This document shows, piece by piece, positions 1 through 64,000 of a DNA stretch of 64,000 bases. Both the position numbers and the translations under genes were made by a program. Origin of the DNA: Liolophura sinensis (lineage: Eukaryota > Mollusca > Polyplacophora > Chitonida > Chitonidae); assembly GCF_032854445.1 (NCBI RefSeq), contig NC_088304.1:19505850-19569849 (forward strand). Reading direction: 5' to 3'. Below the pieces are notes generated by a model. It saw only the letters and a list, made by a program, of their open reading frames with translations. It was not told where the DNA came from and searched no databases. Position 1 is the first letter of the stretch. Each line of letters begins with the position of its first letter.

Positions 1-224
1 AATCTTTGGCCACCTGATAAATTAGCGACCCGATATCACCATAGACATTTGATAACCCCGTTGATCCTCGATCATTACCTGTAAAAACTCTCAATAACTC
101 GAAGTCATCGTTCAAGGCCATAAATACTTAGATATATAGCTTCCCATTTTCTTAACTTGCATCGGCGCCTTTCAAGTGAGAGATATCCAGCGCTTGCTGT
201 TTTTACTTGCACACCTCACCACAC

Positions 225-690
225 CTCTCGGGATTGCACATAAAACCGTTCTTGAACCATTAAAACTAATAGGTCTACCTTACTTGAACCATTAAAACCT
301 CCTAACTTGGCTTGCACCTAATAGGCCTACTTTACCTGAACCATTAAAAACCTCCTCACCTGGGATGCACCTACCACCTTCCTTGAACCATTAAAACCTC
401 TTCACTCGCGGGGTGTACCTAAACCTTCATTGAACAGTAAAATCCTCCTAGCTCGGGATGGACCTAAATTCTTCCTTGAACCATTAAAACATCCTCACAC
501 GGTTTGCACGTAAAATATTCCTTGAACCATTAAAAACCTCCTCGCCTGGGATGCACCTAACACCTTCATTGAACCATTAAAAACCCCTCCCTCGGCTTGC
601 ACCTAACACCTTCGATGAACCATTGAAACTTCCTCATTCGTGTTTCACGTAAAAGTTTCCTGGAATAATTAAAACCTCATCATTCTGACT
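225..690. repeat. Degenerate minisatellite, CCTTGAACCATTAAAACC units
   Basis: About nine imperfect copies of a 45-60 bp unit whose core reads CTTGAACCATTAAAACCTCC, followed by a variable CTCACCTGGGATGCACCTAA segment. Spacing is irregular and copies differ by many substitutions, so the array is old. The rest of 1-3875 shows no gene with codon structure or splice sites that I can support. Confidence 0.8.
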
Positions 691-1097
691 GAGCACACAA
701 AACACTCCTTTACCCCGGAATCATTAATTCGTCTTAAGATTTAAGCCATACTCATATAGTCTTAGCTTAAAAACAGCTCTTTGTGACTTTAAGTCATAAT
801 CAAAACATGTTTTTACCAACATTGTGACTAACCATAGAAATTTTTGTTTGATCTTGGGTTTTCATGACAAAACTGAAAATTAAATTAAAATCAAAGTTCA
901 GGGCTAATATTTCAATACGTCTTGTAAGGCAGGTTTGTAAACAATGAAGTGGCAAAATATAAAACCCTAAACAGGTCATCACCAAAAGATGTGTCATATC
1001 GCCGTTAAATAACAGGTCATCCCTTGAAAAGGAAACCAGGTCCATACTATCACGAAACAATAGGTCGCCTCAAGGGGGTGGGGGGGGGAAGGCTCTG

Positions 1098-1192
1098 TGC
1101 AGATGGAAACCTATTCGCCCAGGTGGAAACCTGACAACCCAGGTGGAAACCTATTCCCTCAGGTGAAAATCTTTTCACCCAGGCGGAAACTC
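1098..1192. repeat. Short tandem repeat, CAGGTGGAAACCTATTC units
   Basis: Five near-identical copies of a roughly 20-bp unit with core AGGTGGAAACCT, directly after a run of G at 1076-1088. It is non-coding as far as I can see. Confidence 0.75.
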
Positions 1193-1458
1193 ACGCGATA
1201 AAAGAGGACCCAGCTTGAATGTTGTTTGCATTTATCAATAAAATAAACAAATCAGCAGCATCGGTCGGTTTTAGGACCGTAGTTAAGGAGATACTCTATT
1301 GGTAAACATAGATCTTTTCTTCCTCACACCTCCCTCTGTCATCTTCAGTCAAAACTTCCCCACCCCTCTGTGGAAACATTTTACTTAGGTGCACATCTTT
1401 TCATCACCCAGTTGGGAAACGTGACATGAAAACGTAATAAGAACTTATACAAAAATTG

Positions 1459-1617
1459 AGTATCCGGCCGTACGTGGGAAGGTCTTCCAGCAAGGTGCAG
1501 ATGGTCGTGGGTTTCCCTCGGGCTCTGCGCGGTTTTCTCCCACCATAATGCTGGCCGCCGCCGTATAAATGAAATATTCTTGAGTACGGCGTAAAACACC
1601 AAAGAAATAAATAAAAA
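1459..1617 (+). mobile_element. SINE family A, 5'-truncated copy
   Basis: The body and tail of the main tRNA-derived SINE of this window, from CCGGCCGTACGTGGGAAGG to CGTAAAACACC. The tRNA-like head is missing. The tail ends in AAATAAATAAAAA. Confidence 0.85.
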
Positions 1618-1693
1618 TTGAGTAAATATGAAATAACTTACATGGGAGACCGCACAGTTGTAATATTTTTCAGTTTAGTTAACGCCTGACCTG

Positions 1694-1733
1694 GAGTTTG
1701 GTTTGGTTTATTTATTTATTTATTTATTTACTT
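1694..1733. repeat. TTTA simple repeat
   Basis: Short (TTTA)n stretch, much like the tails of the local SINEs read on the other strand but without a recognisable SINE body beside it. Between about 1740 and 2960 I see ordinary AT-moderate spacer and no feature. Confidence 0.6.
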
Positions 1734-2964
1734 TTTGTTACATTGATTTCCTGTGATGGTAAAATAAATAGTGGATATATTACATATTACATCTGCTAAC
1801 AAGCAACACACGAGCACTACGCTACCCGTAGCAGTTGGCCCACATGACTCCATCGCAAAGGCCGGATGATGACTACACAGCTTGGACCCATATTACTTTA
1901 AATGTATAGGCGAGAAATTCTCCGCTGCTGAGACAGCATGGTAGACTTATCCTGGCAGAGTCGTTGGTAGGCCATACCTTCGGGTGACGATTTGGGCATC
2001 ACGTCAGGGTAAGTTCACCAGAGACTTGCCAGTGAACCGTGGTTTACTCCAGCCTGTTCAATTTCCTCCACCCCTGACATAATTGAATCTATGGCATAGA
2101 TGTATATCCAGTGCAATATAAAACCGTAAGTTAGATTTCTTTTGCGGTATGGTCTTCGAAGAGGGTTTTTCCAGCCTGTTACTTCCAGTATTCGAAAACC
2201 TGATAGAAAGCTCCTCAGTTCAAATTGGAACTAATGTCAGCGCAATATGAACCGACAACGCGAAATCTGTCTGAAGTGGTTTTAGTAACGTTGCATTGAC
2301 ATCATCCAGATGGACAAATGGACGCACATAAATGTTTGGTAAAATAGCCTGAGTGTTGCTTAATGCCCTACTCAAAAAAATAGTTCATTCATACAACGGG
2401 GTCAGATGAATGGGTGAAGGAAACGGGGGGGTGTATGGGGTAAACCAGCGACATTTGGCACGCTTCTGACAAACTTTCCCACGTGTGACATGTAACGACT
2501 TGCACCCCATATTAGTCAAGTGGAAGGCAAGTAGTTTTCAGCAAGTCTTCCTCTCCCATAACACATGAAGTACTAGTCCAGAACACAACAAATACCAGGT
2601 ACAAATCAAACAACAAATGTGAACAACTGGTATCTGTATTTACAAACCAAATTAGGTGTTTTCTTTTGAAAGTTTATTGCAGGTCGTGTTATTTCAAACC
2701 CTGTTTAATAGGCTATGAATGTTCAAATGAAGCATGAATTGAACATAAGGTGTATATGTTTACAGCATAATTATGTAAGATGTTTTCAAAGAATGTTTGA
2801 TCTTCAAATGACACATGCACATATGCTACTCTCGGCAAAACATCACTTTTCCAAATTTACGCGAAACGTTCTCGAAATTCTAAATATAAGAGTAGATATA
2901 ATCATATAAGGAATTGAGTATGTTATTGCTTAATCCCATGACAGAAATTCCTCTTTCATAGTAA

Positions 2965-3018
2965 AAACACAGGGATTGTGAGAAACACAGGGATTGTGAG
3001 AAACACAGGGATTGTGAG
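2965..3018. repeat. 18-bp tandem repeat, three copies
   Basis: Three perfect copies of an 18-bp unit beginning AAACACAGGGATTGTGAG. On the minus strand this is open as a six-residue repeat, but nothing around it supports a gene. From 3019 to 3875 the sequence is AT-rich spacer that probably includes the 3' UTR of the minus-strand gene that follows; minus-strand AATAAA signals fall at 3656-3661 and near 3515. Confidence 0.85.
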
Positions 3019-3875
3019 AAACATACTGGAACATACAAACACATAAATAACATAATATAATGAGATTATCACAAGGGGAAATGTACAACACTGTTGTATA
3101 GCAATATACACCAAAAAATAAAAAAAAATAATAATAATGAACAAACATAAATTTAGGTATTTTATATCACAGCAAATATTATCAAAGAAAAATTAATTAG
3201 GTGTAAAATTTAAAGAATATCTCTTTATAGATTGAATATTGCATTTGTTATGTTGGATAAAATAACTGTTACAAAAACCACAATTTTGCACAAATTGCCA
3301 CAAAGGATAAATATTGCAAAGACAAAGAAAGTTAAAGTATAAATAGGGCTTTACTCCTATGTTTAAAATTATTGCAGAGTGTCAACCTTTCAGACAGAAG
3401 GACCTGCTTCATACCCACTTAGATCAGAGATTATTGATCACAACTGTAAATAACTGAGGTCTGATTTGAAGGTTGATATAAACATTGCTACTATTATCAT
3501 TTAAATTCTCATCATTTATTGCAAAACAAAATAGAACATTTTGAAATACAAAGTGAAATATACAGTTAGGCTGGAATTGTATTTACTTATCACAGTCATG
3601 TATGAGTCTTTTCATTAATAGTGCAGGTTTAGTAACGATTTTGTTTTCATTTGATTTTATTTCAAGAATACACGTTCTACTTAAAACACCCAGTATAAAA
3701 GAAAATAAAGGGTATCAAACATAACAATTTTAGAGTAAATATTTAACAAAACCAAGTAGACAGAACCTCCCTCCCAACCTGATTCCTCTCCATAAAACCA
3801 TAAGACAGATCTCTTATTTGTTTACCTCCCCAACCCCGCAACCCGCTCAGTTCCCACCCCACTCACTCTACACAA

Positions 3876-6179
3876 TCAGTAGTAGTCTTCAAATGGCATG
3901 AAACCATGGCGATTATGTTGATGAGTAAGTCCATACACCTTTTCTCTCTGCAGAGGTCCAAAGATGGAGTACACCGGCTTTCTGTATGTAGATGTCATGT
4001 AGTTTGACCTGGCATAGAGGTTTGGTTCTACCTGAGAAATGCGGTTCAAACCACGCGCCCTCATGGTTTCAGCAGGTGGGGTGCCACTCGTGTAAAAGCG
4101 TGATGACACTGGCCAGTCTTTGTTTTCTCGGCTCCACTTTGGTTCGGCTGAAGTCCCGGGGTTATACTGCCAGTCCTGGGAGCAGGGCTCACGGCGGTCC
4201 ACGTAGCGGGGGAGTTCTGATCTCCTTATAACAGGTAAGCCAGAGTCATACCACTTGTCTGTCCAGTGCTGAGGATCAAGCAGTACTCAAATTGTTGACA
4301 ATATCACAAAATGATTTTGACAATGTATGTAAACTATAAAATGTTGATCTGTTTTAGTCATTTTCCGTTCCACAAAAACAAAACACTGTTATTACACTTG
4401 CATCACTTGCTAAATGACATCACACAATTTTGATCATGGGATGTCTATATCTCTTCATCCTTAGCATTTGTGCACGTATCTGATTGCTGTTTAATACCAT
4501 ACTCAAAAGTTTATACTTATATGATGACAGTAAGTTAATCAGTGGAGGAAATCGGCATAATTCAACCACATTTGGCAAGATATTAGGTAACTTTCCTACA
4601 TATGATGTACAGATATAGGTGGAGGGTAACTGGTCATCAACAAACTGTTATGCTACTTAAACAACCACACAAGCACCGTCAACCACTCACTGTCAGCAAG
4701 GCCCCCCATAAACAGTTAGAATAGAGAAAAAGCCAATTCCCTGTCCAACATGTCCAAGGCCAGGATTCAACCTGCACCTTGTTGTCCTTGCAACTGAAAG
4801 GCAAGCACTCTGACTGCACCCTCCACCATTAGTATGACAAAATGAAATACATGTCTACACTATATTTGTTAGAAGAAATGATCATGGTTTAGCGCCACGC
4901 CGGCAAATTTTTCGGTCATATCATGGCAAGTCCTTTGATAGAGTGAGTGAGTGCGAGCTTGGAGTTTAACATCTTACTTAACAATTTTTTCAGTCATATG
5001 ATGATGAAGGAACCCTTAGAGTGCATGTAATTTGCCTCCTTCTTGCACGATGGATTTCCACTGCTCTTTTATCTAGTGCTGCTTCACTGAGACGACAAGT
5101 AAGCTACCCGACCCTTGCCATTATACTGGTACAGGTCAACCGGTCCTTGCACTTCCCCTTAGTACTGAACGCCACGTTACCCAACCCAGGATTGACCCTG
5201 AATCTCCCTCCCTGAAGTGGACACTCTAGCTTCTGAGCCATCAGGGCTCATTCCTTTGTTAGAAGTAACGTGTCTGTATTATCATTGGGGCATTCACATG
5301 CATGTGCTGAACACTTTGAGCACACACCACTGATTATCACAAATTCATACCTGGTATGACTGCCGCCCTTCCCTCTGAGTAAATTTCTCTGGGGCATACC
5401 TCCTATTTAAACAGAAAAAAATGGAGATGACATATTCACAAAAATTACATAATTCTCCAGGACAGAACAATATACAGCGCTTGGCCTAGTATGGGTGAAG
5501 ATCAAAATCTTGCTATCCACATAATCTGTTCCATTTTTGAAACTATCGACACTGGCTCTGTATATTTAAATCCATGTGATTCAGATTAATACACTGGTCA
5601 GTAGCCTACTATTCAGGTCTCTATGTATGATTTGATGTTAAAAACACCAAAAAAGGAGTAGAAAGGAACCTAAAAAAAAACGCAATATATTACATGCTGT
5701 AACTTGTAGTAAAAAATGAATTAGTCATAATAATGCACGTTTTTCAGCTGATTCAATGCGCTCGATATTAACGTTCAGTGTTTGGAATACACATGAATGT
5801 CACATCTAAACTTTTAGCCTGATGCTAGTTTAGTTCAACTTCTTATTTCAGTTCTTCACTTTAGAATATAATCTTGGCTAAAATGTAAGGTTAAAGTCAC
5901 AAAAACACAAAGCTTGAGAAACGTGAATAGGCCTATGGCCCTTAGACTGTCTATTGTTTACTAAGGCCATAAGGGAAGGCAGACGGTGGTGAAGCTTTGT
6001 TCATCATAACTGCTAATGATAACAGTGTCAACTGTCAATATTTAAGTGTCATATGGATGAACTTGGGATATACTTTACTTGAACATTTCCTGTGAGCTGG
6101 GGTATTTGGGCACATTTGGAGGGACATTTGTCCAGTACGGATATCGACTCCCACTCCCGTTGAACAGTGTTGCTGCCAT
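3876..6179 (-). CDS. Small Trp/Tyr/Pro-rich protein, candidate axonemal microtubule-associated protein
   Basis: Three coding exons on the minus strand: 6179-6079, 5402-5351 and 4268-3876. Donors are GTAAAG and GTATGA; acceptors are AATAG and CCTCAG. Phases agree, giving 181 aa from MAATLFNGSGSRYPYWTNVP to NRHGFMPFEDYY. It has no signal peptide, membrane segment or coiled coil; it is basic and rich in Tyr, Trp, Pro and Arg, with short motifs such as RYVDRREPCSQDW and SNYMTSTYRKPVYSIFGP. I do not recognise the family. Its composition, its small size and a divergent partner of similar style suggest a microtubule inner or ciliary protein; this is inference only. The exon 2 acceptor has a second in-frame AG three bases later (TAGGAG), which would drop one Arg. 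Minus-strand AATAAA at 3656-3661 would end the transcript about 215 bases after the stop. Confidence 0.72.
4942..5249 (-). mobile_element. SINE family B, near full length
   Basis: Runs from GAGTGAGTGAGTGCGAGC to ATCAGGGC. Read on the minus strand, the right end is a tRNA-like head (TGGCTCAGAAGCTAGAG resembles box A, and GGGTCAATCC resembles box B) and the left end is the GTTAAACTCC-(CACT)n tail. It lies in the second intron of the minus-strand gene. The copy is diverged. Confidence 0.8.
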
Positions 6180-6562
6180 GTTTACGTCTCTCTCTCTCTG
6201 GTTGTGTGGCCCCCTTATACGCTCAACAAATACCCCATGAAGTCGAATTCCACATGCAAAGATCTTGTCTCTCTAAAGATAGCAAGCTTCAATAATGTAA
6301 AATAATTCGGTACGGAAGAATTTCGGCGTAAGCTGCTCTGAGGCTGCAGATTGTGCAGCCACTGAGTATTTTTTAACGCCATTGGCGGCCCGTAACTAGG
6401 AAACACGCGTGCCTGGATACGTAGACAATTGCACGTGTATACAAACAAAGGGGGCGGGGTCGTCAGGTTTGTGTCTCACATCTTGTGCGTTTACCTTTTC
6501 CATGGTTTACCTGTGACACGACAAGAAATCATAATCCAATCCTACTCTTGGATTAGTTCAAA
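6180..6562. promoter_or_regulatory. Bidirectional promoter between two divergent small genes
   Basis: The 383 bp between the two start codons. Visible elements: GC box GGGGCGGGG at 6451-6459, E-box CACGTG at 6432-6437, and inverted CCAAT (ATTGG) near 6381-6385. An X-box-like imperfect palindrome, GTAACTAGGAAAC, lies at 6392-6404 and matches 10 of 12 informative positions of the RFX motif GTNRCC-N-RGYAAC. It is richer in CpG than its flanks. RFX X-boxes are known to drive ciliary genes, which agrees with the guess about the two products, but one imperfect match is weak evidence. Confidence 0.6.
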
Positions 6563-9500
6563 ATGGCGGCTGCTCATCAGTTTTTATCCACGCCGGTTAA
6601 ACTTCCAAAGCAATGGTGAGTTTATACGTATTGACATGAACGACCCGATAACCGGTCTCTCTGCAGTTAAACGCCTATATGGCTGTCGGCTGATAATATA
6701 TCTAACGATGTAATGTTTTTGACCGTAAGTCTAAAGTATATGTTAACTACACACACGAACACATGTGTAAGGATGCAAATTTTACGTTAGCCTTCAGTAA
6801 TTAACAGCCTTCGTATATGACGGCCTCTCCCATAAAATGTGCTTTTTTATATAGTCTCGAGTAACAGACTGAGGCACCATCGAAATTATAATGCTCCTGT
6901 AAAGATGAAACAGATACAAGTTGTCCGTCTATATAGATACTTAACACTGTACCACTGTCGATTTTCAATTTAACTATTTCCATTCTTTTATTTTTTGTGT
7001 CTTTTTTTTGTTTGTTTTTTTGGGGTTTTTTGTGTTTTTTTTTGTTTTTTGAGGTAATCAAATTGCTACATAATTAACCAGAATCTTAACTGGCTTAAAT
7101 GACATCTAGAACCCTTAACCTATGAAGGCATGAGATCGAATCGATCTATCTGATAATATTGTGTTGCGTCAAAAGTGTGCCAAGTGTACCAGGATTTCTG
7201 AAGGTGTATATGCCGATTGTCATGTAATTATGGTACTATGGTAACAGTGTACTAGTGTAACATTCTTTATGATAAATAAATAATTCAGAAAATAATTTTT
7301 AATATTCCAAAATTAAATACTCGAATTTTTAAGCTACTGTAACGTTGCTATACACGGCGAAAAAGGAAGAAAAAAACAGCTCATGGAAAAGCGCTGCATA
7401 TTGTGTTAATGTTGAGTTTCTGGTCACGTCATTAGGACACAAGAACGTTCCAGTACAGAATGACGTCATCGCTTTACGTCAGGGTAGGGCTATTTACTTA
7501 TCTTTTAGCACGGCAGTATTCATATAGCTCTCGGTGTCTTGCTAGAAATAGGCGGTAAACAGCAGTTGTTAGATATTCTGACGTGAAGTTCTAGGAGATC
7601 ACTTGCCTTCCAGGGTACTTGAGCTCATCTTGTGGGTGAGAACTAACGAGCCTTATACGTAGAAAAGTTCGTCAGATATTGGTGGTTTACTCAAGACTAT
7701 ATGATGTTCTTCCACCCATGAATAAAAATATGGTCGATTTTCTCTTCCCGTTGTTGTTAACCCGATTACTGACGCAAAAAATAAAAATTCATTGAACACC
7801 AATGAAATCAATGAAGTCAATCAATGAAATCAATCAAGGAAATCAATCAATGAATCTATCAATGAATGAATCAATCAATGAAATCAATCAATGAATGAAT
7901 CAATCAATGAAATCAATCAATGAATCAATGAATCAATGAATCAATGAATCCATCAATCAATCAATCAATCAATCAATCAAATTAAGGCACTACATAGTTT
8001 CTTCAGGCTCCATTATAAAACGAGGTTAGTATACTGATAATCGTTAAAGGTGGAGAAAACATAAAAATTTCATAAAGAACAGACGAAAGAGTGTGAAAAG
8101 GTAGTTGTAAATGTGGTCTTCATTATTTATTTTTTCGATTTTTCTTTAAAGAGAAAAAGACGCTTGAAAAAAAATTTCCATGGTGGGTCTTTGAGACCAT
8201 CTTTGGTATATATTGTGTTTACGTAGTAATGTTATAAATGTGAATATAACACATGTTATATTTACATATTGGATCATATTTATATTTTTAATGTATTCAT
8301 AAATATTTCCGATTAAATGCATGTGTTTGGATATAAAGGACAAACTTACATTCAAATAAATTCTCATTTAGAATATTATTATGCAAAGACTGTAATATAC
8401 CAAAAGGTGGTCCCAAATACCCGCCACACAAAAATGTATGTATTTTCAAATACCTTTCTCTCTTGATTGAAAAAATCTAAAAAAAATTTTAAAGACCATA
8501 TTTTCAAATAAGTTTCCACGGTCTTTTCGTCTGATTTTGACAGCATGTTGATGTTCTCTTCTTCTTTAATAACAGTGCGGTGTTCTGTACATGTTACTAT
8601 CGCCACAATATGGCTGAAAGACTGCTGATGTGAAGTACAGGTACAATCATTTAATCTTTTTGACGTATTTTCGTTCCAGTGACATAACTTTTATTTATCC
8701 GCTTTTTATTTACAGGCAGCCGCGTCTAAATGAGTGGAGTGTATACCATTGCAGTCACCCGGATGTAGCCCAGGTACAAAACAATTAAACTTATACCTAT
8801 ACTTTGATTACATTAAGAGGATTTCGGTCAAAATTTCGATGACAATGGGTATCATTTTCCTATGCAATGGCTGCTGGGGTCCAAACTGCATAGAGTATTG
8901 TTCTCTTGGCGTCGCCAGTCTACCCACAAACGTCATAGCAAAGGCGGGAATGAAAAATTAATAGACTGCATAGGCCCGAATAGTTTTATGCAGGAAACCT
9001 TCCTCATTACGCACGGTATTTAATTTACTGCAACACTACCAGGACTTAATATATCATTTTGTACACACAGCGACACTCTCATATAAATTAGTTACAGTAG
9101 TGTCAAAGTATGATTGTTTTTTGTGGCTCACTGAGTTCTTGATTGTTTCAGTGGCGGTAACTTTCAATATTTATTTATTTATTTATTTATTTTTATTCAA
9201 GAATATCAATATTTAAAGGTAACGATATTAGTCTACTCTTAAAAGTATTTCATCTCACGTTTGCTTTATTTAGGGTTTTCCTCGTCTCTGAGAATATACG
9301 AATTTCGTTGCCTTCTTAACCAATGACACGCTGTTTCTGTACGACAAATAAATGTTCTGTTGCAGGCTGGATGGCGGAAGTGGTCTGCTGAGCACCCTGA
9401 CTGGTATGCCCGAAAGTCCTCTTCTACCACACCGGACTGGTTCCGACGAAGAGTGAACACTATCAGGAGAGGTGGGTGCTGGGCTAGGCTGGGAAGGGGC

Positions 9501-10346
9501 AACGTGATCCTGCCACACCCCCAGAACAAGAGGTGTTGGGTTGTGACAGAGCGAACGGCTCAAGCATGTAGATCCAAAAACCGATATACGTGTTAGTCTT
9601 GGGAATCAGATGGAGTTAGGCTGGCAACACAGCACTTCGGGTTGTAGACTGAAACAGAGCGTACGTAGCCCACTCAGATATTACGAGTGTTACATGTAGA
9701 TAGGTCAGGCGTTGGAAACGATGGTTTAGACCAGTACAGAGTGCAGAGGAATAAAAATCAATGGCGTATCTTTCCCGCTGGTAACTGGATTGGCCCCAAG
9801 CTGAAATGAAGATTGCACTGAATTCTCTTGAAATACTTGTATAATACGTTCACAGTCCCATAAAACGTCATCACCAAGTACAAAGGCAGAAGTGAAGAAT
9901 TATAGACTACACCCACGGGTTAATTGTTCTCGAATGATTTTAGGGCGGTAAGGTTCCCCATTGTCCCGGCGTAAGGGAATGAGAACAATTCTTGTGACAA
10001 CTTTTGAGTATGGCGCTAAACAACAATCAATCAATCTTGTCTTTCTGTTTTAGCCGACTACAAGAACGTGAACTGGCACTACGACTTGGCGTCCAAACCC
10101 AACAGCAGAAACCACGACATCTTCGTGTCCAATACCAACGAGGTTCTTCAGAAGGACACCGCCAAGGCCATGCCCCCGAACAGAGCGTATCGAGGCAGTG
10201 TAGAGTACCCCAAGCCCTTCCCCGCGGAAATTCCCGCCCCCAGATGGGGTCTGTACAACCCTCACCATTATGAGGAACCCACACGCTTTACCCACTTTCC
10301 ACCAATCAAACACACGGGACTAGATACGACGATTGTGCACATGTAA
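6563..10346 (+). CDS. Small Trp/Tyr/Pro-rich protein, candidate axonemal microtubule-associated protein
   Basis: Four coding exons: 6563-6615, 8716-8773, 9366-9471 and 10054-10346. Donors are GTGAGT, GTACAA and GTGGGT; acceptors are TTTACAG, GTTGCAG and TTTTAG. Phases agree (2, 0, 1) and give 169 aa. It starts MAAAHQFLSTPVKLPKQW, the Trp codon being split across intron 1, continues QPRLNEWSVYHCSHPDVAQ, and ends KHTGLDTTIVHM. Many short aromatic motifs (WRKWSAEHPDWY, TPDWFRRR, NVNWHYD, PRWGLYNPHHYEEP) and no hydrophobic segments suggest an extended protein lying along another structure. I could not name the family; a microtubule inner or ciliary protein is an inference from style and from the divergent neighbour. 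AATAAA at 11076-11081 is a possible polyadenylation signal. Confidence 0.72.
7789..7981. repeat. CAAT/TGAA simple repeat
   Basis: Interspersed CAAT and TGAA tetramers (ATCAATCAATGAAATCAATC and variants) over about 190 bp in intron 1 of the plus-strand gene. It ends in a pure (ATCA)n run. Confidence 0.85.
8044..8569. mobile_element. TTAA-bounded fold-back element (MITE-like)
   Basis: About 526 bp bounded by TTAA at 8044-8047 and 8566-8569. The two arms are long imperfect inverted repeats: the left arm (AGGTGGAGAAAACAT, CAGACGAAAGA, TGTGGTCTT) reads again on the other strand at the right end (AAGACCATATTTTC, TTTTCGTCTG, ATGTTCTCTTCTTCTT). Inner parts pair too, such as GACCATCTTTGG with CAAAAGGTGGTCC. 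No coding sequence. TTAA target sites are typical of piggyBac-type transposons, so a non-autonomous piggyBac-like MITE is the likeliest reading, though no transposase is seen. It lies in intron 1 of the plus-strand small gene. Confidence 0.75.
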
Positions 10347-10406
10347 ACCTCTTATATATACACCGTAGTGATTGCACCATTGAAGTCTCAAGTTGTAGGC
10401 CTATTC

Positions 10407-10845
10407 GTTTCGCCGTTGGTGATTGACACGTCTTTGTACGTCTTGGTACTCTCTTTTAGGCAGTTGACGTTTGTTTAGTCTTTGTGCCTTTGCCACTGAA
10501 TTTTATTAAATCTCTGTACGTCTTTCGCTGGTGACGTTTGTTAAGGCTTTGTACTCTTTTCACCATTGACGTTTGTTAAGTCTTTGTACGTCTTTGTACT
10601 CTTTTTTGACTATTGCATGGCGTTTGTTAAACGTCTTTCTACGTCTTTCGCCGGTGACGTTTGTTAACTCTTTGTACGTCTTGGTACTCCCCTGTCGTCA
10701 TGCATTGACCTTTTGTTAAGTCCTTGTACGTTTTGGTACTCCCCTTTCGCCGTTGAGGTTTGTTAAGTCTTTGAACGCCTTGGTACTCCTGTTTCGTCAT
10801 AAACATTTGTTAAGTCTTAGTACGGCTTTGTACGCCTTTATTCGA
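10407..10845. repeat. Degenerate minisatellite, TTTGTTAAGTCTTTGTACG units
   Basis: Roughly eight to ten imperfect copies of a 45-60 bp unit with core GTTTGTTAAGTCTTTGTACG and a TTGGTACTCCCCTTTCGCC spacer, starting just after the stop codon of the small plus-strand gene and probably within its 3' UTR. Confidence 0.75.
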
Positions 10846-11379
10846 AAGGCGGCCTGATAAAAGGAAGGAGCAGAAGTTACCCACGGGCTAAATAAGGCTT
10901 GGATGTACATTTATACTCACATTGTATATCATAGGCGAAGGGAGTTGATTCCGGAGATGCTGTTAAATGGAAATATGTAAAAGTGATAAACTGTACTGGG
11001 CAGATTGAAAATGCTCGTTTTAGTTGACAATGTATGTGAAATTACAGATGGTTGTGTCATTTGAGTTACAGCCCTAATAAAACGTGAATAATTTTAACAC
11101 GCTGGTATAAAGGGCGTGAAGACCTAGGCGTATATTCAAGTACAACGGGTCTACGAGATCCCCAATATGAACGGGAAATGAATATGTATGTTTATTGATT
11201 ATGTATTTATTTATTTAGTGTACATGGAAAATAAAAAAGGTAGGAAAAAACAAAAGGTACTGATGTGTTGTTGCATGCTATGTGAAGATCGATATAATGT
11301 CTTCTGCATCGTAAGTGCCAGTACATAAAACCTTCGTTAATTTTGAGAAGTTGTCAGGTATGAGAGCAAACCCAGGTGG

Positions 11380-11530
11380 ACTCATGCCCAATACTTTAAA
11401 AATGGTACTTCTTGCTGCCGCGCTTGGCGTTCATCACTGAGAGTTTTTTGCAAGTAAACAGGACTGGTTGACCCGGTGTCCGTATAATGCGAATGGGTGT
11501 GTGTGTCATGTCTGGTGTCACCGGCTTCTG
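11380..11530 (+). mobile_element. SINE family C, fragment of the body
   Basis: Matches the body of the element at 38120-38460: GGTACT-TTGCTGC, then AACAGGACTGGTTG-CCCGGTGTC, then TGTCATGTCTGGTGTC. Head and tail are lost. Apart from this fragment and short AT-rich simple repeats (near 12725), 10850-13740 holds nothing I can name. Confidence 0.6.
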
Positions 11531-13164
11531 TACTGTACGGTGTGGCCCACAACCGCACAGTACCAATCCGATGTGGCAAAGTGTGGCAGAATTTGGCTAG
11601 TGTGTAGTTCCGCAAAGTTCGCGTCTATACCGTGCGACCATTTTAATGTGCAGTACCCATATGGAACTGCCCTGAGAAGCGCGCGCAAAGTGAAGTATAC
11701 GGCTTTGCACAAGAATCACTGCGTAAATTCTATACATGTTTCTGTCATCAAATGTTTCGCTTTGCAGTATTTCAAAATAAAGTCTTGATGTTTTTAAATA
11801 CCTTTGTGGCTGTGATTCAAGGAAAATCTTCTTTACGGGCTTGCAAGCTCTAAAAGACGTGTGGGAAGCCTCGTGAAGTTGACCACATGTGTAACTCTAC
11901 TTCAGTCTGACCTAGAGGCAAGCTAGGCTAATTAATATTACAACTGTCAACCAGATTTATGCATGCGTGGTAGAAACCAGAAAGCCCGAACCTAATTAAA
12001 TCATCGCCCTTCGCCAAGTACGTGACAAACCATATGGCTTACGACTGCTACAAAACCAACGATAACTGGAATCGAACCTGTGACCTGGTGGTTTGCGGGC
12101 CATGCTATATGGACGGATCGAATGCGTGCAACGGAATGAGTCAGCGAGAGGTGCTCAATTACTAATGCAGTTTGGAATAAACTTTCCTTACTTTGTGTGA
12201 TGGTGGGCCGGGGTGAGAAGCATTTCTCAGAGTATTTATTTTATTTCGAAATATTCAAGAAAATCATCTTCAGAAACAAATTGTGCCTTTCCTCCGTTTA
12301 TGACACTACCGATCTTGTTTTCATTAAAACACCAAAGCAAACAGATATGGCTGAAGTTAATAATTTTGATATATATAATCAGACATGAAGATGAATGAAG
12401 GAAGAACGATTGGTAGATAATAAGCATATTAATAGATCGAGACATCGAATACACCACATACGGTACATCTAGGAGATTAAGATATAGTCTATCTTAATCC
12501 CAGCGTACTTTCACATGGTATTATTGTTGCTTTGATGGTCAACGAGACCGGCGTATTGACCATTATGTGTTCTTGCACGAAGTTCGATTGTTGGAGTTCT
12601 CTTACCATCCACCAAGTACACACACTAAGCTTAAGCCTCTGTGTAACAGGTACTGATGCTCGTCAGTTACTTGTTAAGGGCGGACATTCTTGTTTTAAGA
12701 GATAAAATCTTGGGTATGGCTTAAAACAAACAAATAAATAAATAAATATAGACCCATTTAATCCATAGTCACGCTGTTAGAGCGTCGATATGAAAGGAAG
12801 GAAAACGGAAAGGTCTATCACTTCTATGCACATTGTCCCAGTAACGTCTGGCGCAATAAGGGAAATAGCTCTGAGGTAAATATTATTTCGATTTTTACCA
12901 CAAAGTTATCGTTCGTGAAATTATCAAGGGGAGACAAATATGTAAAGACCTGCCCACCTGTCATATTTTATGCGTTGAACGCCTGGAAATTTTGCAGTAG
13001 TGAAAGCCGTGGTAAGAGCGTTTGCGAGTTGTGTGTTGGCCTGCCTCTTGAACGAGTAACGGTTGGTTGTCTTACTTATATCGCTGGCAAAGGTTGCACG
13101 CATTGCCGTAGTATCTTAAAATGTCAGAATGCGATGTAACGAAAACTGGGTTCTCAGTAACAAT

Positions 13165-13310
13165 GAATTCAGTAAGAAATAAAAAAGGACAGGGTGCAAA
13201 GGTACGTTTCTCAAAAAAAAGGGGCAGGGTAGCAATTTCCACTGCATATTAATTAACAGGGTGCCAGAAAACAAAGGAAAAATATTTAGGGGCAGGGTGT
13301 AGTGCTCTGT
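13165..13310. repeat. Repeat with three GGGGCAGGGTG/A-like blocks
   Basis: Three spaced blocks related to GGGGCAGGGTG (one as GGACAGGGTGC), separated by A-rich runs, about 60-80 bp apart. It may be a remnant of an unrecognised dispersed element. No coding potential. Confidence 0.4.
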
Positions 13311-13881
13311 TAAAAAACAAGACTGGGAAAGAGTACCGTTCGTAATAAGCCACCCTGAATACATGTCCTAAACTGATCATTTTCGACTTTAGTGTTTTAA
13401 GATGCCCATACATATCACTCACATTTCAGAGATCGTACGGTTCTTCACTTATTTTACCACATTTCAGGTACAGGATTCTTGTGAAATTACAGACCTACTC
13501 AAATATGTGCTACAACTAACCCTGGATGACTACACCACGCTCTGTTATATAGCCTTAGTACAAATATAGTGTGGCGTAGTCCTCCAGGTCTAGCTACAAC
13601 TTGGGTGGGCTCACCGTTATTCCTTAGAAGTCTGTCTGCCTGCCTCAAAGATCGTTGCCATACAGTAAAACGAGGGCAATCTGTCATGGCGATCACATCC
13701 CATTTATAAACCATGTCAAGTGTTTCACTCTCATGACATTTGGCCCCATCTAGAATTATGCAAGAAATGTGTTCACAGTTCAGTGTTGACAGTTTGATGG
13801 ACAGTTGTACATAGTGTTGAGATTGGTAGAATTGAGTTCTGTTGACAATTCAGTGTTGATTGACAGGCGGTGGGGTCTGTG

Positions 13882-16800
13882 ATGGCCTGGAGCTGTGAGT
13901 TACCCCCAGAGCTTGTCTGCCGCCCCACGGGACTGGTCGTCCTGACAGGTCTAGACGTCACCTATAACGCCATCCACAAATCCATCTGGGACTCATTCTA
14001 CAACAACCGACGCCCAGACCGCGTTCCGCTCCAGTTCCAAGTCTGTGATGGTGACCATGAGTACCCAAAGTGTAGGACTAAGGTACTGGAACAATTAGGG
14101 CATCTGTGTACAGAAGTGGTATTGCAAAAACAGAGTTCAGCCTTGTCATGTCTATTCTTATCTTCATCAGAAGAAGTTATTGTTTATTTGTAATGTCAGC
14201 TTAAGTTTTTGTTTTTCTGAATAAAGAATAAGGCCTTTTGAAGGATAGGGATGTTTTGTAATGCAAAAGGCGCCTGGCTGCCTGACAGAGACATCATTTC
14301 TTTGTCAAACATGTATATGTAAATTTATCCATCAGTCAAAATTAAATCACCTGTCAATTGGGTTCTGGGCATAGAAGTGAACTCCCATACCCCATCTCTA
14401 TTCGCCACACCCTACCCCGCTATTTTCCCCCCGCAGAGAACGTCCTATGAATGGTACATTCCTAAGGGCATCCTAAAAACATCCTGGATGAACAAACACC
14501 TGACACAGGTACCTGCTGTTGTTGTTGTCTTCTTTGACCTGGACTGGGATGAGACCATGTGGAAGGAGAGGCAGATGGAATGTGCCACGCGCATAGAGAT
14601 CGTACGGTGAGTTGGCAGATAGAATTGATTTATTTCACATTGGAAAATTCAGACTGCATTATGCATTGTTGACGTTTTGTCATCACCACATTTCATATTA
14701 TCTCTTGAACAAAGACTGTTGATATAAATATTACATATACAAGAGTTTGCACAGTGAAATTTGAATACCGTAATAACGCGCCATATAGCTTTGAAGCTTG
14801 CTTTATTTTTTTTTTAAATTTAATTATTTCATTTAACATGCATTTATTACACTTAGTTGCTTTGTAGCGGTATACTAATTCCACAGTGATGGTTGAAAGA
14901 TTTACATTTCCTTTAGCTGCAGCTAGTATAGCATGTCCGATTACATTGTTAAAAATGAACAAGTGGTGTTTCATATCACTGAATGATTTGTGTGTTTCGA
15001 GTAGGAACAGTCTCCATGGGCGTGGCACACGTGTTGCCGTGGTTCTCATACAGAAGAATGCCCCTCTTCCTCCAGGTGAGTGGTTAATTGAAAAAAGTTA
15101 AAAGTTATTATTGTGAACATTTGTTAGTTGAAGTGAATCTTAGATGAATTAAATACTGGCTACCTACATGTAGAAGATTTGCAAAAAAAAAGGATTAACT
15201 TGAAGCTATGTTATGAGGGCCTCCATGGCCGAGTGATTAGCAAGCTAGCGCAACACACAGTGGCTTAGAAGCCTCTCAGCAATGCAACTCCTAAGAGTTG
15301 GTTTCCTCTCCGGCCGTACATGGTAAGGTCTTCCAACAACCTGCCTATAGACATGTGTTTCTGCCCCCCATGATGCTGGCCACTGTCATACATAAAAAGA
15401 AATATTCTTGAATGTGCTGTGAAACAAGAAGCAAACAGATAAATCAATCAGATAAATCAATCAAACCATGTAGTATAAAAAAAATAATCATCCACTATTA
15501 TAACTCATTGCGATGCTATTGTTGGAAATTACATAATCTACCAGGAGTGTTTGGTGTTGGAATTATTTTGGAACATAGTCTATAAACTATACTTGTTTTG
15601 TACACGTGTTTGAAATATCTGCTGAGTGCATGTACATGTTCATCAGCATCTACCTGTCTGGCAGTCAGCGTGTCCATCCTAACTGTCTGTTCATCTGTTC
15701 ATCTGTTCCACTCTGTGCCTCTTCATTTGTTTGCGTATCCTTGTATCAGTCTCTCCATTCATTTATCTTTCCTGTTTATGTGGCCATGATACATCTACCC
15801 AGTTGTCTGTCCATCTCTGTCTTTTCCTACATTTGTCTTTCAGTCCATTCCTTTCTATGTTGGCCTGTCTTTATTTTTATCCATTTGTTCATCAGTTTGT
15901 TAATTTGTTTACCCATCTTTTCCTTCCTCTTTTTATTTCTCTCTTTGCCCTTCTGTTCTTTACTCTGTGTGTCTGTTCATTTGTTTATCTTTCTGTCCAT
16001 TGTTCATTTCATTGTTTATCCCTCTGTATTATTATTTATGTGTCGATCTGCCACCCGTTGATTTGTCTGTGTATGTATGTATCTGTCTGTTGATTTGTCT
16101 GTGTATGTATGTATCTGTCTGTTGATTTGTCTGTATATGCATGTATCTGTCTGTTGATTTGTCTGTATATGCATGTACCTGTCTGTTGATTTGTCTGTGT
16201 ATGTATGTATCTATCTGTTGATTTGTCTGTGTATGTATGTATGTCTCTGTATATATGTATCTGTCTGTTCATTTGTCTGTATGTATGTATCTGTCTGTTC
16301 ATTTGTCTGTGTATGTATGTATCTGTCTGTTGATTTGTTTGTGTATGTATGTATCTGTCTGTTGATTTGTCTGTATATGCATGTACCTGTCTGTTGATTT
16401 GTCTGTGTATGTATGTATCTATCTGTTGATTTGTCTGTGTATGTATGTATGTCTCTGTATGTATGTATCTGTCTGTTCATTTGTCTGTGTATCTATGTAT
16501 CTGTCTGTTGATTTTTCTGTGTATCTATGTATCTGTCTGTTGATTTGTCTATGTATAGATGTATCTCTTTATCTGTCTGTTGATTTATCTGTGTGTGTAT
16601 GTATCTGTCTGTTCATTTGTCTGTGTGTGTATGTATGTGTCTTTCTGTTCATTTGTCTGTGTATGTATGTATCTGTCCGTTCATTTGTCTATGTATCCAT
16701 GTATATGCCTGTTGATTTGTGTGTGTATCTATGTATATGCTTGTTGATTTGTCTGTGTATCTATGTATCTGTCTGTTGATTTGTCTGTGTATCTATGTAC

Positions 16801-19800
16801 CGGTCTGTGGATTTGTCGGTGTATGTATCTATCTGTTGATTTGTTTCTGTATGTATGTATATGTCTGTTGATTTGTTTGTGTATGTATGTATGTACCTGT
16901 CTGTTGATTTGTCTGTGTGTGTATGTATATGTCTGTTGATTTTTCTGTGTATGTATGTATCTGTCTGTTGATTTGTCCGTATCTCTGTATCGGTTAATTT
17001 GTCTGTGTATCTGTTGTTACTCTGTTATCTGTCCCTCTGTCTGTCAGGTGAGGATGTAATGGCCGCCGAGAGAGCTGCCTCTTTCTGCAGTGCCTGTGAC
17101 CTATCAGCGAAGTCCTTGTTTGTCCTGCCTCATACGGATCATTTGATTGGATACACCATTCGGTATGATATTGTTCCTATAATACAGGTCAAGGGTCAGT
17201 TTCATGAAGCCTGCTTAGTGTTAGGTAGCCCTTACTTAAGTTCACTTCATATGTGTACCACACACCATATGTTGTCATGCAAGTTAAGACTTTCTTCGTT
17301 GGATTTGCTTCATGTCTGTTTGATTATAACTTAATTTATAAAATTTATATTTTAATTGTCATGCTGGCTTCCTCTCCGGCCGTAAGTGGGAAGGTCTGCC
17401 AGCAACCTTCGGATAATCGTGGGTTTCCCCCGGGCTGTGCCCGGTTCCCACCCACCATAATGATGGCTGCCGTCGTATAAGTGAAATATTCTTGAGTACA
17501 GCGTTAAACACCAATCAAATAAATAAATAAATAAATATTTTAATTGCAAGGTGCTCAATTTGAATTTTCACCGTTTAACATTTGCTTGAAACTGACTTTT
17601 TTCACTCCTACATGATTTTATTATTATATTTTTGTTCAGTCTCGAAATATCATCAGGTGTACTGTCTAAGCACTTAAAAACAACTGCAATATTTTATTGA
17701 ACTCTAGTCTATATATGAACTGACAGCATTTATGCTCAGGAAATCAATAAATTCATTTTTAATCAGAAATTCTTACTATGCCTGGACTGCGCTGTGTTAA
17801 ATCAAGCAGAAACCCGATGTTATGTCACTTCTGACGCACGCAGATATGGTTGATACATGTAGGCAAAGCAAGGTTCAGAGGGCATGAGCAGAAACAGCTG
17901 TGTTCTTGAGTTATAGAGATAACTCACACCTGATTGGACCAAAACTGACCAATGGCAGCGCTTTCTATTCTATTTTTTCATGGTGTGCAATTTTGCTTAC
18001 TTTGAACTGTGATATCCATTTGTGTAACATCACAAAGAGAGGAAGTTATGCTTTTTAAAGTTCATGTTGGATACTTTTTGGTTACATATATACATTTAGT
18101 CTAGTCTTGTTTTTTCTTTTAAAATAGCTTTGATGTGTTTCAGGCTGGAGAATGCATTTTATGAACTGGCACAGGGCTATTACCACTCTGAGGCTCGCAA
18201 AGTCAAAGCTCACAAGGACTTCCTCAACAAGACCAACCATCAGGTAAAGCAATACCTCAAAGAAATAGTCCAGCTGACTCATCTTAAAAGTGCTCATTTG
18301 AAAGTGAAAGTGAAACTAAATCTAAATCTCTGGCCTGTTCAGATTCTACTTTGGAAGGCAACAAGTGTAGAGGAATCACAGGTTTGAGCTGAGTTGGCTG
18401 TGGTTTTAAGACATTTCATTAGTCAGGCACCTTGTAAAGGCTGTTGGTTTACTCTGGGCACTCTGGTTGGCCCCTCACATATAAAGTCTTTCAGACTGCT
18501 GCCTTATAAGTGAAGGATGGTGGTTTACTCCGTTCTCTTGACTTTTTCTCCAATCAGTTACTGGTTTTGCCTGTTATGTTTTCAGCTCGTATTTTTCTCT
18601 CCCCAGTTACTGTTTGTCTGTCATCAGTTTAAGGTGGCCTTCTTCAGCTCATATTTTTCTCTCCTCAGTTACTGTTCATCTGTCATCAGATTATAGTGGC
18701 CTTCTTCAGCTCATATTTTTCTCTCCTAAGTTACTGTTCGTCTGTCATCAGATTAAGGTGGCCTTCTTCAGCTCATATTTTTCTCTCCTCAGTTACTGTT
18801 CGTCTGTCATCAGATTAAGGTGGCCTTCTTCAGCTCATATTTTTCTCTCCTCAATTACTGTTTGTCTGTCATCAGTTTAAGGTAGCCTTCTTCAGCTTGT
18901 AATTTCCTCCCCTTAGTCACTGTTCATCCCTCATTAGTTTTTATCTCATATTTTTCTCTCCCCAGTTACTGTTTATCCGTTGTCAATATAAAGTGGCCTA
19001 CCCCATCTCGTATTTTTCTCTCCTCAGTTACTGTTTGTGCGTCATCAGTTTAAGGTGGCCTTCTTCAGCGAGCTGAAGCAAGACACACACACAGCTATCA
19101 AGTAAGTTTAGCATGAGAACTTAAAAATGAATTGCCTTTCCACCACCACCACCACAACCACAGAGGATACTGGATCCAGTTGTTCAAAACTTTACATGTA
19201 CACAGTTGTATTATAGAAACTCTACATGTACACAGTTGTATTGTAGAAACTTTACATGTACACGGTTGTATTATAGAAACTCTACATGTACACAGTTGTA
19301 TTATAGAAACTTTACATGTACACAGTTGTATTATATAAACTCTACATGTACACGTTTGTATTATAGAAACTCTATGCGTACACGGCTATATTATAGAAAC
19401 TCTACATGTACACAGTTGTATTATAGAAACTCTACATGTACACGGTTGTATTATAGAAACTCTACATGTACACGGTTGTATTATAGAAACTCTACATGCA
19501 TGTACATACATGTACCCGGTTGTATTGTAGAAATTTTACATGTACACAGTTGTATTATAGAAACTATACATGTACACGGTTGTATTGTAGAAACTCTACA
19601 TGTACACAGTTGTATTGTAGAAACTATACATGTACACGGCTGTATTATGGAAACTCTACATGTACACGGTTGTATTATACAAACTCTACATGTACACGGT
19701 TGTATTGTAGAAACTCTACATGTACACGGTTGTATTATACAAACTCTACATGTACACGGTTGTATTGTAGAAACTCTACATGTACACAGTTGTATTGTAG

Positions 19801-22800
19801 AAACTATACATGTACACGGCTGTATTATGGAAACTCTACATGTACACGGTTGTATTATACAAACTCTACATGTACACGGTTGTATTATAGAAACTCTACA
19901 TGTACACAGTTGTATTATAGAAACTTTACATGTACACGGCTGTATTATGGAAACTCTACATGTACACGGTTGTATTATTAACTGTGAATCCTTTCTCTCC
20001 ACAGACATTATAAACAAGCCTATGGGCACATCTTGGAGTTGAGAATGCACGACAACAACTTGCTGGAGATTAAAACAATAGCTGGCTTCATTAATTACAA
20101 GGTAAGAGTCAAGATTTACACTAATCAGGACATAGTTTGTGTCAAACCCTGATCGAATGATGCACTTTTTGCGCATTTGCTGGCTCAGATGATTAAGGCA
20201 AGGGCATTATCAGGTACTTAAAACAAAAGAAAGCTAAAAGTTGATCTAAGGTGCATCTGACAGGCAGCTGAAAACTAAATGCACTAAAAATACTTCCATA
20301 TACATGTATGTTTTTAGATTTTATTTGAAGAGCTTTGTAGGCATTCTAATGTTTGAATGGTTTGATGGGTTTTATGGGCCATACTAATGATGTTTAGGTA
20401 TTCTGACATCAGGAGGAAGAATTTTTTAAAATATTATTTTAGTAATATTTTACTTATGGGTAAAAATGGCAATCATCCAGTGCCATGTTTAGAATAGAAA
20501 AAATGTTTTGTAATGGCAGAGTTCGTAAAGCCTGGGAGTATGACCCAAACAACCCCATTGCATATTGGTCTAGGGAGATCATTTGATCCAGTCCATTTGG
20601 CAGGGATAGCGTTACTTAATCAGTATGACTCTGAAGTTTGGTCAGGTACCATGGAAGGTGGTGTACAACCAAATGTATCATCCAGGGGAAAATTTTGTGA
20701 GTAGAGAGTTAGGCATCAGTCAGGTAACTAAGTATTAATTTGTATAAACTTGTCTTTTTTGCAGATATGTCGTTTATCCTTCCAACACAACGCTCCGCTA
20801 GATGCCATCGCCCAGTTCCGTAAACACATAGATTTCTTCAAGAACAAAACTGGTACCCCGGAACTGGCGTTTGAGCACAGTGCTTGGATGTCCAAACAGT
20901 AAGTGGCGTTTTGTGGCATTTTGTATGATTAACAACATAAAACAGGACACCATTTTTTGATCTACCATTATTACAGCTGACAGTGTCTAAGTGAAGTTGT
21001 TCCCCTTTGCTGCCACTTTAGGTTAGACTTTGTTTGAAGACTACCGTTTTTTTTTGGCACCAGTGTGGTGTGTATATCTGTATGTCAAATTTTGGAGAGT
21101 TTGTCAGTAACATGCCAAGGTTAAGTGGTTTAATCCAGGCATTCCTCCATCCATAAAACTCACTGCCGTTGCATAAATCAAAAATTCTTGAGTATGCTGT
21201 TGAACATATGCTGTTATCATAAAATGATAATTTAAGTAATCATGTTTGCTGAGTAAAACTCAATTTTGGTGTCCCTAAGCTCCAGTTTTTAATCAGATTT
21301 CAGGTATTTGGGGATTTGTTTGACGAAGCCATCAAGCTGGGGCTGACTGCTATCCAGACACAACATCCTGGCTTCTACTACCAACAGGCTGGGAATCACG
21401 CTATAGCCCGCAAACAGCTGTGTAGAGGGTTATGCCATGTAAGTCAACGTGGTTTGAAAACAACTTTGTAAAATTTCATTGATAATTTGTATAATGACCC
21501 ACAAGGTAATGACAGAGCCTTTATGTTAAAAGCAAGGTTAAATGATAAGAATCCAGATAGTTTGAATTACTTTTTTAAAATTTAAAATGCCATATAATGA
21601 AACTGTCGTTTCCACATTTGCCTCGTATAATGTCACGCATGAACAGTTGGTGTTGCCCACCCATGAAGTATAGGCACAAAATTTATGGAAAATACATGTA
21701 CTGTATTTTATTTTTTATTTTTGAGTGGTTAAATAGTGTTATTCAGGGTAAATCCAATTGAACCATAGTTTTAGCTCTGTTTCCATAGGATTTCTTTCAT
21801 GTCATTTAAATGTTTCCACATACTTTATCTTAGGACTGGAGTAGCACTGTAAGCAAGAGACACAGGTTCAATCCTGAGCTGGGTAAAGTTTGAAATTTTA
21901 AACCTGACAATCTTGGTGCATATGCTTCTTTGATTGGTGCTCACTTTATTATTTTTTTTTTTTTCACTGAGTTATTGTGTTGTCAAGTCTCTGGGTTATG
22001 ATGCTGATCAACTTGCATATATCAGGCAAAATTGCCCTGCAGCTAAACTGAAAGAATTTCAGGTTGACCTGCTGGCAGTTATTTCTATTTCTACATCTTC
22101 TCTTCAGTGGGATGGTAAGTTTAGATCTCAAAAGACATATCCATTTGACATATCCAGTATCATTTTGTTTAACACCTGTATTAGATCATTGTTCACTTTT
22201 TCATACTTTTTTCCCTTTTTGTTTTTTCTTTACTCTTTTCAAGTATGATGTGTATTAATTTCCAGCCACTGACTAAGCCCCTCTCTCCGGACCCTCTGGA
22301 AAACCTGAACAACCTGGATTATTATGGACAGAGGCCTTGGCGACAAGGACATCAAAGTAACCCTGGAAACTGTCTTAAAGCTGTATAAATTTTGCTTAAC
22401 TTAACGTAGGTCCAGTAATCATTAAGTGCAAGATGTTAATGTTTAAAACTTACTTCATTGCTTGGCTTTGGCCTGTAATGTCATAGTGCACATGTGTGCA
22501 ACCACACGTGTAGAATGCAGTATCCAAAACTGTACACTGCGCATCACACGTGGGTAAAAATAACCTTGAGTATTATGTTGAACGACCATTAAATAAATAA
22601 ATAAATAAATAAATTGTTCAGTTAAAGAAGAAATGACAGCCTTGATAAAAATTGGAAATGTTCAGTAGAGCTGTTGTGTTACGTTGCATGAACCTTCCTT
22701 TTGTTTGATCTGTTAGTCAATCAGTCCGTGTCTCAATGTTCTTACAGGTATTGAGCCTCCGGACTCCCAGACTGAGAGGGATGGTGTGTTAGCTCTGCAG

Positions 22801-25800
22801 CATCTAGAGACACAGGTCGACCATTCTGTGAGTCAGACTGGTTCTTGTCCGAACATACAAAATGTTGAAATTGTCCTCGAAATTGCTCGGATATTCATAG
22901 TTACATTTACATCTACATATCTATGTTGATCTGTAAGTTTGTAGAGGGGGGCCTCTGTGGCTCAGTTGGTTAGCGCGCTAGCGCAGCCTAATAACCCAGG
23001 AGTCTCTCAACAATGCGGTTGCTGTGAGTTCAAGTCTAGCTTATGCTGGGTTCCTCTCCAGCCGTACGTGGGAAGGTCTTCCAGCAACCTGCGGATGTGC
23101 GTGGGTTTCCCCGGGCTCTGCCTGGTTTCCACCCAACATAATGCTGGCCGCTGTCACATAAGTGAAATATTCTTGAGTACGGCGTAAAACACCCATCAAA
23201 TAAATAAATAAATAAATAAATAATACTGTAAGTTTGTAGAAGACACATGTACTTGTTGTTGCAAATCCAGTTATGATCTAAAATATTGTTCCTTTAATAT
23301 CAATCCAGCAAGTTGGCATCCATACCAATTTTGCAATAAAGTGGTGTTTTCATTTAATACCAGCCCAGTTATAAAGGGAAGACCTATTTTTTCTATAATA
23401 CAAAGTAAGTGAAAAAAGGAGGTATTTGTTGTTAAAACACAAACCCCTTTACGACTGATTCCTTCTGGGATATCAGTGATACTGTGTTATAATGGTACAT
23501 GTACGTCCTGGTGATAATGTGTTATAATGGTACATGTACGTCCCGGTGATAATGTGTTATAATGGTACATGTACGTCTCAGTGATAATGTGTTATAATGG
23601 TACATATACGTCCCATTGATAATGTGTTATAATGGTACATATACGTCCCAGTGATAATGTGTTATAATGGCACATGTACGTCCCAGTGATAATGTGTTAT
23701 AATGGTACATGTACGTCCCGGTGATAATGTGTTATAATGGTACATGTACGTCCCAGTGATAATGTGTTATAATGGTACATGTACGTCCCAGTGATAATGT
23801 CTGAGCTTGTTTTATTTCCCCAGTGGCTGATCATCCCCCTCCTTAGCAGTGCTGTGGCTCAGTTCAAGAAGTACAAGTCTGCTCGCATGAAGAGATACCT
23901 CAGTGAGTAGTAACTCAATAATCTGAGTATGAACTCAATAATCTGAGTATTGACTTAAGAATCTCAAGAATAGAACACTTAGCTGACCATTTTAGTCGCT
24001 AGTACGCAGAAGCTGTGGGGTAAAGTCCAACCTTGCTCAGGGGATTTGTTGATTCACCCCGTGACTGTTTGAGTTATTCATTTATTTGATTGGTGTTTTA
24101 CGCTGTACTGAAGAATATTTCACGTGAATGACGGTGACCACCAGCATTATTGTGGGAGGAAACCAGGCAGAGCTCGGAGGAAACCCAAGACCATCCGCAG
24201 GCTGCTGGCAGACTTATGGCGCGAGAGGAAGCCAGAATGCGCTGAACCTCTGACTGTTTGTGGAGCTTTGGTGACAATAAGCAGTCTGTGACTCTCATGT
24301 GGCCTTCTGCACAGTGTAAAGTTCATAGAAAAATTTTTTTTCTAGTTATACAAGTTTACCTTATTTTTGTTTTTGTTTTTATTTTGTGTTTTTTTTTTGG
24401 TAAGTTTAATTAATTAGTTAACTCAAAAACTTAAGGCATAAAAATTGCATGTTTACATACCAAACTTTAGGTGAAGTGCATGTTTACATACCAAACTGTA
24501 GGTGAAGTGCATGTTTATATACCAAATTTAGGTGAATTGTATGTTTATATACCAAACTTGAGGTGAAGTGCCTGTTTACATACCAAACTGTAGGTGAAGT
24601 GCATGTTTATATACCAGATTTAGGTGAAGTGTATGTTTATATACCAAACTTGAGGTGAAGTGCCTGTTTACATACCAAACTGTAGGTGAAGTGCATGTTT
24701 ATTTACCAAATTTAGGTGAATTGTATGTTTATATACCAAACTTTAGGTGAAGTGCCTGTTTACATACCAAACTGTAGGTGAAGTGCATGTTTATATACCA
24801 GATTTAGGTGAAGTGTATGTTTATATACCAAACTTGAGGTGAAGTGCCTGTTTACATACCAAACTGTAGGTGAAGTGCATGTTTATATACCAGATTTAGG
24901 TGAAGTGTATGTTTATATACCAAACTTGAGGTGAAGTGCATGTTTACATACCAAACTGTAGGTGAAGTGCATGTTTATATACCAAATTTAGGTGAATTGT
25001 ATGTTTATATACCAAACTTTAGGTGAAGTGCCTGTTTACATACCAAACTTGAGGTGAAGTGCATGTTTATATACCAAATTTAGGTAAAGTGTATGTTTAT
25101 ATACCAAACTTTAGGTGAAGTGCATGTTTATATACCAAACTTTAGGTGAAGTGCATGTTTACATACCAAACTGTAGGTAAAGTGCATGTTTATATACCAA
25201 ACTTGAGGTGAAGTGCATGTTTACATACCAAACTTGAGGTGAAGTGCATGTTTATATACCAAACTTGAGGTGAAGTGCATGTTTATATACCAAACTTGAG
25301 GTGAAGTGCATGTTTATATACTAAACTTTAGTATGGTACCCTAATTCTTTGACGTTTTCAACGGCCTCTGCAACCAATATTTTGAAACATTCTGAGAGCT
25401 ACATATGATGTGTAGAGAAATAATCTGCACAGTTTTATTAAGCTTGCATCCTAAGTGACTCAAGCAGATTAATTTGAGAGTCATTTTCGTAATAATTGTA
25501 TGCATAAATTCGACTTTAGTGCTTCAGTTGTTGAAAAGGTTGAAGATTTACAGTAAGTGTTAGGTTAATCTACATGGAGCATGTATGTATGTGTTTTGCA
25601 GTGGTGCAGATGGGGGAGGAGTATTATCATGCAAGAGACTACACCAAGGCCCTCACGTGAGTACATAAACAATGTGGGCATCACCAAAGCCCTCACATGA
25701 GTACATAAACAATGTGGGCATCACCAAAGCCCTCATGTGAGTACATAAACAATGTGGGCATCACCTACGCCAAATCCCTCACATGAGTACATAAACAATG

Positions 25801-28800
25801 TGGGCATCACCAAAGCCCTCACATGAGTACATAAACAATGTGGGCATCACCAAAGCCCTCGTGCGAGTACATAAACAATGTGGGCATCACCTACGCCAAA
25901 GCTGTCACGTGAGTACATAAACAATGTGGGCATCCCCTATGCCAAAGCCCTCACATAAGTACATAAACAGTGTAGGCATCACCTATGCCAAATCCCTCAC
26001 ATGAGTACATAAACAATGTGGACATCACCTACACCAAAGCCCTCACGTGAGTACATGAACAGTGTGGGCATCCCCTATGCCAAAGCCCTCACGTGAGTAC
26101 ATTAACAATGTGGGCATCCCCTATGCCAAAACCCTCACGTGAGTACATGAACAATGTGGGCATCCCCTACACCAAAGCCCTCACATGAGTACACAAACAA
26201 TGTGGGCATCCCCTATGCCAAAGCCCTCACGTGAGCACATGAACAATGTGGGCATCCCCTACACCAAAGCCCTCACATGAGTACACAAACAATGTGGGCA
26301 TCACCTACACCAAAGCCCTCACGTGAGTACATGAACAATGTGGGCATCCCCTACACCAAAGCCCTCACTTGAGTACATAAACAATGTTGGCATCACCTAC
26401 ACGAAAGACTTCACGCGAGTACATAAACAATGTTGGCATCACCTACACCAAAGCCCTCACATGAGTACATAAACAATGTGGGGATCACCAAAGCCCTCAC
26501 CTGAGTACATAAACAAAGTGGGCATCACCTACACCAAAGTACATAGACAATGTGGGCATCACCTACAAATTTGTGTGTACCTGTAAAATTTTGCCTTTGA
26601 ATGGGTTGTACTTTTTGCCTGATACTGAGAGTTCTAATGATCCTGGGAAAGTGTTTTTAGGTTTATTTTGAAGGTAGGATTAGATCCAATTTGGAAAATG
26701 TATTAACCAAGAGTAGTATTTTGTGACATTCTAAAAATGTACTTTTTTAGGGTGGGAACTTCAGGTCATTTACTGTGTGTAAATAACAAAGTAACCAAAA
26801 GTAACACAAAATATATTCAGCAAACGAAGAGCTTTCTTTTCACCTTTGCCGTCTTCAGTGGCTGAGAAAACTTGAGAAAACTGGTTTCTGCTTGAAATAC
26901 CCTAGCTCTTGACCAATGAGGGTGGAGGTTCAAATCCAGCTCTTTGTGCTTCAACTTCAGGTCATAGAGTGAGTGAGTGCTTGGGGTTTAACGTCGTACT
27001 CAACAATTTTTCAGTCATATCACGACGATTCAGGTCATAGAGCTTTGTATCGTAACTGGACAGTCTTGATGGCAAATAGTCCATTCTCAGTGAACAATCG
27101 GGCCACATATTGGAATCCATCTCCCCACCTTCCCAGTGCTCCCAATGCTCCCCACCTTGCATTGACGTAAAAAGCTTTCAGTTTTGCAATAAAACACCAA
27201 TGAAGTTCATCAATCTAACATGCTTGGTTGTTTGGATTACACTGTAGACCTACTTATGTGTTCATACATACCTTATACAGTGAAACCATTTGCATAAAAT
27301 TAGGCCAGCATGTGAGACATGTCTGTTTTAGGCAGATCATGATATAGCCAGACAAATTATCAACAGAACAATGTAGGTGATGAAAATTTTCATTGACCAG
27401 TTTTTCCCGTTGTTGTTGTTGTAGCCTACTGGGTAAGGTGACATGGGACTATCGTCAGGAGCGATGGTGGCTTCTTCTCACCTCCATCCTGGAAGTCTCC
27501 CTCAAGTGTGCGTATCTCATCGCTAAGGTCCAGGACTATGTCACAGTCTGCCTGGAGCTCATTGGGCAATGTATCCTTTTTGCCTAGATTGCGATTCCTT
27601 CTTAACATTACCATGGATGTCAAATTCAAAATCACTGTTACTCGGCAGACGTAGTCTGACAAGAACACAAACATTTCATGAAACAAGACTGAAAATAATA
27701 GTTCTTGGTACAGATGACAATATCAAATTGGTAGTTCTTATAAATTTCTTACATGTACATATAATGTTATAAGTAAATAAACCCAATTAAAACCAGTGTA
27801 ATTCCTAGTGGAATTTACACTCTTCTGAAAAATGTAAGCTTTCGCCTGTGTACATTTGAATCATGCATACTGTGTTTGTATCTGTAGTTAGTTTTATTTT
27901 TATGTTCATTAACATTGAAGATTAACATGTAGCTTCCAGTTTGAGACAAAATCTTTGTTCCTACATTGTATCTACATGACCTTGTGACTGAGAAGATGTA
28001 ACAAAATAAAAATGTTGAATATTGTTTAAAAATTCATGATAAGGCATTAAATTCAAACATTGCCCTCTGGCAAAAAAAATATGCATATTGTATGTCGTAC
28101 AAAAGCTGACAGTTAATATTTTTTAGTGTCTTACAGTCATTAGATTTTCACATCTGTTTGTTTGATTGGTGTTTTACGCCGTACTCCAGAATATTTCACT
28201 TATACAATGGCAGCCAGCATTGTGGTGGGAGGAAACTGGGCAGAGCCCGGGGGAAGCCCACAACCATCTGCAGGTTGCTGGCAAACCTTCCCATGTACGG
28301 CTGGAGAGTCATTAGAATTCAATTAGAATTTAGTTAACGTGTACATATACCTCATAGGTTTGTATTTTCATTAAACTTAAATAATTAAATAATTAAATAA
28401 TTTTGAATAAATGACCATGTTTGTTAAAATTAATAAGCTGTTGGTAGAGCAGCAGGGAGTTATCAGCTGTTGGACTGTGCTATGAGGGTAAAAACCTTGA
28501 CACCTGTGTCAGACTCAACCTGTGCTGTGGAGGAGAAGACTCGGGTGCAGATGAACCTAATCAGAGTGATGTCTGTGAGTTCTTTAAACCAAATTTGCTC
28601 TTCCCTTTGACGATTTTCCATTTGTTCATCTAGATAAATTTTTTATTTGCATTTTATCTGACTACTGTAGTGTTTGGGGAAACTTTCTTGAGAATAGTGT
28701 ATTACACTAACTAAATTGTCAGTAACCCTTATAATGTATTGGCATATCATTTCAGCATAGTTGTTCTTGTTCAAACCGAACATAGAGAGATAACCTAGTC

Positions 28801-31800
28801 AACAGATGCATATGGTATTGGCTGCAGGATACAGAAATATACACATTCCCCATGTAAATGTTGCTGTCCAATGAAAACCAGAGAATTTTGTCAGAGAGGG
28901 ACGGATAAATGTATATATGTGAATGACTGACAAGATGTGCAGTAGTTATCTTATGTGTGTGTTTTGTAGGGGGCGACCCCTGAGCCAGAGCCTGGTCTGG
29001 AGGCTGGCTGTGTGGAGGCAGCTCGTAGTGCCTGGGGGGCACAGACCAATAAGCAGGACCTATTCTCTGTGGACATGCAGAACATTATCCCATTTGGTGA
29101 GAATCAGAGTGGTTTAAGACTTAGTACCAGATTTAACTTTAAACCAAGTCTTCAATTTTGTACTCAGCCGAAAAAAAAAATGGTTTTTTGCAGAATCCTG
29201 TAAAAATGCAGAATTTGCACTTACATGAAATCTCGGAAAACACAAGCAATCATTTTAAATATCTTTACTGTCTTACTTTAATTTTCTTTTTTGCTATATC
29301 ACCTGAAGTATTTACATATACTCTGTCAACTGATTGAATTTTTTCTTTTTTTTTTTTTTCTTTACACAGTTGAGTGTAAGTCAAGATTTACAGCGGAATC
29401 ATTTGCTGCGGATGGAGAGATCAGTATTGAGGTGTATCTGAGGTTTGTACTAATATATAATACATCATAATCAAATCATTCGCACCAGCTTCTGCATGGA
29501 CAGACTGTCTGATGTTAGGAACATCAGCATAGAAAGTCTGGACTAGATTGTACTGTAGTTCAGCCTGTTTCTCACTGAAAATGGATGAGTCCAAACCTTC
29601 TTTCATGGTTCCAGGGGTGATCATAAGGTGTTCTTTTATGTGGTCCTGCATGAAATTTTGCTGGCCTTTCCTTCCACCAATATCACAGACTGTGTTTGCC
29701 CAAAAAATGTGCCCAAAAAACTCTTAAATAAAGGTCATAAAGTACTACTTTTGGCAAAGAAACTTACATTTTGCCAGTAGGATGTGATCGTACATGTATG
29801 TTCCAGACAAATGTCAAAACACTCTCAGAATGAGATAAAGTGAGTAAGTGAGTCATATAAGTCTTGGATGAAAATTTAGGTAAAATACAGTATGTGACAT
29901 GTGGGAAGAGTTTTATCAGTAACTCCACATTGCAGTTTTGTTGCCTGGAAATCAGTCAAATCCTTACAGTATTGAAAAGATCATTAAAGATCATTTTGCA
30001 TTTTCTCTGCTTGCTGTAATGTTCCGTCACTATGTTAATAGGCCTGCCTGTAAATTAAGCTGGAGCTCTGTCATCTTGTTGATCTAATCCCTAACTGCCT
30101 CTCGGCTTTCAGGACCAGTTGTCAGTTTCCTCTGCGATTTGCCAGGCTCTCTGTCAACTTTAACAACCAGGTAGGTCCTCACCCCAAACTCTCATATTCT
30201 CTTCTTCTGTGGTTTGCTCATTTGAAAGTAAAATTAGAAGTTCTAGAGTAATATCAAATTAGAATGTAAGTTTATTCTTTATGAACCAGCTATAAAACAT
30301 CAGCACAAATAGGCAATCACTTACACTTTATAGTCTGTAGCTGGAATTACGATAATGCTGGCTGCCTTTGTATAAGTGAAATATTCTTAAGTACACCAAT
30401 CAAATAAATAATTAAAACACCAATCAAATAAAGAAATAAATACATGATAAGTGGTACTTATTTATCATTAAGAGAGACACAGTATAAATTATATTTGCTT
30501 GTAATATGTTGACTGCAGTCCCGTTTTCTGCGCACCATAGAATATAATTTCTTTTTTTTCTGTTTTCTTGAGTGCAAAAAAACATGAGATTCTGATACAT
30601 GTTGTTCTTGTTTATTCCTTTATTTAATAGCTGTATAACCAGTACTGTGTGGTGACGGATGGTCAGGGCATCTCTGCGGCCTCTGAGGGGGAGGGTGGGA
30701 GTGCTGACCTCTACCTGATCCCCGGCCAAACTAAGCTGTACACATTCACCTTCCTCCCCGTGAAGGAGGATGTCGGTGGACAAGTGGAGGTAACTCTTGC
30801 TGCTTTCATCATGTCCCATGCACCACCAAAAGCTTAGTGTGTACTAATACAGCATGTGGGCTGTAATGTGAGAGGAAAATGAAAAGAGAAAATAAACATA
30901 CATGCCAGAAAAAAACTTCTGTAAGGGAATGTATTTAATTGAGATAAAGTTAAGCACTCTCAATCTCCACAGACTAAATTCACCCATCTCTCCTTAGTTC
31001 AATCTGACGAGATTGAATGTAGTTGTTTCCCATTCTTTCTTCATTCAGTCAGTTATTCCCTCTCTTTAGATTGAATGTAGTCGCCATCTTTGTTTTGTTT
31101 TTTGTTGTTTTTTTTTTCATTTGCATGCTTTTATTCTCACTCTTTGCATTGAATGCAGTCCCCATTTCTCTTTTCTGCATAATTAAATTATTACGTCTGT
31201 CCTTTCTTCAGTTTGATCACTGTTAGTCTTCAGATTGAATGTAATAGATTGTTTCTCCTTTTTACAGTCATTGCCTCACTTAAGATTTGATTTAATTATC
31301 TCTCCTTTTTTCAGTTTGACGACTGTTATCTACCCTCTTCTCTTTTTTTCACTTTGACCCCAGCTATGTTCAAATTTAATTAGTAATTTCAGCTTTCTTT
31401 AACTATCATAGTTATTCTCTCTCTTCACACTGAATGCAGTCAGTTGTTCCTCTTTCTTTCAGTTTGATCGCCTTTATTCACCCGCTTCACACTGAATGCA
31501 GTCAGTTGTTCCTCTTTCTTTCAGTTTGATCACCTTTATTCACCCGCTTCATATTGAATGCAGTCAGTTGTTCCTCTTTCTTTCAGTTTGATCGCAGTTA
31601 TTCACCCTCTTTACACTGAATGCAGTCAGTTGTTCCTCTTTCTTTCAGTTTGATCGCCTTTATTCACCCGCTTCACACTGAATGCAGTCAGTTGTTCCTC
31701 TTTCTTTCAGTTTGATCACCTTTATTCACCCTCTTCACACTGAATGCAGTCAGGTGTTCCTCTGTCTTTCAGTTTGATCGCCTTTATTCACCCGCTTCAT

Positions 31801-34800
31801 ATTGAATGCAGTCAGTTGTTCCTCTTTCTTTCAGTTTGATCGCCTTTATTCACCCTCTTCACACTGAATGCAGTCAGTTGTTCCTCTTTCTTTCAGTTTG
31901 ATCGCAGTTATTCACCCTCTTTACACTGAATGCAGTCAGTTGTTCCTCTTTCTTTCAGTTTGATCGCCTTTATTCACCCGCTTCACACTGAATGCAGTCA
32001 GATGTTCCTCTTTCTTTCAGTTTGATCACCTTTATTCACCCTCTTCACACTGAATGCAGTCAGGTGTTCCTCTGTCTTTCAGTTTGATCGCCTTTATTCA
32101 CCCGCTTCATATTGAATGCAGTCAGTTGTTCCTCTTTCTTTCAGTTTGATCGCCTTTATTCACCCTCTTCACACTGAATGCAGTCAGTTGTTCCTCTTTC
32201 TTTCAGTTTGATCGCAGTTATTCACCCTCTTCACACTGAATGCAGTCAGTTGTTCCTCTTTCTTTCAGTTTGATCGCCTTTATTCACCCTCTTCACACTG
32301 AATGCAGTCAGTTGTTCCTCTTACTTTCAGTTTGATCGCAGTTATTCACCCTCTTCACACTGAATGCAGTCAGTTGTTCCTCTTTCTTTCAGTTTGATCG
32401 CCTTTATTCACCCTCTTCACACTGAATGCAGTCAGTTGTTCCTCTTTCTTTCAGTTTGATCGCCTTTATTCACCCTCTTCACACTGAATGCAGTCAGTTG
32501 TTCCTCTTACTTTCAGTTTGATCGCCTTTATTCACCCTCTTCACACTGAATGCAGTCAGTTGTTCCTCTTACTTTCAGTTTGATCGCAGTTATTCACCCT
32601 CTTCACACTGAATGCAGTCAGTTGTTCCTCTTACTTTCAGTTTGATCGCCTTTATTCACCCTCTTCACACTGAATGCAACTGTTGTCTCCCCTTTTCTCA
32701 GATTGAACATCATTATTTTCTCTGCCCTTTGCAGATAGTAGCCGTTGCGTTGGAGTTAGGCTCGGAGTCGCACAGACGGGCAGTGTTACGCTGGCAGGGG
32801 GCGGGAGGAGAGTCTGTGACATCATACATTGCCCAGCCCCACCCATCACCCAAGAACAACAGCCAGGCCCTGCCCAGCTGGGAGGTGATCAAACCCTCAT
32901 CTCTGGCCAGGTATTACTGGGGATGTATTGCAGATTTCAGTGATGAAAAATATATTGTCATGAAAATGTAGGGTGTTTTTGTATTGCATAGGATCTGATG
33001 GCTGATATGTAGGGCTGATGATTCATGCATCCCTCTCTTTACATGTATGTGGCTGTTTTTACAAAATATAGATGTGTTTGTAAGTGAGCAGGTTTTATAA
33101 TATCAGCTAGCTGGCTGGCAAAGAGCGATGTTGTACCCCATACACTCTGGTTTCTTCCACACACTAAACCTTACAGCTGACTGAGTGCCTTGAGTACAGT
33201 GTTAAACATCATGGTACACCTGACATGTGAATGCTTTTTTTTGTGTCTTTTCTTATTATTTTTTTTTATTTATTTATGTATTTTTTTTTCATCCTGGGTA
33301 GAATATCTGGAGGAAACCAATCTTCTGAACTGTTAGATTCTAAGGATGTATGAGATTGAAATAGACTAAGAAATATGTAATAATAATATTTACCATAGTG
33401 TAAAATAATCCCATCTTCTCTGACCCTGCCATTCACTTATCATTTTCTGTTGGCATTTTTAGAATTGTCCCAAGAGGATCCAAGATGTTGGTGGAGTTAA
33501 AACACCAGGCCCCAAGTTTGCTGAATGAGTTCTACCCAGTGCAAGTGGTTCTCACCAATCAGGAAACCCTCTCTATTTCTGATATCAGGTATAGTAACTT
33601 GTTGAGAACCTGGTGTCCTGCTGCAGTCCAGAAACCCTCCCCATTTCTGATACCAGGCATAGTAACTGTGAATGGAACTTGGTGTTCTGCTGCAGTCAGG
33701 AAACCCTCTCCGTTTCTGATATCAGGTATAGTAACTTGTTGAGAACCTGGTGTCCTGCTGCAGTCTGGAAACCCTCCCCATTTCTGATACCAGGCATAGT
33801 AACTGTGAATGGAACTTGGTGTCCTACTGTAGTCAGGAAACCCTCTTCGTTTCTGATGTCAGGCATAGTAACTTTGACCAGAACCTGGTGTCCTGCTGCA
33901 GTCGGTTAATCATGAAGCTGAGGCACCAGCTTGTGCTCAGTCCTCTTCAGCAGTGAATCAGTGGGGTTAGTGAAAAATCCTTGAATATTAAAGTTACAAA
34001 GAATCCAATTTAAGAAATGCACTCTTTGATGGACGAGAAGAAGTTTGGAGAAACAGGGATTACGTGTGAAAATTTTGTTCATTTCAGGTTGACTTTTGGA
34101 GTTCTTGAAAGCACAGACAGTGCTATTGATCAGACAAGTAAGTGAAGATACAAGTAGTGTTGTTGATCAGGCAAGTCGTGTAAAACTATTCTGTTGATCA
34201 GACAAGTAAGTAGATGGATGTGGATGTTGTCTGTGACAACAAAACAATGGTGATATGGCAGAAATAATGTTTAATAATAAGGTGACTATATTTCACCTAA
34301 AGCTTAGCATTTTCAAGGGTCACATTTTGCTTCATTCTAATAAATTCATCCACTTTTTAATAATAGGGCCAGTTAAGAGCTTATTGTAATGTTTGATTAA
34401 TTTTTCTAGCAGAAATACTTTAGTGTTTGCATCAAAAGTATCATTTTAAGGCTTTTACAAGCATCTTCTTCTGAAAGTTTAATTTTTACATACTAAACTC
34501 CAGGTGAAACACAGAGCTCTTTCAATGTTTGGAAAAAAACCTGCTGTCCTGAGTTTTGGATATTCATGTGTATATCTGTGTAAATTATAGTCTGCATATA
34601 ATACAGGCTTATTATTGTGTATGATGTTTTCAGCTCACATATGTGAAGACTCTGCTGATTTTGATGGGACTGTGGTATCCAGGAGATGTGGACTCTCCCT
34701 AGGAGCCTTACAACCTGGGGAACAGGTAAGGAGAATCTCACAGCTACACATGTGCACACATATGTGGCAGTCAGGTTCACTCACAGATTTTCTCCACACA

Positions 34801-37800
34801 TTAGACTTGCCACCATAATTAAAGTAAATGAAATGTTCTTTAGTAAAGTGTTAACCTCTAATAAATTCAAAAAGGAATTTCGTTGGTGCAAATGTTCTCA
34901 GAGACGTTGATTGTAGAGTTTAATTATAAAACCGAATTGAGAAAGCTCAGTAAAGTTATGTCCTTTCAGACAATGCAGGCTTTGTCCGGGATGAATCCAT
35001 GAGGAATTGCTTTGTTATATTTATGTTTTAAATATGTAAACATTGTATTTTGGAAGTATTGGATGTTTTCATTGGGAACAATTCTGCATTTTTCAGACCT
35101 CCAAATGGTTTTACCTGAAGTGTTTACAGACAGGTGTGAGGAATGTGGAGGTCAAGGTAAGTACATGTGGAAGTGACACCTGTATCAGTAATAATGTGGT
35201 AATACTGTATTATTCATGGGTGGTGTACAACATTGAGGTCTCTCCCCGAGGTCAAACTCTATCCTGTAGCTGTTTATATCAGTAATAAGGTGGTAATTCA
35301 GTATTATTCACTGGTGGTGTACAATGTTGAGGTCTCTCCCCGAGGTCAAACTCTATCCTGTAGCTGTTTATATCAGTAATAAGGTGGTAATTCAGTATTA
35401 TTCACTGGTGGTGTACAATGTTGAGGTCTCTCCCCAAGGTCAGGCTCTGTCCTGTAGCTGTTTGTATCAGTAATAGTGTGGTAATACTGTATTATTCACA
35501 GGTTGTGTACAATATTGAGGTCTCTCCCCGAGGTCAGACTCTGTCCAGCAGCTGTTTGTGTCAGTAATAATGTGGTAATTTAGTATTATTCACAGGTTGT
35601 GTACAATATTGAGGTCTCTCCCCGAGGTCAGACTCTGTCCAGCAGCTGTTTGTGTCAGTAATAATGTGGTAATTTAGTATTATTCACAGGTAGTGTACAA
35701 TATTGAGGTCTGTCCCCGAGGTCAGACTCTGTCCTGTAGCTGTTTGTATCTTTTGTAGCTTGGTAATACTGTATTATTCACAGGTGGTGTACAACATTGA
35801 GGTCTCTCCCCGAGGTCAGACCCTGTCCTGTAGCTGTTTGTATCTTTGTAGCTTGGTAATACTGTATTATTCACAGGTGGTGTACAATGTTGAGGTCTCT
35901 CCCCGAGGTCAGGCTCTGTCCTGTAGCTGTTTCACAGAAGAGAACATCTCACTGTCTACCGTGGTCCCATTTGAACTCAGCGTCAAGCTAATGTCTGTCA
36001 AGGTGAGCCCATCTCCATGTCTCATGTAGATTTGACAAAAAGCATTTGTACCTAAAAGAGTATCAGACGATTAGACGATATTAGATAAGTTGATGGAAGA
36101 CATCAGTGGGATACCGGCAGGTCCGAAGTGGAATGTATTACGTCATTTCGGTGACGCTGGACTTTCCACTGCAGCGTCAACAGTGTGACGTCACACTGGG
36201 TAGGCAAAAATACGTCACAGATGAAACTGCAGAATGCAACATGTTTTGCGTCGTGCAATATAAGACTTGTGACATGCAAGTCCTGTGCCACACTACCACC
36301 ACCTTTTGTGAGAGGAAAATCTGCCTGTTGGCTAAACTTTGTCCTATATCTGTCCGCTAAATCTGGGGTTTCCTTCAAGAGAGCCAGGTTTTCTCCACTC
36401 TTAAGTCTAAATATTCTCACATAAGTAAAATATTCCGGGGTGCCATGTGAAACAAGAATCAGTTACATATTAAGTATATTAACTCAGTTGAACATCAAAG
36501 ACTGTCCTCAATATAGGTATGTATAGGTATAGGTATGTTAGGAACTTCCTACCTGATTTATTACTGGCATGAGGCAAATCTGCCTTCCATAAGGATTAAA
36601 GAATTGTCTACATTCGATATACATGTGAAACTTGAAAATTAACAGTTCTTCAGAGGACAGAGTCTTGAATACATGAATGAACACATTTTATACATGTGGG
36701 TACTTCTTTGTTGCAGTTTGAGAATATTGAAGTGGTTCATTCAAATGAAGCCTTCTTAGCAATACCTGAAATTAGGTGCACATCACCATGGCAACTAGAA
36801 ATGGGTGAAAGCCAGCTATCAGTGGTAAGAATATAGCTTCTACGAACTGGCGTATGATAAAAGCTCAATAAAAGGCTCAAACAGAACGATCAACAGCACC
36901 ATTACTAAATGTTGCCAAGAATGGGAAGTAAAGAGCTTTGCAATAATCATCTGTACAGGTCAAAGTAAAAACATATGGGCCAGAGTAAAAACATATGGGC
37001 CAGAGTAAAAACATATGGGGTAAGTAGGGATCTGAGAACGGTTCATAAATTTAACTTTTTTCCAGGTAAATCTCTTGCTTATATTGTCATTACAAAAAGA
37101 TTTTTTTTTTTGGCAAAACTGATTTCACCTAAAGCATCGTTTGTACATATAAACATGTATTTTATTGAAACCTATTTCAAAGCTGTATTTTATGTTGTAT
37201 TTTATGCTGTATTTTATGTTGTATTTTCAAGCCTGACCAAGTTGTTATTGAGAGTTTCCAGTCACAAGTCAAGGGAGGTAAGTCAGACTACTATTTAATG
37301 TATGCCCGTAACAGTTTAGTTGTATCATGAAAGTTTTCTTCAGAAAAATACTAGTAAAATGAGTAAATGGAGAAGTGTTGCTGAAGTATATATTTGTGAG
37401 TGTAAAGCCAGAACTCATTGGGGCCATTGCTAGCTCAGTATTGCCGCAATATGGCTGCAGTATTGTCACAATATGGCTACAGTATAGCCGCAATATGGCC
37501 GCAGTACTGCTGCAATATGGCAGTGGTATTGCCGCAAAATGGCCATGGTATTGTTGCAATATGGCTGCAGTATTGTCACAATATGGCTACAGTATAGCCG
37601 CAATATGGACGGAGTACTGCTGCAATATGGCAGTGGTATTGCCGCAAAATGGCCATGGTATTGTTGCAATATGGCTGCAGTATTGTCGCAGTATGACTGC
37701 AGTATGGCTGTGGTATTGCAGTAATATGACTGCAGTATTGCCGCAATATGACTGCAGTATTGCCGCAATATGGCAGCAGTATTGCCACAATATGGCCACA

Positions 37801-40800
37801 GTATTGCCGCAGTATGGCTGAAGTATTATCAAAGAGGCATTAAGCCATAGTCATTCATACATTGCATCTGTCAAGCCCTTGACCAAGGATGTTGCATTCT
37901 TAATGTCTTAGAATTAAATTAAAACCTGTTATTTGTTTGAGACATAATTTTGAGCTTAAAGATTGCAGTTGTTAATACCTGAAATACCCGTACTGAAATA
38001 TTGGAAATCTTTTGATCTGATCAACTAATAGATGTAAATGGATTGGATTGGAACTGTTTGCTTTGTGGAGTGTGTAGTAAACCTTGACCCTTTTCCACAA
38101 ACCTATCTAAATTGATAGTAACCTAATGGTTAGAGCATCCACCTTGAGGTCGAGAGACCTCAGGATCGAATCCGGGCCAAGTCATACCAAAGACTGAAAG
38201 TGGTACTGGTTGCTGCGTCGCTTTGCGCTTTGCACCGAGAGTAAGGAAACAGGACTGGTTGGCCCGGTGTCAATATGATGTGACTGGGTGGGGTGTCATG
38301 TCTGGTGTCTTCAGCATGGTGCTTTAGTGGCGGCAGCGTTTTGGCGGCATGGACACATCCTACCACAAGAAGACACAGTATACGTGTATACACCTATTGA
38401 CTCCTCGTCGTCACATGACTAAAAAATTGTTAAGTACGATGTAAAACCCCAAGCATACTTATACAGACATACATGTACATGTGTAACCATGGTAGTCCAA
38501 ACAGGGACCCAAATCTTTGCTCAGGTAAATCCTTTTATTTTGACATATATTGAGTTCAGTGTTTTTACCATGTGCTCTCTATTATTCAGTGATTGTTCAA
38601 AGCAAATACTCACGCGATTGGATATTAAATGAAACAAAAATCAAACAAGTTTTCACTTTTGTAGTGAGCCTGAAGAAGTCAGAGTGTGCGGCTGAGTGCA
38701 TCTGCTTGTCTGTGAGTGACACGCTCCATGCTTCAGTGAACCTGGGGTCTCTGACCTTGCACTGGAAAAGGTAGGTCTGAATCACATTTCGTTAGTCCAA
38801 ATTACAGTTTGAAAGTATTTATTTATTTATTTGATTGGTGTTTTACGCCGTACTCAAGAATATTTCTCTTATACGACGGCAGCCAGCATTATGGTGGGTG
38901 GAAACTGGGCAGATCTCGGGTGAAATCCACGACCATCTGCAAGTTGCTGAGAGACCTTCTCACATACGGCCGGAGAGGAAGCCAGCATGAGCTGGACTTG
39001 AACTCACAGCGACCACGTTGGTGAGAGACTCCTGGGTGCTGCGCTAGCCCGCTAACCAATTGAGCCACGGAGGCCCCACCAGTTTGAAAGTATTCTTGTA
39101 CCATTTAAATGTGTTATACATGTATCTTTAGATTTAATATTAAGGGTGAAGAGAGGAATCCAGCTTCAGGCTTACGTGTAAATCATGAGGATTGGCAGGT
39201 ACATATACCAAAGGCGGTTTCCTCGGGCACTCGCCGGTTTCCTCCCACCATAATGCTGGCTGATGTGGTATAAGTGAAATATTCTTGTGTACAATGTAAA
39301 ACACCAATCAAATAAATAAGTAAATAAATAAAAAAAATACCAAAGGAGGTGATTTGCTTCAGGCATTTTGGTTTCCCCACTCATAAAATTGATAGCCATT
39401 TTATAACTGAAAAATCCTTGAGTAAGGCATAAAAAAAACAATCAAATAAATAACAAAATTACATATATATGTATATTATATCTAATATTTGTATTTTTTT
39501 TGTATATTTGTATCTAATATTTTAAAGAGTAGATATGAAGTTTTGTGAATAAGATCAGGTAGAATAAAGATTAGGTATAAAATATGCTAAAATATGCAAG
39601 CTACTGACATAAAAAAGGTGAAAAATTATAGCTGTGTACAGAAAATTTTTTTATTTGTTCAGGCATTCAGCAGGTGATGAAATTCCTTTGGTCAGCACGA
39701 CCTTGCCGTTGCCCACGGTAACCATAGAGCACATTCCCATCAGCGTGAATTGCGACGTTCCGGCATTTGGCAGCGTCAAATCTCTCCTACCCCTGGGGTA
39801 CTGCGTGGAGAATCGTACAGCGTTTCTACAGGACGTGGAGATTACACTGGAACCGAATGACAACTTTATGTTTGCTGGTAACAAACAGGTCAGTGGAAAG
39901 TGGCCATGTAACATGACAGGTTATGTGACCTGTCAACAGTTATATCACACTCTGTTCTTTCTTTTCGAAATGAATGACCTGATAATTTTGTGAATGTGGT
40001 CAGATTTATTGATTTTCCTTGTCAAAGATACAGAACAAATGTTTTAAGCATTTTACATTGCATCGCAATGCTGCTCTGCATCCACAGTATTACAGATTTG
40101 TTTGTCTTCAATATATACTCTAATTTGTGCATCATATGTGGGAAAATCTGTGTGTAGCTTTTCAAAGGTCACTGGGTTTTTGATGGGGCACTTGAATTTT
40201 CTCCAACTATAAAACTGAACGCCATCGTGGAAGTGAAATATTTTTCAGTATGGCAGTAAACAACTATTGCATTAATTAAAAAAAAAATACATTCATAGTA
40301 AACTCGTATTATTTGCCTTGAAGATATGCTTGTATTTCCTGCCTTTAGAGTGTATGTATACTATTAGGTACATGTATTCTGTTAAGAATGATTGGATGAT
40401 TATGATTGAATTTACGTTGGCAATATTGCAGCTGTATCGATGGGAGAAAATTTTTAAACGAGGAGACGTTAAATGGTTCATGGGCTGATAATGAGAACAT
40501 CGAAAATCAAACAAAAAAGACATGTTTGTGGTTCGCCTATACATAGCTTATGTTGTACCCCGAGCATCTGCGTCCGTTCACAGGGAAAGCAATGTTAAGT
40601 AAAATTGAGGGGTGGTTTCTCAAAAAGTACTGTATGTATTGAGCTCAGGGCTTGTACACATGTAGAGCACAATATCACGGGCAGGACATTCCATGATCGA
40701 TTCAGTGTGTACATATTAAATACCGTAAATTACCCAATTCCTGACCTAGTGTATTGTGTATTAGAATCAATGTTAAACAAAGTGTTAGGGGTGATTTCTC

Positions 40801-41969
40801 AAAAAGTACTGCATGTACTGATGCTCTGCATGCATATTAGTTACTGTAAATTCATGACTTCACGGCTTGAGATGAAGTTTAGCATTTATGTGTCTCTACA
40901 GGCGAGCTCTTTGACAGCCTTGCTGCCAAATCTAAGTTAAATATTGAATTAAGAAAATGCTGTGTTTTTTTTTTCCAGGTTCATTTCAGAGTTCTTCCAA
41001 ACAGCACTTATTCACTGACCTACAACCTTTACCCTTTGACCCCTGGTCATGTGACATTACCCAGACTGCATGTGAACATGTCTCGTTTTCCTGGCTCCAT
41101 GGATGATGTCATACTGAAAATGTTACCTTCCCACATATTCATCAAGGTAAGTATAGGACAATCAAAAATAAAAAGGGTGGCGCACCAAGAGGGTAGAAAA
41201 GATGATCAATATTTTGACATGTACATTATTATTCAGAGAGCTAGCAATGTTTCAGTTTGTCAGTTGAAGACAACTTCAGTTTGGTAAGTTATATAAAGTG
41301 CCTGTGATAAACAGACGAGAGATGACACCATGACCCCTTAAAGATGTACAAATACATAATGTATAACACAGATTAATGGATATAACTGAAGTGTTTTTAA
41401 AAAAAAAGAAAAAAGTTTCCATACAATTTGTATGTCCTGATGTGAACAAATTTTTGACTTGAGATCAAGTGAGGCAGATATGACGACAGGTCATTTGTGG
41501 CTATGTGTACATTTTGAACTAGGAGATGGAATGTCTTGTTTTAAGTTATTTGTACATAATAATAAATTGACTGGCCAGATATCTGCAACATTCTGTGAAC
41601 ATGTGGAAATCTGGTATAAGAATATCCTTCTGCGTATACTGCTGTAAATAACCAAGTATTCTGGCAAAGAAAAGTGGATTGTTACAGGCAAGTGGATGTC
41701 GAAAATATTACTTCCAGAACCGAAACGTATGCTAAGACTTTTCCTGTTGGATATCATCCTACCTTTCAAACAAACCCCTAAAACACCTCTCTGAAGGTTA
41801 ATAGAACTCACAGAATCAAGTGTGCAACATAGTCGTGGGGTATATTGTATGTTATGTTTTATATGGATACTGTTTTTACAGTATAAATGTCTTTTTATGA
41901 AGTCAGTTTGAAAAATCTTTCTTCTTTGCATCCTAGCCCAGAGCCAAAGAACCAGCTTTGACAGCCTGA
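13882..41969 (+). CDS. TRAPPC11: Trafficking protein particle complex subunit 11 (TRAPPC11, foie gras homologue)
   Basis: Thirty-one coding exons with consistent phases, 1135 aa (human about 1133): 13882-14082, 14437-14606, 15005-15075, 17048-17162, 18144-18243, 19028-19101, 20005-20101, 20765-20898, 21297-21438, 22266-22356, 22748-22827, 23824-23902, 25602-25656, 27425-27570, 28456-28574, 28970-29096, 29370-29442, 30113-30170, 30631-30789, 32735-32910, 33463-33588, 34088-34137, 34634-34725, 35097-35156, 35877-36002, 36717-36824, 37232-37277, 38665-38770, 39663-39888, 40979-41146, 41937-41969. Recognised by near-identity to vertebrate TRAPPC11 over stretches such as [56 protein letters not shown] and [18 protein letters not shown]. 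The foie gras domain falls at about residues 255-520, and the Gryzun-type beta-rich C-terminal region at about 560-1125. TRAPPC11 is a TRAPP III-type subunit acting in ER-Golgi transport, autophagy and glycosylation. An in-frame stop (13861-13863) precedes the first ATG. The last coding exon gives only 10 residues, [16 protein letters not shown] at 42064-42069 is a possible polyadenylation signal. No frameshift or stop breaks the reading. Confidence 0.96.
15217..15465 (+). mobile_element. SINE family A, diverged full-length copy
   Basis: Starts GGGCCTCCATGGCCGAGTG (tRNA-like head), carries the CTCTCCGGCCGTACATGG body, and ends with GAAATATTCTTGAATGTGCTG and an AAATCAATCA tail. Lies in TRAPPC11 intron 3. 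Confidence 0.85.
15640..17040. repeat. 32-bp minisatellite, ATCTGTCTGTTGATTTGTCT units
   Basis: From 16046 on, about 30 copies of a 32-bp unit built from CTGTCTGTTGATTTGTCTG plus TGTATGTATGT. From 15640 the same letters occur in a degenerate form. It fills most of TRAPPC11 intron 3 and stops just before the exon 4 acceptor at 17047. Because 32 is not a multiple of 3, open frames across it are by-products of a strand that lacks stop codons. Confidence 0.9.
17364..17538 (+). mobile_element. SINE family A, 5'-truncated copy
   Basis: Begins CTGGCTTCCTCTCCGGCCGT and ends in CACCAATCAAATAAATAAATA. Head missing. Lies in TRAPPC11 intron 4. Confidence 0.85.
18538..19027 (+). repeat. 62-bp array made from the TRAPPC11 exon 6 acceptor and 5' exon part
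   Basis: The unit carries the polypyrimidine tract, the AG and about 45 bases of exon 6 (TTACTGTTTGT-GTCATCAGTTTAAGGTGGCCTTCTTCAGC). Copies of the TTACTG start lie at 18607, 18669, 18731, 18793, 18855, 18917 and 18966, with a worn copy at 18558, before the true exon start at 19028. Most steps are exactly 62 bp. Copies at 18607, 18669, 18793, 18917 and 18966 keep an AG in acceptor position. The true exon differs in continuing GAGCTGAAGCAAGAC, which encodes the conserved SELKQD. Confidence 0.93.
19188..19980. repeat. 30-bp minisatellite, TACATGTACACGGTTGTATT units
   Basis: About 26 copies of an exact 30-bp period in TRAPPC11 intron 6. Because 30 is a multiple of 3 and the unit lacks stops, frames on both strands stay open for up to 278 codons as a ten-residue repeat. 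The array sits between exon 6 and exon 7 and ends about 25 bp before the exon 7 acceptor. Confidence 0.95.
21125..21215 (+). mobile_element. Old SINE tail related to family A
   Basis: CCATCCATAAAACTCACTGCC followed by AAAATTCTTGAGTATGCTGTTGAACA: a diverged version of the 3' part shared by the SINEs here. A similar remnant occurs at 40195-40270. Confidence 0.5.
22946..23225 (+). mobile_element. SINE family A, full length with 15-bp target-site duplication
   Basis: Full element from the tRNA-like head (GCCTCTGTGGCTCAGTTGG contains box A; GTGAGTTCAAGTC is box B) to an (AAAT)n tail. CTGTAAGTTTGTAGA occurs at 22931-22945 and again at 23226-23240, a perfect 15-bp target-site duplication. This indicates a fairly recent LINE-driven insertion into TRAPPC11 intron 11. 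Confidence 0.95.
23478..23803. repeat. 35-bp minisatellite, GATAATGTGTTATAATGG units
   Basis: About nine copies of a 35-bp unit with core GTGATAATGTGTTATAATGG and TACATGTACGTCCCA. It ends 20 bp before the exon 12 acceptor of TRAPPC11. Confidence 0.93.
24079..24241 (-). mobile_element. SINE family A, 5'-truncated copy
   Basis: Reverse-strand tail TTTATTTGATTGGTGTTTTAC followed by the body up to GCGAGAGGAAGCCAG. Lies in TRAPPC11 intron 12. Confidence 0.85.
24447..25332. repeat. About 30-bp minisatellite, GGTGAAGTGCATGTTTATAT units
   Basis: About 29 copies of a 29-31 bp unit (AGGTGAAGTGCATGTTTATA plus TACCAAACT) with variants that recur every four copies, so blocks of about 120 bp were themselves amplified. 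Lies in TRAPPC11 intron 12. Confidence 0.93.
25641..26570 (+). repeat. Array made from the TRAPPC11 exon 13 donor junction
   Basis: Exon 13 ends ACCAAGGCCCTCAC followed by the donor GTGAGTACAT. The intron then repeats this junction about 20 times in units of about 39-46 bp: (ACC)AAAGCCCTCAC(G/A)TGAGTACATAAACAATGTGGGCATCACC. Many copies keep the full GTGAGT donor; others read ATGAGT. The first copy is the real exon edge, so the array is seeded by coding sequence. Confidence 0.94.
26967..27028 (-). mobile_element. SINE family B, tail fragment
   Basis: GAGTGAGTGAGTGCTTGGGG followed by TTTAACGTCGTACTC and TTTTTCAGTCATATCACGAC: only the tail end of family B, in TRAPPC11 intron 13. Confidence 0.75.
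28161..28309 (-). mobile_element. SINE family A, 5'-truncated copy
   Basis: TTTGATTGGTGTTTTACGCC to GTACGGCTGGAGAG in TRAPPC11 intron 14. The head is missing. Confidence 0.85.
30352..30412 (+). mobile_element. SINE family A, short 3' fragment
   Basis: ATAATGCTGGCTGCCTTTGT, then TATAAGTGAAATATTCTTAA and a CACCAATCAAATAAATAA tail, with part of the usual GTACGGCGTAAA lost. TRAPPC11 intron 18. Confidence 0.75.
31400..32690 (+). repeat. 62-bp minisatellite carrying an acceptor-like tract in each unit
   Basis: About 20 copies of a 62-bp unit in TRAPPC11 intron 19. Each unit contains TTGTTCCTCTTTCTTTCAG, a strong polypyrimidine tract plus AG, followed by TTTGATCGCCTTTATTCACC and CACACTGAATGCAGTC. 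Worn copies extend back to about 30990. The array ends about 45 bp before the true exon 20 acceptor (CCCTTTGCAG), and the true acceptor region looks like a diverged unit. Confidence 0.93.
33565..33905 (+). repeat. Array made from the TRAPPC11 exon 21 3' edge and donor
   Basis: Exon 21 ends with GGAAACCCTCTCTATTTCTG and ATATCAG before the donor GTATAG at 33589. Copies follow with junctions at 33656, 33726, 33794 and 33863, in units of 67-70 bp. The 33726 copy keeps GTATAG; the others read GCATAG. Each copy is preceded by CTGCTGCAG or CTACTGTAG, so each looks like a mini-exon with its own acceptor and donor. Confidence 0.92.
34123..34215 (+). repeat. Short duplication of the TRAPPC11 exon 22 donor edge
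   Basis: The exon 22 edge TTGATCAGACA with its donor GTAAGT recurs twice in the next 70 bp (GTTGATCAGGCAAGTCG, then GTTGATCAGACAAGTAAGT). The second intronic copy restores the full donor. Confidence 0.8.
35160..35876 (+). repeat. 94-bp array made from the TRAPPC11 exon 25 acceptor and 5' exon part
   Basis: The exon 25 beginning (GTGTACAATGTTGAGGTCTC and the following CCCGAGGTCAG) is repeated upstream with GTGTAC at 35223, 35317, 35411, 35505, 35599, 35693 and 35787 before the real one at 35880. Six steps are exactly 94 bp and the last is 93. The last four upstream copies keep ATTATTCACAG in acceptor position; the earlier ones read CATGG or CACTG. Exon 25 then continues uniquely with CACAGAAGAGAACATC. 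Confidence 0.94.
36963..37020. repeat. Triplicated GTAAAAACATATGGGCCAGA
   Basis: Three direct copies of a 20-bp unit in TRAPPC11 intron 26. Confidence 0.8.
37430..37830. repeat. 22-bp near-palindromic minisatellite
   Basis: About 17 copies of a 22-bp unit alternating CAATATGGC and GCAGTATTG, in TRAPPC11 intron 27. The unit nearly equals its own reverse complement (GCAATATGGCTGCAGTATTG pairs with itself apart from a few bases), which is why both strands show long open frames with the same kinds of words. Confidence 0.92.
38120..38460 (+). mobile_element. SINE family C, tRNA-headed with a family-B-type tail
   Basis: The head CCTAATGGTTAGAGCATCCA resembles box A and CAGGATCGAATCC resembles box B. 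The body GGTACTGGTTGCTGCGTCG runs to TGTCATGTCTGGTGTC. The right end, CACATGACTAAAAAATTGTT followed by AAGTACGATGTAAAACCCC, is the tail of family B read in the forward sense. It is a mosaic: a different head and body joined to a shared tail. TRAPPC11 intron 27. Confidence 0.78.
38820..39079 (-). mobile_element. SINE family A, full length with 15-bp target-site duplication
   Basis: Reverse-strand copy with (TTTA)n tail, body and complete tRNA-like head ending GAGCCACGGAGGCCCC. CAGTTTGAAAGTATT flanks it at 38805-38819 and 39080-39094. Recent insertion in TRAPPC11 intron 28. Confidence 0.95.
39215..39332 (+). mobile_element. SINE family A, 5'-truncated copy
   Basis: GTTTCCTCGGGCACTCGCCG to CACCAATCAAATAAATAAG. 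It lies about 135 bp after the full-length copy in the same intron. Confidence 0.85.
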
Positions 41970-42333
41970 ACACTTTGATATCGGAGACAGCCTGGAAAAC
42001 AAATCTAAAACAAGGAAGGAGTGACTGGCCATTTTTCTTTCAGTGCAGAAGGAGAACTGGCAAAATAAAAAGCATGTGCTTTGCCCAGTTTAGTAGCTTT
42101 TGCAATGATATGCATTTTACATTTATCTTCTTACATTTGGTGCAATACGTACGCTTGATATACATACATGCTTTTGATGTACAGTAGAGTATGGTGAACT
42201 TTTGACCTTCTTTGACCTTCAGGACAGATTCACATTGCATTGGGAAGTTTTGGCATAATTTGCATGGTGAATAGTGAGATAAAACTTGTTTCAGCAAAAA
42301 ATATATGTTTTATCGTAATGGTACATGTAAATG

Positions 42334-42636
42334 AGTGAGTGAGTGAGTGCTTGCTTGGGGTTTAACATCGTACTTAACAATTTTTAGTTATATGGCGACG
42401 AAGGAATCCTTAGAGTGTTGCAGGACGGGTTTCCACCGCTCTTTTATCTAATGCTGCTTCACTGAGACGACTTACCAAAGGCAAGTAAGCCACCCCGCCT
42501 GAGCCATTATACTGATACGGGTCAACCAGTCGTTGCATTATCTGCCCCATGCTGAATGCCAAGCGAGGAAGTTACAACTTTCTAGATCTACCGCTCCTGA
42601 AGTGGACGCTCTACCAACTGTACTATCAGGCCGGTC
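42334..42636 (-). mobile_element. SINE family B, full length with 12-bp target-site duplication
   Basis: About 303 bp. On the minus strand the head reads GGCCTGATAGTACAGTTGGT and AGAGCGTCC (box A region of a tRNA), and the element ends in GTTAAACCCCAAGCAAGCA and a CACT run. TACATGTAAATG at 42322-42333 recurs at 42637-42648. Lies just downstream of TRAPPC11. Confidence 0.9.
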
Positions 42637-42713
42637 TACATGTAAATGTCATATGCATGTACATGTAGAATTTGAAATGAAAATCTGTATTCAGCTTTCT
42701 GTACTATGATTTT

Positions 42714-42964
42714 TTTATTTATAAGACTGGTGTTTTACCAATCATTAATCATTAAGAATATTTCACTTTTACGACGAAGGCCAGTATCATCGTAAAAGTA
42801 GCCCAGGGGAAACCCACGACCATCCGCTGGCACACCTTCCCACTAACGGCTGCAGAGGAAACCAGCATGAGTTGGAATTGAACTCACAGTAACCACATTG
42901 GTCAGAGACTCCTGGGTCATTGCGCCGTGCTGGCATGCTAACGCCCTCAGCCATGGAGGCCCCA
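42714..42964 (-). mobile_element. SINE family A, diverged full-length copy
   Basis: From ATTTATAAGACTGGTGTTTT through the body (CCCACGACCATCCGCTGG) to the head CAGCCATGGAGGCCCC. More diverged than the copies with target-site duplications. Confidence 0.85.
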
Positions 42965-44211
42965 TGCTGTATTATTAAGCTGTGTTTAAGGGTCGAATAT
43001 TGCTCCTGGTATTAATTTATTTATAAACTTTTGTTCTAAATTGTAAATGTGTATATTCTCAGTGTATGTAAAAAATGAAGAACTTTCCCATGTCTTCATT
43101 ATGTGCATACATGCATGGTTACCAGTATATTATGAGGTGTTAAATATTGAATTCTATTTCTTTAAACTTCATATATGTAATTTGAATTTGGGCATAAACA
43201 TACATTTTTAAATTTTGTCAAAAAGTATACTTTACTGAAGTAAGGATGATGAGTTCATCGAATTAAGGCACCTGTTCCAATTGGACCGTGAAAATACATG
43301 GACCATGAGCAAGTTGTTCATAATGGCACATATAGTCACTGGTCCATAGATGCTTTTGCATTGTAAATGAATGAATAAAGAAATATATGTATCTGAAATC
43401 AGGTGAAGTGGTGCATAGTATTGTCTGTAGCATTTTAGAATGCAAGCAAACATACCAATGTTGAATATCGAAAATCAGAAGTTTCCCCATGTAAGGGGCA
43501 GTGGTCGTTTTCTGGGTTATCTCCACCTAGGTGAGGTGAAGGTGTGTGTAAAGAGGCCATGATTCAAAGATTTCATTGGTTTTTTCTTTTTTTTTTTCTT
43601 TTGTATTCAAAAGTGCGGTTTTATCGCTGGAGAAAGTCCAGCAGACATCTTACCTCCTGATTTACATTGTACACACATATTTTTTGATTGTTGTTTTATG
43701 CCACACACAAATTTTTCATTGATGTGATGACAGGTAAATATGGTAAATATGGTCAAGGAAACCAGAATGCCTGATGTTAACGGCTGACTGTAAGCAATAC
43801 TGGTGGAAGACATGATGGCTACATGCGCGTTGTCAGCTGCTTACTGTATCCAAAGCCCCATTAACAATGAGAGCATGAGAAGTCCATAACTTCCCTGACC
43901 AATACCCTACCTTCTGCCAACAAGCTGGAGCTGGGTTTGAACTCCTGATCTGTATTGTCTGTGACTAGTGGTTTAACATGATGCAGTCTGCAACAAGGAA
44001 AAAGCTGCAGGAGCACCTCAGCTCACCAAAACTGTGTGCCTACCTTGTGGAAACCATACGCTGTTCTTATCTGATCTCTGAGAAGAGACACAAGACGTAG
44101 TACTCCAAATGCAGCTGGTCAGTGCAGAGAACAGAACGTGCATTGTTGATTCAGGGATGATAATGTTTGAGCTGAAGTGCAGTACTAAATTATCATTCAT
44201 TTCCTGTCCTT

Positions 44212-44483
44212 AACTGCAAGTAAACACCTCAATATACATATATCAGATGAAAGACCATTAAACACTGTCCCAGAAAATTGACTGCAAGTAAACACCTCAG
44301 TATACATATATCAGATTAAAGACCATTAAACACTGTCCTAGAAAATTGACTGCAAGTAAACACCTCAGTATACATATATCAGATGAAAGACCATTAAACA
44401 CTGTCCTAGAAAATTGACTGCAAGTAAACACCTCAGTATACATATATCAGATGAAAGACCATTAAACACTGTCCCAGAAAATT
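44212..44483. repeat. 68-bp tandem repeat, four copies
   Basis: Four nearly identical 68-bp units beginning TGCAAGTAAACACCTCAGTA and ending ACTGTCCCAGAAAATTGAC. There are only one or two substitutions between copies, so the array is young. Confidence 0.93.
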
Positions 44484-44605
44484 GTTCAATTGTTTTTTTG
44501 TTCTTTCAGCTGAGAAAAGTGGCTTAAAACATCAGATTCTGCTGTGGTCTGTAGTAAACCAGAGGGTAGCAGTGAGGTCACATACTTATTTTTGACTTGA
44601 AATAT

Positions 44606-44755
44606 TTATTTGATTTGATTGGTGTTTCACGCCGTACTCAAGGATATTTCACTTATACGACGGCGGCCAGCATTATGGTGGGTGGAAACCGGGCACAGTC
44701 GGGGGGGAACCCACGACCATCTGCAAGTTGCTGGCAGACCTTCCCACATACTGGC
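44606..44755 (-). mobile_element. SINE family A, 5'-truncated copy
   Basis: Tail TTTATTTGATTTGATTGG, then the body to CAGACCTTCCCACATACTGG; head missing. Confidence 0.85.
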
Positions 44756-44999
44756 TTAACATAAATAGCTGGTTTCAATTTACATGTATTCATAAATGTA
44801 TATGTATATGCATTTTTAATGATGAAATGTAGCAGTCTGTATGTTCTAATTGACCAAACCTCGTGACTTCACTGGCCCAAATATTGTCAAAGATGGCCAC
44901 CTTAGAATGCAAACTTTCAAATGCATTTGACTTGGCTGTAAAAATACTAGAGGAAAGTATATGTACACATTTAGCCACAAACTGTATGCTTATTTACAT

Positions 45000-45199
45000 A
45001 TTTATGCGATTGGTGTTTTACGCCGTACTCAGGAATATTTGACTTATACGACGGCGGCCAGCATTATGGTGGGTGGAAACCACGCACAGCCCAGGGGAAA
45101 CCCATGACTATCTGCCGGTTGCTGACAGACCTTCCAACATACAGCCGGAGAGGAAGCCGCCATGAGCTGGACTTGAACTCACAGCGACCCATTGGTGAA
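45000..45199 (-). mobile_element. SINE family A, nearly full length
   Basis: ATTTATGCGATTGGTGTTTT through the body to the box B region (GGACTTGAACTCACAGCG); the box A part of the head is lost. Confidence 0.85.
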
Positions 45200-45544
45200 A
45201 TTGTACGCTTAGGAAACATGACAAAGAGGCATGGAATGTGACATTTTTTATTTAGAAAGAACTAAAATACAGGTGATAATATTAATACCTGTAGGTAATA
45301 ACATGTGCTAATGAAGACACACTGTCTAATAAATTAGTTTGATCCATTTCTCATAAAATTCCTACTCTAAATGAATAGGTGGCACATACACCTAAGGGTT
45401 GATCCAAAAACTACAGCTATTGGGTTGGGGGCTGTTTCTCAAAGGAGTCGTAATCTAATGCCTGCCTGATCACCATGACGGCGCAACACAATCATATCTT
45501 TACCAAAAACTAGAAGAATTAGGCTAGTGTAATTTGCCCCTCAA

Positions 45545-46202
45545 TTGCACTGATTGGATAATGCAGCCACAGAGACATAGGTCGTACATGTACACTGCAC
45601 TGATTGGATAATGCAGCCAACAGAGACATAGGTCATTACATGTACACTGCACTGACTGGATAATGCAGCCACAGAGACATAGGTCATACATGTACACTGC
45701 ACTGATTGGATAATGCAGCCACAGAGACATAGGTGGTACATGTACATTGCACTGATTAGATAATGCAGCCACAGAGACATAGGTGGTACATGTACATTGC
45801 ACTGATTAGATAATGCAGCCACAGAGACATAGGTGGTACATGTACATTGCACTGATTGGATAATGCAGCCACAGAGACCATAGGTCGTACATGTATATTG
45901 CACTGATTGGATAATGCAGCCACAGAGACATAGGTGGTACATGTACACTGCACTGATTGGATAATGCAGCCACAGAGACATAGATGGTACATGTACATTG
46001 CACTGGATTAGATAATGCAGCCACAGAGACATAGGTGGTACATGTACATTGCACTGATTGGATAATGCAGCCACAGAGACATCTGGTGGTACATGTACAT
46101 TGCACTGATTGGATAATGCAGCCACAGAGACATAGGTGGTACATGTACATTGCACTGATTGGATAATGCAGCCACAGAGATATAGGTCGTACATGTACAC
46201 TG
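45545..46202. repeat. 50-bp minisatellite, TGCACTGATTGGATAATGCA units
   Basis: Thirteen copies of a 50-bp unit (TGCACTGATTGGATAATGCA, GCCACAGAGACATAGGTGG, TACATGTACAT), with a few one- to three-base length changes that move the reading frame. It lies in the convergent spacer. Long minus-strand open frames here follow from the repeat and not from a gene. Confidence 0.95.
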
Positions 46203-47762
46203 TTGATACACTACAAATTTCTGCACTGTTGTTTCTGCACCAAAATGTATCAATTTTTGTCAGTTCTGGATAAAACTGAACAAGTTTTGCCCTGTGTCTA
46301 TTACCCACACCAAAGTTAGGATATGTTTGTTTTGGAGGGTACACCTTTTCTACATTAATAGTACAGTATGGAAAATCAAATGCCCTCATGTATTTACAGT
46401 GATTTTAAATCAGGAAGAAGATAACACATGGCAAACTAGCCAAATCATACTGTTCTGCACAACGTAAATCTGACTAGTACTGCACGGCCTCTGGTAAATT
46501 TCAGGAGCATATACATGTACACAAGAATTGGCCGACATTTTCACGGTTCAAATCTGAGTCTGGTTACACCTCTGGTAAAAAATTCCATATCTGTACAGTA
46601 AGTAAAGCAGGATAAAAAATTTGATTCAAATCAGGTACATGTATATTTCAACATATTTATTTATTGTCTTTTACGTAGGCTACAGGTGGGAAACGTGTTA
46701 TAAGGCCCCCTCCTTTTTCACCCCTATTTCAGTTTCATTTTACAAGTGTCTAAAGCACAAAATGTAAACGGCATCTCACAGATAATACCATGGTGCTACC
46801 ATGGTGCTGTTTATTGCAGGACAGATGATATCACACAGCATATCTCATCAGCCAAACACAGTTTTGACAGCAACGCAACATGGCTGAGTCCACATATAGG
46901 CCAACATGAACATTCAACCAAAATGCATTAAAGGTATTTAAATAAACTTGTTTAGAACGCTGAATGATAAATTTTGATCTTGTCTTTATTATGGCACTAG
47001 CAGCTACACTGTATCCTTTCAGAATCTGCTAGAATAACATAAAATATTAAAGCATACAACATTAAAACAAGAGGCTTAACAATGTCTAAAATGCACTGTA
47101 TTTAAAAAGAAAACAAATCAAACAGAATCATGTAGGACAGATTGGACAGACCTGAAGGACAATTTACCTAATTCTAGTTAACAAAAAAAACAAAACAAAA
47201 CAAAAAAAAACAACAGAAATTCACAAGTTATATGTACATAAGTTTAATATGACAATCTGGTTCACATATATTAATATGCCATGTGTATTAAGGCAGCTAA
47301 TATCATAACTGCCATGTCCAGGTCTATGTCTACATGTACTTACATACAGAGCAGAATGCAAAAATAGCAAAAATATTCTTAAACCATTTTCAGAAATCAA
47401 GTTGTCAACAATAAGATTGGTACTTCATTCCTGAAGAGTGGTAGTGACATTTAACAAGACAGAAATTTTACAGAACAGAAATTTAATACAAATTTAGAAA
47501 TACACACACACAACACAAACTAAGTTGTGACTTATTTTAATCAATTCACATTCTACATGTACAAGTACATAATCACTTTTAAATGCAACATGGAATCCTG
47601 GAATGTGAACAAAATGGTATAAACAAATAGATCTGAACATTGTTACGCTTACTTGAAAGACTCGATGTTCGATATGGCAAGCTGAATTACACACACAGAT
47701 ATAAACTCAATCAAACTTTAATAAAAGCACAACCATGCACTGTATCTGTTGGCTAAAGACAT

Positions 47763-48030
47763 TTAATTATTTTTTGATTTGATTGGTGTTTTATGCCGTA
47801 CTCTAGAATATTTCACTTATACGACAGCGGCCAGCATTATGGTGGGAGGAAACTGGGCAGGGCCCGGCAGAAACCCACAACCATCCGCAGGTTGCTGGCT
47901 GACCTTCCCACATACGGCTGGAGAGGAAGCCAGCATGAGCTTTACTTGAACTCACAGCCACCACATTGGTGAAAGGCTTCTGGGTCATTACGCTGCGCTA
48001 GCGCGCTAACCAAATGAAGCACAGAGGCCC
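47763..48030 (-). mobile_element. SINE family A, full length with 13-bp target-site duplication
   Basis: Complete reverse-strand copy from the ATTTGATTGGTGTTTTATGCC tail to the CAGAGGCCC head. TGGCTAAAGACAT occurs at 47750-47762 and 48031-48043. The surrounding 46200-49314 holds no gene I can support and probably includes 3' UTR of the minus-strand gene. Confidence 0.93.
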
Positions 48031-48240
48031 TGGCTAAAGACATGACTAACCAATACACAAAACTGATTTAGATTTGGATCTCTTTTTTTTTTCTCCTCCA
48101 AATCCATGCATACATGCAAAATAATTCGAGTTTGCCTATTCTAATTGTAACAGAAAGTTCAAATATACACAAATAAATAACAATAGCTATAAAGTATTAG
48201 TACAACACAAAAGTTTTATCACATGTATATGCACTAGAAA

Positions 48241-48381
48241 ATCTCATGGCATGGCCATTAAGGGATAGATAAATTGCTCCAGGATACAACAATACTCTAA
48301 AGTAGTTAGATTTATACGCCGTTACATATAAAATCTCATGGCATGGCCATTAAGGGATAGATAAATTGCTCCAGGATACAA
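48241..48381. repeat. Direct duplication of a 50-bp segment
   Basis: TCTCATGGCATGGCCATTAA to GCTCCAGGATACAA occurs at 48241-48289 and again at 48332-48380 with almost no change. Confidence 0.9.
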
Positions 48382-48891
48382 GAGAACCCTCAAGCAGTTA
48401 CATATGTACATATATTTGCACAAACTATAAAACATAAGTCATGGTGTCAAAGATTCGGTCATGTTCTAATGCAGGGAGTATTCCATCAGGTTATTCTCAT
48501 CATGTTCAATGGCTCTAAACTTCGCTCAAAAACGAACATGTTCAAGGTTCTTACAAACAAAAAAATGTGCTGATGACAGATATACATGTATGTACAGGTG
48601 TGGGCACGCACGTTCTGATCATTAAAAGGTCAAGGCCAAATTCCATAACACTATGACCTTGACTTGAGTCAAAATTTCAAACTTGCTGTAAATGAAAGAC
48701 TTCATTTGTTAAGATCCAAGGCTTTAAATGATGGATCACTGTGATACGACTTAAATATCATCAAACAATGTTAACCATAATCATTTTTTCAAGTGATAGA
48801 CGAAATTAAGGTGATAGACGTAATTAAAGTGATAATTTTTGCAAAGATATGCATGAGTGAACTGAAACGATGTTGACCACACCACATTACG

Positions 48892-48965
48892 GTGGCAGAG
48901 TAGTTAGAGCATCAAATTTGTAAGGTGAAGGCTCTGGTTCAAATCCAAGTTAAGGCATACCTACA
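48892..48965 (+). mobile_element. tRNA-like SINE head, isolated
   Basis: GGTGGCAGAGTAGTTAGAGCATC resembles a box A region and CTCTGGTTCAAATCC a box B. It fits a SINE head like that of family C but without the rest. It cannot be folded as an intact tRNA. Confidence 0.5.
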
Positions 48966-49314
48966 GCTACAGATAATTAGGATCTTTGGTGATTCTTTGG
49001 CATGTCGGTCAACAAAAGAACTTGACCAGCCTGAAGTTAATATATACAACACTTGTTATATACTGTACCATCAATTACTGTACAAGTGTGTCCAGATATA
49101 ATAGCACCTTGGTGACTCCCCTCGTACTGCAGTATACCACTAGTTTAAACAACCGTGGTGAGTGCTACGTGTGTCTTATCTGCACCCCCTCCAGCTGTCA
49201 CACCTAATCTCACTCGTAAACTTGTTCCTGGGTTCAATTCGATACGCTTCACTAAAAAGTGTTTCTTGAGGATAGGATAAAATATTTTCTGCACCTGCTA
49301 ATTTGTAGATAATC

Positions 49315-52300
49315 TCACGATTGTTTGCCAAAGGAAGTATCGAAAACATCATCCTGTAGTGATGAAAGAAAGTCTCTGAAATAAAACGAACGATATACAA
49401 ATCACTGATATATCCCAGAAATGACACTCGGAGTCTTACACTTTGAAGGTTGAAGTGAAGGAAGAAAAGGTAAAGAAACAATGCACATAGTTATGGTAGC
49501 TGAGTAAAATTTATTCTACCCTCAAACTGACTGACCCACTATATTTACCTCCAACGTCAGAAAAGTGCTACATTTTCAGGTTAGCTACAGGTAACTCCAG
49601 TAGCCAAGGACTTATTTATTCACCTGACTGGTGTTTTATGTCGTACTCATGAATATTTTGACGTGACCAGCATTATGGTGGGAGGAAACCGGTACAGATT
49701 TCAGTAAGGTGTCTCTTTTAAAAGAAGGTATGGAAACTGTGACAGAAAAACTTACCCCAACTGCTGTTTTTTACGCTTGCTATCCTGTTTGGGGAAAATA
49801 ATGGATGTCTGGCTAGCACTGGCACCTCTAGAGGGCGAATCTGTAAACAAAACACAGTCATTCTTAATATGCCTTTTCACTTATCTGAATGCTATGACTT
49901 TAACACAGTGTGTGAGCTTAGTTTTACCCAGAAAGCATTGATTATAGCTATTGTAATGTGCGACAGGTTTACACGGTTGCTGCTTAATGCCATGTCCAGA
50001 ATTTTTTACTTATCCAACAGACTGCGCCAGACAAGTGTTGTCAACCGCTTCGTGTCGCTAAAGCCCGAAAAATAACGAGAGCGGCTTGGCAAATATAGTT
50101 CTATTTTCTAAAATCTATTTTCATTCATACTGAAATATTTAGACGAAGTCTGCTTCTTTGAGCTTATTGATTGCATACCATTTGCAAATATGCTCTTTGG
50201 CGGCGCTTTCTGCTGCGCTTTGGTCCACTCTGAGGAGGAATCCTCTAACATTTTTGAGATGCGCATCAGCTGGCGATCAATCCTCGACAGAGACGCCCCG
50301 GGAGACGCTGACTGGACGGAGTCGTTTCCCCCTTCTGACAGCCCCATTTTCTCTGTGCCTGTCAGGAGACTGTCAATACCAGCCTAGGAAATGTATTAAA
50401 GATATTGCATGATAAATTTTTCACTCATATGACAGCATTCAGCTTTATGGGTGGAGGAAACTAGAAAGTTCAGTTAACCAACTGCTTTTGACACGTACAT
50501 AACAATTTTTAAAGTTTGCTAAACCCAAAGGGAGTAGATAGAGTGCAAATGGACATATCTCTAGTTATAGCCTGCAACTGACTCGATAGATCCTCTTCTC
50601 CTACAATATATTGTCTGTACACTCAATTTCAGCTCTTATGCTTCCAGAGGCGCTTCCAAGCCATTCTACACCAGACTGAAAGAGAAGATTTTCTTCTAAT
50701 TCCAGAAGATGCAAATCAAGTCGACAATCTTACCTCTTTTTTGTGAGAGTTCTTGAAAGACAGAAGAGAGCTGAAGTCTGTGGCCCTCATATACTCCACA
50801 GCAGCCTTGAACGTCACCAGGCTATAGCTGGAAAGAGTCGAAAAAACATTGATGAAAACATATCTTCTAAGTGTTTTTATCAAGCCAGACAATTAAGCGT
50901 GGTAACTTAATTGGTATGGGTAAATTGTGTCAATAAAAGAGATCTACATTGTGGATGACATTTTGTGTCAACACCAACATGTTAACCAAGAGGAAACACA
51001 GCTGGACATTTTCTCCTTAAAGGAGAAGACCTTCAAAAATCGAAGTAGGCGTCACTAAACAGATCATTTAAAACTATACATGAATATACTGTCATTTATT
51101 TTCTTAGATTTTTGTGAAAAGACTAAAAAAAGAATCTTAAGGTGGGCTTTATGGACTATACTACCAGAGGTTAGGAACTCTGACATAACAGGAAGTTTTT
51201 TTCAACTCTAAATCACGACAATGAATGTTGGAATAACCCTTTTTACCCATGAGTCAAAGATTACTGATATAATGTTCCCAAAAATTCCTTCCATGTGGTC
51301 AACATCAGGAAAAAAAGGGTTCCTAGATATCGTCAGTATGACTCTTGCGTCCACCACACTTTTCAAATATTTGAATGCCTTTCATTTATTTATTTATTTG
51401 ATTGGTGTTTTACGCCGTACTCAAGAACATTTCACATATTTCACAATTTGACAGCAGCCAGCATTATGGTGGGAGGAAACCGGGCAGAGCCCACGGGAAA
51501 CCATTTCCTTGTGTTAATTCTTCATACCTGATATCATTTTTGGAGGAGGCTGGCCAGTAGAAGTTCTCCAAGTAGAAAACATTACTCTGTATATGCTCAC
51601 ATCCTGCCTGGGCTAAGACAGTCACCTGTCAAACAGAAATCACACTGCTCTCTAAAGCCACGTCATGTATGGATGAGTTAAAAGAGTTATTAAAGAGTAA
51701 GTGAGTGAGTGCTAAGGGTGTAACGTCATACTTAGCAATTTTTCAGTCTTATGACGACGAAGGAGTCCTTAGAGAGCATGGACATGTTACGTGCTTCCTT
51801 GTTGCAGGACAGATTTCAACCGCTTTTTTATCTCGTGCTGCTTCACTGAGACGACTTACCGAAGGCACGCAACCATCTTCCAGCTGAGCCATTGGGGTTG
51901 GTTAATGATGAATTAAAGAATTCTGGTTTTCGTACTTATGGAAGACAAATGTTACTTATGTTTCGATTGGTGTTTAACACTGTACTCCAGAAATTGTCAA
52001 CTGCTTGACAGAAGCCAGGTATATCTGTGGGTTAAACTGGAACCCCGGATTAATCCACCCTCTTTCACAGGTATAAATTCATAACCCTACTAACCCCAAT
52101 TCCTCACCCTTATCGCATATGAGAGAACAACTTTCAGCGCAATTTATGCACATTTATAATTGGATGTTGGAGACAAAACTACATTAGTTGGATGGGCCAA
52201 TTTCAGAGCTTCAATATTAATCATATAATGCCTTCACAATGCGCTTGAATGAAGACCTTGCAAACAAGTGAAAATGTTGAAGAATTACGGTACCTAAATA

Positions 52301-55300
52301 AGCAGCCAATCCAGCGTGAGTAGGATTCCAGCACATGACCTCAGAGGTCAAGAGTGAGACAAAGATTTAACTGCCTGACCCAGTCATGCTGGTTACATGT
52401 AGTTCCCTTCCTATTACATGAGAATCATTAACAAGATGAAATAAAACATACGGTACACGCATGGGCTTTGTATTTCAGACAAACTGAACACAATGAAGAC
52501 AATACTAGAACTAATCTTACCAGAATGGGAATCAGATCATCTGTTGTCAGACAAGGAACATCTGAAAAGAATGGGGGTGGAAATTAAATCGCAGAAGCAA
52601 ATGTAAATCTATCACAGCCGTGTCATTACATGTAACCATAACTTATTAAAACAGGCTGATTTCTATTAAAAAGTTTCCCCCCGAGACTAAACTTGTCACC
52701 TTAACACAAGCTCTACTTCTTTATGCACACTGACTCTGAGTACTTTGGTGAGACTACTTTTGGAAAGTTAACCACACGTATGAAAGCCTCTAGAATGGGC
52801 CTCTGGGGGTTGGCAAAGACTCACGAGACAAAAAATCTAAAAAAAGAAAATGATTATTACAACTTGTCATTGCTTTTTTTGTTCACACTGTTAATTCTTA
52901 AAGCTTTTCGCATGTTTCTGAAGGCATTTTTCTGTGTTGACTGATAACATTATACTTTTTGTGCAGCCCAGAAACTGGCCAAATCCAGCCGCTGTCAGAA
53001 GAACGTATATGGCATGTCTCTAAGATCAAATTAAAAATTTGCATAAATTGCTCCGAAAGTTGCTCTTTCAAATGCGAAAAGATTTAAGAATGAGGGTAGT
53101 TGACAAGCTCACCATTGCTGGACATGCTAGGGTGTCTATTCTTCAATACATGATCATTAACACCTTCTGCTATTTGATCCTGGAAAAGAAATTAATACTA
53201 TTAAAACGCAATCCATGTACATGGTAAGCTCGGCATACCTGAGAGATTACTGACTCAACTCAACTTTTCATACGGAGCTGATCCCGCACTGACTGACATA
53301 CATGTGACCACTGGAGTACAACTCCAGATGAGTGGCATTGTCAGTTCATACACTACAGCTTTAAGCGCAGATGTAACAGTCAAGGTGAGCGTTCACGTCA
53401 CCGAAGCCAGTTCTAATAGAATCTTCTTACAACTGTTGCATTACTAGATTTGTTCCCTGCCATCTGCCGTTTGTCCCTGCTCTCCTATTTTGACAAATGA
53501 TGCCACTTTTTAACATTATTATGCTTTTCGTTTTCAAACAACAACTCCCACTGGTAGGAATGTGTGACCTTTACTGTCCAGGAGGAGTCACATGAGAGAC
53601 CAGTGGTATTTCAGGTAACAGTTCGCTACTGAAGGCACAGTTTAGTTTCCCCTGGATTAACTACTGGGAACAGAAAAAACTGGCAAGTTATTATATGTAT
53701 TAAACTTCCCTTACCTTTCACTTTTTGACATTTTAACACAAAACTATCAACTAGAACGGCTACTGTACATTAAGACATTATTCTTTACTCAGATTTATGC
53801 AAATACTGTTCTTAGTGACATGTGTCTAACATTTATCACCAAATACCTACAGGTGGAAAGCAGGAGCCAGTTGTGTAAATGTCTATCAAAAATCAAGCCA
53901 GGATTAAATGTTAATACTTGTCTCATCCTAACGCAAAATAAAAATGTGTCACTTGAAAAAAGGTACACTTCAGGTGAAATACATTACTGTATGAAGTTTA
54001 AATTAAACATGTATACTTACTAATGTAGATTTGACACATTTTATTTTCTCAAATGGTGTTTTCAAGTTGTCCAAGTTTGCCAATTCATCCACCTGTAGAG
54101 AGTAAGAAACAATGCGACACAGGAGAGTTTTTGACATCGAACTCTTTTGTCACTAAAGATAAAAACACTCGCATGGTATCATGTGGCTTGTCAAATATGT
54201 AAAGCAACAATTGTTGATGTCACTTCACTGATCACCTGTCTTACAAATGACACTGCATTCCTATAAGAACATTCTTATTTCACATACATTCAGCTCTTTA
54301 ATTTTCCCCACCTTTCTTCTACACGTAGTAATTTTTGTGAAACTTTTTCCAGATGTCCATGTACAGTAAATGTAATCAAAAATAGCTACCCAAGATTTCT
54401 GACATATGAAAAGTGTTCAAATTTGTAACTCCTGGGTCTGCCAGCAACCTGCAGATGGTTGTGGGTTTCCCCCGGGCTCTGCCCAGTTTCCTCCCACCAT
54501 AATGCTGGCCGCCGATAGTATAAGTGAAATATTCTTGAGTATGGCGTAAAACACCAATCAAATAAATGAAAATAAACAAATGTAACTCCTGCATTGATCA
54601 ACACATCATCAAGCATGAAAATAATAAAGTGCAATATTTGGGTAAAGGGCTTGAATACATGTATTGTCTGACAACATAAATTTTCATCAGTTTCCAGCTA
54701 GATAAGTGATAAGCTGGGATCACCAAAAAAAAAATATATTTTTGTATAGTGGGTATTTGGGACCACTTCTTGATATGTATCATCTTTGCATGATAATGTT
54801 CTAAATAAGGATGTGATGCATGTCAATTCAATTTGTTGTTTATATCCAAATATATGCATTTAATCTTAATTAATATATTTATTTATTTGATTGGTGTTTT
54901 ACAAACTCTTTCAAATGAACTTCAGGTAATTTTATGATCCCTCCATCATGAAACCACTCTTTAAAGTGTGTAGAGTCACAGTGCGATGGAAATCTAATGT
55001 TACTGACCGCTGAAGGGAGAGGACATGTAAACTCATCTTGGACCCCCAACTGGCCACTGTTGACCTCCCGTAGACGTTCACACTTCTCAAACAGCTCACA
55101 ATCGGCATGCTGAAACTTTTCACAGATTGCAGAAAACACCTTCCTGTGGACCTTCCGCATAGTATACCTGCAAGAAAAAGGAAATGTTCTCAGGGCACAT
55201 TTTACTTTATCTATATATTTGCATCTTTGTCATTTGTTTCAATGTCATACTCAAAAAATCTTCACATACACTAACCTCTAACCATAAACCATTAACCTTT

Positions 55301-58300
55301 GTTAACTTTCTGATGAGTTTTCCCATGTCCTGTGCGATAAAATAGCCATGCACACTATACTGATGAAAAACAACTGCCTTTCAATAAACACTAGAATACC
55401 AAAACAGCCACACTCGTGTCGTTGACTGCTTATTGTCACCAATGGCCCATGAACAGTGAGAAGTGAGGACAGCACAAATTCCCAGCCAACAGCTGGGTTT
55501 GAACCTGTACCTCTTGTCCTCACAATTCAAAGAAGCTAGCTCTTAGTTACTTGCAATTGATTTTGACCATTCTGGCTAATCGTATAAAAAAATAAACCTG
55601 TTTCAAATTTAAAAGATGAAGTGGTTACAAGCAATAGTCCAGGTTAATGTGCGGTCAAATGATTATGTTATAAGCCGGGCTTTATAACCCATCATTTTAG
55701 TTTAGAATGTAAGTGATGTGACACAGAGTTATCTACCTTTATTTTGGATTTACAAGTTCAATATTGTTGGGACTGAATGAGAATGGGATGAAAAATTAGT
55801 TAGGTGATAACACATATACCAGACTTCATGCAGAAAAAGAGCACAAAATTACCACATCTTCTTACCCTTGAACTGATACATTTAAAACATCAGAAAACTG
55901 AGGTTTGTTGATTTCTCTTAGGCTTGTTTCTCCTAGGCATTTCTGTGGGGGGAGAAAATGAAAATTACAAAAGCAGTAGCCAAGGACAATAAACAAGTAC
56001 TGTCCCATGTGTTCTGTCATATTTTTTAATTGTTTACTTGTCCAGAAAAGAACAAACACAATTTTGCAACAGTGGCCACATTGCCCTTATAGAATTTTGT
56101 GTCATCTTGCACACACAGGCACATTTTTAACTAAATGTCCTATATTACAAAACAGGAGGAAAGACAAGATGTCAAATAACTGACTAACAATTTAAGACAT
56201 GAGTGAGTGAGTGCTCAGGGTTTAACATCATACTTAACAATTTTTCAGTCACATGACGATGGAGGAATTCTTAGAGTGCATGTAATATACCTCCTTGTTG
56301 CAGGACGGACTTTCACCCCTCTTTTATCTAGTGCTGCTTCACTGAGATGAATTACCAAAGGCAAGTAAACCGCACCGCCCGAGCCATTATACTGATACGG
56401 GTCAACCAGTTGTTGCACTATCCCCTTCATGCTGAGCACCAAGCGAGGAAGCTACAACTTCCTCTTTTAAGGTCTCTTTAAGGACTTGACCCAGGATTGA
56501 CCCTCGATCTACCGCTCCCGAAGCAATGAAAGAAGAAGTATAACTGTGTTTCCAAATGAAGCAAACACTGATGAATTGAGATTCGCATCTGCCTACGTCC
56601 GACTACTACGCAAGAACCAAAACTAAAAGCCACAACATACATGTCAGTTCTCTGTCAATGGCCTCATGTCTAAAAGAAATGTGGTTCAAGCAGCCATTCC
56701 AATTATGAGGACTTACTTCTACAGTCTGTGAGCATAAACTCTGTAATCTCTTTGATGCGTCATCCAGGTAATCTGTAAGCACCATGTAGTTAGTGTTAAA
56801 CTTCATGATGCTCTGGTCTAGAGAGTTGATCGTCTGAAACATGAAAGAAATGTGTATTAATAAACAATTTTTCTGGTAAAAGGAAAAGTGTGTCCATCAG
56901 TGAGAAACAAGTCAGGATAAGTATAATTTCAGTTCATGTTTTTCTTTTCAAATTTGTACTAAAATCGTTAAGCTTACTTTAACGGCCTGTTACATCAAGA
57001 ACTTGTGTTCAAAATAAAACAAGCAAAGAATATATTTTCAGTACAAACATTTTTCAAACCAACTTACATTATGGTATGCCGGAAATAAGTTTAGAAAGTT
57101 CTTGCACCTGAAAAATAAAAAGCCAAAGCAATTGTAACTTGAAACCCTGAAGGGCTCTTAACCCTATTTCCCATCTAGAGCTGCATCTACATGTATATAA
57201 ATAAATATACACTTGTTTATTTCAATTCTACTCAAGGCTACTATAAATGACCTAAATTTCACCACCAAAGAAAGTCCTCATTTAGGGGCAAATTAGTTTC
57301 ATAAAACATCACTTCTGGTACTGAAACTTACATTTTTCCAGTAGGATATAACCTTACCTTCCAAACAAAACACCAAAAATGTGTCTAACATCAATAAAAT
57401 GTTCAGAATCAGGTAAAATGAGCATCGGACGACCGTTTCGGTCAGATACAGTATAAGCGGTTTTCCATAACAAATACGTCATGCGTGAATACAATGTTTA
57501 AAGGAAAACTATTTTATTTATTTTTATTTATTTGACTGGTGTTTTATGCCAAACTCAAGGATAAAGGGAAGTTAGAAAGGGGATAATTGTTGTTTTCTCC
57601 TGGCTGGCGTTGCTTTCCCTTTGAGAACTGTGACTTGCCAGACTGAGTTTTTGTTGTTGTTGTTTGAGTAGGAGTAATAGTGGAGAGATGAGGACTTACT
57701 CATCAAATCCTCCCCTGACAGTGAGAAACCCCTCATCATTGGACAGGTTTCCTGCTGGGTTCTAAGATGTAACAAAAATAAGTAAATTCAGCAAAGTCAT
57801 ATCCCAGTTTAAAATAGTATGCATGAAACAAGCTGGTTTTCAAATCCCATCTGTCAAGCTTCAAAATGAATCTGTACAAAATTTTTTTCAAAACCTGAGA
57901 ATATTTTGAGCAGTTACATGGAAACCAAAGTTTGACATAATTGACAAAGAGGTCTAAATTAACGTACTGTTCTTTTCGTGACAGTATGGGATACCAACAA
58001 GCAAATCTTACATATTTTTCTATTACATTCATCTTACATATTTATTTCATGCATGTATACGCTTACATCTCCCAATGGCATGCCATGGAATATTTCACTC
58101 ATACAGTACCTGAGGTGAAATACAGAGGTGATGAAGTTTATGATAATGGGACAAGTTGACCATGCAAAACCTGGCCACACCAGGTATGTGACAGACCTGC
58201 TGAGCCCACCTGCAACTGTCTCAGCAACAGCTTGATACCAGCACACAGCCTCACTGGTTAAAAATCAGTGGAGTGAATTGAAATAAGGGACTTGCCTGAT

Positions 58301-61300
58301 ACTGAGGGTCCAGGGGCTGATCTATCACCAGTATTCTGAATGGTTTGTAGTCCTGTAAACAAAGAATGGAAAAATTTCTCATAAACCTGTTATTGTTTAG
58401 AAACGTATTTTTAAATATCCATTTTCGGCCCTGCTAACAACTGCCATTTATAATTTACTGTACCATTATGTCAAATTCTTGAAAATGCCATTTTCTGGTG
58501 CATGTAAATGAATGTGGAATCAAGAACTGGTGACACTCAATGAGATTATCATATATAATGAATGTGCTGCTTGATACGTGGTTTCTTGCCAAATATTTAT
58601 TTATTGATTTATTTGATTGGCGTTTTACACCAAACTCAAGAATATTTCACTTTTACGACAGCGGCCAGAGGGAGGAAACCGGGCAGAGTCTTGCCAAATA
58701 CCTGTACTTCCACATACTGGGTGCTTTACTTGATGTAAGATCATGGCAGAAAGACTTTGTTGTCCACACCTACATGTACATGATCTGCACACAGCTCTAT
58801 TCTTTATTTATTTACTTATTTAATTGTTGCCTAGTACCTAACACACAGCTCTATTATTTATTTATTTACTTATTTCATTGTTGCCTAGTACCTAACACAC
58901 AGCTCTATTATTTATTTATTTACTGATTTAATTGTTGCTTAACACCTAACTCACAGCTCTATTATTTATTTATTTACTGATTTAATTGTTGCCTAGTACC
59001 TAACACACAGCTCTATTATTTATTTATTTACTTATTTCATTGTTGCCTAGTACCTAACACACAGCTCTATTATTTATTTATTTACTGATTTAATTGTTGC
59101 TTAACACCTAACTCACAGCTCTATTATTTATTTATTTACTGATTTAATTGTTGCCGAATACCTAACTCACAGCTCTATTATTTATTTATTTAATTATTTA
59201 ATTGTTGCTTAACACCTAACTCACAGCTCTATTATTTATTTATTTAATTATTTAATTGTTGCTTAACACCTAACTCACAGCTCTACTATTTATTTATTTA
59301 CTTATGTCATTGTTGCCTAGTACCTAACACACAGCTCTATTACTTATTTATTTAATTATTTAATTGTTGCTTGGGGCCTCCGTGGCTCAGTTGGTTAGCG
59401 CGCTAGCGCAACGTAATGACCCAGGAGCCTCTCACCAATGCGGTCGCTGTGAGTTCAAGTCCAGCTCATGCTGGCTTCCTCTCTGGCCGTAAGTGGGAAG
59501 GTCTGCCAGCAACCTGCGGATGGTCGTGGGTTTCCCCCGGGCTGTGCCCGGTTTCCACCCACCATAATGCTGGCTGCCGTCGTATAAGTGAAATATTCTT
59601 GAGTACGGTGTAAAACACCAATCAAATAAATCAAACAAATAATTGTTGCTTAACACCTAACCCACAGCTCTATTATTTATTTATTTACTTATTTCATTGT
59701 ATTTACTTATGTTCATTGGGGCCTCTACAAATTTCTATTGCATTCTGTCACCAAGGCCCCACAAGCTGGGGGCCTCTACAAATTTCCTGACCAAGGCTGA
59801 CTTTGAACTAACACTTCATGTGTTCTAGCAACAGAAATTACCTTACCTTGTTGTAACCAATTTCTTCAGAAAGAACCTTTGCAGTCACTTCTTGATCAAA
59901 TCCTGGGGAGGGAAAAAAAAAACACAAAAAAAAAAAAACAGAAATCAAAAGCACCTGTATAAATCTGTATCTGTATGAAGTCTTTCTTACGTGTGCAGAA
60001 TAATGAAAGTGAAAGTGACCCTCTGCATGAACTGATAAAGCCTGAAATCCTGTAGAGTACAAAGACAATCTGTGCCTAGGGTAGCCACTCAAGAGTTAAG
60101 TTGTCTTGGGAAAGAAGTCATTTAAAGCAATTGGCAATGTCTATTAATATAAGGATTAATAAAAAAACAAGTTTAGGCTGGGACAGAGTTTTTATTTATG
60201 TTTTTTTTTTTCTGTCATTACTTCCAGTCCATCCCCTTGACCTCGGTGACCAAAATAAAGTTCAATTCTTCTGTATAACATTTTTTAGTGGTGATGTGAA
60301 GCAGGTGAGAAATCAACACATCAACCACTCAGCATCCTTACCTTCCACAGTTTTGATGACACGGCCATCCAGAGACACAGTCTTACACCTGGATGTGTGA
60401 GTGGTCAAAAACTGCCTAGGGAAAGAACAGATCAAGAACTTCAGCACAGCTTCATACATTAAAGGTGGAGAAAATATAAAAATTACATACAGTTCAAATC
60501 AAAGAGTGAGAAAAGTTAGTTGTAAATGTGGTCTTCAATATTTTATTGCACTTTTCTTTAAAGAGAAAAAGACGCTTTAAAATAATTTTGGTATGGTGAG
60601 TATTTGGGACCACCTTTTTGCATATACAGTCTTTGTGTAATAATGTTATAAATGAGGATGTAACACATGTTTAATAATCATATTTGCACTAGAATTTGTT
60701 CTTTTCAGCTAATAAATATGTTCAGCCATGATTTCTGTCATATTTATAGTTTAATATATTCATGAATATTACCAAAATTCAGATTAAACGCATATGTATG
60801 GATATAAACAACAAATTGACATTCAAATAAATTTATTAGACATTCATCACATCCTTACTTAGAACAATACTACGCAATGATAATGACACCAATAGGTGGT
60901 CCCAAATACCCGACATACAAACATATTTTCTAATATCCTTTTACCCCCCAAAAATAATCGAAAAACTGAGTGCTCCAGATAAAATATATATTTCTGGCAC
61001 AACAATACTCTTCCAAATTTTAGCAGAGGAGTGCTTACTTATATTTTAGGAGTACTGCCTCATCAGAGAAAGCATTCAGTCTATTCTTTGTTATCAGCAT
61101 TGTGCTGCTGATGTTGATCCTCATTATTTCTGAAATTGATGTGCCTACAGCGGCTATCGTCAGTGATGTTGAGGTATTCAGGGGTTTGAGTCCCCTGGAC
61201 CCACATGTGGCCATTCTGAGATAGTCCTACTAAAATTTAACGGGTATTGAACAAAACGCTGTTTGGGTTTTTTTTTTCTTACTTTTCTTGTTTTGAACAA

Positions 61301-63025
61301 ATTGTACAGTTACACTTGTGGTAGCTATGCCTACATGTTAATGAACGTTTGAATATGTATCAAACCATGAAGACGCAATCTTCTGCACCTGAGAGATGCT
61401 CTTTCAGTAAGATGGTGACCTCTCAGGACCACATCTAGAAAAAAAAACACATTAATGTTCTGTTTGCAACTATAAAATACTGCTACCAGTACGGGTAATG
61501 AATAAATGTTCAGACTACTACTAGCTAGACCAAAACTATTTCAGTTTACATGCTTCATTCCTGATTTTTTTCATCAAATTATTAAAGAAAATTAATATTT
61601 TTTTTTTATCGCTGAATTTATAATGGGACTTTTTTCTGGCAAAAAATAAAAACTTAGGTCACATGGAATATATTATCAGAAGCCTGTTCACACACTGATG
61701 GGCTCAAATTACTATGATGCACTTGTTGCAATTCTCAATATTTCGAGCACACATTCTCGTATTTACAAAAATACAAAAGGTTAGGGATGATTTGTATGAG
61801 AGTTTTCACATTTAGAAGTGTGCAGCAACTTGCTCTCTGCAGGAAATCATGAAGGTTTACAAAGATCTATAATTTCCATATGGGTCTTGTTTTTTTAATA
61901 TTTTCTTACACACTCCAATTTGTCTTTTTTTTTTTTTTTTTTTTTTTTGCTGCTTTTAGGTACCAAAACTCCTTGGGAAATCTCAAAAGATTTTGACAAT
62001 TCCACATTCTATCACTTGACTGTACACAACTACCTTGCCAATCATTTGTAACCAACGCATATTTCCACACAATGTACGAGTCAAACGGGAAGCATTGTGA
62101 CTTTGCACAGTTTTACCCATAAAGAGTTATCTCCCATATTCAATTTGCGAATGATTCTGCCTATTTTGTAAGACGATCGGAAGCTAGAGACCACATGATC
62201 TCCTTAGTAACAAACAGTGTGGGTGAAGAAAATGGTCCTCCCAACGTTATTGCAGAGGAAAATGACTATTTTTGAATCGCTGTCAGCGATCTTGTATCCA
62301 CTGGGTTTATATAATTTTAAGCTTTCAGGATAGTCTGAGTATTTCTGCAGAGCTTTCGTGATGTTATTTAGTACAACTAGGCCTTACTGGTCACTAGCAA
62401 AGTGGCAAAGTGACCTTTTCCCCCCAAGGTGGTCACGTGACCCCCAACTTGCGAACCCATCTTACAGATTCAACATGAAATAACATATACATGTATATAT
62501 GCTTTTAGGAACTAATGCATGTCTTAATTTTTCTAGGTGTATTTGTTACTTCTGTTTTCTTTCACCTATATGCATAATGGGCACATTTGGAGGCATATAT
62601 AATACTGATACTCCCCTTATCTAGAGCACTGAAAATATTAAAGACCATATTTACAAACAAGATTGACACTTTTTCATCTGATTTTGACATCATTTTTATG
62701 TTCATCAAGAGTTCATCAAGAGTATGAGAAACTGTAAATTGATTTTGAGCCTAGAAAACTGCTCGTATAACATTAAGCAAGACTTTAAGTATACAGTTGA
62801 TATCACAAACATTTCATTCTTGTCCTAAACTATGAATTTACAACCAGAATAGATCCTTTATATAAATTCTTGAAAATGACATAATGAACTTCAAAAGAAG
62901 TTTTAATATCTTTTTTTCTTTAATGTTATTATCAGTAATTGGCATCCATAGAAAGGATGAATCTCACAACAAAATCCATGTAACTTACCCTGTGAAGTAA
63001 GGGGATGGACGGAGAATATGGGTCT
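49315..63025 (-). CDS. VPS9-domain Rab guanine-nucleotide exchange factor, VARP/ANKRD27-like, without ankyrin repeats (5' end not found)
   Basis: Nineteen minus-strand exons with matching phases, 544 aa visible: 63025-62989, 61434-61389, 61119-61039, 60415-60342, 59902-59847, 58352-58296, 57761-57700, 57107-57068, 56833-56717, 55942-55866, 55167-54903, 54092-54021, 53179-53113, 52561-52521, 51625-51528, 50827-50734, 50383-50179, 49840-49756, 49375-49315. The VPS9 domain spans roughly residues 255-420, with the signature TTDDLIPIL (the Asp and Pro needed for Rab exchange in this family), then HIQSNVFYLENFYWPASS and SYSLVTFKAAVEYM. Upstream order and motifs (SLDGRVIKT, DYKPFRILVIDQPLD, INSLDQSIMKFNTNY, EKFQHADCELFEK) follow the N-terminal half of VARP. 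After VPS9 comes a polar, Ser-rich tail with SKRKKQQLG and FDTSFGKQS, and no ankyrin repeat. The VPS9 core is firm. The first three exons are weaker; exon 3 could instead use the acceptor ATTTCAG at 61130, which breaks the frame from exon 2. Likely role: activating a Rab on endosomal or secretory membranes. Confidence 0.85.
49610..49699 (-). mobile_element. SINE family A, short truncated copy
   Basis: TTATTTATTCACCTGACTGG, then GTTTTATGTCGTACTC, up to GGTGGGAGGAAACCGG. It lies between the last two exons of the VPS9 gene. Confidence 0.75.
50108..50178 (-). other. Possible alternative C-terminus by read-through of a donor
   Basis: The exon 50383-50179 stays open past its donor (GTATGC) for 22 more codons, MQSISSKKQTSSKYFSMNEN then RF, before TAG at 50110-50108. 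Retaining this intron start would give a shorter protein ending here instead of at 49315. The donor is a modest match, so either form is possible. Confidence 0.45.
51387..51504 (-). mobile_element. SINE family A, truncated copy
   Basis: (ATTT)n, GATTGGTGTTTTACGCCG, to GGCAGAGCCCACGGGAAACC. It ends about 25 bp before an exon of the VPS9 gene (51528). Confidence 0.85.
51699..51897 (-). mobile_element. SINE family B, copy with an internal deletion
   Basis: GAGTGAGTGCTAAGGGTGTA to CAGCTGAGCCATTGGGG. The middle third of the family is missing, but both the tail and part of the tRNA-like head remain. Confidence 0.78.
54434..54580 (+). mobile_element. SINE family A, 5'-truncated copy
   Basis: CTGGGTCTGCCAGCAACCTG to CACCAATCAAATAAATGAAA, opposite to the host gene. 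Confidence 0.85.
54720..54868. mobile_element. Fold-back element, partial copy
   Basis: Shares GGGTATTTGGGACCACTTC, GCATGATAATGTTCTAAATA and the inner arm TTTGTTGTTTATATCCAAAT with the elements at 8044 and 60459. The outer arms are not recognisable. Confidence 0.6.
54874..54902 (-). mobile_element. SINE family A tail, 29 bp, abutting an exon and forming its splice donor
   Basis: On the minus strand the exon 55167-54903 ends GAAAGAGTTT and is followed at once by GTAAAACACCAATCAAATAA and ATAAATA, the last part of the family A SINE. The first bases of this tail (GTAAAA) are the intron's donor. Exon length (265) and the phase into the next exon (GTGGATGAA, Val-Asp-Glu) agree with splicing exactly here. 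Confidence 0.88.
56203..56525 (-). mobile_element. SINE family B, long copy lacking the end of the head
   Basis: GAGTGAGTGAGTGCTCAGGG to CTCGATCTACCGCTCCCGAAG. It keeps the GCCCGAGCCATTATACTGAT centre and is the longest family B body here. Intron of the VPS9 gene. Confidence 0.85.
57225..57425. repeat. Dispersed repeat of unknown type
   Basis: GAAACTTACATTTTTCCAGT and AGGATATAACC recur in similar form at 29775-29800 (GAAACTTACATTTTGCCAGT, AGGATGTGATC), with related sequence near 41700-41790 on the same theme. Too little remains to classify it. Confidence 0.4.
57514..57562 (-). mobile_element. SINE family A, tail fragment
   Basis: TTATTTATTTGACTGGTGTT followed by TTATGCCAAACTCAAGG only. Confidence 0.7.
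58290..58295 (-). other. GC-type splice donor in the VPS9 gene
   Basis: The exon 58352-58296 ends GACCCTCAGTATCAG and the intron starts GCAAGT. GC donors in an otherwise perfect consensus (CAG|GCAAGT) are a known minor class. The reading frame requires this site. Confidence 0.8.
58597..58690 (-). mobile_element. SINE family A, truncated copy with an internal gap
   Basis: TATTTATTTATTGATTTATTTGATT... tail, then TTCACTTTTACGACAGCGGC joined directly to AGAGGGAGGAAACCGGG; the usual AGCATTATGGTG is missing. Confidence 0.8.
58790..59700. repeat. 54-bp AT-rich minisatellite interrupted by a SINE
   Basis: About ten copies of CACAGCTCTATTATTTATTT plus ATTTACTTATTTCATTGTTG and CCTAGTACCTAACA, with variants. 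The array runs to 59372, is broken by a SINE, and resumes at 59640-59700. Confidence 0.93.
59373..59639 (+). mobile_element. SINE family A, full length, inserted in a minisatellite with 12-bp target-site duplication
   Basis: Starts GGGGCCTCCGTGGCTCAGTT (box A) with GTGAGTTCAAGTCC (box B) and ends CACCAATCAAATAAATCAAA. TAATTGTTGCTT at 59361-59372 recurs at 59640-59651. It is one of the least diverged copies in the window and serves well as the family reference. Confidence 0.96.
60459..60968. mobile_element. Fold-back element, copy missing the outer right arm
   Basis: Starts at TTAA (60459-60462) with AAGGTGGAGAAAATATAAA and follows the element at 8044 over most of its length, including GGACCACCTTTTTGC and the inverted GGTGGTCCCAAATACCC. 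The outer right arm is not found at its end. Confidence 0.75.
62637..62716. mobile_element. Fold-back element, isolated right arm
   Basis: TTAAAGACCATATTTACAAA and TTTTTCATCTGATTTTGACA match the right arm of the element at 8044-8569. Confidence 0.65.
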
Positions 63026-63747
63026 CTGAAATTAATCAGGGAAGTGGTTTGATAAATAAGGTAGAAACCATGTTTTTCAGCGTACAGAATACAGTTATTA
63101 CCTGCCATCTGTATGTAATTTTACAGAAGAGGAAGTGCAACATATGCATACAAATTTCTGACCTGTACTACATGAACTCATAATAAACTAAAGTATGGTA
63201 ATTTAACTCTGTGTTGAGAAGGGTAAATGGGAATTTAAACCCAGGGGGTGATATTCTAACCCTGAGCCCCAGACTCATACAATTCTTCATTCTTATGAGA
63301 TGCAAATAGGTTCTTGCTGCGCACTGACACATTCTGGGTTGTCATCCATTTCTAGTGACAGACACCTTCAGCAGACGACAGTAGGCCAAACTGAGTTATC
63401 CCCCTTATTATAATCCTGCACAGTAGTTCTAATGCGAAGGGTATAAGGCATTTAAGCCCCCAATGTGATTCATATACCCTGTGTGGGCGTGCCCTGCAGC
63501 TGTGACAAGTGTATGTCAACATTTTGACCCCGTCTGATCAGCCAATGGCAATCAAGAATCACGGAAGATGCAGGGACAAATTATTTAATAATATAGCACT
63601 GTCAGTCTGCTTTTTAACACACTGTCAGGTCACACACATCTGTTTCCTGGTGCCTTCGCAATCAGCGGCTCTAATTAACAAGTCACATTAAGAAAAATAA
63701 GTCCTGCCTTAACTTGACTTTAATCAAAGCATTTGACACTACCAGGA

Positions 63748-64000
63748 GCCTCAGGGCCTAGTGGTTAGCCTGTTGGCACAGCACAATGAACATGCGCAAC
63801 GACCAGTGCCGTCATTGTGAGTTCAAGTCCAGCTCATGCAGACTTTATACTGTCTTGTCATATATGGTAAGGTCTGTCAGCGAATGGTGGTGGGTTTCCC
63901 TAGGGTTTGCTCAGTTTCCTCTCACCATAATGCTGGCTACCGTCGCATAAGTGAAATACACTACAGTATGGCATAAAACCCATTCAAATAAATAAATTTA
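63748..64000 (+). mobile_element. SINE family A, diverged full-length copy running to the window edge
   Basis: GCCTCAGGGCCTAGTGGTTAGC head, TGTGAGTTCAAGTCC box B, and GCATAAAACCCATTCAAATAAATAA tail. Between 63026 and 63747 I see no exon I can support, though the 5' end of the VPS9 gene may lie there or beyond. Confidence 0.85.

Follow-up and report, generated by a model that had tools for sequence, protein, structure and literature searches.

The coding part of TRAPPC11 in the chiton Liolophura sinensis occupies positions 13882..41969 of the window (the whole 64,000-nt stretch of NC_088304.1 that was analysed, representing one haplotype, to which all coordinates refer) and is made up of 31 exons; this gene and all features described below lie on the forward strand. 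The product of the 31-exon model is identical, letter for letter, to the public L. sinensis protein model P0001 (1116 residues), with 30 of 30 introns being GT-AG, a single open frame, and exons 15 and 31 beginning at 28513 and 41937. The assignment agrees with matches to the Pfam family Foie-gras_1 (E 8e-68) and to Drosophila TRAPPC11 7b6h (E 2.5e-146), these E-values having been obtained, like the decoy stop and frame counts given below, with a model version that differs at the exon 15 and exon 31 acceptors. No RNA families were detected in the window at gathering score, and neighbouring open reading frames, typed one by one, gave no Pfam match above the cut-off.

Five introns of this gene contain tandem units that include the edge of the adjoining exon together with its splice signal, arrays of the kind called mirages (see below). 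Two are acceptor-sided. In intron 5, eight decoy units with a 62-bp period (18539..19027) precede exon 6 (19028..19101, authentic acceptor after 19027), which is the source of the units; each consists of a polypyrimidine tract, AG (AA once) and up to about 42 bp of the start of exon 6, the first and sixth decoys being diverged and AG being kept in seven of the eight. In intron 24, seven decoys with a 94-bp period (35181..35876) occupy everything apart from the first 24 bases of the intron, joining about 39 bp of intron end to about 55 bp of the start of exon 25 (35877..36002, authentic acceptor after 35876), with AG kept in 4/7. The last of these decoys (35784..35876), as characterized by unit alignment and decoy frame analysis, repeats the authentic acceptor unchanged over 20 nt, 93 nt upstream of it, in frame and without a stop.

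The remaining three are donor-sided. Exon 13 (25602..25656, authentic donor CAC/gtgagt) is followed at 25657..26563 in intron 13 by 20 decoys, the last of them partial, which mostly measure 40 or 46 bp, contain up to about 18 bp of the exon 13 end and keep GT in 7/20. Exon 21 (33463..33588, authentic donor TCAG/gtatag) is followed in intron 21 by four decoys (33589..33903) of 68 or 69 bp, arranged in a 137-bp higher-order unit and carrying about 30 bp of the exon 21 end, of which one has GT and three have GC. Exon 22 (34088..34137, authentic donor ACAA/gtaagt) is a weak case, where just two copies, both diverged, accompany the real edge in intron 22 (34138..34215), at spacings of 37 and 31 bp, both of which keep GT. 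The four larger arrays were found by TRF, by alignment and by a scan of exon edges; TRF does not report the exon 22 repeat, which was found by the other two approaches. The coordinates of the original prediction were essentially right, as were its periods of 62 bp for exon 6 and 94 bp for exon 25, except that 35181, not 35160, is the start of the exon 25 array.

In the edge scan, 25 exonic and 15 intronic bases from each of the 60 internal edges of TRAPPC11 were compared with up to 1500 bases of the edge's own intron and with 150 control pieces of the same length from other introns. Copies of an edge were found in its own intron at exactly five of the 60 edges, namely donor 13 (z = 26), donor 21 (z = 22), acceptors 6 and 25 (both z = 20) and donor 22 (z = 9.7), and none of the 150 controls reached any of these five, either with the whole edge or with the exon part alone. 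This unbiased search therefore recovered the same five introns that had been predicted, and alignment and scan also bore out, in all five, that the authentic exon forms the end unit of its array, a position forced by geometry because no other unit is continuous with the exon body. When scored by exon sequence only, the exon 13 donor reached 31 against a top control of 28 over all edges, and the exon 22 donor 25 against a top control of 26. The next-ranked edge, acceptor 29, had a z of 3.6 with 0/150 controls reaching the whole edge, but its exon part was at chance (44/150). None of the 24 edges of the 12 introns in the neighbouring VPS9-domain gene stood out.

Several further arrays of TRAPPC11 were considered as candidates and rejected. 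The arrays of introns 3, 6, 11, 12 (24446-25331) and 27 are not hidden mirages, as the adjoining edge matched them no better than other edges did. In intron 19, the units of a 62-bp array (31412-32678) contain a motif resembling an acceptor; among 30 acceptor regions the array's best match was that of its own exon 20, by a score of only 42 versus 41, and the matching unit was out of register with that exon. At 23904-23964, three 20-bp units, the first starting a base into the exon 12 donor, repeat donor bases but no exon base.

The original prediction held that no named class of repeat has this property; such a class has in fact been named, as "mirages", in amphioxus Adh3, the globins BflGb6 and BflGb9 and other loci (Canestro et al. 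2002 as cited in PMC3087553), and since the type is already described the TRAPPC11 arrays are striking new examples rather than a new phenomenon. In that account, amphioxus mirages occur at both 5' and 3' boundaries, the array ends with the authentic edge on one side, AG or GT is kept in many but not all units, and regular splicing is reported to be undisturbed; the repeats are discussed as a possible source of new introns and as perhaps general among cephalochordates (PMC3087553). Mirages are further characterized by copy-number polymorphism and somatic instability, and by concerted evolution within the array from which the boundary unit is excluded. The chiton arrays are alike in that the unit spans the exon-intron boundary at five edges (exon part about 18-55 bp), in that both boundary types are affected (two acceptor-side and three donor-side arrays) and in that AG or GT is kept in part, in 21 of 41 decoys. 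Spacings are 31-94 bp in the chiton versus 10-72 and 150-160 bp in amphioxus (PMC3087553). The TRAPPC11 set differs in belonging to a mollusc, in having five members in one gene and in reaching up to 20 decoys.

Partial parallels exist elsewhere. The minisatellite of human IFI6 reportedly sits at an exon-intron border with units of about 12 bp, and several of its donors are said to be used, whereas the chiton decoys are putative sites. The likeness lies in the human repeat, in the gene also called 6-16, having multiple splice donor sites (Turri et al. 1995). In potato RdRp (PMC4974935), a duplicated block spans an intron-exon border with acceptor and polypyrimidine tract, as the chiton units do. 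In intron 1 of Sparus aurata MSTN-2 (PMC3045353), a repeat of about 150 bp lies at the intron 5' end, and an additional acceptor is predicted for the allele with two copies; this repeat occurs in one or two copies, unlike the chiton arrays. Unlike in intron gain by tandem duplication, the chiton copies stay within existing introns, with no new intron and an unchanged public protein.

Evidence on the direction of copying was obtained from 12 orthologues aligned among 120 listed, covering molluscs, a brachiopod, amphioxus, a coral and vertebrates. The coding sequence at the edge is well conserved at exon 6 (LLFVRHQFK) and at exon 13 (a DYTKAL-like end) and partly so at exon 25; copying therefore ran from exon to array. 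As judged from this alignment, the exon is shown to be older than the array at exons 6 and 13, and probably also at exon 25. The founding junctions, read by eye, share 6 bp at exon 6 (TTCAGC), 5 bp at exon 13 (CTACA), about 2 bp at exon 21 and about 1 bp at exon 25, and look like those of ordinary short-homology tandem duplications.

Divergence of the decoys from the real unit is similar in exon- and intron-derived columns at exon 6 (0.158 and 0.146), exon 13 (0.156 and 0.093) and exon 21 (0.153 and 0.125), as is expected in the absence of coding constraint. At exon 25 (0.070 vs 0.333) and exon 22 (0.200 vs 0.455), exon-derived columns diverge less than intron-derived ones. The way a shifted intron segment aligns contributes to the difference at exon 25, and exon 22 offers no more than two poor decoys, but the lower values could also reflect constraint or exon-templated conversion and are a point against the explanation preferred below. 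Units differ from one another, with a mean decoy identity of 0.77-0.89 in the four larger arrays. Units lying nearer to each other are more alike at exon 6 (r -0.34) and exon 25 (r -0.44) but not at exon 13 (r -0.09) or exon 21 (r 0.26). The real unit is at least as close to the decoys as these are mutually in exons 6, 13 and 21, the exception being exon 25 (0.821 for the real unit against decoys, 0.886 among decoys).

These arrays are very probably mirage minisatellites, produced by chance tandem duplication across an exon edge, amplified and then tolerated. A short tandem duplication, arising by short-homology template switching or slippage, would happen to span an exon-intron border, and each copy would in consequence carry the splice signal with some exon on one side and some intron on the other; copies would then be multiplied within the intron by later slippage or unequal exchange. 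Selection would preserve the copy attached to the exon body, since only that copy can yield the normal message, and the others may drift under near-neutral tolerance. Of the ideas put forward with the original prediction, amplification tolerated near a true site is the one best supported, as one intact edge stays attached to the exon.

An origin at exon edges that is not purely incidental deserves some weight, although we hold it to be rather unlikely: exon edges may be favoured birthplaces of minisatellites, where polypyrimidine tracts, a nucleosome step or transcription-linked breaks start or keep duplications. Among all 17 arrays that TRF reports in the gene with a period of at least 10 (the arrays of period 4-8 at 22590, 23198 and 28377 being left out), four include an exon edge and the other 13 have no exon base, against 0.6-1.6 expected to include one, with P between 0.0013 and 0.056 over four settings that vary in assumed unit length and required overlap. 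Exon-edge arrays thus exceed random placement in most settings tried, which is a point against a purely incidental origin, but one of the four gives the P of 0.056, the gene is a single one chosen post hoc, and 0/24 edges stood out in the neighbouring gene. A hand-picked set of 14 arrays including exon 22 gives 5/14 (P 1.6e-4 to 7.8e-4), where counting exon 22 is biased because equally weak intronic arrays were left uncounted. As acceptor and donor sides are both affected, no single motif explains the edge arrays. The shared special mechanism originally suggested is consequently not borne out, the excess over random being modest and post hoc and the junctions appearing to be those of ordinary short-homology duplications; exon edges may nevertheless attract such mutations in particular.

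More doubtful is that selection has disarmed the decoys by acting against copies with an intact site. This would fit the loss of GT in 13/20 exon 13 decoys, where the +1 column ranks third of 46 in divergence, and the GC in 3/4 exon 21 decoys, where that column again ranks third, of 69. However, the exon 13 site is a CpG (CAC/GT) and eight of its 13 losses are the expected CA product, exons 6 and 22 keep 7/8 and 2/2 of their dinucleotides, and the units within an array are not independent; selection against intact decoys at exon 13 is not separable from CpG decay.

That the decoys are functional, as alternative splice sites (giving for instance a longer in-frame exon 25) or as a means of tuning output via decayed messages, we regard as very improbable. 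By a weight matrix of the gene's own sites, 12 of the 21 intact decoys equal or exceed the real site in score, four of them exceeding it, so that site strength fails to account for splicing at the real edge, and the last exon 25 decoy, with its identical in-frame acceptor, would if used add 31 residues. On the other hand, P0001 uses the authentic edges only and contains no decoy sequence, an insert at the exon 25 border is absent in 12/12 of the other orthologues aligned, the dinucleotide is gone from 20 of 41 decoys, and 20 of the 21 intact ones would bring a premature stop, the single in-frame one belonging to exon 25 (counted on the model version that differs at the exon 15 and 31 acceptors). 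An assembly artefact is extremely improbable, for although tandem arrays are error-prone in assembly and the amphioxus globin authors mention a mis-assembled mirage in a draft genome (PMC3087553), the units here differ mutually as do those of real aged repeats and the gene model is intact around them.

With tolerated mirages as the preferred reading, the five arrays in one chiton gene show that mirages are not confined to cephalochordates. They constitute natural tests of how the spliceosome singles out the right edge when up to 20 similar ones lie nearby, several being as strong by weight matrix, and raise the genome-wide question of whether edge-spanning tandem duplications arise or survive more often than expected. 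More tentatively than the edge preference considered for this gene alone, it is conceivable that in chitons, and perhaps in lophotrochozoans widely, exon edges favour the birth of minisatellites, and that mirages are, rather than a peculiarity of amphioxus, a general and recurrent class of animal mutation which may supply a stock of splice sites for new introns or, as at exon 25, for new in-frame exon extensions.

The coding part of TRAPPC11 in the chiton Liolophura sinensis (Mollusca, Polyplacophora) occupies 13882-41969 on the forward strand in 31 exons, with GT-AG borders in all 30 introns and a single open frame. The product of this model is identical at 1116 of 1116 residues to the public TRAPPC11 protein of the species (P0001), contains both the Foie-gras_1 and Gryzun families and is matched by Drosophila TRAPPC11 (PDB 7b6h, E 2.5e-146); exons 15 and 31 begin at 28513 and 41937, respectively.

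All 60 internal exon edges (acceptor or donor borders) of the gene were scanned blind to the original prediction, each edge being represented by 40 bases (25 exonic, 15 intronic) and compared by alignment with at most 1500 bases of its own intron and, as controls, with 150 same-length pieces from other introns. Five outliers were obtained, namely donor 13 (z 26), donor 21 (z 22), acceptors 6 and 25 (z 20 each) and donor 22 (z 9.7), none of whose scores was reached by any of the 150 controls, and these are exactly the five edges originally proposed to be copied into tandem arrays. Acceptor 29 came next (z 3.6, 0/150 controls by the whole edge), its exon part matching at chance level (44/150); acceptor 27 reached z 2.6. 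When the arrays were separately compared with all exon edges, the best match was the own exon in five of five; by exon sequence alone, exon 13 scored 31 versus a highest control of 28, and exon 22 scored 25, below its highest control of 26. The same scan of 12 introns of the adjoining minus-strand gene with a VPS9 domain gave no outlier among 24 edges (highest z 1.6). That gene has an apparent GC donor, TCAG|gcaagt, after its exon 58296-58352.

Minisatellites whose unit spans an exon-intron boundary are known as mirages from amphioxus Adh3 and globin genes (PMC3087553), and the chiton arrays share all three anatomical features compared. The original remark that no named class was known is therefore not supported. 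The exon 6 array has eight decoys (edge copies inside the own intron) of about 62 bp, two of them diverged; every decoy combines a polypyrimidine tract and AG, replaced by AA in one case, with as many as 42 bases from the start of the exon. The exon 25 array consists of seven decoys with a 94-bp unit, in which some 39 bases are intronic and some 55 exonic, and it fills intron 24 save its first 24 bases. The remaining arrays comprise 20 decoys at exon 13 (unit mostly 40 or 46 bp), four at exon 21 (68/69 bp, with a 137-bp alternation) and two at exon 22, both poor. At the exon 12 donor, three 20-bp units (23904-23964) begin one base inside the donor, forming a near-mirage whose first unit consists of authentic donor bases without exon. 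Intron 19 carries about 20 copies of a 62-bp unit (31412-32678) holding acceptor-like TTCCTCTTTCTTTCAG or a close variant, and exon 20 sequence is absent from these units.

Among 12 orthologues aligned out of 120 listed, residues encoded by the exon 6 and 13 pieces are well conserved, so at these two edges the array was copied from the exon; conservation is partial for the exon 25 piece and loose for the exon 21 and 22 pieces, and at these three edges copying from the exon is likely by analogy. Judged by eye, the founding junctions share TTCAGC (exon 6), CTACA (exon 13) and, at exons 21 and 25, roughly two bases and one base, respectively, divergence at exon 22 being too great for a reading. 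Shared bases of this kind typically mark a tandem duplication that arose at short direct repeats through slippage or template switching, and the arrays were probably founded in this way, the exact pathway being inferred. Exon- and intron-derived columns have diverged similarly from the real unit in the decoys of exons 6, 13 and 21, and exon-derived columns less than intron-derived ones in those of exons 25 and 22.

The splice dinucleotide is intact in 21 of the 41 decoys (exon 6, 7/8; exon 13, 7/20; exon 21, 1/4; exon 22, 2/2; exon 25, 4/7). With weight matrices built from the gene's own splice sites, 12 of the 21 intact decoys equal or exceed the real site in score (three at exon 6, six at exon 13, one each at exons 21, 22 and 25), and four exceed it (three at exon 6, one at exon 13); site strength alone therefore does not explain use of the real edge, which is likely favoured because it adjoins the exon body, in the manner of exon definition. 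For 20 of the 21, use of the decoy would introduce a stop codon inside the extended exon or shortly past it. The last exon 25 decoy (35784-35876) offers a potential in-frame acceptor 93 bases upstream, identical to the authentic one over 20 bases, which would add 31 residues; P0001 contains neither these nor any other decoy-derived sequence. GT is lost in 13 of the 20 exon 13 decoys, and since eight of these carry the CA product of the CpG that spans this donor (CAC|GT, 25656-25657), selection is not claimed.

Chance placement was modelled with founding units placed randomly, never wholly exonic nor spanning a whole exon or intron. Among 17 TRF arrays in the gene with periods of at least 10, four include an exon edge versus 0.6-1.6 expected (P 0.0013 to 0.056 by assumed unit length and required overlap, for a gene picked post hoc); the 10 arrays of at least 250 bp gave P 0.0012 to 0.042 with the same post hoc choice, and 13 hand-picked arrays 0.0016 to 0.03. 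Counting exon 22 gives 5 of 14 hand-picked arrays (P 1.6e-4 to 7.8e-4), a biased figure because TRF does not report the exon 22 copies as an array. A genuine bias of arrays towards exon edges is a candidate explanation, but not the most likely one.

In the window, a SINE-like element ending in AAATAAATAAAT is dispersed in both orientations, with copies placed by eye at approximately 22950-23220, 17365-17540, 38820-39080, 44600-44760 and 59430-59640. The eye-read translation of a short gene at 8700-10350 has no Pfam match, and a 47-bp tandem array (10645-10833) lies about 300 bases after its stop.

No report of mirage-type arrays in a mollusc was found by title or opening abstract in the part of the literature covered. 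The TRAPPC11 arrays are genuine mirage minisatellites and form an exceptionally rich set, of a known kind but in a new place, a mollusc; their history is most likely one of incidental duplication across an exon edge followed by tolerance.
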